Assembly: GCF_029633915.1 (NCBI RefSeq)
Contig: NZ_CP091092.1
Span: 992,001 to 1,056,000, forward strand
Source of the DNA: Methanomicrobium antiquum
GTDB taxonomy: Archaea; Halobacteriota; Methanomicrobia; Methanomicrobiales; Methanomicrobiaceae
Length of the DNA: 64,000 nucleotides
Reading direction: 5' to 3'
Within the stretch, counting starts at the first letter, position 1; each line of letters starts with the position of its first letter. Below, in pieces: positions 1-64,000 of the stretch. The translations under genes were made by a program, and so were the position numbers. Under the pieces are notes generated by a model. That model worked only from the letters and a program-made list of their open reading frames with translations. It was not told the DNA's origin and did no database searches.

Positions 1-572
1 CATGCACTGCCGCACCACACCCTGTCATCCACTGTGAGCCTTTACGTGAGATAATAAACAGACAGAGATGGCCTATAGAAGAAGTAAAAAAACCCTTAAT
101 CCTCATAGATATTGCCCAGCCGCGTGACATTGAGGAGAATGTTTCAGTGATTGAGGGAATAAAATTATTCACAATTGATGATCTCAGAAGTGTAAGTGAA
201 AAAAACATGAAATCCCGCCGGCAGGAGGCTTTGATGGCAGAAGCGTTTTTAATTGAAGAATCAAAGCATTTCATAACTCTTCTGAACAGAGCGTGTGCCA
301 ATGAAACTCTAGGAGATCTTCATACATGGGCAGAGTCCATCCGTATTCGGGAAAGAGACAAAGCACTTGCACGGGTAAACAACGCTGATGAAAGAATAAA
401 GGATATTTTTGATGACTTCTCAAAAGTTTTAATGAAAAAACTTCTTGCCGATGCCACATTTGCAGTGAGAAGCTGTGCAGAATACGGCGATCTGGAGACA
501 GCAGATAAACTTGTTCTTGCGATTACAAGAGGAAAAAGACCATGTTCCCCGAGAGAAGACTTAGAAGATTAA
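1..572 (+). CDS. hemA: Glutamyl-tRNA reductase, C-terminal part (5' end outside window)
   Basis: HemA reduces glutamyl-tRNA(Glu) to glutamate-1-semialdehyde with NADPH, the first committed step of the C5 route to tetrapyrroles. The reading frame is open from base 3, so the gene starts outside the window. An internal ATG at 147 is not the start, because the conserved core LILIDIAQPRDIEE is encoded upstream of it. The rest is the end of the NADP-binding domain and the helical dimerisation domain (SRRQEALMAEAFLIEES and the following helices). It overlaps hemB by 31 bases, which suggests coupled translation as the first visible gene of a hem operon. The assignment is secure from motif and context; the length cannot be judged. 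Confidence 0.93.
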   Translation, partial: CTAAPHPVIHCEPLREIINRQRWPIEEVKKPLILIDIAQPRDIEENVSVIEGIKLFTIDDLRSVSEKNMKSRRQEALMAEAFLIEESKHFITLLNRACANETLGDLHTWAESIRIRERDKALARVNNADERIKDIFDDFSKVLMKKLLADATFAVRSCAEYGDLETADKLVLAITRGKRPCSPREDLED

Positions 573-1540
573 GAAAAAGAAACCTTCAGCCATTGTTCAA
601 AGAGACAGTGCTGACAAAAGATGACCTGATAGCGCCTTATTTTTTTGACGAGACAATAACCCAAAAAAAGCCTATTGATTCAATGCCCGGGCAATACAGA
701 TATCCTGTTTATCAGGCAGGTAATATTGCTGAAAAATTAAAAAAGCAAGGAGTCAGAGCTATGCTTTTGTTTGGAATTCCCAAAGAAAAGGATGCTGCTG
801 GAACCTCGGCATGGATAGAAGACGGGGTAATACAAAAAGCAGTATTTGAAATTAAATCAAAAGTGCCTGAAATGGTTGTGATAACTGATGTTTGTGCATG
901 TGAATATACAGATCACGGCCACTGTGGAATAATCGGTGAATCCTGTGGCGGCTTAAAAGGAGACAGTCTTGATCTTTTAAATGATGAATCACTGGATATT
1001 ATGGCACAGATTGCAGTATCCCATGCAAAAGCCGGCTGTGATATTGTAGCACCGTCATGCATGCTTGATGGTATGGTTATGACTATAAGAGATGCTTTGG
1101 ATGATGAAGGATTTGAGGAAATTCCAATAATGTCTTATTCAACAAAGTTTTCAAGTGCATTATACGGACCATTCAGGGATGCCGCTGACTCAAAGATGTC
1201 GTTTGGAGATCGCTCAACATATCAGATGGCGTATGAAAATCCAAGAGAAGCTTTTTTAGAGTCTAAACTTGATTTAATGGAAGGTGCTGATATCCTGATG
1301 GTCAAACCGGCCGGATTTTATCATGATATAATTAATAAGGTATCATCTCTTGGATTACCTGTTGCTGCATATCAGGTGAGCGGTGAATATTCGATGATAA
1401 AAGCTGCTTCTGAAAAAGGATGGATTGATGAGAAAAAAATTGTAATGGAAAGTCTGATTGCAATCAAACGTGCAGGTGCAGATTTGATTATTACATATTA
1501 TGCAGAAGATGCAGCGAGGTGGATTGATGAAAAAAAGTAA
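542..1540 (+). CDS. hemB: Porphobilinogen synthase (delta-aminolevulinate dehydratase)
   Basis: HemB condenses two 5-aminolevulinate molecules to porphobilinogen in the cytoplasm. The 332-residue length is usual for the family. A cysteine-rich metal site is visible at about residues 119-134 ([14 protein letters not shown]), which points to a zinc-dependent type. The two Schiff-base lysines lie in [18 protein letters not shown] (about residue 200) and [12 protein letters not shown] (about 250). The ATG at 542 lies inside the end of hemA and the stop lies inside the start of hemL, so three successive genes overlap and are probably translated together. Confidence 0.96.
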
Positions 1541-2777
1541 AAGCAGTGAATTATTTGATACAGCAAAGAATCTGATGCCCGGTGGTGTCAGCAGTCCTGT
1601 GCGTGCGATAAAGCCGTACCCGTTTTATACAAAAAAAGCTGGTGGCTCAAAGATAATAACAGAAGACGATGAGATTTTAACAGATTGCTGTATGGCTTAT
1701 GGTCCTCTTCTTTTAGGACACAGCCCGCAGTGTGTAAAAGAGGCAATTAGAAATCAGGTCGAAAAAGGCTGGATATATGGAACACCTTCTGAGACTGAGA
1801 TAAAACTTGCAAAAATAATAATCCGGGATTATCCTTCAATTGATATGTGCAGGTTTGTTTCAAGTGGTTCTGAAGCAACAATGGCGGCAATAAGGCTGGC
1901 CCGTGGTTTTACTAAAAAGAAGGATATTATAAAGATTGAAGGCGGTTTTCATGGTGCACATGACGGAGTTTTGATACAGGCCGGTTCAGGTGCAACAACA
2001 ATGGGCGTTCCTGATTCTGCAGGAGTTATTCCGGATATAGTATCCCATACTGCTCAGGTGCCTTATAATGATTTGGAATCTTTAGAAAGCATCATCTCTA
2101 AAAGTGATGATATTGCGGCATTTATAATAGAGCCTGTAATGGGAAATGTCGGCCCGATTCTTCCGGGGGATGATTATCTTCAGGAAGTCCGGAAAATAAC
2201 AAAAGAGAATGATGTTCTTTTAATCTGCGATGAAGTAATATGCGGATATAGGGTAGGAATAGGCGGTGCACAGGTAAAATACAATATATCACCTGATCTT
2301 ACAACCCTTGGAAAGATTGTCGGAGGTGGTCTTCCAATTGGTGTTTTTGGCGGAAGAAGGGATATTATGGAGATGGTTGCACCGGCAGGGCCTGTATATC
2401 AGGCAGGAACATTCAGCGGCAATCCTCTTTCGATGAGTGCCGGAATTGCAATGCTTGAATATATCCATAAAAACTCATTGATTTATCAGAAATTAGATGA
2501 GAATACAAGGATTATCCATGAATCAATTCCTAAGGGACATTCCTGTTCATTTGTAAGGCTTGGTTCGATGTTTAAGCTGTTTTTCAGAGATTCTCCTCCG
2601 AGAAATTATATTGAGGCAAAACAAAGCGATACACAAAAATTTGGAGAGTTTTGGAAGAAGATGTTAAAAGAAGGAATTTTTCTTCCGCCTTCTCAGTTTG
2701 AGACCAATTTTATCTCATCTGCCCATACCGATGAAGATATAGAAAAAATTGCCGGAGCATATAGCAGATGTCTTTGA
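1527..2777 (+). CDS. hemL: Glutamate-1-semialdehyde 2,1-aminomutase
   Basis: HemL is the PLP enzyme that moves the amino group of glutamate-1-semialdehyde to give 5-aminolevulinate, linking HemA to HemB. The start at 1527 ([11 protein letters not shown]) is preferred over the in-frame ATGs at 1500 and 1509 because a GAGGTGG ribosome site ends five bases before it. Visible features are the N-terminal [10 protein letters not shown] signature, the glycine/serine PLP-phosphate region ([16 protein letters not shown]), the DEV aspartate ([11 protein letters not shown]) and the PLP lysine in [19 protein letters not shown]. The length of 416 residues is normal. It overlaps hemB by 14 bases and hemC by 10. 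Confidence 0.96.
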
Positions 2778-3670
2778 AGGTTGGAACACGTGGTTCACGC
2801 CTCGCAATGGCTCAGACAAATCGTGTCTGCGATATGCTTGAAAAAAAGGGGATTGAAACTGAAATAGTAGTGATAAAAACAGTAGGTGATGACAAGACAA
2901 ATGTTCCTCTTCATAAGGTGGGAGGACAGGGAATATTTGTCAGAGCCCTTGATGATGCAATTATTAATGGTGAAATTGATTTCGCAGTTCACAGTATGAA
3001 AGATATTCCGGCAAAAAGGCCTGATGGGGTAAAAACCTGTGCTGTTCTAAAAAGAGATTCACCATGCGACTTTCTGGTGCACAACTGCCCTCTTGAAGAG
3101 ATAAAAGTTGTTGGAACTTCAAGTACAAGAAGAAAAGCCCAGCTTTTAAGGGGCAATCTGAATCCAGAGATAAAAGAGCTTCGCGGCAATGTTGATACAA
3201 GGCTTCGGAAGCTTGAAAATGGAGAATATGATGCAATAGTTTTGGCAGAAGCCGGAATGGAGCGCCTTGGTCTTAATCTTCCTGGAACAAGACTGATTCC
3301 CCAGTGGTATGTTCCTTCTCCAAATCAGGGCATAATAGCAGTTGTATGCAGAGACGATTCTGATTTGTACTCTACACTCTCAGTTCTGGATGATCCTAAA
3401 ACAAGGCGTGATTCAGAGGTAGAGAGGTCTGTGATGGAAGAGATTGGCGGAGGCTGTTTTACACCCCAGGGTGTCTACTGCGAAGATGGCTTTTTGATTG
3501 CCGAAGTTTTATCACTTGACGGGAAAAGATATGAAAGAATAGAAGACAATGGCGAAACTGTTGAGGAAGGCAGGCTAATCGGGAGAAAACTTCACGAAAT
3601 TGCATTTGATTTAATAGAAGAGGCACGTCAGAGTCTTGGGATTGAAGACCATTATTACAATAATAATTAA
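2768..3670 (+). CDS. hemC: Hydroxymethylbilane synthase (porphobilinogen deaminase)
   Basis: HemC joins four porphobilinogens into linear hydroxymethylbilane. The N-terminus [16 protein letters not shown] is the family signature. [10 protein letters not shown] carries the catalytic Asp environment, and the dipyrromethane cofactor cysteine is in [11 protein letters not shown] (about residue 235). At 300 residues the protein is complete. The start overlaps the end of hemL. A uroporphyrinogen-III synthase (hemD), which would close the ring, is not found next to it, although the following gene acts on its product. Confidence 0.96.
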
Positions 3671-3681
3671 GGAATAGTTAG

Positions 3682-4410
3682 ATGACAGGCAAAGTTTATC
3701 TTGTTGGTTCAGGTCCGGGAGGTCTTGGACTCATGACCTTTCGCGCAAGGGAAGTTATTGACAGTGCTGATGTAATTTTATATGATCAATTGCCCGGAGA
3801 AGAGGTTTTAGCCTCACTTCCTGATGTTGAAAAAATTGATGTTGGAAAATACGGCGGGAAACATACAAAAGAGCAGGATGAGATTGAGAAACTGATGGTT
3901 AAATTTGCACAGGAGGAGAAAACTGTTGTGCGTTTGAAAGGCGGAGATCCTTTCCTGTTTGGCCGCGGCGGAGAAGAGATGGAAACTCTTCGCAAATATG
4001 GCATCCGTGTAGAGATGGTGCCTGGTGTTACAAGCGCAATTGCAGTTCCGGAATGTGTAGGAATTCCTGTTACGCACAGAAAATTTGCATCACAGGTTAC
4101 TTTTTTAACCGGTCATGAGGATCCAAAAAAAGAGGAGTCGGCTATTAACTGGAAGTGGCTTGCAGATTCTCCTGGTACAATTGTAATTTTAATGGGTGTA
4201 AAAAACCTGCCTGATATTACAAAGACTTTGATTGAAAATGGTATGGATGAGAAAAAGCCTGTTGCAATTATAGAACGAGGCCTACGTCCTGACCAGAGAG
4301 TCACTATAGGTAATCTTGATACGATATCTCTCATAGCCGGAGAAAAAGGCGTAAAACCTCCGGCAATTATTGTAATCGGTGAGGTTGTAACACTCTTTGA
4401 TGAAGAATGA
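3682..4410 (+). CDS. cobA: Uroporphyrinogen-III C-methyltransferase
   Basis: This enzyme adds SAM-derived methyl groups at C2 and C7 of uroporphyrinogen III to give precorrin-2, the branch point to siroheme, cobamides and coenzyme F430. The 242 residues form a stand-alone SUMT without a CysG-type dehydrogenase domain. Motifs seen are VYLVGSGPGGLGLMT at the N-terminus, ADVILYDQL, VRLKGGDPFLFGRGGEE (about residues 85-100) and the EMVPGVTSAIAVPE loop. It follows hemC by 11 bases and is probably the last gene of the operon, since a 256-base AT-rich region with inverted repeats comes next and the following gene points the other way. Confidence 0.95.
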   Translation: MTGKVYLVGSGPGGLGLMTFRAREVIDSADVILYDQLPGEEVLASLPDVEKIDVGKYGGKHTKEQDEIEKLMVKFAQEEKTVVRLKGGDPFLFGRGGEEMETLRKYGIRVEMVPGVTSAIAVPECVGIPVTHRKFASQVTFLTGHEDPKKEESAINWKWLADSPGTIVILMGVKNLPDITKTLIENGMDEKKPVAIIERGLRPDQRVTIGNLDTISLIAGEKGVKPPAIIVIGEVVTLFDEE

Positions 4411-4666
4411 ATTTTTATAATCCAGGTATCATGAAATCCAGATATCATAAAATTTGTGTTTCATGAATTATTTCATCAAAAATCTATTTTTCCGGTATAA
4501 GTGCATTTACCATGAAAACCAAATCTGATTTTCATGAAACATTGCATGAAAAATTAGTTTCATGAACGTTTTTTTAAAAAACACTGCATATATGAGTGAA
4601 ATTAACAGAATTTAACAGAATGATTAAAAAAATTGTTTCTTCTAATCTTTTTAATTGTTTTTATAT
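4411..4666. repeat. Intergenic cluster of CATGAAA/TTTCATG inverted repeats
   Basis: The space between the convergent cobA and ftr genes holds at least seven copies of TTTCATG or its complement CATGAAA. They include the pair CATGAAAA (4511-4518) and TTTTCATG (4529-4536), and a longer pair CATGAAAC at 4533 with GTTTCATG at about 4557. Either strand could fold into stacked hairpins in RNA, consistent with transcription ends for both genes. The same core recurs in two other intergenic regions of the window, which suggests a repeated element or protein site rather than two simple terminators. The repeat is seen; the function is inferred. Confidence 0.55.
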
Positions 4667-5566
4667 TCAGGCAAAATCTTTTAGGATATCATGAAGATAG
4701 AAGTTGTTTGTTCCAAGTTTTCCATCATAGTTACCGGCACCAATATACAAAACACCTTTTTCTTTTACAGCCGCTAAAATTCCATTTTTCATTGCTTTTT
4801 CAATAAAATCTTCATTAAGGCCGTTAATTACAATTTCATATATTGAATTTACATCTTTTGGTACAAGTGTATCTGGAATTTTATCCCTTAAAGTCGGGCA
4901 GAATCTGTGATTTGTGCTTGCAGACATTGGAAATTTGTAATTTTTGCTTGCAACCTTAGAACCTGAAGAGACGATTCCTCCGGGGAATCCTGCAATAATT
5001 CCTTCACTGTTTTCGAACGCCCTTACAGCGGCCTTTGCACCGGCAAGTGCTGCTTTTTGTGAATTACCCATGATAAAAAAATTTCCGCCTGCAATTCCTT
5101 TAACAGCACCAAAATTTTCCTCACCAATGAATCCTCCCTGCATAACAGGAATTTTCCAGCATTTTCTGCCTCCAATTATACAGCGTGATTCATAAGAATC
5201 GCCAAAATAATGCATTCTTGTAGAAAATCTGGTTGTAGCTTTGGGAAATCCGTCAAATACAGATGCAGTTGCGGCAGTAAGTATACACTGCCCGATTCTC
5301 GAAGCTACATTCTCCCGCATATTTTTTCGTGCTGTACAAATAAAAATTGAAATTCCCGGTCTATTGTCAGGAGTTTCCTCAGGAGAATACATTCTTTCAA
5401 TTCCCGCCTCACAGGGACATGCTATGGCTGAAGTTGCAAATCCTGTTGCTTCTGTTGCGGCAATTTTTGCCAGTTCATAATCATCTGCCGTAATGATTAT
5501 TCTTGAAAACCATATCGGAAATGCTTCTGCATATGTATCTATTATTTCGACTCCGTTTATCTGCAT
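4667..5566 (-). CDS. ftr: Formylmethanofuran:tetrahydromethanopterin N-formyltransferase
   Basis: Ftr moves the formyl group from formylmethanofuran to N5 of tetrahydromethanopterin, the second step of CO2 reduction to methane. The 299 residues match the family length. The N-terminus INGVEIIDTYAEAFP is diagnostic, and conserved blocks such as MHYFGDSYESRC, GGNFFIMGNSQKAAL and FPGGIVSSGSKVASKNY are present. A GGAGA ribosome site precedes the ATG at a good distance. It follows the cyclo-ligase homologue by 46 bases on the same strand, so the two are probably co-transcribed. The enzyme is a soluble cytoplasmic oligomer in known methanogens. Confidence 0.97.
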   Translation of the reverse strand: MQINGVEIIDTYAEAFPIWFSRIIITADDYELAKIAATEATGFATSAIACPCEAGIERMYSPEETPDNRPGISIFICTARKNMRENVASRIGQCILTAATASVFDGFPKATTRFSTRMHYFGDSYESRCIIGGRKCWKIPVMQGGFIGEENFGAVKGIAGGNFFIMGNSQKAALAGAKAAVRAFENSEGIIAGFPGGIVSSGSKVASKNYKFPMSASTNHRFCPTLRDKIPDTLVPKDVNSIYEIVINGLNEDFIEKAMKNGILAAVKEKGVLYIGAGNYDGKLGTNNFYLHDILKDFA

Positions 5567-5612
5567 ATTTTCATTCTCCTGACATACGATCTAATATTTT
5601 TATTTTTCAAAT

Positions 5613-6179
5613 CTAATCTTTTTTAAATGCAACACCATTTTCTGTGATAACAAAATCCATTGGCACATCATTATCTTCCAGAGGCACTTCATCAGCCTCC
5701 TGACATGCGAAAGCCAGGGCAATTTTTATGACATCAGGATATTTTTCAAGGAATCTGTCGTAATATCCTGATCCATATCCGAGACGACCGCCTTTTTTGT
5801 CGAATGCAAGCATTGGAAGAATTACAATATCTACAGCTCCATCTGGAACAGGAATTTCATTTCCGATTGGTTCAGGAACACCAAAAGTACTTGGAACAAG
5901 ATCTGCTAAATCTTTTACATAAGAAAGTCTTAAACTGACGTCTTCTTTAACGATAATTGGAACTACAAGAGGGTTATTGTTTTCAAGAAGCATTTTTAAA
6001 AGGGGTTTTGTGTCAACTTCGATATCCTTGGAAGCAAAGCCCATAACAGTCTGTCCCGGCCTTATAATTGAAAAAACATTTTTGCAAATAATCTCACTTT
6101 TTAAGGCACGTTCTTCTGGTTTAAGCAGTTCTCTTCTTTCCCGCATGATGTTTCTAAGCTTATTTTTCTGTTCGCGCAT
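5613..6179 (-). CDS. 5-formyltetrahydrofolate cyclo-ligase family protein
   Basis: The family uses ATP to convert 5-formyl-THF to 5,10-methenyl-THF. The N-terminal RNIMRERRELLKPEERA helix, and the C-terminal FDKKGGRLGYGSGYYDRFL motif (about residues 126-144) that binds nucleotide and substrate, are both clear. The length of 188 is typical. An AGGAG site precedes the ATG. Its place directly upstream of ftr is of interest because Ftr makes 5-formyl-H4MPT, the methanopterin counterpart of this family's substrate. The true pterin substrate (folate or methanopterin) cannot be told from the sequence. Confidence 0.88.
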   Translation of the reverse strand: MREQKNKLRNIMRERRELLKPEERALKSEIICKNVFSIIRPGQTVMGFASKDIEVDTKPLLKMLLENNNPLVVPIIVKEDVSLRLSYVKDLADLVPSTFGVPEPIGNEIPVPDGAVDIVILPMLAFDKKGGRLGYGSGYYDRFLEKYPDVIKIALAFACQEADEVPLEDNDVPMDFVITENGVAFKKD

Positions 6180-6261
6180 GTTGATTCTCTCTCCTGTTTT
6201 AATATTTAGTTTTAATTGTAGCGGCTATACTATAAGAGTTCTAAGGAAAAAAAGGTATTAA

Positions 6262-6618
6262 TCATTCATATCCTATCGGATCTTCTTCAGCAATCTCCTC
6301 AATATAGATCTCCTCATCAATCAGATCAATTTCAAATCCGCCAATTACAGGCGCAATCTGGTTATAGATAAAAGAAAAAGCCGTACATATTATGCATCCA
6401 AAAAAAGATATGAAAAGGGTAAAAATTAACATCTCTGTTAAAAGTGAAATTAAAATATCAGTTCCTGAGATGATGGAATAATCTGTAAAATATGTATTTT
6501 GACTATATATTGCGGCCGGAACCGTAAATATAACTGAAAAAATGACACCTGCTATAAAAGAGATTACAGCAGATACTTTTGCAGACGAGATTACGCTAAT
6601 ATAGAGAATTTCAGTCAT
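6262..6618 (-). CDS. Small two-helix membrane protein, unknown function
   Basis: I do not recognise this 118-residue protein. Two hydrophobic stretches, at about residues 8-37 and 53-90, look like membrane segments (the second could be one long or two short helices). The C-terminal 30 residues are very acidic (IDEEIYIEEIAEED). The start overlaps the end of the ROK gene by eight bases, so it is translated with it, and the cyclo-ligase homologue follows after 82 bases. The coupling supports a real gene, but nothing in the sequence gives a reaction. Confidence 0.7.
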   Translation of the reverse strand: MTEILYISVISSAKVSAVISFIAGVIFSVIFTVPAAIYSQNTYFTDYSIISGTDILISLLTEMLIFTLFISFFGCIICTAFSFIYNQIAPVIGGFEIDLIDEEIYIEEIAEEDPIGYE

Positions 6619-7564
6619 TTTCTTTATTACCAGTATGTGTCATTGCAAAATATGCCGCACCATAAAGTGGTGCAAATCCTTCAAGACTACTTAATTTAAT
6701 ATCCGGCATGTCCAGGTATCTGTCAGTATATCTGTTTATTCCATTAATAATAACATCACTGTTGTTTTGGACAACCGGCCCGTCAAGGATTATTATATCC
6801 GGAGAGTAGGCCGCAATAATTGTTGATATTCCGTGGCCGTTAATTTTTGACAGTTCGTCAGCGAATTCATAAAAAATCTCTGTATTTTGAGAAGCATTTC
6901 TAAGAATGAATTCGGGGGTTATTTCTTCAGGAATTTTTGGATTGTATCTCATGTCGCTGCAGAACGCTTTGAAAAATGCAGGGATACCAGTTCCTGAAGA
7001 ATATGCTTCCCAGTGGCCAAAACCCCCGCATCTGCAGTGAAGAGAGTATTTGCTGTCAACAAAAAAATGTCCTGCTTCTCCGGCATTTCCTTTTTTTCCG
7101 GAAAGGTGATTTCCATCAATATATGCTCCTGCACCAATTCCTGTTGAAAATGTGATATATACAACATCTTTTTTTAAAAGATTTCTATCAGCAAAAATTT
7201 CGCCCAGGACTCCTGAACGGCAGTCATTAATCAGAAAAACATCTTTTGAAAATTCCTCTTCAAGTGGTTGTTTGATTTTTATTTTTGGAAAATTCATGTT
7301 TGGAGAATTTATTATCTCTCCACTTTTTGTATTGAGGGAGCCTGCAGATGAAACCCCAATACTTTTAACGGAGGTTATTTCACTCGCTGACAATTCCGAG
7401 CGGATAAGGGATATTATCAAATCTGAGATAACATCTCCGGAATTACCGGTATTTGGAGTTTTTGAAACTTTATATTTTAAGATCCTTTTTTTAGAAAAAA
7501 GAGAAACTCTGGTGTGTGACGCGCCTATATCAATAGCTATCACATTGGAATTTGTATCATTCAT
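6611..7564 (-). CDS. ROK-family sugar kinase homologue
   Basis: ROK proteins are mostly cytoplasmic ATP-dependent sugar kinases such as glucokinase. The N-terminal phosphate loop VIAIDIGASHTRVSLF, the adenosine-side stretch VVYITFSTGIGAGAYIDG and the zinc region are all present over 317 residues. There is no N-terminal DNA-binding domain, so it is a kinase-type and not a repressor-type member. The usual CxCGxxGCxE motif reads CRCGGFGHWEA, with His in place of the third Cys; His can also bind zinc, and the upstream ligand His in EAGHFFVD is kept. It overlaps the small membrane protein gene. The substrate is not known. Confidence 0.85.
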   Translation of the reverse strand: MNDTNSNVIAIDIGASHTRVSLFSKKRILKYKVSKTPNTGNSGDVISDLIISLIRSELSASEITSVKSIGVSSAGSLNTKSGEIINSPNMNFPKIKIKQPLEEEFSKDVFLINDCRSGVLGEIFADRNLLKKDVVYITFSTGIGAGAYIDGNHLSGKKGNAGEAGHFFVDSKYSLHCRCGGFGHWEAYSSGTGIPAFFKAFCSDMRYNPKIPEEITPEFILRNASQNTEIFYEFADELSKINGHGISTIIAAYSPDIIILDGPVVQNNSDVIINGINRYTDRYLDMPDIKLSSLEGFAPLYGAAYFAMTHTGNKEND

Positions 7565-7603
7565 CTGTTTTATCTCTGATTTTCCCCATAAATTTAATTT
7601 GTT

Positions 7604-7630
7604 TAATTTTATTAATTTTATTAATTTTAT
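7604..7630. repeat. Three tandem copies of a 9-base unit
   Basis: TAATTTTAT is repeated three times without gaps between the start of the ROK gene and the end of the cysteine-rich gene. It is short and AT-rich, so it may be slippage without function; it could also act as a T-rich termination region for the upstream minus-strand gene. Confidence 0.6.
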
Positions 7631-7646
7631 TGTTTTATGATTAATT

Positions 7647-7982
7647 TTACAGATATTTTTGTATCTCTTCCCTAATCATAGGCAGAGATATTCTTCCGAT
7701 TGGAGTTTTATTTCCGTTAATGATAATCAGGGGGATTGGAGGGTGATCTTTTTCAATAATTTCAATTACATGTTTTGGCACTTCATCGTCAATCAATGTC
7801 AGAATACATTCAACATTATTGCCGTATATATGTGTAAGACGCTCTTTTAATGCATCAAATGCTTTTATTAGTTCTTCAGAAGGTGCACATTTTTCAAGTT
7901 CGCATGTCCTGTCACCATCACATGGAAAAGGTCCGCATGGAGAGTCCTGAAATCCAACAACTTCGATTGTTACTTTTTTCAT
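7647..7982 (-). CDS. Small cysteine-rich protein, thioredoxin-like fold possible
   Basis: The 111-residue protein starts with a beta strand (KKVTIEVVGF) followed by CGPFPCDGDRTCELEKC, giving four cysteines in CxxxxCxxxxxxCxxxxC spacing at about residues 16-32. Later segments (CILTLIDDEVPKHVIEIIEKD, then PLIIINGNKTPIG) resemble the central strands and the cis-Pro region of thioredoxin-like folds. The arrangement suggests a redox or metal-binding role. It lies upstream of the ROK gene on the same strand, with an 82-base gap. I cannot name the family with confidence. Confidence 0.72.
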   Translation of the reverse strand: MKKVTIEVVGFQDSPCGPFPCDGDRTCELEKCAPSEELIKAFDALKERLTHIYGNNVECILTLIDDEVPKHVIEIIEKDHPPIPLIIINGNKTPIGRISLPMIREEIQKYL

Positions 7983-7985
7983 ATA

Positions 7986-8040
7986 ACTAATTTAGTAATT
8001 ATTAGTATATTGAATTTGCAATATTGAAAATTTAGTAATA
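7986..8040. promoter_or_regulatory. Possible operator with repeated ACTAA/TTAGT
   Basis: Just upstream of the cysteine-rich gene (minus-strand start at 7982) there is an inverted repeat ACTAATTTAGT at 7986-7996, a further TTAGT at 8002-8006 and another TTTAGTAAT at about 8031. Repeated half-sites this close to a start codon look like a repressor site. The region is very AT-rich, so chance similarity is possible. Confidence 0.3.
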
Positions 8041-8172
8041 TTTTAATCTTAGAAGTATATTTATGTGAGTACTATAATGTTTATAATTAGCAAAAACTGA
8101 AAATTTTCTGAATTAATGGTCAGAATTTAAAAAATTCAACTGACACTAAGGATTATATTTAATTATCACATA

Positions 8173-8198
8173 TAAAGAGTAATAGTTTAAAGAGTAAT
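8173..8198 (+). repeat. Direct repeat in the cheR leader
   Basis: TAAAGAGTAAT occurs twice (8173-8183 and 8188-8198), four bases apart, ending seven bases before the cheR start at 8205. Each copy carries AAGAG, which could serve as a weak ribosome site; the repeat may instead be a protein-binding site. Confidence 0.45.
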
Positions 8199-8204
8199 TT
8201 TACA

Positions 8205-9002
8205 ATGACAGATGCGGATTTTGAGACACTGAAGAGGTCAATAGAAAAAATCCTTGGAATTCAATGTCGCTGTTATAAGGAAGATTATATTAAAAGGCGT
8301 TTACTTTCAAGGATGCGTATTACCGGAAAAGAGAGATATAAGGATTATAATACTCTGCTGATCTCCGATAAAAATGAACAGGAGCTTTTAAGAAATGCTC
8401 TTACAATCAATGTCACCAAATTTTACAGAGACAAAGAGGTTTTTGATCTTTTAAGAACAGAAATTTTCCCCGATATAATCAGAAGTAAAGGGCGAATGAG
8501 AATCTGGAGTGCAGGCTGTGCAACCGGAGAAGAGCCATATACACTTGCTTTAATAATAAATGATTTAACCCGCTTAAAGCCTGATGTTCAGGTTACTATA
8601 TTTGCAACTGATATCGACAGGGAAGTTTTGAAAAAAGCCAAAGATGGAATATATGAAAAAAGGTCACTTGAAAATTTGTCTGAAAGTCAGATAAGAAGAC
8701 ATTTTAATGAAACAGGTGATGGTAAATTTGAGGTTAAAAACCATTTAAAAGAGATGATAAGATTTTCACATCATGATCTAATGAGTGGAAAACCTGCTAC
8801 AAATTATCTTGATATGATTTTATGCAGAAATGTAACTATCTATTTCACTGAAGAGCAGAAAAACGATCTTGCAAGAATGTTTCATCCGGCATTGATCTCT
8901 AAGGGTTTTTATGTGATGGGAAAAACTGAGTTCATGGGTCGCGAAGTAGAACAATTATATGAGCCTTATAATGCTCTTCAAAAAATTTATACAAAAAATT
9001 AA
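8205..9002 (+). CDS. cheR: CheR-type chemoreceptor glutamate methyltransferase
   Basis: CheR methylates glutamates on chemoreceptors with SAM to set adaptation. The N-terminal helical domain (about residues 1-70) is followed by the SAM-binding domain with WSAGCATGEEPYTLALI (about 103-119), FATDIDREVL and LDMILCRNVTIYF; the last is normally CRNVLIYF. The 265-residue length is that of a stand-alone CheR. It is isolated here: ftr-cluster genes lie upstream on the other strand, and a long empty region and a tRNA follow. No cheB is visible. It may serve the receptor encoded at 51489-53873. Confidence 0.93.
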   Translation: MTDADFETLKRSIEKILGIQCRCYKEDYIKRRLLSRMRITGKERYKDYNTLLISDKNEQELLRNALTINVTKFYRDKEVFDLLRTEIFPDIIRSKGRMRIWSAGCATGEEPYTLALIINDLTRLKPDVQVTIFATDIDREVLKKAKDGIYEKRSLENLSESQIRRHFNETGDGKFEVKNHLKEMIRFSHHDLMSGKPATNYLDMILCRNVTIYFTEEQKNDLARMFHPALISKGFYVMGKTEFMGREVEQLYEPYNALQKIYTKN

Positions 9003-9528
9003 CACTAAAATTAATATTTTTTTCTTTGATTTTGCTGAATGATAAAATATCTGTTGATTAATGAAAAATCTGATAAATAATTTGATTTTATAGTCATTAA
9101 TCCAATCCATTTTGAGTCAGTAATAATTATAGCAGAAAACGTTTTATCAGCTGTTGGAATCAGTTGTTATTCTAATGATTTCTGCTAATTATTTCTGAAT
9201 TTTAAAATTTATTATCAAAAGTATATTATTTTACCCTGATAACCAGGTCTTAATGATAACATTTTCATAATAATATCTTCTTGAGAACTGACGTATGAAA
9301 AACTGGTTTTATGATATTTTTAAAATTGTTTCATAAGTGTTATTTCTGTTAACACTTTGAAGCGTCTAAAATTGGTTAAGTTCTAAAAAGAGAATATAAA
9401 CTTTTTTATTTTGATTTTGCGCGGCCCTGCATAGTTTTTTTGATAAAACTGATTTGAATTTATCAAGTAACAGATATGTTTAAATGTTATGCATTCATTG
9501 TAATAATGCTGAATAGATTTAGAAGAGA
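9003..9528. other. 526-base region without a recognised gene
   Basis: The stretch is AT-rich with stops in all frames. It holds an imperfect inverted repeat, AATAATTATAGCAGAAA (9122-9138) with TTTCTGCTAATTATT (9179-9193), enclosing 40 bases that could form a stem with a large loop. Near 9290-9360 there are TATGAAA/TTTCATA half-sites. Close to the tRNA there is a TATA-like sequence. I see no protein gene or known RNA. Confidence 0.5.
9479..9487 (+). promoter_or_regulatory. Likely TATA box of the tRNA-Lys gene
   Basis: TTTAAATGT lies about 45 bases upstream of the tRNA 5' end. Archaeal initiation about 25 bases downstream would give a leader of some 20 bases that RNase P would remove. The spacing fits, but no start site is proven. 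Confidence 0.4.
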
Positions 9529-9602
9529 GGGCCTATAGCTCAGTTAGGCAGAGCGCCTGGCTTTTAACCAGGTGGTCGGGGGTTCAAATCCCCTTGGGCC
9601 CG
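9529..9602 (+). tRNA. tRNA-Lys (anticodon UUU)
   Basis: The 74-base sequence folds as a full cloverleaf. The acceptor stem GGGCCTA pairs with TGGGCCC (one G-U pair), the D arm contains TAGCTCAGTTAGGCAGAGC, the anticodon stem CCTGG/CCAGG carries loop CTTTTAA with anticodon TTT, and the T arm is GGGGG-TTCAAAT-CCCCT. The discriminator base is G and CCA is not encoded. No intron is present. Confidence 0.97.
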
Positions 9603-9698
9603 TTTGCCACTAAATTTCAACCAAAATGTGGCGTATTTTGGTATTTTTTCGACGGTGATGCATCTGATTAAAATATTAACTTTAAACCGGGGCAAAAG

Positions 9699-9950
9699 AT
9701 GAGCACCAATTTTTCTGTAATTAGTCATGTGATGGTACCTGACCATCAAATAATGAGTGTGGAAGAGATAGATGAACTATTCTCTTCTTACCAGATCACC
9801 CGTGATCAGCTTCCCAAAATTTACCACGATGATCCGGCGGTAAAAGAAGTTGGCGCAAAGATCAATGATGTTATCAGGATTGTTCGTATAAGCCAGACTG
9901 CAGGTCGGGCTGAAGCATACCGCATGGTCGTAAAACGGCCAAAGAAATAA
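9699..9950 (+). CDS. rpoH: DNA-directed RNA polymerase subunit H
   Basis: RpoH is the archaeal counterpart of the C-terminal domain of eukaryotic Rpb5 and sits at the downstream DNA channel of the enzyme. Conserved parts are [16 protein letters not shown] and the C-terminal [13 protein letters not shown]. The 83 residues include about ten more at the N-terminus than the minimal form, which could start at the Met at residue 12; the CGGGGC site before 9699 supports the longer start. It is the first gene of the RNA polymerase operon. Confidence 0.94.
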
Positions 9951-9978
9951 ATTCTTTCCAATTCAAGGGTGGTCTTAT

Positions 9979-11538
9979 TTGTTAGATCGTAAAACATTAT
10001 CCGAAGCATATTTTTCACGCGCACATGTGGCGCGACACCAGCTCGATTCATACAACTTTTTTTTGGAATATAATCTTCAGAAAGTTGTTGATGAACAAAG
10101 AGTAATTGAAACTGACATCGCACAGAGAGGTAAAGATAATGATCCTGTCTGGGTTGAACTTGGAGAAATCCGTGTTGAAAAACCAGTTGTAAGAGAAGCT
10201 GACGGTTCCCAATCCGGCCTTTATCCAAGTGAAGCGCGTCTTAGAAATCTTACCTATGCCGCACCAATTCAGCTTGACATGATTCTTGTTCAGGGTGAAG
10301 ACAGGCAGGACCCTGTGACCACAACAATAGGTCAGCTTCCTGTCATGATTGGCTCAACAGCATGCAATCTTTGCGGATTGTCAGACGATGAGAGAATAGA
10401 ACATGGTGAGGATTCACACGATCCTGGTGGATACTTTATAGTAAACGGTTCTGAGCGCGTTTTAATGACTCTTGAAGATCTTGCCTCAAACAAGATTATG
10501 ACAGAGTTTACTGAAAGATACAATGAGCGTATCTATGTTGCCAAAGTATTCTCACAGTATCGCGGATATCGTGCTCTCGTAATTGTTGAGAGAAACAAGA
10601 AAAACCTTTTAGAAGTTTCCTTCCCGTCGGTTGCAGGTCATCTGAAATTTGTTGATCTTATGCGTGCACTTGGTTTAAATGGTGACCATGACATTGTAAA
10701 CGCTGTATCAACAGATGAGGATGTTCTTACTTTTATGCTCCAGAATCTCGAAGAGAGTGAATGCGACAATACTGAAGAGGGCATAATGTATGTCGGAAAG
10801 AAACTTGCTCCAAACCAGACACGCGACTATCAGAAAAAGCGTGCTGAATTTGTTCTTGACAGCTATCTCCTTCCTCACTTAAATGAACTCATGCCGCCTG
10901 GAATGAAGGAAGATGATCCCGGATATCAGGAAGCCTGTGAAGGAGTGCGTCTTGCAAAAGCTCACTTCCTTGGAAGGATGGCAGAGGCATGTTTTGATCT
11001 TGTTCTTGACAGAAGAAGAATCGATGATAAGGATCACTACTCAAACAAGCGTTTAAAACTTGCAGGTGACCTGATGGAAGATCTATTCCGTATCTCCTTA
11101 AACAGACTTACAAGAGATGTGAAGTATCAGCTTGAACGTGCAAGCATGAGACATCGAGATTTGTCTATATCAACAGCTGTTCGTGCTGATGTACTAACGG
11201 AGAGACTTTTACATCCTCTTGCAACAGGAAACTGGGTTGGTGGCAGAACAGGTGTGTCCCAGCTTTTAGACAGAGTTGATCATATGGCTGTTGTATCTCA
11301 CCTTCGCCGTGTAATCTCTCCTTTGTCACGTTCACAGCCTCATTTCGAAGCCCGTGATCTTCATCCGACACAGTGGGGAAGAATCTGTCCGTCAGAAACA
11401 CCAGAAGGTCCAAATTGTGGTCTTGTTAAAAATTTTGCACAGATGGTTGAGATATCAAAAGGTGTAAAAGACGATCAGGTGATGAACAGGATGCTCTACA
11501 ACCTGGGTGTTGAAGAGCTAAAAAGGGAGATCTTATGA
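9979..11538 (+). CDS. rpoB2: DNA-directed RNA polymerase subunit B'' (N-terminal half of B)
   Basis: This is the N-terminal half of the second-largest polymerase subunit, covering the protrusion, lobe and fork regions. The gene begins with TTG at 9979, chosen because GGGTGG lies at the right distance and no ATG fits. Conserved blocks are the [16 protein letters not shown] motif (about residues 150-165) and the C-terminal fork region [24 protein letters not shown], which contacts the active site. The 519 residues are normal for the split form. The stop overlaps the next gene in ATGA. Confidence 0.97.
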
Positions 11539-13361
11539 GTCAGACTCACAAAAAATCCAGAGTATTTGTTGACGGCGCTTTAATTGGTCTTAGTGATGAT
11601 CCTGTTAATCTCGCAGCTAACGTCCGCAGAATGAGAAGACGCGGAGAAATCTCTACTGAGATTAACATCTCACACAAAGAATACAATGGCGACATCATTA
11701 TCCATACAGACAGAGGCAGAGCACGTCGTCCTTTAGTAATTGTTGAAGCAGGAAGACCTGTTTTGACAAATGAGGATATTGAAAAATTAAAAACAGGCGA
11801 AGCTGATTTCATGGACTTTGTAACAAAAGGCCTTATTGAATTCATTGACGCTGAAGAGGAAGAAGATCTGTTTATTGCAATAAAAGAAAGCGATCTTACC
11901 CTTGAGCACACTCATATTGAAATTGATCCATCTCTGATTTTGGGTATTGGTGCGGCACACGTTCCATTCCCTGAGCATAATGCATCTCCGCGTGTAACAA
12001 TGGGTGCAGGTATGATTAAGCAGGCACTGGGATTTGGTGCTTCAAATATGAAGTTAAGACCCGATACACGTGGTCACCAGCTTCATTACGTCCAAAAACC
12101 TCTTGTTCACACACAGACATCAAGAATCATTGGTTCTGATGACAGGGCCGCAGGACAAAACCTTGTTGTTGCAATTCTTTCATATGAAGGATTTAATATT
12201 GAGGATTCACTGATTTTCAACAAAGCTTCAATAGAACGCGGAGTTGGCCGTTCTCATTTCTTCAGAACCTATGATGGAGAAGAAAGACGCTATCCGGGAG
12301 GTCAGGTTGACAAGATTCAGGTGCCTGATGAGGAAGTATCAGGTGCACATGGTGTTGACTCATACCAAAATCTCGACAGCGATGGTATCATAAACCCTGA
12401 AACAATTGTACGGGAAAAAGATGTTTTAATTGGAAAGACATCTCCGCCAAGATTCCTTGAAGAACCTTCCGGAGAACTTATCGCCGTAGAAAAACGCCGC
12501 GACACATCAGTTACCATGAGAAGCAATGAGCATGGTATAGTTGATACAGTCATTGTAACAGAGGGTGAAAACTCTTCACGTCTGGTAAAGGTAAGAACAC
12601 GTGATCTTCGTGTCCCTGAAGTTGGTGACAAATTTGCATCACGTCACGGACAGAAGGGTGTTGTTGGAATTATCACACCCCAGGAAAATATGCCTTTTAC
12701 CGAAGCTGGAATAGCACCCGATCTTGTCATAAATCCACATGCAATCCCGTCACGTATGACTGTTGGTCATATGCTTGAGATGATTGGAGGAAAAGTTGGT
12801 TCTTTGGAAGGAAGACGAATCAATGCAACAGCATTCAGTGGTGAGCCGGAAGAGAATATACGTGCATCACTAAAGGCTCTTGGTTTTTCACACAATGGTC
12901 GTGAAGTAATGTACGATGGTATTACCGGACGCCAGTTCCATGCAGATATCTATATTGGCGTAATCTACTATCAAAAACTGTATCACATGGTATCATCCAA
13001 GATGCATGCACGTTCACGCGGACCTGTTCAGGTCTTAACACGTCAGCCTACAGAAGGACGTGCCCGTGAGGGAGGTTTAAGATTTGGTGAAATGGAACGT
13101 GATGTCTTAATAGGACACGGTGCTGCAATGGCTCTAAAAGAGCGTCTTTTGGACGAATCTGACAAAGTTGAGCAGTATGTATGTGCAAAGTGCGGTATGA
13201 TTGCATTCCTTGACAGAAACAGAAATGTAACACGCTGTCTTGCCTGCGGTAATGAAACAGACATTTATTCTGTTGAAATGAGTTATGCATTCAAACTCCT
13301 GCTTGATGAGATGAAAAGTATGGGCATTGCTCCAAGAATGCACTTAGAGGATCAGGTATAA
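11535..13361 (+). CDS. rpoB1: DNA-directed RNA polymerase subunit B' (C-terminal half of B)
   Basis: The C-terminal half of subunit B contains the hybrid-binding domain and part of the catalytic centre. Motifs are GYNIEDS-like [27 protein letters not shown] and a C-terminal four-cysteine zinc finger (CAKCGMIAF...CLACGN, about residues 555-580). At 608 residues it is full length. A four-base overlap couples it to rpoB2; rpoA1 follows after 15 bases with a strong AGGAGG site. Confidence 0.97.
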
Positions 13362-13376
13362 GGAGGTTTTAAAAAA

Positions 13377-17191
<3,815 letters not shown>

Positions 17192-17236
17192 TTAAACAAA
17201 TTTAAACTAAACCAATTAAAATTTAGGAGAATTTCA

Positions 17237-17524
17237 ATGGATTTCGAAACGTCTTTAAGACGCGCAATTAAAACTGGCAACGTGGTAATTGGCCAGAAAG
17301 AAACAAAAGATTGTATCTCAGAGGGAAAAGCACAGATGGTTGTTGTTGCAAGCAACTGTCCTGGTGATTTTGTCTCATATCTCAAGGAACAGGATATATT
17401 TTCATATACGTATGATGATTCAAGCAAAGCACTGGGTATATCCTGCGGCAGACCTCATTTTGTAAGTGCCCTGGCAGTTATAGATGCAGGTGATTCCGAC
17501 ATTCTTTCCTTAAAGAGGGTTTAA
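17237..17524 (+). CDS. rpl30e: Ribosomal protein L30e
   Basis: A large-subunit ribosomal protein of the L7Ae/L30e RNA-binding fold, with no bacterial counterpart. The 95 residues show the expected GNVVIGQKETKDCISEGKAQMVVVASNCP start and a later LGISCGRPHFVSALAVIDAG. An AGGAG site lies before the ATG. It stands between rpoA2 and nusA, its usual archaeal place. Confidence 0.95.
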   Translation: MDFETSLRRAIKTGNVVIGQKETKDCISEGKAQMVVVASNCPGDFVSYLKEQDIFSYTYDDSSKALGISCGRPHFVSALAVIDAGDSDILSLKRV

Positions 17525-17528
17525 TTAT

Positions 17529-17978
17529 ATGGGAGAGATTGTCTTGAATGAACAGAGTCTTCAGCTGATGAAACAGTTTGAAGACATAACCGGTGCAGGA
17601 AGCCGTGACTGTATCGTTGATGAGAGAAATGAGAGACTCATTTTTGTAATCAACCCGGGAGATATGGGCCGTGCAATCGGAAAGCAGGGAACAAGCATAA
17701 AGAAGGCATCAGAAGATCTTGGTAAAAAGATTGAGGTTGTTGAGTTTTCAAACGATGCCGAACAGTTTATCAAAAACTGTTTCCTCCCTGCACGTGTCGT
17801 TTCTGTTCAGATTGAAGAGAATGATGAAGGAGAATATGTTGCAAATGTTGATGTTGAGGAAGAAGACAGAGGCATTGCAATTGGAAAAGGCGGGAAAAAT
17901 ATTTTCAAAGCCAATAAATTAGCAGAACGTCAGCATGATATTGTAAGCGTTCAGATTATTACAGATGAAAATCTGTAA
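17529..17978 (+). CDS. nusA: NusA-like transcription factor with two KH domains
   Basis: Archaeal NusA is a short form made only of the two KH RNA-binding domains. KH1 (about residues 35-75) has GRAIGKQGTSIKKA, and KH2 (about 95-149) has the RGIAIGKGGKNIFKA GxxG loop. The 149-residue length is normal. It follows rpl30e by four bases. In many euryarchaea rps12 and rps7 come next; here the gene is followed by a terminator-like sequence and unrelated genes. Confidence 0.93.
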   Translation: MGEIVLNEQSLQLMKQFEDITGAGSRDCIVDERNERLIFVINPGDMGRAIGKQGTSIKKASEDLGKKIEVVEFSNDAEQFIKNCFLPARVVSVQIEENDEGEYVANVDVEEEDRGIAIGKGGKNIFKANKLAERQHDIVSVQIITDENL

Positions 17979-18504
17979 TTATTTTTAATATTACTTCTAT
18001 TGTTATTCTGCATTATTGCAAATGTGCATTTTTTTGTTTTTAAAATAGTCAGCAGATTTGTCTTTGTTATGTTTTTGGATTCTTAAATAAAATCAGGGTT
18101 TGATTTGATAAAATTTTGATTTCTATTAGATGATTTGCATCGAAATACAAAAATCTGTTATCATTATTTGTGGTATGTTTTTCATTATAAAAATTTCATT
18201 AAATTATATGTCAGGAAAATTTTCATTTAATTATATTTGTAATTAGTGAGAAAATATATTATTTGGAGAAAATTATAGGTGATGTATTTATTTAAGAGTC
18301 ATATTCGCGCTATCGCGCTATTGTAGTAAAAAAATTGTTCGTGAATTCTTATCAAAATTTAATGGTTTTCACTTATTCATTTTTTAAAAACTTCTAATAT
18401 TTCCGTTTTATCCAAAACCAGAGTTCTTGCTCACTTAATAAATGATTATGTATAATTGTAAATGATAAATAGTGTTAATATAAACAATTAGAAAAGAGGG
18501 GTAT
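17979..18504. other. 526-base AT-rich region between the rpo and ech operons
   Basis: No gene is evident. The first part carries a short hairpin with a T run. Further on there is an imperfect direct repeat (TTTCATTAAATTATAT at about 18194 and TTTCATTTAATTATAT at about 18221) and two tandem copies of CGCGCTAT (18306-18321), which stand out as GC-rich. The last 60 bases should contain the ech promoter; TTATGTATAA near 18445 is a candidate TATA box, about 25 bases before a leader carrying the AAGAGGGG ribosome site. Confidence 0.5.
18017..18041 (+). terminator. Likely terminator of the RNA polymerase operon
   Basis: TGCA-AATG-TGCA is followed directly by seven Ts, G and five Ts, about 40 bases after the nusA stop. 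The stem is weak, but T tracts are the main archaeal termination signal. Confidence 0.45.
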
Positions 18505-20433
18505 ATGTTAGATTTATTGGTTTTCTTAATTCTCTTTCCGCTTATTGCTGCAGCTTTGATGCTGGTTTTACCAAATGGCGGATTTAGGGATGCAGTTATA
18601 AAAATAGCGGCCCTTATTACGGCAGCTGCGTCAATATATCTTTTCATCCAGACTTTTGACAAAGGTATATCATATCTTACTATTGGTTCAGAACTGGTTG
18701 GAAATGTAATTCTTCTGGCTGAATTTGCTATTGCGCTGTTTATTATCGCGATAAGTCTGAAGTTTAAGCATTATATCATTGCATTACTGGCTGTTATTCA
18801 GACTGTAATTTTGGTGTATGCTGAAAAATTTGCATCAGTTGAGACCATCCTTTCAAATGAGCTTTTTGTGGATGAATTTTCAGTAATAATGGCTCTTATA
18901 ATAGGTATTATTGGAAGTTTAATTTGCATTTACTCTGTCGGGTATATGAGAGGATATCATGAAAACCATACTGATGTAAAAGATCACAGAAAATTATTTT
19001 TCTTTTTGATGTTTTTGTTCCTTTCAGCGATGTTTGGCGTTGTGTTTTCAAACCATATCGTCTGGATGTTCTTTTTCTGGGAGATTACAACACTTTGTTC
19101 ATTCCTGTTAATCGGCTATGCCAGAGATGAAATTGCCTGGAAAAATGCATTTTGGGCTCTTTTGTTAAACACTGTCGGAGGAGTTGGTTTTTCAGGCGCA
19201 ATCCTTTTCATACTTGTCTATTCAGGAAATGGGGAGTTCATATATTTAAATAATTTAATAGCCGCAGGACCTGTCTTTGCAATGATTCCGGCTGCGTTAA
19301 TCGCATTCGCCGGTCTTACAAAATCGGCACAACTGCCGTTTTCATCATGGCTTGTCGGTGCAATGGTTGCACCAACTCCTGTCTCGGCACTTCTTCATTC
19401 CAGTACAATGGTAAAGGCCGGTGTTTATGTTATTGTAAGATTTGCACCGGTTTTTGAGATGAGTATGGTTGGAGTAATAATTTCTCTTGTTGGTGGAGTG
19501 ACTTTCCTTTTGGCCTCTGCAATTGCAATAGGGCAGAGTAATGCTAAAAAAGTGCTTGCATATTCAACAATTGCAAACTTAGGTCTTGTTGTTGCATGTG
19601 CAGGAATAGGAACGCAGGAAGCCGTGTGGGCTGCAATTCTTTTGATAATATTCCATGCAGTTGCAAAGTCGCTTTTATTCCTTGCAGTAGGTTCAGTTGA
19701 ACATCAAAAGCATTCACGTGATATTGAAGACATGTCTGGTCTTATCTCAACAATGCCAAAAATAGCAGTAATGATGCTTATAGGAATTGCAGGAATGTTT
19801 TTGGCACCATTTGGAATGCTTATATCCAAATGGGCAACAATTCATGCTTTTGTAAATGCACTGCCGCCCTTTGGAATGCTTCTTATTGGATTAATTGCCT
19901 ATGGAAGTGGAATTACAGTTTTCTTCTGGGCAAAATGGATGGGAAAATTAATAGAAGTCAAAGGCAAAGATTCGGCTCTTAAAAAAGAGGCAACATCTCC
20001 TGAGATGTTTACTTTATACAGCCTTTCCGGACTTACAGTAATTGTATGTCTTTTATTCCCGTTAATATCAGGATTTATGATTGAGCCATATTTAAAGGAA
20101 GTTTATGGTACAGTTTCAGGACTATTAAGCCTTAACAATATTTTGATAATGCTTATGATGCTTGTCTTAATCCTGATTCTTCCTTTGACTATTGGATTTT
20201 TGAGCAAAAATAAAACACTCTCTTCTCAGTATATGGGTGCAAGACCTGCTGTATTGGGCGAGAGTTTTTCAGGAAGCATGGGAATTACAAGAAATGTAAC
20301 TCTTTCCAATTATTATATGGAAGAATATTTTGGAGAAGAAAAACTTTCAAAAACAGGGAATATTTTAACAATCCTTCTTTTGTTTGTTCTTGCAGGAATT
20401 ATTGCTCTTATTATTTCAGGGATGGTGATTTAA
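18505..20433 (+). CDS. echA: Ech hydrogenase subunit A (NuoL/MrpA-like membrane subunit)
   Basis: EchA is the large ion-translocating membrane subunit of the energy-converting [NiFe] hydrogenase and is related to complex I NuoL. The 642 residues are almost wholly hydrophobic, with about 16 membrane segments. The proton-channel core is visible as FFFWEITTLCSFLLIG (about residues 190-205) and the lysine-bearing FAGLTKSAQLPFSSWLVGAMVAPTPVSALLHSSTMVKAGVY block (about 268-310). A strong AAGAGGGG ribosome site precedes the ATG. It is the first of six tightly packed ech genes. Confidence 0.92.
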   Translation: MLDLLVFLILFPLIAAALMLVLPNGGFRDAVIKIAALITAAASIYLFIQTFDKGISYLTIGSELVGNVILLAEFAIALFIIAISLKFKHYIIALLAVIQTVILVYAEKFASVETILSNELFVDEFSVIMALIIGIIGSLICIYSVGYMRGYHENHTDVKDHRKLFFFLMFLFLSAMFGVVFSNHIVWMFFFWEITTLCSFLLIGYARDEIAWKNAFWALLLNTVGGVGFSGAILFILVYSGNGEFIYLNNLIAAGPVFAMIPAALIAFAGLTKSAQLPFSSWLVGAMVAPTPVSALLHSSTMVKAGVYVIVRFAPVFEMSMVGVIISLVGGVTFLLASAIAIGQSNAKKVLAYSTIANLGLVVACAGIGTQEAVWAAILLIIFHAVAKSLLFLAVGSVEHQKHSRDIEDMSGLISTMPKIAVMMLIGIAGMFLAPFGMLISKWATIHAFVNALPPFGMLLIGLIAYGSGITVFFWAKWMGKLIEVKGKDSALKKEATSPEMFTLYSLSGLTVIVCLLFPLISGFMIEPYLKEVYGTVSGLLSLNNILIMLMMLVLILILPLTIGFLSKNKTLSSQYMGARPAVLGESFSGSMGITRNVTLSNYYMEEYFGEEKLSKTGNILTILLLFVLAGIIALIISGMVI

Positions 20434-20434
20434 G

Positions 20435-21307
20435 ATGGTTTTAGAGATTATAACCGGTTTACCTTTCATAAGTGCAGTTCTTTTTGTAATATTTGCCCCG
20501 TTTGTTGGTGCGATAATTACAGGTCTTGACAGAAAGCTTACTGCAAGGATGCAGGGGAGAGTAGGACCTCCTGTTCTTCAGCCATTATATGATATCTTCA
20601 AGCTTTTTGAAAAAGAAAATCTGGTTGTGCACCGTTCACAAAACTTCTGGATATTTAGTTATCTCGTTTTTATACTTGTAACAGGAGTTTTATTCTTTGC
20701 AGGCAGTGACATACTTCTGGTCATATTTGCTCTTACTCTTGCTCATGTATTTTTAATTCTTGGTGCATATTCGGCAGGATCTCCATATGCTCATATTGGT
20801 GCAGAAAGGGAACTGATTCAGCTCATGGCTGTTGAACCAATGATTATTATCGCCGCTGTTGGTCTTTATGAGGTTACAAATTCGTTTGATACACTTGCAA
20901 TAGTTCAAAATGCATTTGCCCCGGTAATTCTTCTTCCTGGAGTCTTTTTGGGAATGGTATATATACTGACTGTAAAATTAAGAAAATCCCCATTTGATCT
21001 TTCAACGTCACATCATGCACACCAGGAGCTTGTAAAAGGTCTTACAACTGAATTTTCAGGCTCAACACTTGGAATGACAGAAATTGCCCATTTATATGAG
21101 CTTGTATTTCTGCTTGGATTTTTGTTTTTATTCTTTGGAATGGCGGCACCTTTAATTGGAATTTTAGTGCTGATTATAATCTATTTCTTTGAGATATATG
21201 TGGACAATGCAACATCCAGGGTAAAGTGGCAGTTTGTATTGAAAAGCTGCTGGGCATTTACAGCAGTACTTGGAGTTTTGAATCTTTTTGCATTATATCT
21301 GATATGA
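20435..21307 (+). CDS. echB: Ech hydrogenase subunit B (NuoH-like)
   Basis: EchB is the membrane anchor related to complex I NuoH and links the hydrogenase module to the ion-pumping subunit. The 290 residues have about eight membrane helices. Conserved loops are RKLTARMQGRVGPPVLQPLYDIFKLFEKE (residues about 32-60), the acidic ERELIQLMAVEPM (about 128-140) and RKSPFDLSTSHHAHQELVKG (about 187-206), all typical of NuoH relatives. It follows echA by one base. Confidence 0.93.
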   Translation: MVLEIITGLPFISAVLFVIFAPFVGAIITGLDRKLTARMQGRVGPPVLQPLYDIFKLFEKENLVVHRSQNFWIFSYLVFILVTGVLFFAGSDILLVIFALTLAHVFLILGAYSAGSPYAHIGAERELIQLMAVEPMIIIAAVGLYEVTNSFDTLAIVQNAFAPVILLPGVFLGMVYILTVKLRKSPFDLSTSHHAHQELVKGLTTEFSGSTLGMTEIAHLYELVFLLGFLFLFFGMAAPLIGILVLIIIYFFEIYVDNATSRVKWQFVLKSCWAFTAVLGVLNLFALYLI

Positions 21308-21319
21308 GGTGAAAGAAAT

Positions 21320-21787
21320 ATGTCATACTTAACTAAATCTCCCTGGATAATACACTACGATGCATCAAGCTGTAACGGATGTGACATTGAAGTCTTAGCA
21401 TGTCTTACACCTCTTTATGATGTTGAAAGATTTGGTATCTTAAACACTGGTAATCCAAAGCATGCTGATATATTTGTAGTGACAGGAAGTGTCAATGAGC
21501 AAAACAGAGAAGTTATAAAAAATATTTATAACCAGATGCCAAAACCAAATGTTGTAGTCGCAGTTGGAATATGTGCCTGTTCAGGCGGAGTTTTCCGTGA
21601 ATGCTACAATGTAGCTGGTGGTGTTGGAGAATTAATTCCGGTTGATGTTTATGTTCCAGGCTGTGCGGCACGTCCTGAGCAAATAATTGACGGTATTGTA
21701 AAAGGAATTTCAATTCTGGATGAAAAGTACAAAAATAGCAAAAAAAACAAAAACAACAAAACGGAGGTGACAGAAAGTGACAATTGA
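21320..21787 (+). CDS. echC: Ech hydrogenase subunit C (small, [4Fe-4S] subunit)
   Basis: EchC is the hydrogenase small subunit, related to NuoB, with the proximal [4Fe-4S] cluster. Cluster ligands are visible in SCNGCDIEVLAC (about residues 14-25), VGICACSGGVF (about 84) and YVPGCAARPEQ (about 114). The core is normal; the last 20 residues (from KYKNSKKNKNNK) are a Lys/Asn-rich tail with no evident function. It overlaps echD by 11 bases. Confidence 0.95.
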   Translation: MSYLTKSPWIIHYDASSCNGCDIEVLACLTPLYDVERFGILNTGNPKHADIFVVTGSVNEQNREVIKNIYNQMPKPNVVVAVGICACSGGVFRECYNVAGGVGELIPVDVYVPGCAARPEQIIDGIVKGISILDEKYKNSKKNKNNKTEVTESDN

Positions 21788-22229
21788 AGAGCAGAAAAAT
21801 ACTGGTGTGGCAGTTGAGGATTTAGAAGCCGAAGCTCAGGCAATGTGTGATAAAGGCTACCGTCTTGTTCAGATTGGATGCGGTAAATACGGAGATATTT
21901 TTGAGATAAACTATTCATTTGAAAAAGATTATTCGTTTGAAAATCTCCGTATTACAGTTTCCGAAGGAGAAAAAGTACCAAGCATATCCAAATCGTACTG
22001 GGGCTCTTTCATATATGAAAACGAGATGCATGATCTTTTTGGAATAGAAGTCACCGGAATGAATCTGGATTTTAAAGGAAATTTAATAAAAACCTCAATA
22101 AAATCCCCATTTAATGTTAAAAATGTTACAAAGGTAAAGTCTGAAAAATCTGTTGAAGCAAAAGATGCTCAAAAAAATGAAAATGATGAGTCTGCCGGCG
22201 ATAAAGAGAAAAATGAGGAGGTTAATTAA
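21777..22229 (+). CDS. echD: Ech hydrogenase subunit D (NuoC-like)
   Basis: EchD is the soluble subunit related to NuoC. The start is GTG at 21777, supported by GGAGGTGA six bases upstream. The core contains SKSYWGSFIYENEMHDLFGIEV (about residues 63-84), the family mark. The last 35 residues are a charged, low-complexity tail rich in Lys, Glu, Asp and Asn. The stop overlaps the echE ATG by one base (TAATG). Confidence 0.92.
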   Translation: MTIEEQKNTGVAVEDLEAEAQAMCDKGYRLVQIGCGKYGDIFEINYSFEKDYSFENLRITVSEGEKVPSISKSYWGSFIYENEMHDLFGIEVTGMNLDFKGNLIKTSIKSPFNVKNVTKVKSEKSVEAKDAQKNENDESAGDKEKNEEVN

Positions 22230-23308
22230 TGTCAGGAAAAACAGTTGTTCCTTTTGGTCCTCAGCATCCGGTACTGCCAGAACCAATTCATCTTGATTTG
22301 GTGCTTGAAGACGAGCATGTTGTTGAAGCAATACCATCAATTGGTTATATTCATCGTGGTCTTGAAAAACTTGTTGAGAAGAGAGACTATAAGGATTATG
22401 TATATATTGCAGAGCGTATTTGCGGTATTTGCAGTTTTATTCATAGTGTTGGCTATTGTCAGGGTATAGAGAACATTATGGATATTGAAATTCCAAAAAG
22501 AGCTCAGTATTTAAGGACAATCTGGTCAGAGTATTCAAGACTGCACAGTCATCTGTTGTGGCTTGGACTTTATGCTGATTCACTTGGCTTTGAAAACCTG
22601 TTTATGAACTCATGGAGGATTCGGGAAAAGATTCTTGATGCAATGGAGGAGACTACCGGCGGTCGTGTTATTCAGGGTTCATGCAAAGTGGGCGGTGTCA
22701 GAAGAGACATAACTGATTTAAAATTAAAAGAGATGGCAAGAGATCTTGAGATATTGTCATCAGATATTGAAGACCTCTGCCATGTTTTCTTTGATGATAA
22801 AACTGTTATACATAGGACAAAAGGAGTTGGCGTATTACCTAAGGATGAAGCATATTTGCTTGGTGCTGTTGGTCCGACAGGCAGGGGAAGTGGGATTCCG
22901 ATTGATATGAGAGATACAGGATACATTGCATATGGTGAACTTGACTTTTCTCCTGTTGTTGAAACTGGCGGTGACTGCTACTCAAGATGTGTTGTGAGAG
23001 CAAGAGAGCTATTACAATCCATAGATATTATTAAACAGGCCGCAGATGCAATTCCTTCCGGCGATATTGATGTGAAGGTAAAAGGCAATCCTGATGGAGA
23101 ATATTTCTCAAGAGTAGAACAGCCACGTGGTGAATGTATTCATTACATAAAAGCCAATGGAAAGAAAAATATTCTTCGTGAACGTGTAAGAACACCTACA
23201 CTTACAAATATTCCACCGCTTGTAAAGATGCTTGCCGGATGTGAAATGGCTGATGTGCCGGTTATTGTTCTTTCAATTGACCCGTGTATCGGGTGTGCGG
23301 AGAGGTGA
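22229..23308 (+). CDS. echE: Ech hydrogenase subunit E ([NiFe] catalytic large subunit)
   Basis: EchE carries the nickel-iron active site. The two CxxC pairs that bind the metals are RICGICSF (about residues 64-71) and SIDPCIGCAER at the very end (350-359). The protein stops straight after this motif, so there is no C-terminal peptide for a maturation protease to remove, as in other Ech enzymes. PFGPQHPVLPEP at the N-terminus and the GRVIQGSCKVGGVRRD block are also family features. The length of 359 is normal. Confidence 0.96.
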   Translation: MSGKTVVPFGPQHPVLPEPIHLDLVLEDEHVVEAIPSIGYIHRGLEKLVEKRDYKDYVYIAERICGICSFIHSVGYCQGIENIMDIEIPKRAQYLRTIWSEYSRLHSHLLWLGLYADSLGFENLFMNSWRIREKILDAMEETTGGRVIQGSCKVGGVRRDITDLKLKEMARDLEILSSDIEDLCHVFFDDKTVIHRTKGVGVLPKDEAYLLGAVGPTGRGSGIPIDMRDTGYIAYGELDFSPVVETGGDCYSRCVVRARELLQSIDIIKQAADAIPSGDIDVKVKGNPDGEYFSRVEQPRGECIHYIKANGKKNILRERVRTPTLTNIPPLVKMLAGCEMADVPVIVLSIDPCIGCAER

Positions 23309-23697
23309 TGGCAGTGAAATTATTTGCAATGACTAAGACAATTTTTAAAAGACTTGGAAAAGGACCCTCCACAATTCGTTATCCTGCAGAGCCTGCAAAA
23401 AGATATGAAGGATCAAGAGGACAGATTGAAATTGTTATTGAAGATTGTATCTACTGCGGTCTTTGTAGTCGTCACTGCCCTTCAGATGCAATTTTGGTTG
23501 ACAAACCTTCAAGGACATGGACTATCGACAGATTCAGATGTATTTCATGCAATTCCTGTGCAGAAGCCTGCCCAAAAAACTGTCTTAAGCTAAACAATAT
23601 CTATCATGAACCTGTATTAAACGGACCATTACCTGAAAGTTTTACAGGTCCTGCAGAAGAGCAGAAAAGTTCTGCTGAAAATATTGCTGAAAATTAA
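23308..23697 (+). CDS. echF: Ech hydrogenase subunit F (polyferredoxin, 2x[4Fe-4S])
   Basis: EchF passes electrons between ferredoxin and the hydrogenase small subunit. Two complete four-cysteine sites are present, CIYCGLCSRHCP and CISCNSCAEACPKNC (about residues 42-53 and 71-85). The start is either ATG 23308, one base into the echE stop, or GTG 23314, which sits at a better distance from GGAGAGGTGAT; both give a protein beginning near KLFAMTKT. The last 30 residues are hydrophilic and not part of the ferredoxin core. A convergent terminator follows. Confidence 0.93.
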   Translation: MAVKLFAMTKTIFKRLGKGPSTIRYPAEPAKRYEGSRGQIEIVIEDCIYCGLCSRHCPSDAILVDKPSRTWTIDRFRCISCNSCAEACPKNCLKLNNIYHEPVLNGPLPESFTGPAEEQKSSAENIAEN

Positions 23698-23720
23698 AAA
23701 AAGTAAAAAGAAAAATTAAC

Positions 23721-23747
23721 AATTAAAATCCTTTTTTCGTTTTAATT
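23721..23747. terminator. Convergent hairpin between ech and the minus-strand gene
   Basis: AATTAAAA (23721-23728) pairs with TTTTAATT (23740-23747) around a T-rich loop, just after echF and overlapping the stop of the minus-strand gene that ends at 23742. It can serve transcription from both sides. Confidence 0.45.
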
Positions 23748-24020
23748 TGCCGGAACACTGAATTTTTCAAGAAGACTTATTACCTGTGCTGACCATTCAG
23801 TATCCCGTGTACCGGGAACAGGTTTTCCTTCCGGCATCATATTTACAGGGATATAGGAAGAGTCACCAAGTGCCCGTGAGATTTTTTTCCTTATGCATTT
23901 GTCCTCAAGGTCTCCATTACAGTAGATCATTACCCTTTTTTTAAGTGCTACACTTTTGTCAAATTCCGGATTATATTTTTTCAGAAACGGACATTGATCA
24001 TAGTTGACACACATGGACAT
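23742..24020 (-). CDS. Small cysteine-containing protein, conserved type, unknown function
   Basis: The 92 residues have an N-terminal C-x5-C pair (MSMCVNYDQCPFLKKY) and a second pair in VMIYCNGDLEDKCIRKKISRALG (about residues 33-55), followed by PVNMMPEGKPVPGT. The four cysteines suggest a small metal or iron-sulfur site. The layout resembles a short family often found beside signalling and redox genes in archaea and bacteria, but I cannot name it. It lies 36 bases after the photolyase on the same strand and is probably read with it. Confidence 0.7.
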   Translation of the reverse strand: MSMCVNYDQCPFLKKYNPEFDKSVALKKRVMIYCNGDLEDKCIRKKISRALGDSSYIPVNMMPEGKPVPGTRDTEWSAQVISLLEKFSVPAN

Positions 24021-24056
24021 AATTTTTCTTTCATCGTTAAGACAGCATAAAAGTTT

Positions 24057-25424
24057 CTACGATTTCAAATTGCGAATTCTTTTGACATATTTTCCAATTT
24101 CAAATTTTCTTTCCAGCCCTTTGGCATTCATGTATCGGATTTTTCCAAATATTTCACGTTCTTTCCATGCACGGTCATGCTTTCCAAAACACCATGAAAT
24201 TCCTGCATAGCTGTTTGGGTCACGCCCGTCAAGGGAGTATTTGTTATTTAGATAAACAGCAGTTTCAAACGCAGATTCTGGAGATTCAGACCATTCAATT
24301 ATCTTTTTTCCCCAGTACATTCTCATATAACCATGCATTTTGCCTGTAATTTCCATCTCATTTTGTGAAGCATTCCAGTAATCATCATGTGTGTTTGCTG
24401 ATTCAAGCTCATTTATCGAATAAATATATTCTCTTTTATCAAATCTATGCTCATTTAATGTATCAGTACACCATTTTGGAAGACCTTTGTATGAGTCATA
24501 ATTTTTATTAAATACTGCAAAATTGATCGCAAGTTCACGTCTTACAATTAGCTGTTCGAGATAGTCATCAGGATTGAAAAAGCCTGAATGAATTATTTTT
24601 ATTGCAATTTCAATCGGTGATATCTGACCAAAATGAAGATACGGACTCATATCTGACTGTATGTTTTTATGAGGATCGTTTCTCTCTTCTGAATATTTAT
24701 CCAATTTTTTTGTTATGAAATTGTTTAAATGAGAATTTGCATTTGAATATCCGCCTTTGTAATATTTTGAGGGTTTTACATCATTTTTTACATCAGAGGT
24801 AATTAATAATTTTTCAATATCTGAAATGTCAATACAGTCTGTCAAATTTCCGGAATTATATTGTTTTACTTCATCTTTACAATCATTGTATTCATGAAGA
24901 AAAAGCGGTATTTTTCGATTGATTTTTTTTCTCAGTGTCGCGGCTGACCATTCCTCTTTATCTGATGCTTCATAGACCGGAACAACCACATCTGATTCAA
25001 CCTGAATTAAAGGGCACCTTAAGCCTTTTGCAACATTGATTCTCCACTTTTTGTGTAGTTTTAAGTAACCACAGTCAGTCACTACAACAGATGCTGATTT
25101 TCCGACTTTGAGAACAAAGGAATCCGGTGATTCGTGTTTAAATGCAGTTGTGATATTCTGGTCGTTTAAATCTGATTGTACTTCTTTTAAGCCCTCAAGC
25201 AAAAAAACAAAGTGACGTTTGTTTGATTCAGGATAATTCGTATCAATTCCAAAGCAGACTACAAGTGGTTTGTCGTATAATAGTGACATCTTTTTTGCAT
25301 AATCCAGTGCAAAATTGTATTTTGTTCTGACTGAGGACTGCATCCAGTAAAGGACATAACTGCCGTTTTGAACAGTTTTATCATTTAAAGTTCGGATTCG
25401 TCTTTCATCAATGACACTATTCAT
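24057..25424 (-). CDS. phr: Class II CPD DNA photolyase
   Basis: Photolyases use blue light and FADH- to split cyclobutane pyrimidine dimers. The class II pattern is clear: N-terminal VLYWMQSSVRTKYNFAL (about residues 23-40) of the antenna-domain start, the FAD-binding C-terminal half with SPYLHFGQISP (about 263) and RRELAINF, and the class II block KMHGYMRMYWGKKIIEW (about 370). The C-terminus SLDGRDPNSYAGISWCFGKHDRAW is also typical. At 455 residues it is full length. Confidence 0.94.
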   Translation of the reverse strand: MNSVIDERRIRTLNDKTVQNGSYVLYWMQSSVRTKYNFALDYAKKMSLLYDKPLVVCFGIDTNYPESNKRHFVFLLEGLKEVQSDLNDQNITTAFKHESPDSFVLKVGKSASVVVTDCGYLKLHKKWRINVAKGLRCPLIQVESDVVVPVYEASDKEEWSAATLRKKINRKIPLFLHEYNDCKDEVKQYNSGNLTDCIDISDIEKLLITSDVKNDVKPSKYYKGGYSNANSHLNNFITKKLDKYSEERNDPHKNIQSDMSPYLHFGQISPIEIAIKIIHSGFFNPDDYLEQLIVRRELAINFAVFNKNYDSYKGLPKWCTDTLNEHRFDKREYIYSINELESANTHDDYWNASQNEMEITGKMHGYMRMYWGKKIIEWSESPESAFETAVYLNNKYSLDGRDPNSYAGISWCFGKHDRAWKEREIFGKIRYMNAKGLERKFEIGKYVKRIRNLKS

Positions 25425-25495
25425 TGAGAGGCTAATTTATTTCTGTGCCAGATATAATTATCCGGTAATTTTCTAAAAGGGGTTATTTGAAAATT

Positions 25496-25900
25496 TTATT
25501 CAGAAAAATTTTCGGTATAAATATCATTTATCCTTTCAATTATTGCTATGAGATAGCCTCTGTTTATTAAATCAGCAATGTCTCCCGGAAAAAGTCTGTC
25601 TATTCTCACATGGACAGTTAAAATTTTTCTTATTGTTTCGATATCAGCAGAGGCAATAAGTTCCGGATGGCCAAAATATGTTTCTGCCTCGCCTGTCCAT
25701 CCCTGCCATCTGGCATTTATAAGCCAGTTATTAAAGTACAAAACTTTTGTAAATTCTACTATTTCTTTGCATGAACCTGATTTTTCAATTTCATCTTTGT
25801 TTCTTTCAATTATTGTTTTGTTTTTAATATCCTCTGAAAATTTAATTACAGCTTCAAAATTTTCCCTTGTTGGGATTTCTCCTTCTTTATTCATTGACAA
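25496..25900 (-). CDS. DUF6508-like protein
   Basis: The 134-residue protein resembles short proteins of DUF6508: a Trp-rich middle (NWLINARWQGWTGEAETYF, about residues 53-71) and the stretch SADIETIRKILTVHVRIDRLFPGDIADLINRGYL (from about 83). The family has no known function. It is upstream of the photolyase on the same strand with a 71-base gap. Name from recall; moderate confidence. Confidence 0.6.
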   Translation of the reverse strand: MSMNKEGEIPTRENFEAVIKFSEDIKNKTIIERNKDEIEKSGSCKEIVEFTKVLYFNNWLINARWQGWTGEAETYFGHPELIASADIETIRKILTVHVRIDRLFPGDIADLINRGYLIAIIERINDIYTENFSE

Positions 25901-25945
25901 CCCTAAACTTTTGGCTTTATTGTAAATATCCTTTAGGCTTAAATA

Positions 25946-25968
25946 ATGTATGCCGATATTATATACAT
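25946..25968. promoter_or_regulatory. Short inverted repeat in a divergent promoter region
   Basis: ATGTAT (25946-25951) and ATACAT (25963-25968) face each other 11 bases apart, between the DUF6508-like gene and the TauE-type gene, which are read away from each other. The position fits an operator or overlapping TATA boxes; the repeat is short, so the call is weak. Confidence 0.25.
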
Positions 25969-26004
25969 AAAAAAAATCAAAAATACAATTAAAAAAGTGA
26001 TTAA

Positions 26005-26823
26005 ATGATATCTGATACGGAAATTTTGTCTTATATTATTCTTCTAATAAGTGGTGTTACTGCAGGCATATTTTCCGGAGTAATTGGAATGGGTGGCGGA
26101 ACAATTTTAGTTCCTGTTCAGTACAATCTTCTTTTCAATATATATTCAGTACATCCTGATATTGCTATGAGAACAGCTATTGCAACAAGTCTTGCTGTAA
26201 CTCTTCCAACAGCCATCTCAAGTACATATGGTCACTTCAGGCATGGGATAAAAGTTCCAAAAATTGGTATTGTAACAAGTATCTGCGGGTTTGCAGGGGG
26301 TGTTTTTGGAGGAATTATATCATCGCATCTGGCCTTTTCAATACTTGCTCCACTCTTTGCATTTGTTATGTTTGCAATGGCAGTTATTATGATTAAATCC
26401 GGGCCGCCTATAGATTCAAACCAATCCCGAACAGAAATTTATCTATATGCATTAATAGGTTTTTCTGTAGGAATTTTGTCAGCCATGATTGGAATAGGAG
26501 GAGGTGTAATTCTTGCTCCACTTCTAATAATCTTTTGTAAAATTCCTCTGAAAATATCATCTGCAATAACATCGCTTTTTGTAATCGGCGTTTCGATTGG
26601 GGGATTGTTGCCTTATACTTTAATGGGAGGAAACCGTCTTTTAAATCAATTTATAACTATTGGATATCTTAATGTCACGTGGTGGATAATTATAGCTGTT
26701 TCATCAGTTATTTTTGCCCGTGTCGGAGTATTAATTCTATACCGGTTTAATACGAAATATGTCAGATATTTATTCATTTTACTGCTTATGTACCTTTCAT
26801 TAAATCTTCTTGGAATCATCTGA
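26005..26823 (+). CDS. TauE/SafE-family (UPF0721) membrane exporter
   Basis: This family moves small anions such as sulfite, sulfoacetate or organosulfur compounds across the cytoplasmic membrane. The 272 residues contain eight predicted helices and the internal repeat of the family: SGVIGMGGGTILVPVQY (about residues 24-40) and its second copy SAMIGIGGGVILAPLLI (about 154-170). It stands alone between a divergent gene and the ProC-like gene, so its substrate is not indicated. Confidence 0.9.
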   Translation: MISDTEILSYIILLISGVTAGIFSGVIGMGGGTILVPVQYNLLFNIYSVHPDIAMRTAIATSLAVTLPTAISSTYGHFRHGIKVPKIGIVTSICGFAGGVFGGIISSHLAFSILAPLFAFVMFAMAVIMIKSGPPIDSNQSRTEIYLYALIGFSVGILSAMIGIGGGVILAPLLIIFCKIPLKISSAITSLFVIGVSIGGLLPYTLMGGNRLLNQFITIGYLNVTWWIIIAVSSVIFARVGVLILYRFNTKYVRYLFILLLMYLSLNLLGII

Positions 26824-26943
26824 AAACAATTTTCTTTGAAGATCTGGAAAGTATATATTTTTACAATTGATGAATATTATTGTGATAAAAACCTTTCAAA
26901 GTTTCCGGTTTTATTATAACTTTTAGAATCAAAAAAGAAGCAA

Positions 26944-27765
26944 ATGGTAAGAATAGGAATAATCGGTACTGGAAATATGGGTAGTATGCTTGCCAGGAAA
27001 TTGCTTGAGGCAGAAATTGTATCTGCTGATATGGTTTTGGTATATAACCACACACCTGAGAAAATGAATTTTCTTGTCAAATCAACTGGAGTTCGTTTTG
27101 CAAAATCCAATTGTGCTCTTGTTGAAGAATCTGATTTAATTTTCATCTGTGTAAGACCTGATGATTTTCTGCCTTTGATTTTAGAGATTAAACAGTTTTT
27201 AACCGAAGAAAAAACAATAATTTCTTTTGTATCTGATATTTCAATTCAAAAAATCAAAGAATGGTCAGGTCATGATGCAGTGAGAGTTATTCCATCCGTT
27301 ACTTCAGAATGCAGATGTGGAATTTCTGTAATAAGTTTTGGAAAAAGCATATCACATTCCATCCAAAAACAAATAACCCTTCTTTTTAATTCAATCAGCG
27401 TCCCTTATGTTACAGATGAAGAAAACATGTCGTTTTTATCAGATATTACAAGCAGTTCACCGGCAATAATTGCGGCAATAATTCGTGAATATGTCCGTTC
27501 TTCTGTAAGAAGAGGTCATGTATCAGAATCAGATGCAGAATTATTACTAACCGAAACCTTAACTGGTACTGCACTTCTTCTTTCAGAAAAAAAGTTCAGT
27601 CTTGATTCTTTGATAGATAAGGTTTCTACAAAGGGAGGTATAACAGCAGAAGGTGTTAATATAATTGAAGAGAAGTCACCTGCCTTGTTTGAAGAAGTTC
27701 TTTTAAAAATGTCTGAAAAACACAATAACATTCAGAAAATCAATCTGAATAAAAATGAAGAATAA
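26944..27765 (+). CDS. Pyrroline-5-carboxylate reductase-like protein
   Basis: ProC reduces pyrroline-5-carboxylate to proline with NAD(P)H. The N-terminal Rossmann motif RIGIIGTGNMGSMLARKLL, the IFICVRPDDF stretch (about 74) and the C-terminal helical dimer domain (SSPAIIAAIIREYV...LTETLTGTALLL, about residues 177-225) are in place over 273 residues. The catalytic pattern is looser than in bacterial ProC, so a related F420- or NADP-dependent role (ComER-like) is possible. It converges with the FBPase gene, six bases apart. Confidence 0.8.
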   Translation: MVRIGIIGTGNMGSMLARKLLEAEIVSADMVLVYNHTPEKMNFLVKSTGVRFAKSNCALVEESDLIFICVRPDDFLPLILEIKQFLTEEKTIISFVSDISIQKIKEWSGHDAVRVIPSVTSECRCGISVISFGKSISHSIQKQITLLFNSISVPYVTDEENMSFLSDITSSSPAIIAAIIREYVRSSVRRGHVSESDAELLLTETLTGTALLLSEKKFSLDSLIDKVSTKGGITAEGVNIIEEKSPALFEEVLLKMSEKHNNIQKINLNKNEE

Positions 27766-27771
27766 GATTAT

Positions 27772-28692
27772 TTATCTAATTTTTATATTTTCAAGCTGTT
27801 CTATTAAATTTTTACTTCCAACATAAATCGGAGTTTTTTCGCTTGGCTTTTCAGGAACTTTTTTTAGCAGATCAGTTTTGCCATCAGATATTCTACCTCC
27901 TGCCTGTTTTGCAATGAAACCAATAGGATTTGCTTCATATACAAGTCTTAGTTTTCCAATACTGTTGTTTATTGTTGCAGGATAACAGTATATTCCGCCG
28001 TATTTTAATATCTGGTGAAAATCAGCAACAAATGATCCGGAATAGCGCAGTTTTCCTCCGTCTTTTTCAATTATAGAGATAAAATCGCCATGTTCATTAG
28101 TCCAGTCCTTTCTAAGCCCGCCGCTTCCATATATTTTTCCCTGAGGCATACTGACAGGCCCCTGCATCATCTGATAAACACCGTCTTTTAAAGCGAATAT
28201 GTACACACCATCTCCAACTGTCAGTGTCAGGACTGTCATTGGACCATATAGCATATACATTGCAGTCCGCAGTTCATCTCCTAAACTTAAAGCATTTCCA
28301 TTGTCATATATCCCAATTATTGTTCCAACACAGAGATTTACCTGAATGAGTGATGAGCCGTCCAGAGGATCCATTACAACTGCATAGTTTTCTTTGGCAT
28401 CAGGATTTTTTACAATATCATCTTTTTCTTCAGAGGCAATTTCTCTGACAAGATTTGACTCTAAAAGAATTTTTGTTATGTGGTCATCTGACCATACATC
28501 AAGTGCCGCCTGTTCTTCTCCTGAAGCATTTTCTGTTCCGGCATAAGACTGGTTTTCAATAAAAGCTTCTCGTATTGGTACAGCCTGCATTGCAATTAAT
28601 TCAATTAATTCTTTAAGACTGTCTTTGCATTCTGTTGTATCCAGATATTCCCTTAAAGTCGTCATGATAAAATCATCCAAACGTGTGTTCAA
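27772..28692 (-). CDS. fbp: Class I fructose-1,6-bisphosphatase
   Basis: FBPase removes the C1 phosphate of fructose 1,6-bisphosphate in gluconeogenesis. The metal-binding motif VVMDPLDGSSLIQVN (about residues 105-119), the upstream EEKDD acidic site and the C-terminal KLRLVYEANPIGFIAKQAGG match class I enzymes of bacteria and eukaryotes. Most methanogens rely on the bifunctional archaeal FBP aldolase/phosphatase, so this class I enzyme may have been gained by transfer. The 306 residues appear complete. Confidence 0.92.
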   Translation of the reverse strand: MNTRLDDFIMTTLREYLDTTECKDSLKELIELIAMQAVPIREAFIENQSYAGTENASGEEQAALDVWSDDHITKILLESNLVREIASEEKDDIVKNPDAKENYAVVMDPLDGSSLIQVNLCVGTIIGIYDNGNALSLGDELRTAMYMLYGPMTVLTLTVGDGVYIFALKDGVYQMMQGPVSMPQGKIYGSGGLRKDWTNEHGDFISIIEKDGGKLRYSGSFVADFHQILKYGGIYCYPATINNSIGKLRLVYEANPIGFIAKQAGGRISDGKTDLLKKVPEKPSEKTPIYVGSKNLIEQLENIKIR

Positions 28693-28762
28693 AGTATATA
28701 TTAAATTTAATCAGTAAATGTATTTGCAAAAATACAACCTATAATTATTTTGATGTAATGTC

Positions 28763-30484
28763 TTATGATTCATCATAATATCTTATAAGACCTATTTTAA
28801 ATGAGAGACCTTTTCCCCTGTTGCCTGCAACTCTGTCAGCAACAGTTATTCTTCCATTATAATGTTTTAAAAGTATAAATGCGGTATAAAGCCCAAGTGA
28901 TTTAGCATCAAGATGAATATTTTCCTCATCAAAGTCTGAAAATAAAAGGAGTTTTTCTTCATCAGAAAGACCAGGTCCTGTTGACTCAACAGATAATATG
29001 ACACTGTCTGAAACTGCTTCTGCTTCAATGATAATGTCAGAACTGTCTGTTCCTAAATCCAGCATGAAATTTATCAGATTGGCAAAAACTTCGGGTAAGT
29101 ACTCATCAGAATAAACGCAGTATAATGAATCTGTATATTTAATTTTTATAGTAGGATATCTTGGAATAATTTTTCTTATTGACTCATCAAGAATGACTTT
29201 TTTTAACTGGATGTTAGAACTGTCTCCAATTTCACGGATAATCTTTAAATTATTTATAATAAGCCGGTTTTCATGAATATCTTTGCTCATCAGTTTAGCA
29301 AGCTCGTTTAAGGATTTTTTTGGATCTTTTATACTTTCAACAGAGCGCATTAAATTTTCATTCAAATCATTTATGTCATCCAAAATCAGGCCAAAACATT
29401 GTCTTGCCTCAATGCACTCTTTTTCAAGTTTATCCTGAAGCATTCCACGAAGAATTATATTGCTTATTTCCTTTCCTATTATCTCCAGGGTTTCTTTTTC
29501 AAATGATGTGAAAGTTCCTTCATATGCTTTTGCTGTATACAATGCACCAATTACGGTATTGTCAGATATAAGAGGTATTGCCGCATATGAAAGAGCACCT
29601 AAATTTTCAAGTATGTTTAAGTCATGTCTTGAGATTGTAACATCCGGAAGATTCTCTATATATTTTGCCTGGCCGGCATAGAAAATAAGGTTGTAAGGCC
29701 AGCTTCTGACATCAAGATTTTTCTGGCTCTCAATGAAAAAATGAGGGGCACCAAAAGCTGAGATAATATTTGCTGTTTTACCATCACTATTTTTAAGATA
29801 TATGTAATTTATTTCAAAACCAAGGTGAGTTGAAATAATGTCAAGAACATTGTCAAGCATCCTGTTTAAAGTAAATGATGAATTTGCAGAGATTAATATT
29901 TCATTAAGTATTTCAAGCTGATAATTTCTAAGATCATTTCTTTTTACAGGATAATTTTTTGAATCCTCTTTTTCAAAGGCATAATCCCTGCTTTCGTCTT
30001 CATCGTCCAGGTATTTTGAAAAAGTTTTTTTAAAACCGCTTTTATATGCATTATTTTCAGGTGCTTCCAAAATATCTTCCAGAGGTTTTTTTGGCTCGGT
30101 TGCAGAGACAAGAATATTATTTGTTCCCGGTATTCTTATTGCAGTAAGAATGACTATCATTGATTTTCCTGATTCAAGAATTGTCTGAAATATAGATGTT
30201 TTTGGAGAATTATACGGATCACTTATTCTGTTTTTTAAGAATTTTTCCAAAGTTTCATTTTCATTATCTTCAAAGAGATCTTTTAGGAATAAATCTTTTT
30301 GAAAAACATTGAATTCTAGTTCAAACATTTTAAAAAAAATGGAGTTTGCAATAAAAATCTGTCCTGATTCCTTAAGGATTACATTTGCTCCTTTGGAAAT
30401 ATCAAATAAAAAAGAGGCAGAATCGTATGATTGTTCAAGGATTTTTGTCAGAATGTTATTTTCTGATTTAGAATCATAAATCAT
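28763..30484 (-). CDS. PAS/GAF histidine kinase-like protein with degenerate phosphoacceptor
   Basis: The 573-residue soluble protein has a PAS-like N-terminus (about residues 1-135), a charged linker, a GAF domain (about 190-345, with FEINYIYLK and AIPLISDNTVIGALYTAK) and a C-terminal HATPase domain (about 455-573, with STGPGLSDEEK and KSLGLYTAFILLKHYNGRI). In the helical part the usual H-D/E phosphoacceptor is replaced: FGLILDDINDLNENL has Asp where His is expected. The N box (LINFMLDLGTDSSD) is also degenerate. It may sense a small molecule and act on another kinase instead of autophosphorylating. It lies 70 bases upstream of fbp on the same strand. Confidence 0.8.
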   Translation of the reverse strand: MIYDSKSENNILTKILEQSYDSASFLFDISKGANVILKESGQIFIANSIFFKMFELEFNVFQKDLFLKDLFEDNENETLEKFLKNRISDPYNSPKTSIFQTILESGKSMIVILTAIRIPGTNNILVSATEPKKPLEDILEAPENNAYKSGFKKTFSKYLDDEDESRDYAFEKEDSKNYPVKRNDLRNYQLEILNEILISANSSFTLNRMLDNVLDIISTHLGFEINYIYLKNSDGKTANIISAFGAPHFFIESQKNLDVRSWPYNLIFYAGQAKYIENLPDVTISRHDLNILENLGALSYAAIPLISDNTVIGALYTAKAYEGTFTSFEKETLEIIGKEISNIILRGMLQDKLEKECIEARQCFGLILDDINDLNENLMRSVESIKDPKKSLNELAKLMSKDIHENRLIINNLKIIREIGDSSNIQLKKVILDESIRKIIPRYPTIKIKYTDSLYCVYSDEYLPEVFANLINFMLDLGTDSSDIIIEAEAVSDSVILSVESTGPGLSDEEKLLLFSDFDEENIHLDAKSLGLYTAFILLKHYNGRITVADRVAGNRGKGLSFKIGLIRYYDES

Positions 30485-30825
30485 TTAATAAAACTCCTTT
30501 TTATTTATCGATTCAGGTTTTAAAATCTGGAAATTTTTGATTAATAAAACCTTTATTCTATTTAATAAATAGATGCCGCTTTTTATCCGACAGAACTTAT
30601 CTAAAAATTATAATCTGTATTCAATGAAAAATGTCATTGGAATTGAGAAAGACTATCTCAGGAATACAATTTTGTTTGCAAATTTTATAGGAAACAAATC
30701 AAATTCTAAGATAATGAGAATATCTGAGAATATTTAAAAAAATGTTCATAAAACGTTCATGAAACCAAGGTTTCATGCAACAGTTTCATGTAAATCACAA
30801 AGTGATTTTCATGGGAAATCATTTT
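30485..30825. repeat. 341-base region with CATGAAACC/GGTTTCATG and related hairpins
   Basis: Between aroD (ending at 30826) and the PAS/GAF gene (starting at 30484), both minus-strand, the DNA carries a perfect inverted repeat CATGAAACC-AA-GGTTTCATG (30758-30777). A second hairpin, AAATCAC-AAA-GTGATTT (30792-30808), is flanked on both sides by CATG (30787-30790 and 30810-30813). A direct GTTCAT repeat lies just before at about 30744 and 30755. The rest is AT-rich. The hairpins may end aroD transcription, but their likeness to the sites at 4411-4666 suggests a repeated element. Confidence 0.6.
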
Positions 30826-31479
30826 TCATTTTTGTTCAAGTATATTTATGATAGTTTTAACATCGCGGATATGGTACTGCCCTTTTGATGCCTGTGTTCC
30901 ACAATGGCAATATATTAACATAGAGCCCAGAATCAAAAGAGGAATTCTTGCTCTTTTAAACTTTTCTCCCATTACACTTGTTATAACGGGTTTTTCTGCT
31001 TTTACTGTAAATTCTATAAAAGAAGCTATGTCAATTTCGTTTTCAGGTGTTACAACAATTTTAGGAATATCCCCATATTGCCTAAGCTCTTTTTCAATCT
31101 GCTTTAGTTCATCATATCCTGGCATATAATTAAGATGAACAGATGAGATAACTTTGGTTTTTCCTTTTCTTATTTCCGGTGCATATCCTGAAAAATCTCT
31201 TTCAATATCAACATAATCAACATAATTTAACCAGGGATCAATTTTTTCTCTCCAGTCTTCACGATTTTTTAAGAAACATCCCCCTTCCTTTTCACTCCGT
31301 ATTGTTGCAATTGATAAAATATCATCATCATTTTTTTTGCACAGATTTAAAAGTTCATCCTCTAAAGGAGGGGATTTTATCATATCGATTCTGATTTCCC
31401 TAAAATCAGCATTATACAATAAAGCATCTTTCCATTCATCTGGTGTTGATAAAGAAAGGGCGGTTTTCAAAATTTTCAC
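30826..31479 (-). CDS. aroD: Type I 3-dehydroquinate dehydratase
   Basis: AroD removes water from 3-dehydroquinate in the shikimate route to aromatic amino acids. The type I Schiff-base enzyme is recognised by the catalytic His in SSVHLNYMPGYDEL (about residue 112) and the catalytic Lys in DIPKIVVTPENE (about 139). The C-terminal loop ASKGQYHI replaces the usual APGQ. The 217-residue length fits archaeal AroD. No other shikimate gene is adjacent. Confidence 0.9.
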   Translation of the reverse strand: MKILKTALSLSTPDEWKDALLYNADFREIRIDMIKSPPLEDELLNLCKKNDDDILSIATIRSEKEGGCFLKNREDWREKIDPWLNYVDYVDIERDFSGYAPEIRKGKTKVISSVHLNYMPGYDELKQIEKELRQYGDIPKIVVTPENEIDIASFIEFTVKAEKPVITSVMGEKFKRARIPLLILGSMLIYCHCGTQASKGQYHIRDVKTIINILEQK

Positions 31480-31718
31480 AATAACTTAATTTGTCATATT
31501 TCTCTAAATTGTTTTCCACTAATCAATAAAAAACATGAGATATAAAATGAAATTTCAAAGTCACGGTTGTTGGAGATCAATCAGATTAAATGTTATTTGA
31601 GCAATTTATGCATTTTTTATGTGAATCAAAACCCTTAACAAAAGAATTAGCATTTCCATATATCATATTGTAAACCTTCAAGTCTGAATAATACAAATAA
31701 ATAACATCCGGTGATTTT

Positions 31719-32480
31719 TTGAAGGTTAATTTTGGAGGTTTTGTTCCATTAAGTACTGTTGACTGGCGCGGTAAGGCAGTCTGTACGGTTTTTTTGCGTG
31801 GATGTCCTGTGAGATGTCATTACTGTCATAATCTAATACTCCAGTCCGGCCAGGATTTTAGAGATACTGATGAAATTCTTGAAATGATAAAGGAGTCCAG
31901 GATGGTAATATCAGGAGTTATATTTTCAGGAGGTGAGCCTACCATGCAAAAGGATGCTCTTATTGAAATGGCTAAAAAATGCAAAGAAACAGGTCTTTTA
32001 ACAGGTGTTCAGACAAATGGCGCATTTCCCGATACTCTTGAAAGCCTGATAAATCAGGGTCTTTTGGATTTAGTACATCTGGATATTAAAACAAGATGGG
32101 AACATTATCCAAAGCTTTTAAAAGTCAGACCGGAAACTATAGAAAATATAAAAAAATCCCTGGAAATCTGTAAAAAAGCACATTTTTCAGGAAAATTAAA
32201 TGAGTTTCAGGTTGTCTGTACTCTGTTTCCAGGAAGAGAGGATGACGTTTTTTATATCTCTAAAGAAACAGAAGGTTTAGATTTAATTCTTCAGCAGGGT
32301 GTTGAAAATAGTATTATACCTTTAAAATTTGATGATCTTAAGAAAATTGCAGATAAAATTCACAGAAAAGTCAGAATCAGAACACGTGAAGACGGGGAAG
32401 TAACATATGAAAATAATCAGATAATTATAGCTGATTCAATTGTTTTAACAGATATCAGTCAGGCAAGAAGAAATTATTGA
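31719..32480 (+). CDS. Radical SAM activating enzyme, NrdG-like
   Basis: The protein is close to activases of anaerobic ribonucleotide reductase (NrdG2 type), which use a [4Fe-4S] cluster and SAM to make a glycyl radical. The cluster motif is LRGCPVRCHYCHN (about residues 27-39), followed by the SAM-binding glycine stretch ISGVIFSGGEPTMQ (about 64-77). The TTG start at 31719 is supported by CGGTGA six bases upstream; no ATG precedes the conserved VDWRGKAVCTVF. The reductase itself is not in the window. Other activase substrates cannot be excluded. Confidence 0.85.
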   Translation: MKVNFGGFVPLSTVDWRGKAVCTVFLRGCPVRCHYCHNLILQSGQDFRDTDEILEMIKESRMVISGVIFSGGEPTMQKDALIEMAKKCKETGLLTGVQTNGAFPDTLESLINQGLLDLVHLDIKTRWEHYPKLLKVRPETIENIKKSLEICKKAHFSGKLNEFQVVCTLFPGREDDVFYISKETEGLDLILQQGVENSIIPLKFDDLKKIADKIHRKVRIRTREDGEVTYENNQIIIADSIVLTDISQARRNY

Positions 32481-32510
32481 AAAGGATGTTTATTATTGAA
32501 AGGATGTTTA
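32474..32510 (+). repeat. Tandem duplication across the stop codon of the radical SAM gene
   Basis: TTATTGAAAAGGATGTTTA (32474-32492) is followed at once by TTATTGAAAGGATGTTTA (32493-32510), differing by one A. The first copy contains the TGA stop. It looks like a recent slippage or duplication event. Confidence 0.75.
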
Positions 32511-32665
32511 TGAAACTAATATTTCATCTTCATTCGCTGTGAAGATCAGAATCTGGTTTTCATGATAAATGTCAGTTGGATATTTATTTCATAAACATTT
32601 TATGTGAAATTTCAAAATTAAACTAAAAAATAGACAGAAGAATCCGGAAATGTAACTTTCATGGA
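32506..32665. repeat. Inverted repeats with TTTCAT/ATGAAA half-sites
   Basis: GTTTATGAAA (32506-32515) and TTTCATAAAC (32587-32596) are perfect 10-base complements 71 bases apart. Between them lie further TTTCATC and TTTTCATGA copies, and CTTTCATGG occurs at about 32658, a few bases before the UPF0200 start. This is the third region in the window with this core sequence. Here it lies ahead of a gene, so it could act in regulation as well as termination. Confidence 0.5.
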
Positions 32666-32673
32666 GAAATAAA

Positions 32674-33222
32674 ATGCAGATAATAGGTGTCGTTGGTCTT
32701 CCTGCAAGCGGAAAGGGAGAATTTTCAAACATTGCAAAAAAATTGAATATTCCTGTAGTGGTTATGGGAGATGTCATAAGAAAGGCTGTGGTTGATGCAG
32801 GTCTGGCATTAAATGACAAAAACATGGGTGAAATGTCACGCTGTTTAAGGCAGGGGATGGGGATGGATGCACTCGCACAGCTTACAATTCCATTGATTGA
32901 ACAAAATAATTCAAAAATTGTTTTGGTTGACGGAATAAGAGGTGATGCTGAAGTTACAACATTCACAAAACATTTTAAAAACTTCAGTCTTATTGCAGTA
33001 GAATCATCATTTGAAACTCGTTTGAAACGTATCTCTGACAGAAACAGAAGTGATGATCAGGCTGATGAAAACGCTTTACACAAGCGCGATGAAAGAGAAG
33101 CCGGATGGGGTCTTTTAACAGCCGTGGAGATGGCTGATTATATTATTGAAAATGAAGGAACAATTGAAGAATTCGAAGAAAAAGCAAAAAAACTGCTTGA
33201 GGAAATAAGGATTAAAAAATGA
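32674..33222 (+). CDS. UPF0200-type P-loop NTPase
   Basis: The 182-residue protein begins with the Walker A loop IGVVGLPASGKGEFS (residues 3-17), as in nucleotide-monophosphate and dephospho-CoA kinases, then VVVMGDVIRKAVVDAGL, and a Walker-B-like KIVLVDGIRGDAEV (about 83-96). The C-terminal lid region RNRSDDQADENALHKRDEREAGWG is conserved in the archaeal UPF0200 group, whose substrate is unsettled. The gene overlaps the next by four bases, so its function may be tied to the TIM-barrel protein or RNase Z. Confidence 0.8.
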   Translation: MQIIGVVGLPASGKGEFSNIAKKLNIPVVVMGDVIRKAVVDAGLALNDKNMGEMSRCLRQGMGMDALAQLTIPLIEQNNSKIVLVDGIRGDAEVTTFTKHFKNFSLIAVESSFETRLKRISDRNRSDDQADENALHKRDEREAGWGLLTAVEMADYIIENEGTIEEFEEKAKKLLEEIRIKK

Positions 33223-33992
33223 CTCTTGATTTTTATTTTGCATCTTCATCAAAGGTCTGGTCATCTATTGAGTGGGTCTATGAGATTGAAGGGGCAGGTT
33301 ATTCCGGATGGGAAATATCAGCCGATGGGAATTACCGTCTTGACAATCCGTTGCTATATTCAAAAATAAAAGAAGTTCTTGAAACAACTTCTCTTAAAGC
33401 CAGCGTTCATGCTCCTTTTGCTGATTTAAATCTTGGATCGCTTAATTATCCGATATATAAAGAGTCTGTACGACAGCTTAGTGAATGTGTCTCACTTGCG
33501 GCTGATATAACCGACCGCGTTACAATTCATCCTGGTTATCTTTCTCCTTCTGCAAAACTTGTTCCTGAAAAGGTTTGGTCACTCCATAAAGATGCCTTAA
33601 AAGAGATTGGAAAAATAGCTGAAGATTCAGGTGTGGTTGCATGCCTTGAAAATATGCCTGATATACCTGATTTTTTGTGCAAAGATCCTGATGAGATTTT
33701 TGGAATGGTTGATAATGTAGAAGGATTTGGTGTTACAATTGATCTTGGTCATGCAAATACTGTTGGAAAAAGTGATTTATTTCTTAAAAAGATAAATTTC
33801 GCAAAACATATTCATATACATGATAATTATGGAAAAAAAGACGAACATAGCCCGCTTGGCGGAGGAAATATAAACTGGGAAAAAGCGGGAGATATAATTA
33901 AAAAAAATTATTCAGGGATATGTGTTGTTGAAGGAAGAAGTATAGAAGAGGCAAAAATCAGTAATCAGGTAATAAAAAGGTGCTTTTCATGA
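33219..33992 (+). CDS. Sugar phosphate isomerase/epimerase-like TIM-barrel protein
   Basis: The family (xylose isomerase-like, AP endonuclease family 2 fold) uses a metal in a TIM barrel to isomerise or epimerise sugars, or in some members cuts DNA. Visible metal-site pieces are ASVHAPFADLNLGSLN (about residues 62-77), HPGYLSP, VACLENMPD (Glu about 148), TIDLGHANTVG (about 178) and HIHIHDNYGKKDEHSPLGGGNINW (about 198). The 257 residues look complete. It overlaps the flanking genes by four bases on each side (ATGA). The substrate is unknown. Confidence 0.85.
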   Translation: MTLDFYFASSSKVWSSIEWVYEIEGAGYSGWEISADGNYRLDNPLLYSKIKEVLETTSLKASVHAPFADLNLGSLNYPIYKESVRQLSECVSLAADITDRVTIHPGYLSPSAKLVPEKVWSLHKDALKEIGKIAEDSGVVACLENMPDIPDFLCKDPDEIFGMVDNVEGFGVTIDLGHANTVGKSDLFLKKINFAKHIHIHDNYGKKDEHSPLGGGNINWEKAGDIIKKNYSGICVVEGRSIEEAKISNQVIKRCFS

Positions 33993-34927
33993 GCGGAGAA
34001 ACACTTCAGGTATATTTTTTGGGAACTGCGGGTGCCCTTCCTACACCAAATAAAAATCCATCCTGCTTTTTAATTAGACGAGGCTCTGATACAATTTTAT
34101 TCGACTGCGGTGAAGGCTCACAACAGCAGATGATGAGGGCAAGAACAGGATTTACAGTAGATGCTGTTTTTATCACTCACTGGCATGCCGATCATTACCT
34201 TGGTCTTCCCGGACTTGTTCAGACAATGTCATTTATGGGGAGAAAAGAACCGCTTATGCTTTACGGACCAAAATGGATAGACGAATTTACTGAAAATCTT
34301 GAAGGAATATCTAAAACCAAGCTTGGATTTAAAATTATTCCAAACGAAATACGCGAGAACTCAGTAATTCCCTTTGATGGTTATACAGTTCGTGCTTTTT
34401 CTTCAAAACATGCAATGCCCTGCCTGGGTTATATTTTAGCTGAGGATGAGAGGCCCGGCCGCTTTGATCGCGAACAGGCAATATCACTTGGTATAAGACC
34501 CGGCCCCTTATTTGGAAAACTTCAGCGTGGAGATTCAATTAAGATAGAAAGAGATGGAAAGGAGATAGCCATCCATCCTTCAGATGTAATGGGTCCCCCG
34601 CGTCCTGGAAGAAAAATTGTTTATACCGGAGACACGCGCCCTGATTGTGATGATTGGATAAAATACGGAGAAGGTGCAGATCTTTTAATCCATGATTCTA
34701 CATATGATGATTCGGAGAAAGAACGGGCAATAGAAGTTTTTCACTCAACAGCAGGGGAAGCCGGTGAAATAGCCTTTAAGATAAATGCTCAGCGTCTTGC
34801 TCTTGTACACATCAGTTCAAGATATACAAATATGACAAACCATATACGCGATGCAGGGAAACAGTATAGGAGTGAGATAATTGCACCGGAAGATCTCGAT
34901 ATGATCGAGATACCTTTCAGGGGATGA
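33989..34927 (+). CDS. rnz: Ribonuclease Z (tRNA 3' endonuclease)
   Basis: RNase Z cuts the 3' trailer of tRNA precursors to allow CCA addition, fitting the tRNA-Lys here that lacks an encoded CCA. The start at ATG 33989 (MSGETLQVYFLGT) is preferred over GTG 33980, because AAAGGTG lies at the correct distance and the start overlaps the previous stop as ATGA. The metallo-beta-lactamase core HWHADHYLGLPGL (about residues 60-72), the FDCGEGSQQQM loop and the late GDTRPDCD and H-containing HSTAGEAGEIA motifs are intact over 312 residues. Confidence 0.95.
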   Translation: MSGETLQVYFLGTAGALPTPNKNPSCFLIRRGSDTILFDCGEGSQQQMMRARTGFTVDAVFITHWHADHYLGLPGLVQTMSFMGRKEPLMLYGPKWIDEFTENLEGISKTKLGFKIIPNEIRENSVIPFDGYTVRAFSSKHAMPCLGYILAEDERPGRFDREQAISLGIRPGPLFGKLQRGDSIKIERDGKEIAIHPSDVMGPPRPGRKIVYTGDTRPDCDDWIKYGEGADLLIHDSTYDDSEKERAIEVFHSTAGEAGEIAFKINAQRLALVHISSRYTNMTNHIRDAGKQYRSEIIAPEDLDMIEIPFRG

Positions 34928-34946
34928 TTAATTATGGGTGATGGTG

Positions 34947-36149
34947 ATGAAGTTTCCGGTAGTAGACGAATATCAGCTTCACCTGTTTTTAATAGGTTTA
35001 CTGGCTCTTTTTGCCAGTGCAATTGCGGCACTGGTTGCCGGAACATATCTTGGATCTGTTTCTGAAATTTTAGCATTCCTGCCGGGTTTATTAATTCTTG
35101 TTCCGCCATCAATAAACATGCGTGGAAGTATATCAGGCGTTTTAGCATCCAGGCTTTCTTCATCGATGCATCTTGGTGAATTTGAAATAAATTTTTCAAA
35201 AAGAAGTGTTTTAGGCTCAAATTCAAGAGTTTCGCTGGCAATTTCTATACTGACAGCGTTCATTCTTGGTTTTTTTGCATATATTATTTCATATTCCTTT
35301 GGATTTACAGATATTTCCGCTACAGACTATGTAATTATCTCCGTTTTATCCGGAGTAGTTTCAAGCCTTATTGTAATGGGTTTTGCTATTCTTATCATTC
35401 TTTTGAGCTATAAAAAAGGCATTGATTTGGATATGGTTGGATCGCCTTCTGTTACAACAGCCGCTGATCTTGTTACAATTCCGGTTTTGGTATTGACAGC
35501 ATTATTCATTCTTGGTTTTCCTGCAGATGTTAGAAATATCTTCATGATTCCTGTCCTGATTTTTTTTATAATAAGTATAATCCTTGCATTTTTCTCCGGA
35601 GAAGAAATAAAATCAATATCAAAAGAGATGCTTACGTTACTGGTGCCACTCTCAGTAATCTGTATTTTTGCAGGAATCATTTATGCGGAAAATCTTGAAA
35701 AACTGATTGCTTTTCCTGCACTTTTAATTTTAATTACGCCGTTTACGGGAGGATGTGGATCAATTGGCGGAATTTTATGTTCAAGGCTTGCAACAGGTAT
35801 TCATATGGGAGAAATACAGCCAAAATTAATTCCTCAAAAAGAGGTTTTATGGCATTTTTTGATGACATATCTTTATGTCTGCGCATTAATGCCGTTTTTG
35901 GCAGTAATTTCAGATTACTTTGCATTGCTGACAGGTTCTGAGTCACCGGGAGTTGCTACAATGCTTATAATAAGCGTTGTTTCCGGAATTATTGTAATCA
36001 CATTTGTAAATTTTGTTGGCTATATTACAGCAGGTTTATCTTTTATGAAAGGATTTGATCCGGATAATTTTGGAATTCCTGTCATAACAAGTTTTATTGA
36101 CCTTATCGGTGCATCAGTTCTTGTGTCAATAATTATTCTTTTCATATAA
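34947..36149 (+). CDS. MgtE/SLC41-type divalent cation transporter, duplicated membrane domain
   Basis: Two copies of the MgtE membrane domain lie in one 400-residue protein. The repeat signatures are PPSINMRGSISGVLASRLSSSMHLGE (about residues 52-77) and TPFTGGCGSIGGILCSRLATGIHMGE (about 264-289). There is no N-terminal cytoplasmic magnesium sensor or CBS pair as in bacterial MgtE, so gating must come from elsewhere. The ATG at 34947 is chosen over GTG 34938 and ATG 34941, since GGTGAT lies four bases before it. The next gene encodes a duplicated PhoU/TrkA_C protein, a likely regulatory partner. Confidence 0.85.
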   Translation: MKFPVVDEYQLHLFLIGLLALFASAIAALVAGTYLGSVSEILAFLPGLLILVPPSINMRGSISGVLASRLSSSMHLGEFEINFSKRSVLGSNSRVSLAISILTAFILGFFAYIISYSFGFTDISATDYVIISVLSGVVSSLIVMGFAILIILLSYKKGIDLDMVGSPSVTTAADLVTIPVLVLTALFILGFPADVRNIFMIPVLIFFIISIILAFFSGEEIKSISKEMLTLLVPLSVICIFAGIIYAENLEKLIAFPALLILITPFTGGCGSIGGILCSRLATGIHMGEIQPKLIPQKEVLWHFLMTYLYVCALMPFLAVISDYFALLTGSESPGVATMLIISVVSGIIVITFVNFVGYITAGLSFMKGFDPDNFGIPVITSFIDLIGASVLVSIIILFI

Positions 36150-36205
36150 CCGCAATACTTACAAATATCTATTTAGCAGAACAATAAATACTAGACTATA
36201 AACAT

Positions 36206-37396
36206 ATGACAGAATTAGAATATCAGCCAGTCAGTTTCAAAGATGTTTTAATTGAAATGAAAGACATCGCTGAATTGATGGTTGATCTGGCCTATTCTGC
36301 AATCCTTTTTGAGAATAAGGATATTGCACATGAAGTTTTGAACCTTGAAGAGAGTATGAATCAGCTTGTATATCAGGCGAGAATTCAGAGTATTCTTGGT
36401 GCAAGAAGAGTGGATGAAGCAGAGTCCATGAGTGGAATGTTGCAGGTAGCAGAAGCTACTGAAAAAATTTCAAATTCTGCTTCAGAGATTGCGACAATTA
36501 TTCTTAAAAATGTAAAATTCCCTGCAAAACTAAGGCAGGCACTTCCTGAAGCAGAGGAAGTGACTATCAGAGTTAAAGTTCAGGAAAACAGTCAGATTGA
36601 CGGTAAAACACTGGGTGAAGAAAAACTCCAGAGTACAACCGGCATGAGGGTAATTGCTATCCGGAGAGGAGTTTCCTGGATATATGATCCTGGAAGAGAT
36701 ACGAGAATTCTTGACGGAGATATCCTTATTGCAAAAGGTCTTGAGGGCGGTTTACCTCTTTTTTATGAAAAAGCAGGAATTACCCCCAGAAAGGTTGAAG
36801 AAGAATCAGAAGATGCAATAGTATCTGACCTGGACAGAGCAGTTTCTTTGATAATTGAAATGAAAGATCAAAGTGAGCTTGCAGTAGGGCTTGCGTATAG
36901 TTCTCTTCTTTTTGACAGCAGAGAGGTTGCTGATGAGGTTGTAGCACTTGATTCCCAAATGGATGACATGAGATACAAGCTTGATCTCTGGATACTTGAA
37001 GCCGCAAAAAGAATTTCAAATGTGGAATATTTAAGAGGGCTTTTATACATGTCTTCTTTTGCAGAAAATATCAGTAATGCTGCATCTTCAATTGTTGATG
37101 TCATCAGAAGAGATATCGAAATTCCGCCGGTATTTAGAAAAATTGTCCGTGAATCTGACGAAATCATTACAAAGGTTTCTGTTGGCAAAGATTCCTCTCT
37201 TCAGGGCAAGACTCTAAAAGAAGCATCTCTTGAGACTGTAACAGGCATGGTCGTTCTTGCAATAAACAGTAAAAACCGCTGGAAATACCAGCCTGGTAAA
37301 AATGATATTATTCATGCCGATGATGTGATAATTGCCAAAGGCAGACGCGATGGAGAGTGCAGACTACATAATCTCTCCGGAAAAATCGAAACATAA
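36206..37396 (+). CDS. PhoU-TrkA_C tandem-repeat protein
   Basis: The 396-residue soluble protein is a head-to-tail duplication. Each half has a helical PhoU-like domain (about residues 8-105 and 210-310; compare MKDIAELMVDLAYSAILFENKDIA with MKDQSELAVGLAYSSLLFDSREVA) followed by a TrkA_C ligand-binding domain (about 115-195 and 320-396; SQIDGKTLGEEKLQSTTGMRVIAI and SSLQGKTLKEASLETVTGMVVLAI). TrkA_C domains bind nucleotides or ions in many transport regulators. It follows the duplicated MgtE-type transporter by 56 bases, which suggests a regulatory complex with it. Confidence 0.88.
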   Translation: MTELEYQPVSFKDVLIEMKDIAELMVDLAYSAILFENKDIAHEVLNLEESMNQLVYQARIQSILGARRVDEAESMSGMLQVAEATEKISNSASEIATIILKNVKFPAKLRQALPEAEEVTIRVKVQENSQIDGKTLGEEKLQSTTGMRVIAIRRGVSWIYDPGRDTRILDGDILIAKGLEGGLPLFYEKAGITPRKVEEESEDAIVSDLDRAVSLIIEMKDQSELAVGLAYSSLLFDSREVADEVVALDSQMDDMRYKLDLWILEAAKRISNVEYLRGLLYMSSFAENISNAASSIVDVIRRDIEIPPVFRKIVRESDEIITKVSVGKDSSLQGKTLKEASLETVTGMVVLAINSKNRWKYQPGKNDIIHADDVIIAKGRRDGECRLHNLSGKIET

Positions 37397-37439
37397 AAAA
37401 AACCAAAACATAAAATTTGATTAAAAAAGGAGCATCTTA

Positions 37440-39278
37440 ATGGATAACTCAAAAAATATAGTGTATCGTCTGGGTTCAGGCTGTGAACTAGATGATATTG
37501 TTGTTGGAAATACATATGAGGTAAAAGTTCAGGGTTTTGCCAAATTTGGAACATTTGTTTATCTTAACAATCATGTAAAAGGCCTGATTCATATAAGCAA
37601 TGTAAAATCGGATCACAAGGAAGGAGAAACTCTCTATGTACATGTCAATAATATTCGGGATAACGGGAATATTGACCTTGAAGAAGTTGCTTTAAAAGAA
37701 GGCTATGAAATTAAAACAGTTCAATGCCAGAAAATTTCAATTCGTCTTTCTGATCTTAAAAACAAAGTTGGAAGAAATGTAAATCTTCAGGCCGAGGTTG
37801 CTCAGATAAAACAAACTTCCGGACCTACAATATTTACTCTGGTTGATGAAACCGGCTCGGAAAATGCAGCTGCATTCATAGAAGCCGGAAAACGTGCATA
37901 TCCTGAAGTAGAGCTTGGAGATATGGTCTCATTATCAGGTGAAGTGATGATGAGAAACGGTCAGCTTCAGATTGAAGTAAGTTATATGGAGGCTCTTACC
38001 GATGAAGAAAAGGAGCAGGTGAAAGAACGTATTGTAAAAGCAACCGAAGAAAGAGCCAGACCAAAAGATATTCCTTTTTTAATTGAAAGTGAAGTCCTTC
38101 AAAAGCTTAAGCCTGAAATGCAAAAGGTTGCCCAGATATTAAGAAAAGCAATTTTTACAAATCAGCCTGTAATCTTAAGACATCATGCAGATGCAGATGG
38201 AATTGTTGCCGCAGTTTCAGTTGAAAAGGCAATAATAGGACTTATTCGTGCTGAAGGAGGAGATCAGGATACTGAAAACCATCTGTTTAAACGTGCACCT
38301 TCAAAAGCGCCTTTCTATGAGATAGAGGATGTTACAAGAGATTTGGATTTTGCATTAAGAGATAACGTCCGTTTTGGTCAGAAGATGCCTCTTATTCTTA
38401 TGATGGATAATGGCTCAACGGAAGAAGATGAACCATCTTATAAGGTTGCAAAAGTTTATGATCTGCCCATTGTTGTCGTAGATCACCATCACCCTGATGA
38501 GTCAATTGACAAATATCTTGAGGCACATGTCAACCCTTACCATGTTGATGGAGATTTTGGAGTAACAGCCGGAATGCTTGGTGCTGAACTTGCAAGGATG
38601 ATTTATCCGGATATTGAAGATGAGATTAAACATTTCCCTGCAGTGGCAGCAGTTGGGGACAGAAGTGAAGCCCCTGAAAGAGAGAAGTACCTGTCACTAA
38701 TCTCTGATAAATACTCTGAAGATGACTGCAAGGATATCGCTCTTGCATTAGACTATGAACAGTTCTGGTTAAGGTTTAATGATGGAAAAGAGATTGTAAA
38801 AGATATTTTAAATGTCAATAATAATCCGGACAGACACAAAAACCTTGTGAATCTATTGGTTCAGGAAGCAAATTCTGCAATTGATGAGCAGTTGAAGACT
38901 TCTCTTCCACATGTGAAAGACAGCGTCTTGAAAAACGGCTCACATCTGTTCACAATCGATGTTGAAATATTTGCACATCGTTTTACATTTCCTCCGCCCG
39001 GTAAAACTTCCGGCGAAATACACGATCTTCTGTGTAGAAAAAATGAAGGAAAACCGGTTGTTACATTAGGTATAGGTCCAGATTTTGCAGTTATTCGTTC
39101 CAGAGGTGTTTTAATGAATATTCCTCAGATGGTACGTGAATTAAGAGATGAGATTGAAGGTGGCGGTGTCAATGGCGGCGGACATCTTGTTGTTGGATCT
39201 ATAAAATTTGTAGAAGGTATGAGAGATATCGTTATTAAGAGTCTTGTTGAAAAAATAGGTAATTTTACAACAGAATAA
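37440..39278 (+). CDS. RecJ-like DHH phosphoesterase with S1 and OB domains
   Basis: The 612-residue protein starts with an S1 RNA-binding domain (about residues 14-75, VGNTYEVKVQGFAKFGTFVYL), followed by an OB-fold domain (about 95-195) and the DHH phosphoesterase core with RHHADADGIVAAVS (about 248), an MDNG acidic motif and VVDHHHPDESID (about 350). The C-terminal DHHA1 domain ends with GGGVNGGGHLVVGSIKFV. Archaeal relatives are exonucleases acting in replication and repair, or 3'-5' RNA nucleases. The S1 domain points to a nucleic acid substrate and not a small molecule. Confidence 0.9.
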   Translation: MDNSKNIVYRLGSGCELDDIVVGNTYEVKVQGFAKFGTFVYLNNHVKGLIHISNVKSDHKEGETLYVHVNNIRDNGNIDLEEVALKEGYEIKTVQCQKISIRLSDLKNKVGRNVNLQAEVAQIKQTSGPTIFTLVDETGSENAAAFIEAGKRAYPEVELGDMVSLSGEVMMRNGQLQIEVSYMEALTDEEKEQVKERIVKATEERARPKDIPFLIESEVLQKLKPEMQKVAQILRKAIFTNQPVILRHHADADGIVAAVSVEKAIIGLIRAEGGDQDTENHLFKRAPSKAPFYEIEDVTRDLDFALRDNVRFGQKMPLILMMDNGSTEEDEPSYKVAKVYDLPIVVVDHHHPDESIDKYLEAHVNPYHVDGDFGVTAGMLGAELARMIYPDIEDEIKHFPAVAAVGDRSEAPEREKYLSLISDKYSEDDCKDIALALDYEQFWLRFNDGKEIVKDILNVNNNPDRHKNLVNLLVQEANSAIDEQLKTSLPHVKDSVLKNGSHLFTIDVEIFAHRFTFPPPGKTSGEIHDLLCRKNEGKPVVTLGIGPDFAVIRSRGVLMNIPQMVRELRDEIEGGGVNGGGHLVVGSIKFVEGMRDIVIKSLVEKIGNFTTE

Positions 39279-39462
39279 ATAGAATATAAGACATTTAAAT
39301 CTTTATTCTAAATCATTAATATATATGAGCTGAATTTTAGCAATTCTTTTGCCAGATTCTTTTCAGACACTTTTTCTAACCAGAAATTTAAAAAAAAGGA
39401 TTTATTCACGAAAAATTTATATGTTGGTTTGACTAATAAAGATTTGATTTATCGAGGGGAAT

Positions 39463-39717
39463 ATGAGCGTAGAAGATGAAATGAATAACGAATACACCTC
39501 TACTCAGCATAAGATTTTGTTCTACTTAAAATCCGGTCTTGAGAAGGGTAAGCGTTATTTTAAGTCAAAGTATATTGCAAAGGATCTTGGGCTTTCTCCT
39601 AAAGAAGTTGGCACAAATCTTGCAATACTTGCGGAAGTCTGTGAAGAATTAGAGATTTCACGCTGGAGTTATTCCAATAGTACTACTTGGAAAGTATCTC
39701 CGCGTTCAATCCTTTAA
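39463..39717 (+). CDS. DUF7123-like winged-helix protein
   Basis: This 84-residue protein matches a short archaeal winged-helix family (DUF7123). STQHKILFYLKSGLEKGKRYFKSKYIAKDLGLSPKEVG (about residues 13-50) gives the helix-turn-helix, and EISRWSYSNSTTWKV the wing. It is a likely DNA-binding regulator; its targets are unknown. An open 184-base region with AT-rich promoter-like DNA lies upstream, and GAGGGG precedes the ATG. Confidence 0.75.
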   Translation: MSVEDEMNNEYTSTQHKILFYLKSGLEKGKRYFKSKYIAKDLGLSPKEVGTNLAILAEVCEELEISRWSYSNSTTWKVSPRSIL

Positions 39718-39774
39718 AAAAACTCTTTTGTGAATTTCGTTAAATAAATATATTTTTCAGGACAATTGTAGGAT

Positions 39775-39990
39775 ATGTCAAAAAAGGTTATAGAATTTAT
39801 TTCAGATATTGAATTCATTGCAAATATTGATGAAAATAAAGACTGTATAATGAATCAGAGTACTCACCAGGATGCGGCAGAGACGAATATTGATAATCCA
39901 AACGGACTCTGGTTTAATATTGATGTTCCCAAAAATCATGGTTTGAAACAGGGTGAAAAAATTCGGATTATTATTGAAAAAACAGATTAG
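39775..39990 (+). CDS. Small hypothetical protein
   Basis: I do not recognise this 71-residue acidic protein (MSKKVIEFISDIEF...GLKQGEKIRIIIEKTD). The last 30 residues (LWFNIDVPKNHGLKQGEKIRIII) look like a short beta-strand pair of the kind found in AbrB- or barrel-type domains. It follows the DUF7123-like gene on the same strand after 57 bases. Real or not is uncertain, but its composition is protein-like. Confidence 0.5.
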   Translation: MSKKVIEFISDIEFIANIDENKDCIMNQSTHQDAAETNIDNPNGLWFNIDVPKNHGLKQGEKIRIIIEKTD

Positions 39991-40137
39991 AAATTTATTT
40001 GTCTTTTTTTACAGGAAATATATATTGCAGGTCATGAATAAAGCAATAATAAATATTTATATGGTAAAATCAACGATTAAAATATACAACAGTTTAATTA
40101 AATTTTTTACAAATTCATATTTTAACGGAGTCAGTTG

Positions 40138-40758
40138 ATGAAAAAGCATACAGTGCAGATATTTCTTATAGGGTTGCTTTTATTTGCTTTAATATCTGTT
40201 TTAGGAACAGCAGGATGTACAGAAAAAAAATCAGGAATTGATGCAGATATTGGAGAACTGGAACAGACGATGACAAAAGCTGAAGAAAGGCTCTTTTCTA
40301 TCAACTGGAATTTAGATAATCCCGGCAATATCCGTGCGGAACTTATGGCCTCAGAAAAAGATTTTAAAAATGTATTTGACAGTCTTTCTGCAAAACAGCC
40401 ATCTACACAGGAAGAATCTGAGAGACTTTACTCACTTCGTGCATTGTCGTGTTCATATATTGATATGATAGCGGCTATGATGGATCTTGCAAATGTTTTT
40501 GAGCATTATAACAGTGCCAATGATTATTCAGCACTTTATGAATATTATAACTGGGAAATTGAATTGAGGACTGCTGATGATGCTCTTGCATCTGCAAGAA
40601 ACAATTTGTATTCGGCAAATTACAGAATATCCGGTGTTAATATGAATATGGTCCCATTAGACCTTCAGGGAGATATTACATCCTTCAAAGTCAGGATAGA
40701 TGAAATGGAAAAAATTCTGGACAATCTTGCTTCTGAATTTGAAGAGGCACTTAGCTAA
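40138..40758 (+). CDS. Lipoprotein with helical, coiled-coil-like body
   Basis: The start at ATG 40138 follows an ACGGAG site. The N-terminus MKKHTVQIFLIGLLLFALISVLGTAGC is a lipoprotein signal with lipobox GTAGC (Cys about residue 27). The rest of the 206 residues is alpha-helical and charged, with heptad-like stretches (GELEQTMTKAEERLFSINW and the C-terminal KVRIDEMEKILDNLASEF). It is probably anchored on the outer face of the cell membrane. I know no family for it. Confidence 0.75.
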   Translation: MKKHTVQIFLIGLLLFALISVLGTAGCTEKKSGIDADIGELEQTMTKAEERLFSINWNLDNPGNIRAELMASEKDFKNVFDSLSAKQPSTQEESERLYSLRALSCSYIDMIAAMMDLANVFEHYNSANDYSALYEYYNWEIELRTADDALASARNNLYSANYRISGVNMNMVPLDLQGDITSFKVRIDEMEKILDNLASEFEEALS

Positions 40759-41140
40759 ATTATGGTTAATTTGAAATTTTAAATATAACTTTATTTTTTT
40801 TCTGTTTTTAAAGCATCTAATTTACAATACAGTCTTATTATTTTTAAGCAATGTTGTTAAAATTTTTAAATTACCAATTGAATTATCTGAATTTTCAAAA
40901 ATCTGTTTGATATAATGGACCTTTTTTTCAATTTCTGAGACTTTTTTGATTTAGTTGTGTATAACTCAAATCACACGCTATATTCAATTCATATGATTTT
41001 GAATATAGTATTTGAGCATAAAAGTGATTTTTTAAAATTTTTTTATGATATTTGGATTATTCAATTATACTGGCAATTCTTAATGACATTCGGAATTTTT
41101 CACTCATATTTTATTGATATTTATTTTTCACTTACATACT
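40759..41140. other. 382-base intergenic region between convergent genes
   Basis: AT-rich DNA with T runs at about 40788-40808 and 40921-40930 that may end the lipoprotein transcript, and one strong inverted repeat (listed separately). A 64-codon open frame here has the composition of random AT-rich sequence and is not accepted as a gene. Confidence 0.5.
40965..41016. terminator. Two-part inverted repeat between convergent genes
   Basis: The outer arms CTCAAAT (40965-40971) and ATTTGAG (41010-41016) enclose the inner arms CTATATTCAA (40978-40987) and TTGAATATAG (40999-41008) with an 11-base loop. In RNA from either strand this forms a 17-pair stem with one internal loop. Its place between the lipoprotein and the minus-strand membrane protein fits a shared terminator; a small structured RNA is an alternative. 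Confidence 0.5.
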
Positions 41141-41884
41141 TTACTGAATGACTATTGGTGATGCGTCTTTGTCAAACGGATTCATCCTCATCTCAAGGGA
41201 AAAGAGATATGGATAATTCTTACTCAGGTAATTCATATAGTCAACCCATTCAAGAATTAAACTTTTATAGACCCTTTTTACATCTATTGATAAATGTGCA
41301 AAATCTGTCTTTGGAAGACAGCTGAAATCACCCCTGCATTTTAACTCTTCTGCCAGATGAAATACTGCCCGCAATGATTCTGTAAAAGATTCATGTTCCA
41401 GAAGAATTGGATTTTCAAGAAGTCTTAGCATAAATTCACGCTTTGAAACCAAAAATTCATTTAATGAAAAAATATCAATTTCATCAATCTCAAGAGAACC
41501 TTTGTGTTCTATAATAACATTTTTGAGTGTTTTGAAATCTTCATCCCCAAAATCAGGTTTTACAATCAGTTTATCACTTATTTTTTTATAATCAGGATCA
41601 CCTTTTGTGATACAGGTAATAAGATGGCTTCCAACTTCTGTAAAAAAAGCTCCAATAACCATATTTAATTTCTCAAGTTTTTCGCGTTTTGCACGGTGGG
41701 CCAGCATTTTGTTAAGGACAATTGTCACAAGCAGGACATTTATTGGTAAAAAACCAAGAGAGTTGAATATATAATTAACTGTATCTCCGGCATTTTGCAA
41801 AAGAAGATATTTTACAGAATATATGAAAATTGTAAAACATATAAGTAAAACCGCAAGTTTCATTTCCCAGTTTATTTTTATCAT
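41141..41884 (-). CDS. Membrane-anchored helical protein, unknown function
   Basis: The 247-residue protein has two N-terminal membrane segments (about residues 9-29 and 37-58), then a cytoplasmic helical domain with no motif I can name (RAKREKLEKLNMVIGAFFTEVGSHLI; later LLENPILLEHESFTESLRAVFHLAEELKCRG). Proteins of this build are common in methanogens and have no known function. It lies between two lipoprotein genes. Confidence 0.75.
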   Translation of the reverse strand: MIKINWEMKLAVLLICFTIFIYSVKYLLLQNAGDTVNYIFNSLGFLPINVLLVTIVLNKMLAHRAKREKLEKLNMVIGAFFTEVGSHLITCITKGDPDYKKISDKLIVKPDFGDEDFKTLKNVIIEHKGSLEIDEIDIFSLNEFLVSKREFMLRLLENPILLEHESFTESLRAVFHLAEELKCRGDFSCLPKTDFAHLSIDVKRVYKSLILEWVDYMNYLSKNYPYLFSLEMRMNPFDKDASPIVIQ

Positions 41885-42011
41885 ATTCCAATTATTAAGT
41901 TATTATCTGATAAAAAAGATGTGAGTAAATGGATTTTCAGGAATAAGATTACGATTAATAAAAAAATGAAATTATCATAAATAATATATCAGATGATAAC
42001 TTTTATTTCAT

Positions 42012-42482
42012 ATGGGAAAATTTTTATTTTTTTTAACTTTGGCTATATTTGGTCTGGTACTAATTTCATCCGGATGCACAGAAAGTACAGATAAAACTTA
42101 TTCTGGAACACAAACTGGAGATGTGGCTCAGCCCTCTCAGGTACAGGAGAGTTCTCAAACTGTTTTTTCATTGATTCCAACAGCAACTGACAGTATGCCC
42201 TCGAATCTTATTTTTAGTGTCGATGCTTCAAAAGATCCAATATCCGGTGCAATAACAGTTATCTCACGCGGTGGCGCAGGTCAAAACCTTGCAGAAAACC
42301 TAAATATCAAGGTTTATCTTTCAACAGGAAAAATTGTTGAAGAAAACATATCGCCGGATGTAAACTCTGAATTTGTATGTGATGAAGGAACAAAAGGAGA
42401 AGACCGGGTTGTTGTAGTTGTATCTCTGCAAAATGGCGAGTCATATAAGATTTATGATGATGTCTTAGATTACAGAAAATAG
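42012..42482 (+). CDS. Lipoprotein with pilin-type beta domain possible
   Basis: The 156-residue protein has a signal MGKFLFFLTLAIFGLVLISSGC with lipobox ISSGC (Cys 22), a Thr/Ser/Gln-rich linker (about 25-55), and a C-terminal beta-rich domain (IFSVDASKDPISGAITVISRGGAGQNLAENLNIKVYL, from about 72). That domain recalls the beta-sandwich ends of archaeal type IV pilin-like proteins, but the N-terminus is a lipoprotein signal and not a pilin signal. It is likely attached to the outer face of the membrane. Confidence 0.72.
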   Translation: MGKFLFFLTLAIFGLVLISSGCTESTDKTYSGTQTGDVAQPSQVQESSQTVFSLIPTATDSMPSNLIFSVDASKDPISGAITVISRGGAGQNLAENLNIKVYLSTGKIVEENISPDVNSEFVCDEGTKGEDRVVVVVSLQNGESYKIYDDVLDYRK

Positions 42483-42810
42483 ATTAAAAATTTTATTTGG
42501 TTGCAATAAAATTAATATCAGGATTTTTAAAATCCTTTTTATACCTGTTCATTTTTGGATATTTGATAATTTATCTTTTTTTTTGATTGATTTTTCCTTG
42601 TCTAAACCGTTTATTTTGGATAGAATCTCCGGAATTTGATTAGTTTGTATAAATTCATCTTTCATAAATATTTTGTTATGACAATCGCCTGTTATAAAAG
42701 TATTATATGGAAATCAGGTTGTTCATACGAAAATAATTTTTTTTTATATGAATGATTACAAAAAAATCTGTTTTAGAAATATGTCTTATAAATGCTGAAA
42801 AAATTAATTT
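42483..42810. other. 328-base intergenic region, nothing recognised
   Basis: AT-rich DNA between the lipoprotein gene and the 3' end of the deacetylase gene, which converge. T runs near 42579 and A runs near 42760 could end transcription in each direction. I see no gene or strong repeat. Confidence 0.45.
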
Positions 42811-43887
42811 TTAGAAGCAGTTCCACCATTTGGATTGAATTTTTTTTAATTTTTTCGCCATCTTTTCTGTGACCCTGAATGAAATATCATTTAGAGATTC
42901 CTTTAATAAAGGTTCATATAGTGAAGGTTCTCTGATTCCTGACAGATCCAATCCTGCCAAAGCGGCAATTATTGCAAGATTCACATAGGGTAGTCCACCT
43001 TCAACACTATATCCGCCCTCAAGGACACCTGTAACCCTTCCACTGCATGTTAATTCTGAAAGATATACTGTTTCTGCCATTAAATCTGCATATCCTTTTG
43101 CAGTCAGTGCAAGTGATGAATGATTATCTGTGAAATGGTTGTCCTGACCTGCCGAAACTGCAATAAAATCAGGTTTAAATTCCAATGAAGCAGGAATAAT
43201 AATCTCTTTCATCAGGTATCTGTATACATCATCACTGCTTCCCGGAGGAACCGGCATATTAATTGTTTTACCTTTACCCTCACCTTCTCCTGTTTCTTTT
43301 ATCTTTCCGGTTCCCGGAAAACAGTTATCCTGATGAATTGAAATATATAAAACATCAGGATCATCATAAAAAATATCCTGAGTCCCGTTTCCGTGATGAG
43401 CATCCCAGTCAATTATTACAACACGCCTGCACCCGCATTTTTGTACGAACCGTGTCATTACTGCCACATTATTGATATAGCAAAAACCTCCTGCAAAATT
43501 TCGTCCTGCATGATGGCCGGGCGGTCGGACAAGAGCAAAAGAATTTCTCACATCTCCTGAAAGTACAGACTCAGCCGCACATATAGCACCTCCTGCAGAG
43601 AGAAAAGCCTTATCCAAAAATCCGGGTGGAGCATAAGTATTTACATCAAAATTTCTGCCGGATTTATCCGCTTCTTTGAGAATTTCAATATAATTTTCTG
43701 TATGAACAGCTAAAATATCTTCTTGATTTGCTATTTTAGGATCGATTTTTTTTATGCCTGATTCCATCCATATTTCTTCTTCATCAAACATATCCAGAGT
43801 ATATGCAATTCTCTCTTTTCTCTCAGAATGAACAGGATTTTGTTCATGAAGCAGATAATTAAAATGAGAGACAATTCCTGTTTTCAT
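42811..43887 (-). CDS. Histone deacetylase-family (class II-like) deacetylase
   Basis: The family removes acetyl groups from lysines or polyamines using zinc. The start at 43887 (MKTGIVSHFNYLLHEQ) has a CAGAGG site and overlaps the upstream gene as ATGA; an upstream in-frame start would add 13 residues inside that gene. Motifs are RPPGHHAGRNFAGGFCYINN (tandem catalytic His, about residues 123-142), IDWDAHHGNGTQDIF (zinc ligands D and H, about 158-172) and SAGQDNHFTD. The 358 residues are full length. Its target in an archaeon may be an acetylated chromatin protein, a metabolic enzyme or an acetylpolyamine. Confidence 0.92.
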   Translation of the reverse strand: MKTGIVSHFNYLLHEQNPVHSERKERIAYTLDMFDEEEIWMESGIKKIDPKIANQEDILAVHTENYIEILKEADKSGRNFDVNTYAPPGFLDKAFLSAGGAICAAESVLSGDVRNSFALVRPPGHHAGRNFAGGFCYINNVAVMTRFVQKCGCRRVVIIDWDAHHGNGTQDIFYDDPDVLYISIHQDNCFPGTGKIKETGEGEGKGKTINMPVPPGSSDDVYRYLMKEIIIPASLEFKPDFIAVSAGQDNHFTDNHSSLALTAKGYADLMAETVYLSELTCSGRVTGVLEGGYSVEGGLPYVNLAIIAALAGLDLSGIREPSLYEPLLKESLNDISFRVTEKMAKKLKKIQSKWWNCF

Positions 43888-45344
43888 GATACCTCTGAGG
43901 AAATTCCCGGCGGAATTGAGACACATAAATCAACAATCCGGCCTTCTATTTTTTTATCTTTTACAACGTCATATGAGCGAAAACTCTTCACAATTACATT
44001 TTCGCAATCATCCTCTGGAGAACCTGCATCCATTGCAGTTTTCCTCAATTTTAAGATGCAGTCTTCAATTAATTCATCATCATCAAGATATTTTTTGAAT
44101 TTGTCTAATACTAAACCATTTACAGACATTCTGGATTTTCCACTGTCATAATGTACGGACAATGAAAGACTTAATTTTGAAACTGCAACTCCAACTGCGC
44201 TGGCTGATTCTGCATGTTCCGGAATAATCACTTTAATTTTGGACATTTCAGAGATTTTTGGACCCAATATTGGTGATAAATATCCGGCGGCTATAATGAG
44301 TTTAGGAGAATAAACAGATAGGGCATACTCAACTCTTTTATAGAAATCCTCAACTGCCCTATCTGCATAATTCCTGTTAAGATTTTTTGATGAAGAAAAA
44401 TCACCAATTTCCTGACCGCAGACGTTTAAGGCATCAGTTAGTGTATAAGAATAGCCTCCAAATGCACGTGCAGGACCTTCTCTAAAAGGTAAAAGACCCC
44501 CTGCTTCTACAATACTATCTCCGCCATATGGAATTGATATAGAACGTATTCCGCCGATACCGGTATCTTTTCCTTCAAATTCAACAGGCCCTTCCTTTGG
44601 CATTCCATCTTCCATTGGAACAAAATCAGTTGTCGTTCCGCCAATATCAATTACAAGTGCATCCTTAATTTTGGAAAGATAGCCTGAACCTATAACAACT
44701 GCGGCATTGCTTGAATTATAAAGAACAGAAGGATTGTTATATGTCATATCAGGAGAATAAAGGCCGCCGTCTCCCTTCATGAAAAAAAAATCACGGTTTG
44801 GAAAATGATTATTTATTGTATCTCCTATATCCAAAACAACACCTTTTATCTGTGCATTCATTCGCGTTGCCGCAATTCTTGAGGGATAACCAATTGTTCC
44901 TATATGATGGCTCAGAGCTTTATTTCTCTCTTTGAAATAATCTTTTGATATTTCTGAAACCTTTTTTTCAAGAACTGGGTTTCTGACAGAAAATTTACAT
45001 GAAACTGCCAGATAATCAGAGTTTGATTTTTTTAAAATAGTCTTTATCTCTTCAGAATCAATATCTTCTAGTATATCTCCTCTGATAGATATTGCACCTT
45101 TAACTGAAAACGGGTGAAAAAGACCCGGACCTGAAATATTAATTGTGCAGATATCATTTTCAGGTTTTAAAAAAAGTTTGTTTAAAGGCTGAGATGTGCT
45201 TATTGCAAGTTTGCCTTTTATTCCTGTCTTTGAAAGAACTGATGAAATTCCCGTTTTGTTAGACAACTTTAATGTCTCTATTGCATCGTTTTTGATAAAT
45301 GCAATATCAGTGTTTGTTCCCCCAACATCAATTCCTGTAAACAT
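43884..45344 (-). CDS. Hydantoinase/oxoprolinase-family protein
   Basis: The N-terminus MFTGIDVGGTNTDIAFI is the ATP-binding phosphate loop of the actin-like fold used by hydantoinase A and oxoprolinase. A second phosphate motif is DALVIDIGGTTTDFVPM (about residue 228), with the glycine-rich EVGGTGIGG-like region GKDTGIGGIRSISIPYGGDS (about 258). At 486 residues it is a single A-type subunit with no B subunit next to it. Methanogens use a related, shorter protein in methanofuran synthesis, so a C1-cofactor role is possible but unproven. Overlap with the deacetylase suggests linked functions. Confidence 0.85.
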   Translation of the reverse strand: MFTGIDVGGTNTDIAFIKNDAIETLKLSNKTGISSVLSKTGIKGKLAISTSQPLNKLFLKPENDICTINISGPGLFHPFSVKGAISIRGDILEDIDSEEIKTILKKSNSDYLAVSCKFSVRNPVLEKKVSEISKDYFKERNKALSHHIGTIGYPSRIAATRMNAQIKGVVLDIGDTINNHFPNRDFFFMKGDGGLYSPDMTYNNPSVLYNSSNAAVVIGSGYLSKIKDALVIDIGGTTTDFVPMEDGMPKEGPVEFEGKDTGIGGIRSISIPYGGDSIVEAGGLLPFREGPARAFGGYSYTLTDALNVCGQEIGDFSSSKNLNRNYADRAVEDFYKRVEYALSVYSPKLIIAAGYLSPILGPKISEMSKIKVIIPEHAESASAVGVAVSKLSLSLSVHYDSGKSRMSVNGLVLDKFKKYLDDDELIEDCILKLRKTAMDAGSPEDDCENVIVKSFRSYDVVKDKKIEGRIVDLCVSIPPGISSEVS

Positions 45345-45487
45345 TATCAGTTATCTCCGGATTAGGCCTGAAAAAGCGGCTTATAATTGTAAAAACAAAT
45401 TTTATGAAGTTATTTTTGAATAAGAATTTCAGATGTTTCAGACACGGTTATCATAAAAATCAGATATTTATTTTTATAACAACATAC

Positions 45488-46012
45488 TCATTCAATATAC
45501 GGTGTAGCTTCTCTCTTCATCGGTACAACATTTGCTCCTTCCATATTTCCAAGCGCCCACGAGTATCTCTTGCGAACACCTTCGGGTAAATCCTTCTCAG
45601 GCAACTCCTTAAATCCATAAACACTATAAAAATCAGTAAGATGTTTTACTGAGTACATGTAAAGGGTATCATTATGGCATGCCTCCACAAGAGCACTGAC
45701 AGCCAGATGAGCATAGCCTCTTTTTCTAAACTCCTCGGGAGTGAATACCCCGTCAACCTCGTAGCTTATGGATGGTTTGTCAGGATGTTTTCTGCATCTT
45801 GCAACAGATACTAGCTGACTGCCAAGAAAAACTCCAAAAATACGATCTGTTTTTGGATCTCCGGTTGTTTCATGATAGTCAGTCCAGATTGTATTTGCCT
45901 TTATAAATTCAGAACTTTTTAATTCCCTAATATCAGGGATAATTCCTTTTTTACCAGATGTCTGAGGTTTTCCTGTATCAGTCAGGTTCATTCTTGCATT
46001 GCTTTCTTTCAT
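45488..46012 (-). CDS. GNAT-family N-acetyltransferase
   Basis: The start at 46012 (MKESNARMNLT) is chosen because GGAG lies six bases before it; an ATG at 46024 sits on that site and touches the kinase stop. The acetyl-CoA binding core is VDGVFTPEEFRKRGYAHLAVSALVEAC (about residues 87-113) with the R/K-x-x-G-x-A-like RKRGYA motif, followed by HLTDFYSVYGFKELPE. The acceptor is unknown. It immediately follows the histidine-less kinase gene and is probably co-translated with it. Confidence 0.88.
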   Translation of the reverse strand: MKESNARMNLTDTGKPQTSGKKGIIPDIRELKSSEFIKANTIWTDYHETTGDPKTDRIFGVFLGSQLVSVARCRKHPDKPSISYEVDGVFTPEEFRKRGYAHLAVSALVEACHNDTLYMYSVKHLTDFYSVYGFKELPEKDLPEGVRKRYSWALGNMEGANVVPMKREATPYIE

Positions 46013-46024
46013 AAAAAACTCCAT

Positions 46025-47431
46025 TTAAATTATTCTATAACCTTCAGATGGAATTGAAAGTTCAAATCTGGCACCTTTACCCGGAATACCTGTCTCTTTA
46101 ATTGAGATTTTTGTAATTGAAATTATGTCCTGCATCAGGAAAAGACCTCTTCCATAACTCTCATCAGAATCTCTCTTTAAAAGTTCTTCTTTGTCAGTTT
46201 CAGGAATACCTGGTCCGTTATCTTCATAAATAAGTGTACATCCATCAGGACTTAACTGATAGGTGATAATAATTTTTGTAACATCTCCTGCAAGGTTTGC
46301 AGAGTTATCAATTAAATGATAAAGTGCTTTTGAAAAATTTGGGTCTGCAAAAACCTCAAGCCTTTCAGTCCATGGTTTGAAATAAATCTTTTTGAGATCC
46401 ACTTTCTCAGCGGCTTCATTTGCTGCATTCTGAACTGAAATCCATGTTGGAGGTTTTGTACCGATAGCACGAAAACCGCGTGAGATTCCAAGTTGTCTTT
46501 CAATTCCGTCTGCCGATTTTTTTACTTCCTCAATAAATGAGATAACATCCGGATCATTAAATCTTAAAGTTCCAAGCCTTAAAGTGCCATATAATACAGC
46601 AAGCTTTTTGGAAAGATCAGTTCTTATAATACCTGATAATGTATTGAGCTTTTTAGAAGTATTGCTTAGAGCAGATTCAGTCATTATAATATCAGTGATA
46701 TCACGCATAGATTCAATGCCGGCAATTTTTTTTCCCGATTCATCTTTTACAGCCACAGAAGAAAGATTAAGGTATATACCGCTCTGGTCTCTAAAATGTG
46801 GAATTCTGACTTCTGCTGAGTATCTGCCGTCTTCATTTTTATAGTCAGGATACTGCTTTTCAATTCCTTTTTCTTCTGAAACAATATAATCAACAAGCAT
46901 TGGAATTCTATCACCGTAAATTACCAAAGAGTGCTCATAGTTATTTTTCCCGATAATCTCTGATTTTTTTACATTTGTAAGCTTCTCAGCGGCTTTGTTC
47001 CATGCAGTAACTGTTCCGCTTTTGTCTATTATGAAAGTTGCATCAGGAAGTGATTCAATGATGTCATTTAACAGGTTTTCCGAATGCCTAAGATTTGAGG
47101 ACAGGTATGAAACCAAAAATCCGACAAATAAAAATGAAAATGCTCCTGAAATTTTCAAAAAGTTTTTAGAAATATCTGTCCCCTGGGCAAAATCAGGTAC
47201 TGATATAAAGTACATTAAAGAGAGAAATACCAAAAAAGGATAACATTTTCGCGGGAAAAAACTAGCTGAAATTATCAAAGGAAAGAAAAAAATTCCTGAT
47301 AGCAAAAATTTAAATTCAGGAAAAATCCCTGATAAATTTATAAAAATTGCTATAATTGTTGTAATAAATACTAACATTAATTGTTTTTTAGTTGCAGGGT
47401 ACATTTTTTCAACAATTGATTTAATATCCAT
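46025..47431 (-). CDS. Membrane PAS histidine kinase-like protein, H-box His replaced by Thr
   Basis: The 468-residue protein has four to five N-terminal membrane helices (about residues 15-112), a PAS domain (about 118-245, with SLPDATFIIDKSGTVTAWNKAAEKLT), a short helical H-box region and a C-terminal HATPase (about 360-468, with DNSANLAGD, EDNGPGIP and SYGRGLFLMQDIISI). The H-box reads SGIIRTDLSKKLAVLYG; the adjacent intact kinase has ASITRHDLLNQLTALQG, so Thr occupies the His position. It may bind ATP but cannot phosphorylate itself in the usual way. A CGGAG site precedes the ATG. Confidence 0.88.
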   Translation of the reverse strand: MDIKSIVEKMYPATKKQLMLVFITTIIAIFINLSGIFPEFKFLLSGIFFFPLIISASFFPRKCYPFLVFLSLMYFISVPDFAQGTDISKNFLKISGAFSFLFVGFLVSYLSSNLRHSENLLNDIIESLPDATFIIDKSGTVTAWNKAAEKLTNVKKSEIIGKNNYEHSLVIYGDRIPMLVDYIVSEEKGIEKQYPDYKNEDGRYSAEVRIPHFRDQSGIYLNLSSVAVKDESGKKIAGIESMRDITDIIMTESALSNTSKKLNTLSGIIRTDLSKKLAVLYGTLRLGTLRFNDPDVISFIEEVKKSADGIERQLGISRGFRAIGTKPPTWISVQNAANEAAEKVDLKKIYFKPWTERLEVFADPNFSKALYHLIDNSANLAGDVTKIIITYQLSPDGCTLIYEDNGPGIPETDKEELLKRDSDESYGRGLFLMQDIISITKISIKETGIPGKGARFELSIPSEGYRII

Positions 47432-47460
47432 GAGAACTCCGTTTTTTAAATGATAAAGGA

Positions 47461-48783
47461 TTATTGAGAATTATCCGAATTTCGAATAGAATTTTCCGGC
47501 ACAAGTAATTCAAATCTTGCTCCTTCTCCTCTTTTACCGGTTTCACTTATTTTAATTCCGGTAATTCCTAAAATTTCTCTTGATAGGAAAAGTCCAAAAC
47601 CTGTATTCATACCATATTCATATGAAAAAATTTTTTCTTTGTCATTGTCCTTAATTCCAACTCCGTCATCCTCACAATATATACAACAATTTCCGTCTCT
47701 TTTCTCTGATCTGAATCGTATATAGGTTATTTTATCGCCATACCTGACTGCATTATCTACAAGATTTGAAAAGACTTTCTCAATTAGTGAATCTGCATAA
47801 ATATCAATATCGTGTGAGATATCGTTTTCAAATCTAATGTCCCCGACATTTATGTGATTTAGAGAATTTCCAACAAGAGTGTGAAGTGAATGCCATTTGG
47901 GTGAATACTGGCCAATTTCCTGATAATCTTTTGTAAATTCAATTGTATTTTTTGTTTTTGTTATCATGCCAAAAGCTTTTTCAAGATTTTTACGTGCAGT
48001 TTCGGGCTCTTCGTCCCACAGCATATTTGTAATTTCAAGATACCCCTGAAGAGCTGTAAGCTGATTTAATAAATCATGACGGGTAATGCTTGCCATCAGC
48101 TGGAGTTTTTTATTTGCTTCTGCAAGGGCATTTTCAACCCGCTTTCTTTCTTTGTTTTCAGCCGATAAATTCTCATTTAAAGAAATTTGATCTGAAAATG
48201 CTTTTTTAAGTTCTTCATTCAATGAATTTAGCCTGTCATGAGCTTCTTCTATCTCAGAATTCTTTTTTACGGCAACACTGTATGTAGTGAGAAGGATATT
48301 TAAGATCTCATTCTTTCCTGAATTTATCTTGTAATTTTTTCCCAGATAGCTGAAATTAAATGGATTTATAGTTTTATTTTCGTTATTGCTGATAATATCC
48401 GGTAATATATCAATTATTAACTTTTGAATATCCTCTTTTTGATAAGGTTTGATTATGAAATAGTCAGCACCGGCTTCAAGCCCTTTTATCAAATCCTCTG
48501 CATCAAAAAGCTGTGTTACAAGTATTACAGGTATGTGTGCTGTCTCCTCAGAGGTTTTTATTTTACTGCATAATTCATAGCCATTCATCTCCGGCATTAC
48601 TATATCTGTCAATATCGCATCTGGCATGAAACTGCCAACTTCCATTAAAGCTTCTGAACCATTGTCGGTGATAAGCACCCTGCATCCTTCTTCTTCAAGA
48701 ATAAACCGAAGAAACTTTGCCTGAGTCCTGCTGTCTTCAACAACAAGTATTTTCAGAGATTTATTTGAACTATTGTCGGTCAT
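47461..48783 (-). CDS. Receiver-histidine kinase hybrid
   Basis: The N-terminal receiver domain (residues about 9-130) has the acidic pocket ED16-17, the phosphoacceptor Asp60 in ILTDIVMPEMNGYEL and the Lys in IKPY. A coiled-coil linker with many Asn and Glu (about 175-235) leads to an intact H-box SITRHDLLNQLTALQG (about residue 240) and an HATPase domain with NLVDNAVRYGD, CEDDGVGI and TGFGLFLSREILGI. At 440 residues it is cytoplasmic. It can receive phosphate from another kinase, such as the CheA upstream, and act as a kinase itself. Confidence 0.93.
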   Translation of the reverse strand: MTDNSSNKSLKILVVEDSRTQAKFLRFILEEEGCRVLITDNGSEALMEVGSFMPDAILTDIVMPEMNGYELCSKIKTSEETAHIPVILVTQLFDAEDLIKGLEAGADYFIIKPYQKEDIQKLIIDILPDIISNNENKTINPFNFSYLGKNYKINSGKNEILNILLTTYSVAVKKNSEIEEAHDRLNSLNEELKKAFSDQISLNENLSAENKERKRVENALAEANKKLQLMASITRHDLLNQLTALQGYLEITNMLWDEEPETARKNLEKAFGMITKTKNTIEFTKDYQEIGQYSPKWHSLHTLVGNSLNHINVGDIRFENDISHDIDIYADSLIEKVFSNLVDNAVRYGDKITYIRFRSEKRDGNCCIYCEDDGVGIKDNDKEKIFSYEYGMNTGFGLFLSREILGITGIKISETGKRGEGARFELLVPENSIRNSDNSQ

Positions 48784-49007
48784 AGATTACTCCAGATTAT
48801 TTAAAATGCCCAAAGACAGAGATTATATAAATCGGTGAGAGGGGTATCATAAAATGATTATCTGAATGAGAGATGAGAAGTAATATTTTATAAATATATC
48901 TTTTTTTTACAAAATATTTTTCTGGTCTGATTCATTCTGAGTTTATTTTTTCAAGATTGTTAACAAAAAATTTCATGATTTTTTAAAGAGAGAGATCAAA
49001 ATCAAAT
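48784..49007. other. Intergenic region between the CheA and hybrid kinase genes
   Basis: 224 AT-rich bases. A near-palindrome around AAATTTCATGATTTTTT (about 48967-48984) lies just past the CheA stop and could end or attenuate that transcript. The remaining DNA is long enough to hold a separate promoter for the hybrid kinase, acetyltransferase and histidine-less kinase genes. Confidence 0.4.
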
Positions 49008-51479
49008 TTAATTTTTCAAATTTGATTCGAGAAGATTTTTAACAATGCTTATAAAATTATCTTCAGAAAAGCCATCTTTTGTAATGTATGCATTTGCACC
49101 GGAGATTAATCCCTGTTTTTTATCTTCAGGGCTGTTAAGTGACGTTATAAGAATAACGGGAATTTTGGAGATTCGGCTTTCACTTCTAATTTTCTCGGTA
49201 AGTGTAAAGCCGCTCATTCTGGGCATATCCACATCAGATACGACAAGGTCAAAATCCCAGTTTTCTTTTAATCTTAAAAATGCTTCTGTTCCATCAGAGG
49301 CAGTTTCAACATTATGTCCTCTTTTTTTTAGCATATTTAAGATGTATTGTCTTGATGTTACAGAATCCTCCACAACCAGAATTTTAGCATAATGTTTTGG
49401 ATTGCTATTATAATTTTTAGATTTATTTACTTTCTCTGCTCCCATAACATGTTTTAAGACATATTCTATTAATTCAAGGGGATCTAATACAAGAGCAGGA
49501 ATACCGTCTCCTAATATAGCAGCACCTGAAATCTTTTTAACATGACGGAGCTGAGTACCAAGACTTCTTACAACAATCTCCTGGACTTTCATAACCTCAT
49601 CAACAATAAAGCCTATTTCTCCGACTCCATACGCAAGAATTACTACGGAAACTCTTTTTTTACTTTTTTGAACAGATCCTCTGTAATCTTTAATTCCAAG
49701 AGCATCAGAGAGTCTGATGACTCCTATCTTATTATCTTCTAATTTTATTGTCTGATGGATTAGATTGTAGTCAAGCAGGTCTGCATCAATATTTGTTACT
49801 TTTTTAACATGTTGTTTGGGAAAAACAAATTTCTGTTCACATGCTGAAACAACAAGACCTCTGAAAGTTGCAAGTTTTAAGGGCAGATTAATTGTAAATT
49901 CTGTCCCTTTGCCCAATAATGTATTTAATTTAATGTCTCCGTTTAAATGGGAGATAGTATCTGCAACTATTGCAAGACCAATTCCTCTTCCGGATATTTC
50001 TGTAATTATATTACTTGTTGTAAGCCCTGATCTGAAAATCAGATCATTTACTTCTTCCTCAGAAATTTGAGAGGCTTTTTTGTCAGTTATGATTCCTGTT
50101 TCAACAGCTTTTAATTTAATCATATTGCTGTGGATACCCCTTCCATCATCAGATATTTTTATTCCGACCTTGCTTCCTGAAAGAGTGTATATTTTTATTT
50201 TTATCTCACCTGATGGGGGTTTCCCTGCCTTAATTCTTTCCTGTGGGTCTTCAATTCCATGATCTATGCTGTTTCTTATAAGATGCATCATGGGATCTTT
50301 TAATGATTCAAGAATACGCCTGTCAATCTCAATTTTTCCACCTTCAACTTTTAAATTTACTTCTTTTCCAAGACTCTTTGAAATATCTCGAATATATTCA
50401 GGAAATGATTTAATCATTGAATTGAAGGGTAATAGAACAGCATCATGAATTAGATCAGAAATCTCGGATGTTGTTGTTTCAAGTTCAGATCTGTCAAGTT
50501 CAGAAGCCCTTATATGTCTTGATAAATGATGTTCCAGATCAGTTACAAATTCCCTGTTAAAATCCAGAAATTTTATTACATTTAAAAAACTTTTTTCAAA
50601 TAAGGGAGGCAGACCTGAAAATTCAGATGAATTTGACAATTCACGTATTTTGTACATTTCATCAAATATCTGACCGTCATTCCAGTGCCATTTCTCAAAT
50701 CCGGAGATTAAATTTTCAAGTTCTTTAATTCTCTGGGTAAAAGAAAGTCTTACTGTTAAAAGGTCATCTGATCCTAAAATCAGCCTGTCCAGTTTTTCTG
50801 ATGCAATACGAACAGTACTTTTTTTGGAATCTGTTATATCCGGGCTTTTTGTTTTTCCAGAATATGTATCTATATTCCTGTCGAAGGTACGGTAAGAGAA
50901 AGAGTCTTTGTTATCTGAAATGTTTTTATAGGAATTTTTCTCATTATCTTCAAAGACTGAGGCTTTAGAGGCTGTATCTGAAAAATTATTTTTCAAAGAT
51001 TTGTCATAAATTTTATCTGTTTCAATATTATCAGATACATCGTTTTTTCCAGTAAAAATATCATAATTTTCAGTTTTATCTTTTTTTTTGGCAGACAAAT
51101 CCTTCAGTTCTACAATTATCCCTGAAAAAGAACCTTCATCATCATTTTCTGACAGTTTTGATCTTACATATTTTATCGACTGATAAAAAGTATCAAAGGC
51201 CTTATCATCAGCTTCAAATTCATCTTTTAACATTGCAGAAAATATATTTTCCAGATTTTGGCATATTGATACAATCTGTGGTATATTTACAGCACGAGCC
51301 GCACCTTTTAAACTGTGAGTCTTTCGATAGATATTTTCAACAATATCCATATGTTTTTTTATATCAGATTTTTCAAGGACAATGAGTCCCTGAGATATAT
51401 CCTCAAGGTACTCAAAAGCCTCTTCCCTGAAAGTCTCAAGCAGTTGTTTTCGGAAGATATCATCAGTTTCTTTAGTCAT
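49008..51479 (-). CDS. cheA: CheA-type kinase fused to a receiver domain
   Basis: The 823 residues hold, in order: a phosphotransfer Hpt domain (about 10-110; His55 in KTHSLKGAARA), a disordered Asp/Ser-rich linker (about 125-220), a dimerisation region, an HATPase domain (about 385-525; LMHLIRNSIDHGIEDP, SDDGRGIHSNM, ISGRGIGLAIV), a CheW-like domain (about 530-670) and a C-terminal receiver (about 695-815; ILVVEDSVTS, VVSDVDMPRMSG). No CheY-binding P2 domain is evident. The CheA-receiver fusion is as in FrzE and WspE. It follows the receptor gene by nine bases. Confidence 0.94.
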   Translation of the reverse strand: MTKETDDIFRKQLLETFREEAFEYLEDISQGLIVLEKSDIKKHMDIVENIYRKTHSLKGAARAVNIPQIVSICQNLENIFSAMLKDEFEADDKAFDTFYQSIKYVRSKLSENDDEGSFSGIIVELKDLSAKKKDKTENYDIFTGKNDVSDNIETDKIYDKSLKNNFSDTASKASVFEDNEKNSYKNISDNKDSFSYRTFDRNIDTYSGKTKSPDITDSKKSTVRIASEKLDRLILGSDDLLTVRLSFTQRIKELENLISGFEKWHWNDGQIFDEMYKIRELSNSSEFSGLPPLFEKSFLNVIKFLDFNREFVTDLEHHLSRHIRASELDRSELETTTSEISDLIHDAVLLPFNSMIKSFPEYIRDISKSLGKEVNLKVEGGKIEIDRRILESLKDPMMHLIRNSIDHGIEDPQERIKAGKPPSGEIKIKIYTLSGSKVGIKISDDGRGIHSNMIKLKAVETGIITDKKASQISEEEVNDLIFRSGLTTSNIITEISGRGIGLAIVADTISHLNGDIKLNTLLGKGTEFTINLPLKLATFRGLVVSACEQKFVFPKQHVKKVTNIDADLLDYNLIHQTIKLEDNKIGVIRLSDALGIKDYRGSVQKSKKRVSVVILAYGVGEIGFIVDEVMKVQEIVVRSLGTQLRHVKKISGAAILGDGIPALVLDPLELIEYVLKHVMGAEKVNKSKNYNSNPKHYAKILVVEDSVTSRQYILNMLKKRGHNVETASDGTEAFLRLKENWDFDLVVSDVDMPRMSGFTLTEKIRSESRISKIPVILITSLNSPEDKKQGLISGANAYITKDGFSEDNFISIVKNLLESNLKN

Positions 51480-51488
51480 AGAACTATT

Positions 51489-53873
51489 CTATACGCGGAA
51501 TTTTTCTGTAATATTCTTAAGTCTTGTACCAAGTTCATGAAGGTCTTCTGCGGTTTTTTCAGCCTGACGTGTGATTTCAAGATTTTTCTGTGCAGCATCC
51601 CGAATATTTACCATAGCAGTAGATATTTGATCCATTCCGGAAACCTGCTCTTGTATTGAAGATGCACTTTCAATTGAAGCTTTTGATGAATCTGCAATAG
51701 ATCCTGCAAGAACCTCGATTGCCTCGGAAGCTTCACGGGCGAGAGATACAGCATCAGATACCGATTTGTTGCCCTGCTCTGTTGATACAACTGTTGATGA
51801 AACGCCTCTTTGAATATCAGTAAGAATTGTTCTTATCTTTGATGTAGCCTGTTTGGACTGTTCTGCAAGATCATGAATCTCATGAGCAACAACTGCAAAA
51901 CCTCTTCCAAGTTCGCCAGCTTTTGCGGCTTCAATGGATGCGTTCACAGCAAGCAGATTTGATCTCTCAGAGATATCTGTAACCGTTGCAATAATCTCAC
52001 CTATAGCCTGGCTCTGTTCAGAGAGTTTGATAACATTGAGTCCCACCTGATTCATCTGTCTTTGAATCTGATTCATTCCGTCAAGGATTTCTTTTACTGA
52101 CTTCTGGCCGTCAATAGAAACTTCTATTGCTTTCATTGCCTTTTCTGAAACAGATTGCGTTTTCAAACTGACCAGATCCGTTTTTTTCCTTACAAGCTCT
52201 ACTGTATCTGATGTTGAATTAACAGTAGTTGCAGTCTGCATACTGGCAGATGAAAGCTGATTTGTGACTTCCAAAATATCACTTGATGCAGATGAAAGGA
52301 CTGATACACCTTCATAAATCTCTTCTGATATAAGTTTCATGAGACGTGACAATTCAATACCAATTGTGTTTAAGGCATCACGGTATGCAATAAAATCTCC
52401 GGCAACAGGGATTTTTTCATCAAATCTTGCTGTGAAATCTCCGGATGCATAATATCTTGCAAGACGCATCGCTTCATTTACAGGTTCTGTTATTGACTCA
52501 AGAGTTTTGTTAAAACCCGCAATAATCATCTTATATCCGCCTCTGAACTCTTTTTCATTGCCTCTTACAGATAAATCTCCTGCCCTTGCAGCATCTGTCA
52601 TTTTTATTGTTTCTTTGTGAAGGTGATCAAGAGACTGCATCATCATCTTTAGTGCAGGGCGGATTTCATCATTTTCATCAGTAACAGGAAAATCTTTAAT
52701 ATATTCTCCCCTGGCAATGCTTTTGATATTTCCTACAATATTCACCTGAAGGTCATCGGCAAATTCATCCATTGTCCTTGCCATAACACCTATTTCATCC
52801 TTTCTGCGGGTATTAAGTCTGGTGGATAAATGTCCGTTTCTTAAGTCCTTAATCATCTCGACAACCTGTTGAAGAGGCTCTGAAATAGAGCGTCCAAAGG
52901 TAACTGCAATAAAAACTCCTATGCAGATAAAAATTGCACAAACAATAACAATACTATTTCGAATAGTTTCAATAGGCCCTGTAAAATCATTTAAATCTGC
53001 TCTTGAAATTATAAACCAGTCAAGAGGTTCATAATAGACATAAGCATCAAAATAATTGTTTTCTTCATCCTCACGAACAAAGCCTCCTTCCCTGTTGTCA
53101 AGCATATCATGGAAATATATTTGATCAGAGATATTCTGGCCTTCCATTGTCGGGTGCACCAAAACATTTCCGGCACTGTCAACAACATACATAAAACCGT
53201 TTGTTCCAACAACAGTATTTTTTATACTATCTTTAACAACTGCCAGGGTTTCTCCTTCTTCTGTTCCAACAAATAAAATCCCAATTATATCTCCGTTTAT
53301 GTCGCGAATTGGCTCATAGGCTGTTACATAGTTGACGCCAAAAAGCTCTCTTTTGCCATAATATGTTTCACCATTATTTACAGTAACATCATAAACATTT
53401 TCTGTAAGACGTGTTCCTACAGCCCTCGAACCATCTGTATCTTTGACATTTGTTGATATTCGTATTGCATAACTGTCATTGAAAACCTGGAATATTGTGG
53501 CCGCTCCCCCGACAAGATCCTGCACCTGATCTACTATCTGAAAATTATCATTGGCAACATATTTTTCACCTGTATCTGTAGTTAAGACCATCTTGCCGTC
53601 AATAATCTCAGGTTTTCCTTTTTCATAAAAATTCTGTCTTAGAACGTTTAGATCACTATTTACTTTATTGATTGTCAGTTTGTAAACATCATTGGTCCAC
53701 CCTTTCATATCATTGACCTGGGTTGTCAGAAGAGTTTCAGTTTCCTCGTTGATAACACCGCTTGAACTGGAGTATGCAACAATTCCTATTGAAAGTGAGG
53801 GCAGAATAGATAAAAACAGACAGATTACTAAAATCTTTGTTCCTACTTTCATATTTGAAAAAAAATCAGCCAT
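51489..53873 (-). CDS. Methyl-accepting chemoreceptor with Cache sensor and several HAMP domains
   Basis: The 794-residue receptor has a membrane helix at about residues 13-36, an extracellular Cache-type sensor (about 40-300, with [13 protein letters not shown] and FVGTEEGE), a second helix at about 308-330, a HAMP domain and at least two more HAMP-like repeats (about 335-530), then a long helical signalling domain (about 530-794). The hairpin tip is [41 protein letters not shown], close to the FrzCD type. No C-terminal CheR-tethering pentapeptide is present; the protein ends ITEKFRV. Ligands are unknown. Confidence 0.94.
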
Positions 53874-53998
53874 TTAACCAGACCTCCGCTACATTATAAA
53901 AATCTGAATTTTTTATAGATTATTATTCCAATCTATTCATAGGATTAATAATTCTTTCTTTTTACATTAAAATCTTCATAAAAAAAAAGATTTTATTT

Positions 53999-55282
53999 TT
54001 AATCATCAATAATCATATCATGTGATAAAAGAAGAGCTTCTGCATCAAAGACAATTAAAGAATCATCAACTATCCCTTTTATGTATTTTCTAATATCGGC
54101 GTTGTATCTGATATCATCACTTTCCTTTATTTTTTTAGCAGGAATTGTTCCAACATCTGTAATATAATCTGCGAGTATTCCAAAAGTGATTTGTCCATTT
54201 GTTAAAACAATTACAATATTTAAATCTGTAATTCCTGTGCTTGGAAGAGAAAAAAATTTCCTTAAATCAACAAGAGAGATTATTTCGCCTCTTAGAGCGT
54301 AAATGCCTGATATGTATTCCGGAACACCAGGAACAGGTGTTAATCTGTCATAAATTAAAACTTCCCGAATATATTTCATTTCAAATGCATATTCTTTATA
54401 CATTATTCTGAAACGAAGAAGATCAATTGTTTCATCCTCCCATGATTCTGTCTGACTTTTTGCAATCTGTTTGCTTCTATTATCCAGGATTTTTTTTATC
54501 TCTTTAGGCGTTATAGATTTTTCATCCGATGTGTAGAACTGTGCCAGATTCTGTTTGAGATTTTCTTTTTTTGGGATAATTAATTCATTACTGTTTTTTG
54601 ACTGCAAAGAGTCGTTATAAGTGTCAGAATCAACTATCTCTTTATAGTTCATAGAAGATTGGTTATTTTTAATATATTTGATATTATTTCTATTTTTAAT
54701 CATTTCATATTCAGGCATATTTAAAAGATTTTTAAACATTCCCATACTTCCATATCTGATGAATCTCCCGGGTTCTTCTATTAACAGTATAACGCCTGTG
54801 GCCAAATCTCCTATGTATATTTTTAGACCATTATTATCATACTTTATGTGTTCTTCGCTTTTTTTATGATTTTTTTCTGTTAGTAAATCTTCTCTTCCAT
54901 ATACTCCGATTATACTTCTGACCCATAATGAGGAATGCCTGAATTGTTCATTTGAACCACTGTCAATTATTATCAGGTTGTCAGTTGTTGAAGGCTTTGC
55001 TACCTGTTCTCCAAAAAAATTAATGATTGAATATACCGGGATTTCTTCACCATGATATGAAAAAAAGCCTTCAATCTCTCTTGAAATATCATCATTTGAT
55101 TTTGATGAGGATTCATCGTTAGTTTTAGATTTTTGAGTTATATCCAGCATTCTTAGAACAAATGTAATCTTTGAAAGAGGAATTGCGCAGAGCAGATCTC
55201 CGGCTATGAACAATAGTACGTGATCTGTTAAATCTTCCGGCATTATTTGCTTAAGATTTTTTAGAGATTGTGAGTAAGGCAT
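53999..55282 (-). CDS. Protein with two CheW domains
   Basis: CheW domains couple receptors to CheA. The 427-residue protein has one N-terminal CheW domain (about residues 17-165; LLFIAGDLLCAIPLSKITFVLRM, IPVYSIINFFGE), a charged Asn/Lys-rich linker (about 190-265), and a second CheW domain (about 280-427; RFRIMYKEYAFEMKYIREVLIYDRLTPVPGVPEYISGIYALRG, IISLVDLRKFF). The first is less conserved. Two domains on one chain could bridge two receptor-kinase units. It is the first gene of the signalling cluster, 125 bases before the receptor. Confidence 0.9.
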   Translation of the reverse strand: MPYSQSLKNLKQIMPEDLTDHVLLFIAGDLLCAIPLSKITFVLRMLDITQKSKTNDESSSKSNDDISREIEGFFSYHGEEIPVYSIINFFGEQVAKPSTTDNLIIIDSGSNEQFRHSSLWVRSIIGVYGREDLLTEKNHKKSEEHIKYDNNGLKIYIGDLATGVILLIEEPGRFIRYGSMGMFKNLLNMPEYEMIKNRNNIKYIKNNQSSMNYKEIVDSDTYNDSLQSKNSNELIIPKKENLKQNLAQFYTSDEKSITPKEIKKILDNRSKQIAKSQTESWEDETIDLLRFRIMYKEYAFEMKYIREVLIYDRLTPVPGVPEYISGIYALRGEIISLVDLRKFFSLPSTGITDLNIVIVLTNGQITFGILADYITDVGTIPAKKIKESDDIRYNADIRKYIKGIVDDSLIVFDAEALLLSHDMIIDD

Positions 55283-55631
55283 ATTCTAATTGAGTTATTG
55301 ACTTTTCATTTAATAAATTTTAGTGAATGTAAAAAAAAAGAAAAATCCCATTAAATTCTCTGATTAAAAAATACAACATATATAACTTTTAAAATTAAAA
55401 TTTATCCTGTAAATCAACTTAGATTTTTATGATGGACTTTTATGATTCATTTTTTTAGAAGTGTTTTAAAAAAATTACTGCAATTTAAATTGCAGTTTTT
55501 GATTAAATTTATTAGAGGATTTATCCGTCTGAAATTTGTTTGAACAACAAACAAACCCATCAGTGATAAATTATGGTTGCCAGATAAAAATCTGACAGTT
55601 TTTGATTTGGGTTCAGGATATTGTGTACAAC
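55283..55631. other. 349-base intergenic region ahead of the CheW gene
   Basis: AT-rich DNA between the fdhB stop and the double-CheW start. It contains a perfect 20-base palindrome (listed separately), a likely minus-strand promoter zone near 55330-55400 and no gene. Confidence 0.5.
55477..55496. terminator. Perfect 20-base palindrome after fdhB
   Basis: ACTGCAATTTAAATTGCAGT is self-complementary with no mismatch. On the fdhB (minus) strand it is followed by AATTTTTTT, so a hairpin plus U run forms about 140 bases after the stop. A dimeric regulator could also bind such a site upstream of the double-CheW gene. Confidence 0.5.
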
Positions 55632-56876
55632 TTAGTTTTTACTAAATATGTTAAAAATCTGGTCATCACCAGTGTCATTTAGACGTTTTCTCTCAACCGG
55701 CTCTTCTACAAGTGAAAGCAGTGGAAGATCCATATTAACACCAGGAACGTAACCGAACATATTCTCCATTTCAACCTGAATTGCATGCATGTAAAGAGCA
55801 TTTGGAATATCCATTGCACAAAGTTCTTCACACTGACCACAATTTATACAGGAATCTGATATATGTGAGTATCTGATTAAATGGAACATAAATGGTGGAG
55901 GGATCTGTCCCGGAGTAACAAGATAGGGTTTCTTTGTAGAACACTCGACACAATAGCAGATAGGACAGTTTTCAATACATGCATAACATTTTATGCATCT
56001 TGAGGTCTCGTCCATTATAAACTTCAGACGGTCCTTGCCTTCGCCGAGTTTTGCAAACTGTTCTGCACGTGCCTTGTCGGCAAGTTTGAACATTGAGTTT
56101 TCGATCTTTGCCCTGATTGCAATACCCTGTGGATCTGCGTCAGTAGTTTCAATTGCACCGGATGAAGATGCTTTAGAGACCAGTTCTGCACCTTTGTCAG
56201 AGCATACTTCCACAAATGTTGCTTTTCCGGCTTTATCTCCAATAACACCCCAGTTACCACATGCAATGTCACACTGTCTTGGAACTTTTGTTTTACAGCG
56301 TTGGCAATTGGCACGACGTCCGAATCCTTCTTCTTCAAGGTCATCGATTTTTATACCTTTGTGCTCACCATCTTTTGTGATGATAATGAACTGACCTTTA
56401 TCTATTTCTTCTTTTACAACATTGTCTGGGTTAATTCCAAACTTTTCCTCAATCATTCTTCTTCCTGCAACAGGGCTTATTGAACCACCGCAGTTAAGAC
56501 CAATTGAGTATATGTTGTCAAGGTTGATTTGCTGTCTTTTTGCAAGTTCATAAAGTGCTTTTGCATCGCAACCCTTCAGGGTTACAGCAATTTTCATATC
56601 TTTTGCACCATTGAGGAACTTTTTTATATGTTTTGGCAGTAGAAGAGTGCCGCAGTGGAGTGAACCGCCAAGTCTGTCCATATCTTCAGGTTTTGTGATA
56701 AATGCAGGTTTTGCAGTATAGATATCATAACCTTTTTCAACTGCAAATACTGCATCAACAAGGCCGGTTTCAAGGGCGTTTTTAAGAATTGCAGTTACTG
56801 CACCGCCACATTCTCCTCTTTCAAGACATGCGGGATCTTTTGCCCATGCCAGTAACATATCACCTTTTGCTGTCAT
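55632..56876 (-). CDS. fdhB: Formate dehydrogenase beta subunit (F420-reducing type)
   Basis: FdhB takes electrons from the formate-oxidising subunit and passes them to coenzyme F420. The 414 residues combine an FrhB-like F420/FAD region (about 10-250, with SLHCGTLLLPKHIKKFL and TLKGCDAKALYEL) with two [4Fe-4S] sites near the C-terminus (CIKCYACIENCPICYC at about 294-309 and CINCGQCEELCAMDIP at about 348-363). It follows fdhA by two bases on the same strand. The enzyme is cytoplasmic in methanogens and may join the heterodisulfide reductase complex. Confidence 0.95.
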   Translation of the reverse strand: MTAKGDMLLAWAKDPACLERGECGGAVTAILKNALETGLVDAVFAVEKGYDIYTAKPAFITKPEDMDRLGGSLHCGTLLLPKHIKKFLNGAKDMKIAVTLKGCDAKALYELAKRQQINLDNIYSIGLNCGGSISPVAGRRMIEEKFGINPDNVVKEEIDKGQFIIITKDGEHKGIKIDDLEEEGFGRRANCQRCKTKVPRQCDIACGNWGVIGDKAGKATFVEVCSDKGAELVSKASSSGAIETTDADPQGIAIRAKIENSMFKLADKARAEQFAKLGEGKDRLKFIMDETSRCIKCYACIENCPICYCVECSTKKPYLVTPGQIPPPFMFHLIRYSHISDSCINCGQCEELCAMDIPNALYMHAIQVEMENMFGYVPGVNMDLPLLSLVEEPVERKRLNDTGDDQIFNIFSKN

Positions 56877-56878
56877 TT

Positions 56879-58945
56879 TCAGGCCTCCTGAATTTTTTCT
56901 ACCTTTATAGCACAGGCCTTGTACTCAGGAATCTTGGATACAGGATCCAGTGCATCATTTGTAAGTCTGTTTGCAGGACATTCTGCAAAGTGGAATGGCA
57001 TGAACATAACACCTTTCATGATATCTTTTGTAACCTTTGCATTAACCTCTACTTCACCACGTCTTGTTATTGCACGAACCTTCTCGCCGTTTACAATTTC
57101 AAGTTCCTTTGCATCTTCAGGGTTGATTTCAATCCATCCGGTTGGAACCTCATGGTCAAGTGTCGGGGAGTTTCTGGTCATTGTACCTGTATGCCAGTGC
57201 CAGATTGTTCTTCCGGTTGTGAATATATATGGATATTCAGCATCGGGAACTTCTGCAGGTGCTTTCCATTCAAGTGGTGTGAGAATTCCAAGACCGTCAG
57301 CGGTTGCAAATTTCTGAGTATGCAGAATAGGTGTTCCGGGGTGGTCTACTTCAGGACATGGCCAGTGAAGTCCTTCTGGTTTTTCAAGCCTTTCATAATT
57401 CATACCGTGATATGATGGTGTAAGTTCTGCAATTTCATTGAAAACATCTTCTGATGTCTCCCATGAGAACTGGTCAGCATATCCCATTGCTGCTCCTATT
57501 TCGGCAATAATTTTCCAGTCAAGTTTTGCTTCACCAGATGGATCCTGAGCCTTCCTCCATCTCTGGACACGGCGTTCAGTTGATGTCTGTGTTCCGTCTT
57601 TTTCTGCATAGCAGGTTGCTGGCAAAACTACATCTGCAATCTGTGCTGTTTCGGTCAAGAAAATGTCCTGAACTACGAGGAATTCAAGTGATTCAAATGC
57701 ATGCTTTGCATGGTCAATGTTTGGATCAGATAAAAGCGGGTTTTCACCCATGATATACATTGCTTTAAGTTCTCCTGGGTTATCGGACATTACGTTGACC
57801 ATTGTGGTGACTTCGTATCCATTTTCTCCAGGAGCAATTCCGTCAGGGAATCCCCATGCATCTTCAAATTTTTTGTATGCAACAGGATCGATTACCTTTT
57901 GATATCCTGTGAAAACTACAGGGAGTGCTCCCATATCACAGGCACCCTGAACATTGTTCTGTCCACGAAGTGCATTTACTCCGGTTCCTGGTCTTCCAAG
58001 GTTTCCGGTTACCATCTGAAGGTTTGCTGTTGACTTTACATTGTCTACACCAACTGTATGCTGAGTGATACCCATTGAGTAAAGAAGTGCTGCACTTTCT
58101 GCTTTGGCATATACTTCTGCGGCTTCTCTAAGTTGGGCTGCCGGAATTCCGGATATCTTCTCAACATTTTCAGGAGAATATTCATCTTTCATTACAAGTG
58201 CTTTAAGCTCTTCAAAGCCCGTTGTTCTGTTTGCAATGAATTCTTTGTCTTCCCAGCCATTCTTGATGATTTCATGCATAAAGCAGTTTATAATTGCTAC
58301 ATCACTGCCTGATTTAAACTGCATGTAAATGTCAGCCTGTTTTGCAGTAGGAGTGTATCTTGGATCTGCGTAGATGACTTTTGCGCCCTTTTTCTTTGCA
58401 CGCATTACTCTACGACCAATAAGCGGGTGCTGTTCAAAAGTGTTGCTTCCAATGATAAAGACGCATTTTGCCTCTTCAATATCGGGTATTGAATTGGTCA
58501 TTGCACCTGATCCAAATACTGCTGCAAGTCCTGCTACTGTTGAAGAGTGGCAAAGACGTGCACAGTGATCAATGTGTTTTGTCTTTAATGCACCACGTGC
58601 AAATTTCATGAGTGCGTAATTATCTTCATTTGAAGTACGAGCTGATGAAAGACATGCTATTTCAGATGAATTGTAGCTTTTAAATTTCTCTGCAATAAGT
58701 TTGTATGCTTCATCCCATGAGGATTCTACGAATTTCCCGTCTTTTTTAATAAGTGGGACTGTCAGTCTGTTAAGACTGTTTATAAATTCATAAGCATATG
58801 TACCCTTGGGACATGTTTTACCTTCATTAACAGGTGATCTTTGAAAAGGAGCATTACCTACTACTTTTCCATCAACAACTGTAAGATAAAAGGTGCAACC
58901 TGTTCCACAATATGGACAGGTTGTTGGAACGTACTTTAATTCCAT
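56879..58945 (-). CDS. fdhA: Formate dehydrogenase alpha subunit (molybdopterin)
   Basis: FdhA oxidises formate to CO2 at a molybdenum or tungsten bis-pterin site. The N-terminal [4Fe-4S] motif is CPYCGTGC...CPKG (about residues 10-50). The metal ligand is Cys in DHCARLCHSSTVAGL (about residue 135), so this is a cysteine, not a selenocysteine, enzyme. The body (QNNVQGACDMGALP, GENPLLSDPN, VVLPATCYAEKDGT) and C-terminal pterin domain (TGRTIWHWHTGTMTRN) are complete at 688 residues. An AGAGGT ribosome site and a TATA box lie upstream. Confidence 0.97.
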   Translation of the reverse strand: MELKYVPTTCPYCGTGCTFYLTVVDGKVVGNAPFQRSPVNEGKTCPKGTYAYEFINSLNRLTVPLIKKDGKFVESSWDEAYKLIAEKFKSYNSSEIACLSSARTSNEDNYALMKFARGALKTKHIDHCARLCHSSTVAGLAAVFGSGAMTNSIPDIEEAKCVFIIGSNTFEQHPLIGRRVMRAKKKGAKVIYADPRYTPTAKQADIYMQFKSGSDVAIINCFMHEIIKNGWEDKEFIANRTTGFEELKALVMKDEYSPENVEKISGIPAAQLREAAEVYAKAESAALLYSMGITQHTVGVDNVKSTANLQMVTGNLGRPGTGVNALRGQNNVQGACDMGALPVVFTGYQKVIDPVAYKKFEDAWGFPDGIAPGENGYEVTTMVNVMSDNPGELKAMYIMGENPLLSDPNIDHAKHAFESLEFLVVQDIFLTETAQIADVVLPATCYAEKDGTQTSTERRVQRWRKAQDPSGEAKLDWKIIAEIGAAMGYADQFSWETSEDVFNEIAELTPSYHGMNYERLEKPEGLHWPCPEVDHPGTPILHTQKFATADGLGILTPLEWKAPAEVPDAEYPYIFTTGRTIWHWHTGTMTRNSPTLDHEVPTGWIEINPEDAKELEIVNGEKVRAITRRGEVEVNAKVTKDIMKGVMFMPFHFAECPANRLTNDALDPVSKIPEYKACAIKVEKIQEA

Positions 58946-59402
58946 ATTAACTATACCTCTACGAGTAAATCTATAAAAGGTGAATATTTAAATCATACTA
59001 TTTGTCTTTCTAAAAAAACCATTTATTTGATGCTTTTAATTAAAAAGAAGTTTAAAAAACATAATTAAAATTAATTTATATTTTTGAAAAGTTAATTATA
59101 TTCAATTAATTCTCTTGTATTTGGTGTAATGATTTTCTTTTAATTTTGGAGAATATTAAATACGCGCTATATTCTTTGTTATAATTTAAAAAAAAATAGA
59201 AACTGCTTCTTAATTAATTAGCATATTTATACTGATAATCATTGATCTATATTAGGGATGCATTTATTAAATGTAAGGCAAAAGAAAGGTCAAAAATTTT
59301 TGATTTGAAATATGTAATAATCAAAAATATTTTTTAATTTTATCTTTATCTCACCATCCGCACCATTTCAAACCATATTTTTAAATTTCGACCGCAAGAT
59401 CT
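58946..59402. other. 457-base region between fdhA and the IS1634 remnant
   Basis: The first 60 bases hold the fdhA leader and promoter (minus strand). The rest is AT-rich with no gene. A TCAAAAATTTTTGA palindrome at about 59291 and GCGCGC-type GC islands (ACGCGCTAT at 59162) stand out; the former may be near the lost end of the insertion sequence. No terminal repeat can be proven. Confidence 0.5.
58983..58994 (-). promoter_or_regulatory. Likely TATA box of the fdhAB operon
   Basis: On the minus strand GATTTAAATATT lies about 40 bases before the fdhA ATG. Initiation about 25 bases downstream would give a leader of roughly 17 bases that includes the AGAGGT ribosome site. Confidence 0.5.
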
Positions 59403-59429
59403 TTGTACTTTGAGGAAATAACGTATAAT

Positions 59430-60356
59430 ATGCCTTCAATAGATGGATTCATAGAGGGTTCAAACACATCACTTGCTCATTATGGTCTTGTTGCCGGTGC
59501 TTATGACAAGCTTGAAATCGGTGAGCTCATCGACGAACTTATTCCTAAAACAAAATCACACATTGTCACTCATAGTCAGATTGTAAAATCACTTGTTATT
59601 AACGGTCTGGCATTCATTGACAGGCGGCTTTATCTTCATCCTGTGTTCTTCAAAGACGTTCCAACAGAGCGTTTCTTTGGTAAAGGGATTGAACCCGGGC
59701 ATTTCAATGATGATACACTGGGACGGACTCTCGATAGAATCTATGAATATGGACCTACTGAATTATTCAATCAAATTGTGATAAAAAGACTGCTGAAGGA
59801 TGATTATGGAATCCACTGTATTCATGTGGATACTACAAATTTTAGCGTTTACGGAGACTATGATAGTGATTGCGATTCACGGAATATGGAGATAACATTT
59901 GGTCATCCTAAAGACGGCAGAAACGATCTCAAACGATTTGTACTCGGAATGGCTTCAGATAATCGGGGAGTCCCGGTCTTTCTCCAGACATTTTCAGGTA
60001 ATGAATCAGATAAAAAAGCAATTATTGAGATGATAGATAAACTGAGGAAAAATCTTATTTTATCTCATAAAGTCTACCATATTGCCGATAATGCCTTTTA
60101 CACTAAGGCAAATCTTCAGGAGATGGGCGATCACACTTTCTGGATAAGCAGAGTTACAAACTCGATTGGAGAGGCGAAAGAATTCCTGAGCTTGGATGAA
60201 ACTTTACAGGAATGTGAAGATAATAGATATTCATATGCAGAAAAGATCTCATATTATGCAGGTATAAAACAAAAATGGGTTCTGTACAGCTCAAATGAAA
60301 TGCAAAAGCAGAAGCTTAAAAAATATGAGATAATTCTTCATATGTCATTGGTTTAA
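59430..60356 (+). pseudogene. IS1634-type transposase, 3'-truncated
   Basis: The start at ATG 59430 (MPSIDGFIEG) opens an IS1634/IS4-type transposase. SLAHYGLVAGAYDKLEIGELIDELIP (about residues 13-38), HFNDDTLGRTLDRIYEYG (about 90) and the first DDE aspartate in CIHVDTTNFSVYG (about 130) are conserved, as is HIADNAFYTKANL. Full members have about 540 residues; this frame ends after about 308, just after ISYYAGIKQKWVL, so the C-terminal third with the catalytic Glu is gone. The end (KKYEIILHMSLV) is not transposase-like. No matching terminal repeats were found. It cannot be active. Confidence 0.85.
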
Positions 60357-60595
60357 GTAAAGTATAATATTGCCAAAACTTCTAAATTCAAGTTAGAATT
60401 ATCTCAATAGGTAGGAAAAGGTAAATAATTTCATTCATCATACAATTTTGATTGGTTCAGGGAAATTCTGACATCAAAACACTGCAAAATATATAGCAGA
60501 TTACACAAAATATGGAGGTTCTTCTCCATTTTTCTGAAAGTTAGGACTATCCAAAAAGAGAAACAACTTAGAGAATAACCTCCAAATGTGATGAT
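60357..60595. other. 239 bases between two transposase remnants
   Basis: No gene. A hairpin ATGGAG-GTTCTT-CTCCAT occurs at 60512-60529. Sequence near 60540-60560 (TTAGGACTATCCAAAAAG) lies just ahead of the ISL3 start and may be part of its left terminal repeat. Confidence 0.4.
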
Positions 60596-60850
60596 ATGTC
60601 CAATAAACATTACAAATGGAGGGAATGCATTTCTGCATTCACATCTATGTTCTCATTTGTGGGCTTTAAGATTATTGATCTGGAAGAGTCAAAAGAAATA
60701 CTTACTGTCACTCTGGATGCAACAGAATTACCATGATGTCCCAAGTGCGGTGAATTATGTCATCGATAATAGGATGATGTCTATATCAGATCCGTCATTG
60801 ATTTTCCTGTTTCCATTTCTACCTGTCGTATTCAGTTCCCAATACACCAA
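60596..60850 (+). pseudogene. ISL3-family transposase, N-terminal fragment with stops
   Basis: From ATG 60596 the frame reads FKIIDLEESKEILTVTLDA then ELP, a TGA stop (60734-60736, one base from Trp TGG), CPKCGELCHR and two stops TAA TAG (60767-60772), continuing DDVYIRSVIDFPVS. The CxxC zinc site and the spacing match the start of ISL3 transposases. The similarity ends near 60850, where minus-strand IS21 sequence begins. About 85 codons remain of roughly 400. No usual start-to-stop gene exists here; it is a fossil. Confidence 0.75.
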
Positions 60851-61060
60851 ATTGATCTCTTCAAACCGTTTGTATGCCGGAAATCCAGCCTGTTGTATTA
60901 CACGTTCTCTTCTGCTGGTCTCTCTGGACTGTACTTCTGCATTGAGAATTCTGACAAGGAATTCTTCAGGATTTGTGAAGTCCTCTGCTATGGTGTGATA
61001 TGACTGGTATATTCCAGGCAGTCGTAACCGCCTGCAAAGATCTTTTATTTCTTCATCCAT
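60850..61060 (-). pseudogene. istB: IS21-family istB, truncated
   Basis: From ATG 61060 (MDEEIKDLCRRLRLPGIYQSY) the frame encodes about 70 residues of the IstB helper ATPase, up to AGFPAYKRFEEINL. The Walker motifs that should follow are missing, because the element is cut at about 60850 and joined to the ISL3 fragment. The start overlaps the istA end by eight bases, as in intact IS21 elements. Confidence 0.85.
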
Positions 61061-62553
61061 TTCTGCTCTCTCCTGATGTGATCTCATCATATATGGCAAG
61101 ATTTGGTTCCGGCATTTCGATATCCAACGGATAACTAAATGATTCTGTTTCCGGTTTCTCCCGGAAATCCAGCGTGAGCCGAATTGAATCATAATCCGGA
61201 ATAATGCCATCTTCCAAAAGCGATTCTATTGCACTTACGACATCTTTCTGTGGATTCTCTTTCATCAGACCAAGGATTCGAATGAATTCCTTAGGTTTAT
61301 CCTGATAATGGCTCAAATACAGTAGCTTAAAACAGGGATTTGTCTTCTTCAGTACCTTTGAAGATCTCAGAGCGCCGGGTTTGTTTCGAAGGGTGCTGAG
61401 ATAATGCTCGATCTTCAGCGAACTTTCATTTCTGCCGAATAGACGAACATGTGTGGCAATTACTGCTTCATTTTCTAATATCTCAATGTAGTCCTCATAG
61501 ATCTTCAGTGCCAACATCTCAGATTTGCAGTATTCAGGAACGGAGTATGCATTGCGTTCAAATGTGACAGTGGAATAACAATCGACTTTTCGGTACTTTA
61601 GATCATACGGACAGAAATCCATTGAAGGAAGCGGAAGAAATGCCTTTTTTTCTTTTTTTCAGCCCTTCAACGGGCACAAGATCCCGGTGTGAGACAGGAG
61701 AATTGTTGATCGCAGAGAGAACAGATCTGAGATGTTTATTTGCCTCTTTCAACGAAGAGAAAGAGTCATGGTATCCAAATGCAGTGGTCCGGATGACAGA
61801 CACGCTTTTTTCAACAGTCCCTTTTTCCTGTGGAGAAGCAGGATTACAGGCATTGGTTTGAAATCCATAATGGCTTGCAAACTGCAGAAATCGCTCATTG
61901 AAGACTTTGTCTGAAGCATCCGTCACCACTGTTTTCATGTTGTCGAAGAAGAGTGCCTCCGGGACACCTCCTATTTCATGAAAACATGCGATTAACGCAT
62001 TAAAGAAATTCGTCTGTGATTCATTTGAGTACACTCTGGCAAAACGGTAAAGAGAATTGTTGAGGACGACAACGATGAGGCTGTACTTTGATTTCTTCTC
62101 TTTAATTCTCAGATGGACTTTGCCCCAGTCACATTACGCACGATATCCGGATTCATAATCCTGGCCAATACAGATGTCCTTGAAGACGTTATTCTGTTTC
62201 CATTTTCGTACTTCGCGCTTTACCGTTGAGTAGCTGATCTCTGTGCCATTGTACCTGAGTATCAGATATATCTGGTGTGCATTCAGTCGCTGTTTTTTAG
62301 GCCTTTTCTGATTTTCTTCAAGATATGTATGTATTTTATTGACGACATCATCTGAAAGAGCTGATTTGGTTCTTTGTAGATTTCGAGTTGTAGGAAGGAT
62401 CTCTTCGGCATTGCCGTTCTGGCAATCTTCTATTCTGTTCAGATATTTTGTAACGGTATTTCGAGAAATGCCCATGATATCTGCTACTTTTCTGTAAGAT
62501 CCTGTTTCCTGATACAGCTGACGAATACGGTCAACATCTTCCATTGTTTTCAC
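61053..62553 (-). pseudogene. istA: IS21-family istA transposase, disrupted by a nonsense codon and a frameshift
   Basis: The gene starts at 62553 with a helix-turn-helix (YRKVADIMGISRNTVTKYLNR, about residues 20-40). It is stopped by a TAA at 62134-62136, where the frame would otherwise read YRA-E-CDWGKVHLRIKEKKS, the start of the DDE core. The same frame continues to 61603 (FFDNMKTVVTDASD, KGTVEKSVSVIRTTAFG). A frameshift then occurs in two T7 runs on the plus strand (61645-61659); after it KAFLPLPSMDFCPYDLKYRKVDCYSTV carries on to 61053. Two separate lesions make this a pseudogene. Confidence 0.88.
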
Positions 62554-62605
62554 CTCCGTGAGTATGTTGTTAAAGGCAGTTTCAGTTACTGCCGGTGTTA
62601 CTGAG

Positions 62606-62667
62606 GTGGATCAATTCTTAGTGAGCGTTTTCGTGAAAAGTGGATCAATTTTTAATGAGCGTTTACA
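62606..62667. repeat. IS21 right end with two terminal direct repeats
   Basis: GTGGATCAATTCTTAGTGAGCG (inner, from 62606) and GTGGATCAATTTTTAATGAGCG (outer, from 62640) are two copies of the multiple terminal repeat of IS21 elements. The outer copy runs to GTTTACA; the final CA at 62666-62667 fits the TG...CA ends of the family. The other end of the element is lost at about 60850, so no target duplication can be read. Confidence 0.75.
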
Positions 62668-62949
62668 ATTTTTGAAAATGTTACCAAAAATAGCATCATT
62701 CTGGGCTTAAATTCTAAATGACTTTGGCATTATAAAAATAAAATTGATGTTTTGCATGCAAATATGCCTCAACTGTCAAATTCAATAACGATTATTTTTG
62801 ATATTTTTGGGAATAATGCACTTCAAAAGACCAAGTGGCAAAGTCAGGTTAAAAAAATTCAAACTATTATTTTTGGTATGATTAAAGTCAGAATTAAAAA
62901 AGCTAAAATTAATACAATTAGAAATTATTTTTTTAAAATTACCGGAAAA
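62668..62949. other. 282-base AT-rich region past the IS21 end
   Basis: No gene is accepted. A 69-codon open frame on the plus strand (from 62752) is Ile/Lys/Asn-rich, as random AT-rich DNA would give, and runs into the 3' end of the minus-strand gene. This DNA should be the former downstream flank of the fdhC transcription unit. Confidence 0.45.
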
Positions 62950-63477
62950 TTACTTTTGTGATGAATTTTTTCTTTTTAATACTCTGATTAAAACTGCATT
63001 TACTACAGGATCGCCTACAACAAAATATCTTTTAATAACTTGTCCATAAATTTCGACAACATCATTAACAGATGCATCTTCTGTTGGAGTGGTAAACATC
63101 TTCACTGAGATTTCTCCTGTTTTATCTGCAATAAGATACTGAGGTCTGTTTAATGACTTGAACAGAACTCTTTCAACAACTCCTTCAATTCTAACGATTT
63201 TGCCGACCATTGAAGGATTGATGTTTCTTATTTTTGTGTCATTTGCTTCGGCTTCATAAATCGGTGCCAGTACAGTGTATTGATCCTGGCTCATATAATT
63301 AAGAATGAGTGGAATTACGAACATTAACGCTACAAAGACCATTCCCATTAAAAAAAAGCCCCAGTCTCCACTTAACAAAAGATAGAAGACCATTGATAAT
63401 GCAATCATTCCAACAACTATAATGTTAATTATTGAAATTCTGACATTTTTACCTTTAATTTTCATTTTAAAAATCAC
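62950..63477 (-). CDS. Membrane-anchored OB-fold protein next to fdhC
   Basis: The 175-residue protein has two N-terminal membrane helices (about residues 15-35 and 40-62) and a C-terminal OB-fold-like domain (about 85-168; VGKIVRIEGVVERVLFKSLNRPQYLIADKTGEISVKMF, then VNDVVEIYGQVIKRYFV). OB domains of this type often bind nucleic acid or act in protein contacts; NfeD-like membrane proteins have a similar build. It follows fdhC by 13 bases and is probably co-transcribed, so a role in formate transport or enzyme assembly is possible. The start could also be the Met at residue 5. Confidence 0.75.
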   Translation of the reverse strand: MIFKMKIKGKNVRISIINIIVVGMIALSMVFYLLLSGDWGFFLMGMVFVALMFVIPLILNYMSQDQYTVLAPIYEAEANDTKIRNINPSMVGKIVRIEGVVERVLFKSLNRPQYLIADKTGEISVKMFTTPTEDASVNDVVEIYGQVIKRYFVVGDPVVNAVLIRVLKRKNSSQK

Positions 63478-63490
63478 AAAAAATAGATGT

Positions 63491-64000
63491 TTATTTGTTC
63501 TCTATAATTTCCTGCCTGAATGAATAGTAATAAAGAACACCAACAAAGATCATTCCACCTACTATGTTACCAATAGTGACGACAATGATGTTTTGTGTCC
63601 ACATTGTAACCCAGGTAAGATTTGCAACTTTTGTTCCAAGAACTGCCAGCTGATCCGCTGACAGGAATGGGGCTGTAAATAAACCTGCAGGAATAAAGAA
63701 CATGTTTGCAACACAGTGCTCAAATCCTGATGCAACGAAAGCCATGATTGGGAACCATATTCCAACAATCTTTCCTATTGCATCATCTGCACAAATACCA
63801 AGAAGAATTGCAAGGTTAACTAACCAGTTACAACAAATTGCTTTGAGGAAACATGACCAGGTTGCCATAAGTCCTACATAACTTGTTTTTCCGGCTGCTA
63901 TACTTACTGCTGTCATACCAAATGATGTAACTGTTGCTGCACCTGTTGCAGACCATGAAAGATAAGGTCCGTATGCAACAAAGTATGCAAATACAATCGA
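63491..64000 (-). CDS. fdhC: Formate/nitrite-family transporter FdhC, C-terminal part (5' end outside window)
   Basis: FNT proteins are pentameric channels for formate and related anions. The frame is open to base 64000, so the gene begins outside the window. Residues read GPYLSWSATGAATVTSFGMTAVSIAAGKTSY, then the family block CCNWLVNLAILLGICADDAIGKIVGIWFPIMAFVASGFEHCVANMFFIPAG, which includes the conserved NWLV and GFEHCVANM (channel-lining His) motifs. In methanogens fdhC usually sits with fdhAB; here it is cut off from them by insertion-sequence debris. Confidence 0.93.
   Translation of the reverse strand, partial: SIVFAYFVAYGPYLSWSATGAATVTSFGMTAVSIAAGKTSYVGLMATWSCFLKAICCNWLVNLAILLGICADDAIGKIVGIWFPIMAFVASGFEHCVANMFFIPAGLFTAPFLSADQLAVLGTKVANLTWVTMWTQNIIVVTIGNIVGGMIFVGVLYYYSFRQEIIENK

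Follow-up and report, generated by a model that had tools for sequence, protein, structure and literature searches.

The window, a stretch of 64,000 nucleotides of the Methanomicrobium antiquum genome (contig NZ_CP091092.1, positions 992,001 to 1,056,000), contains a module of six genes, all on the minus strand between 55282 and 45488, as the preliminary description had it. From the upstream end, they are a double CheW of 427 aa (53999..55282; Pfam CheW x2, with a strong match to the second domain and a weak one to the first, which scores 10 bits in a custom model); a membrane chemoreceptor of the 40H class (51489..53873; Cache_3-Cache_2, HAMP, HAMP_2 and MCPsignal); a CheA fused to a receiver (49008..51479; Pfam Hpt with H55, HATPase_c, a CheW-like P5 and, at residues 700-808, Response_reg); a receiver-histidine kinase (47461..48783; Response_reg and HATPase_c); a membrane protein that joins PAS to a kinase module (46025..47431; PAS and HATPase_c), hereafter the PAS kinase; and a GNAT acetyltransferase (45488..46024; Pfam GNAT). 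The PAS kinase had been described as histidine-less, and it does have a threonine, T271, at the histidine position. The "FrzCD-like tip" attributed to the receptor, by contrast, proved not to be specific: the C-terminal arm, which is 14 residues shorter than that of most other receptors of the genome (146 versus 160), fits the 40H rather than the 44H class.

This gene set is far beyond chance, since it recurs with its gene order unchanged in dozens of further genomes from the order, as emerged from the comparison of gene order that the preliminary description had proposed. Loci of the window's kind (type A) number 59 and are spread over five family codes. A local oddity or a recent import is ruled out by this presence across several families, and a decaying remnant by the 61-74% identity of the receptor sensor between the window and its relatives and by the invariance of the catalytic residues of the receiver-kinase. 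Among genome contigs searched for related loci, bacteria contributed three distant matches only. Locus L026 is acidobacterial.

The origin of type A can be read from a sister arrangement, type B (15 loci), which co-occurs with type A in several genomes and which has the full Wsp set: CheW, CheR-TPR, CheW, receptor, CheA-receiver, CheB and receiver-kinase. Genes in the loci were scored as present or absent by tblastn because ORF calling misses genes lying under antisense ORFs in G+C-rich loci. CheR was found in 12 of the 15 type B loci versus none of the 59 of type A; CheB was matched strongly in 14 of the 15, versus three weak matches in type A (58-64 bits) that look like receiver-level similarity. 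In a CheA tree, the window CheA falls with bacterial Wsp-type CheA-receivers, far from canonical archaeal CheA, and type A forms a single clade (100/100) nested in type B, with L092_B as its sister (99/95). A tree of CheW domains places domain 1 of the double CheW (residues 18-147) with W1, the first CheW of type B (97/90), and domain 2 (residues 283-427) inside W2, the second, with L092 as sister (99/92). In type B, these two separate CheWs flank CheR. On the evidence of both trees, the absence of CheB is a derived loss, part of a single event in which CheR was lost too and the two CheWs were fused; judged by gene order and phylogeny, the CheW fusion marks the site of the CheR loss. The module indeed has no CheB or CheY of its own, as first described, and no CheR either. 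Of the "Frz/Wsp-like" character originally proposed, the Wsp part holds, in that the plan is Wsp/ACF-like and the nearest complete form is of the Wsp type, in a CheA tree that took in no FrzE sequence.

What became of the receptor during this loss was followed by an alignment of a glutamate pair in its arm. A strict scan of the receptors for the methylation-site consensus was uninformative, and the alignment took its place because most type B receptors, despite having CheR and CheB, also lack the consensus. The pair, which is probably a methylation site, is present as EE or QE in 14 of the 15 type B receptors, whereas EE is found in none of the 54 aligned type A receptors; in the window receptor, E559-L560 (52199-52194) occupies the site. 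The window also contains a solo CheR gene (8205-9002, plus strand), the sole CheR of the genome, and the genome has one CheB, in its main archaellum/che cluster; these two enzymes could act on the module in trans. With one of each available, the module might be an ordinary Wsp/ACF system to which the solo CheR and the main-cluster CheB supply adaptation. We consider this quite improbable: the dedicated CheR-TPR and CheB disappeared together with the glutamate pair, which is gone from all 54 type A receptors, whereas type B, with its own enzymes, retains the pair. The module may be a clean example, provided by nature, of chemosensory signalling that has shed its methylation memory, with the fused CheWs as the scar of the excised CheR, and, as the complete ancestral set persists in relatives, a comparison of type A with type B can ask what adaptation does.

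The receptor sensor is a Cache_3-Cache_2 domain (PF17201, E 2.8e-71; residues 33-306, 53777-52956). Three of its residues, R138 (53462-53460; 53 of 54 type A receptors), T141 (53453-53451; 54 of 54) and T154 (53414-53412; 54 of 54), have spacing identical to that of R142, T145 and T158, the residues implicated in formate binding by the bacterial receptor PacF (as cited in PMC12501870). Sequence searches of the PDB returned 8py1 and 8py0. Foldseek, run on an AlphaFold model of the sensor (pLDDT 90.8), ranked 8py0, "in complex with formate", first and 8py1 third, fourth and sixth; the match is to single-Cache domains and concerns the distal module only (TM-score about 0.46 for the query and 0.77 for the target). 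From the residues and the modelled fold, formate is the likely ligand, a signal that the preliminary description had not noticed.

Formate is one of the main foods of these methanogens, and one of two major carriers of the electrons that hydrogenotrophic methanogens receive from bacteria. In the window, the genes for its use lie close by: immediately upstream of the module and in its orientation are fdhB (55632-56876; FrhB_FdhB) and fdhA (56879-58945; TIGR01591, formate dehydrogenase alpha, 878 bits against a cut-off of 666), which are context and stand outside the signalling chain. Beyond transposase-like ORFs, there follows, again on the minus strand, a gene for an fdhC-type formate transporter of the FNT family (63491..64000, extending beyond the window to about position 1056360 of the genome), the product of which is 71% identical over 133 aa to an FNT-family transporter of locus L071. 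Elsewhere, fdhAB adjoins the module upstream in L069, L094 and L095 and lies downstream of it in L080, and fdhC is near it in L071, L072, L093 and L120. This linkage is limited to about three lineages (the window genome, one g34 group and one g32 genome), and none was seen in the f3, f4, f5, g8 or g36 loci read. The co-occurrence of fdhC with the module across genomes is uninformative, since nearly all genomes carry fdhC.

The sensor could instead bind another small carboxylate or cue, the fdh genes being adjacent by chance. Homologous Cache domains bind many ligands, the proximal Cache module of the receptor is conserved too, and most type A lineages have no fdh linkage; yet the closest solved relatives, by sequence and by fold, are two complexes with formate, the three residues matching those of PacF are conserved almost without exception, and fdhC, usually a single-copy gene, is no more than about 10-11 kb from the module both in the window genome and in the separate g34 group. 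On balance, a different ligand appears unlikely. If formate is the ligand, this order-wide module is a direct candidate for an archaeal formate sensor, of which no description was found in the literature searched.

An important question is whether such a sensor serves swimming. The genome has a complete archaellum-cheY-cheB-cheA-cheC-cheD operon at 1427-1443 kb, so that the archaellum and the second che cluster, which the preliminary description had suggested looking for, are found together in one operon. As this operon is about 380 kb away, the six-gene module is separate from it, and membership of the module in an archaellum/chemotaxis cluster is ruled out. The absence of archaellum genes and of cheB, cheC and cheD nearby had been taken as a possible sign of a distinct module, a view that would have been undermined by the same genes in an archaellum cluster of close relatives or by a linked CheY/CheB set; neither was found, and none of the 59 type A loci lies inside an arl/che cluster. 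Nor does the module have the hallmarks of F1-type archaellum chemotaxis, namely CheY, CheB, CheC and CheD beside archaellum genes and receptors of the 44H class. A further receptor-CheW pair lies immediately past the right edge of the window.

A link to swimming might nevertheless be made at a distance, with the module CheA feeding the single CheY encoded in the archaellum cluster, or with the receptor joining the main array, so as to tune swimming to formate. Such a formate taxis would draw on the CheA-CheY operon and archaellum of this genome and on the archaellum ATPase present in most type A genomes, and formate is an attractant for bacteria via PacF/McpF (PMC12501870). Against it, the module is equipped with a CheA, CheWs and a receiver-kinase of its own, and neither the archaellum ATPase ArlI nor CheD was seen in two type A genomes, both drafts (93% and 96% completeness). 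Furthermore, receptors of different length classes, here 40H versus 44H, are not expected to form mixed arrays. With none of the loci in an arl/che cluster, we regard formate taxis as improbable, and the module apparently controls something other than swimming.

The preliminary description had taken the two kinases as the outputs. For the receiver-kinase this is likely: D60, K112 and H236 are found in all 52 relatives and N344 in 50 of them, and the receiver-kinase is the likely phosphate acceptor and output. The catalytic motifs of CheA are kept in all aligned relatives. For the PAS kinase, a role as output is doubtful, as the histidine is found in 16 of 35 copies, the N-box in 29 and both in 11, although the ATP-binding boxes are still present in the window copy. 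The kinase part of this protein shows homology (28% over 226 aa, E 3e-24) to that of the receiver-kinase. The GNAT gene directly abuts the PAS kinase gene and is fused to it in 7 relatives; the GNAT occurs only together with the PAS kinase, and its acetyl-CoA motif, R-x-x-G-[YLF]-[ASG], is found in every aligned copy. Acetylation as a possible output gains weight from these gene fusions. However, about a third of the type A loci, among them every g36 locus examined, yielded neither gene, and acetylation therefore cannot be the core output.

This absence, with the decay of the catalytic residues, could also mean that neither the PAS kinase nor the GNAT has a role in the pathway, both being unrelated passengers in the operon. 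We think this somewhat unlikely, in view of the 39 loci, from several families, in which they keep their order and place, their abutting or fused ORFs, the occurrence of the GNAT only with the PAS kinase and the homology of the latter to the receiver-kinase. An HDAC gene is present at 42811-43926, and g34 genomes, too, have an HDAC gene close to the module; a pairing of acetylase and deacetylase was set aside as a lead, the two HDACs being just 38% identical.

The reading that we prefer, with a probability of about 0.6, is that of a module that responds to formate without methylation, descends from an ACF/Wsp-type system and acts via the receiver-kinase. From such an ancestor, the methylation (adaptation) branch would have been removed and the sensor swapped for one of the formate type. 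Extracellular formate would bind the receptor at its distal Cache module, and the receptor would set the activity of CheA via the fused CheW pair; CheA would then pass phosphate to its own receiver, as a sink or relay, and to that of the receiver-kinase as the output switch. In most lineages, the membrane PAS protein, a decaying kinase module coupled or fused to the GNAT, would have been added; it would probably read the state of the receiver-kinase or a PAS ligand and gate the acetylation of some target. We infer the ligand, the phosphotransfer partners, the absence of adaptation and the acetylation output. In the absence of CheR, CheB and an intact glutamate pair, the module would report the absolute level of formate rather than its change over time, which would suit a switch of metabolism or lifestyle rather than swimming. 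A bolder version, which we hold only as a long shot, is that an archaeal formate array without methyl adaptation controls protein acetylation via the receiver-kinase and the pseudokinase-acetyltransferase. If true, a chemosensory system would have an acetylation output, perhaps touching the enzymes of methanogenesis or the state of the surface.

In the Frz pathway of Myxococcus, FrzE is likewise a CheA-receiver fusion, and the pathway does not serve flagellar swimming; the two systems differ in that FrzCD is soluble, whereas the receptor here is a membrane Cache protein, and in that the module has no CheR or CheB. DivL-type pseudokinases have a histidine kinase fold without the histidine and serve as readers or scaffolds; the likeness of the PAS kinase to them is a predicted lead only, and, unlike them, it is coupled or fused to an acetyltransferase. 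The best structural match to the sensor is with PacF/McpF and the formate-binding sCache sensors (8py0, 8py1): the Cache_3-Cache_2 domain and the R/T/T residues are both present, but those receptors serve bacterial chemotaxis, whereas here the sensor is part of an ACF-type module in a methanogen. The receiver-kinase has the N-terminal receiver and histidine kinase of the archaeal REC-HK architecture discussed in an archaeal census (PMC5847659) but is tied, in a conserved operon, to a dedicated receptor and CheA-receiver. The closest likeness is to Wsp (WspA-F, R) and ACF systems, with which the module shares the 40H-type receptor, two CheW domains, a CheA with a C-terminal receiver (of the ACF lineage, by Pfam and the CheA tree) and a multidomain response regulator as output, here the receiver-histidine kinase of the operon, a type listed for ACF pathways (PMC3447774); type B adds CheR-TPR and CheB to complete the set. 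Type A differs in having neither enzyme in its loci, in the fusion of the two CheWs that in Wsp stand around CheR, in a Cache sensor instead of the 4HB sensor of Wsp, and in having a receiver-kinase where Wsp has the diguanylate cyclase WspR, no GGDEF domain being detected in the operon by Pfam. By gene content and phylogeny, type A is a cut-down second relative of the bacterial Wsp system in many methanogens of the order.

The six chemosensory genes of the window (45488-55282), which encode a double CheW (CheW2), a Cache receptor, a CheA-receiver, a receiver-kinase, a PAS kinase and a GNAT, are located where the preliminary description placed them, all on the minus strand, and their domains were confirmed with Pfam. 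The six are read as an operon, since 9 bases separate the MCP gene from that for CheA and the PAS kinase gene directly adjoins that for GNAT. The gap between CheA and the receiver-kinase is 224 bases in the window and around 0-100 bases in most relatives; in G119 and G120 (family f1, genus g8), a gene for a putative lipoprotein with the look of an alpha/beta-hydrolase, named by eye, lies between the two (L059:7820-8680, minus strand; L060:11269-12222, plus strand). The closed 2.44 Mb genome, in which the window occupies positions 992001-1056000, has seven receptors, CheW domains in eight genes (two of these being CheA proteins) and one CheB. A complete arl-cheY-cheB-cheA-cheC-cheD operon lies at 1427-1443 kb, which bears out the earlier proposal that the module is separate from archaellum chemotaxis. 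The sole CheR of the genome is in the window (8205-9002, plus strand), where it stands alone: the cheYBACD operon and all receptor genes are a long way off.

Relatives of the CheA-receiver were sought in 232 genomes of the order Methanomicrobiales, and the neighbourhoods were read at the 76 loci with a CheA match: 59 share the gene plan of the window's module and are without CheR or a clear CheB (type A), 15 belong to a sister type with a fuller plan (type B), and 2 are canonical clusters. Type A spans five families (f1, f3, f4, f5 and f6); within the window's genus, none of the other five genomes has the Cache sensor, and their CheA matches are at the canonical level only. Among 393 genomes across the phylum, CheA matches reaching into the receiver occur in this order only, while the others stop near residue 667-687, i.e., they are canonical CheA. 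The gene set is genuine and conserved, and it stands apart from archaellum chemotaxis. Three type A loci of genus g16 (L078, L125 and L126) have two tandem receiver-kinases ahead of the PAS kinase.

In the maximum-likelihood tree built from the CheA core (alignment of 46 rows and 450 columns), the type A sequences all cluster in a single clade (100/100) that branches from within type B, the type B locus L092 being its sister (99/95); one clade uniting types A and B was not rejected (p-AU 0.33). The long bacterial branch of Niveispirillum was placed, with weak support, among type B, and inter-domain transfer may therefore have occurred more than once. In the CheW domain tree, domain 1 of the double CheW forms a joint clade (97/90) with the first type B CheW. 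Domain 2 is placed within the second type B CheW, next to L092 as in the CheA tree (99/92). Because the two CheWs of type B flank CheR-TPR, the double CheW is explained as the remainder after the removal of CheR. Using tblastn, which is independent of ORF calling, CheR was found in 0 of 59 type A versus 12 of 15 type B loci, the three type B loci without a match being contigs of 6.4-10.4 kb. Strong CheB matches were obtained in 14 of the 15 type B loci; among the 59 type A loci, only three gave a match, and these weak matches (58-64 bits) are read as putative receiver-level similarity. The receptor's N-terminal arm has a glutamate pair that reads EE or QE in 14/15 receptors of type B and EE in none of the 54 of type A; the pair faces a C-terminal-arm position, roughly where known receptors have methylation sites, and would correspond to the methylated residues. 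We put the probability that the module descends from ACF/Wsp at about 95%, and it is highly likely that CheR and CheB were lost once, together with the CheW fusion.

In the sister L092 the sensor is of the 4HB type and in type A of the Cache_3-Cache_2 type (Pfam), so a sensor swap on the type A stem is probable. The bacterial formate chemoreceptors PacF and McpF have a Cache_3-Cache_2 domain, and R142, T145 and T158 affect formate binding by PacF (PMC12501870). Their counterparts in the window receptor are R138, T141 and T154, which are identically spaced and present in 53/54, 54/54 and 54/54 type A receptors; the three residues are also present in sampled paralogous Cache_3 sensors. The only PDB matches of the sensor found by phmmer are 8py1 and 8py0, both titled "in complex with formate"; Foldseek with an AlphaFold2 model (pLDDT 90.8) ranked 8py0 first and 8py1 third, fourth and sixth. 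A gut-microbe survey found formate bound by an sCache_3_3 sensor that has the residues reported to bind it (PMC12415202). Formate is the probable ligand predicted for the window receptor. Further proteins in several genera of the order (L145-L159) have a Cache_3-Cache_2 sensor that is 40-50% identical and keeps R/T/T; the two checked with Pfam, L145 and L149, are chemoreceptors, and together these proteins would form a broader group of candidate formate sensors. A 436-aa protein (L161:1165-2475, minus strand) joins a formate-type sCache_3_3 to a V4R domain, and akin to it are single-Cache sensors with R/T/T in several genomes of the order.

Immediately upstream of the module, on the same strand, are the formate dehydrogenase genes fdhA (TIGR01591, 878 bits) and fdhB; fdhC, for the FNT-family formate transporter, lies beyond transposase-like ORFs (by eye; 59403-62553) that separate it from fdhA. 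Upstream of CheW2, fdhAB also occur in L069, L094 and L095, and downstream of the module in L080; fdhC is near the module in L069, L071, L072, L093-L095 and L120. Mostly single-copy, fdhC is around 10-11 kb from the module in the window's genome and seven g34 genomes; in the remaining placeable genomes, it is on another contig or at a large distance. The fdh linkage represents about three independent lineages at most.

On the output side, the receiver-kinase keeps D60, K112 and H236 in 52/52 copies and N344 in 50/52, and it is likely, we predict, to be the phosphate acceptor. The PAS kinase, which in the window has T271 in place of the histidine and is 28% identical to the homologous receiver-kinase over 226 residues, retains H in 16 of 35 copies, N in 29 and the two together in 11; decay goes both ways, some relatives retaining the histidine without the ATP box and others the reverse. 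This pattern is as expected if the PAS kinase can now do without kinase activity of its own or if it works in trans with the receiver-kinase. GNAT is always accompanied by the PAS kinase (39 versus 41 loci, tblastn), the two form a single ORF in 7 loci, and the acetyl-CoA motif is intact in all aligned copies. Since the g36 loci have neither, the core is CheW2-receptor-CheA-receiver-kinase; in GNAT-bearing lineages, acetylation is a tentative, putative output. A histone-deacetylase-family gene near GNAT (42811-43926, minus strand) is possibly its partner in an acetylase/deacetylase pair, or a coincidence. The g34 loci L069, L071, L072, L093-L095 and L120 likewise have a member of that family near GNAT, but a different one, 38% identical and on the other strand. 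In G145 and G185, two type A genomes that are 93% and 96% complete, neither ArlI nor CheD was found. This fits a role other than in swimming, although caution is due with two draft genomes; such a function is predicted with fair confidence. Methanospirillum hungatei JF1 has been reported to have 3 CheA, 4 CheB and 3 CheR, without further description (PMC4704411).

The type B loci L087 and L085 encode CheW, CheR-TPR, CheW, a 4HB-sensor receptor, CheA-receiver, CheB and a receiver-kinase (Pfam), and type B, judged from its genes, is the complete Wsp set. Its annotated bacterial counterpart on a Mesorhizobium plasmid reads MCP-CheW-CheR-CheW-hybrid kinase-CheB-PleD-type regulator, and an acidobacterial contig is similar, with CheW, CheR, CheW, MCP, CheA-receiver and CheB. 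The ACF class is tied to CheR-TPR and multidomain regulators, REC-HK among them, and was detected in Archaea, while all groups given as having CheR-TPR are bacterial (PMC3447774). No description of the type A module was found in the literature searched, which includes only a minority of subscription journals. The module works like an ACF/Wsp-type system and is classed as a reduced variant because the Wsp-defining CheR/CheB and the GGDEF output are missing.
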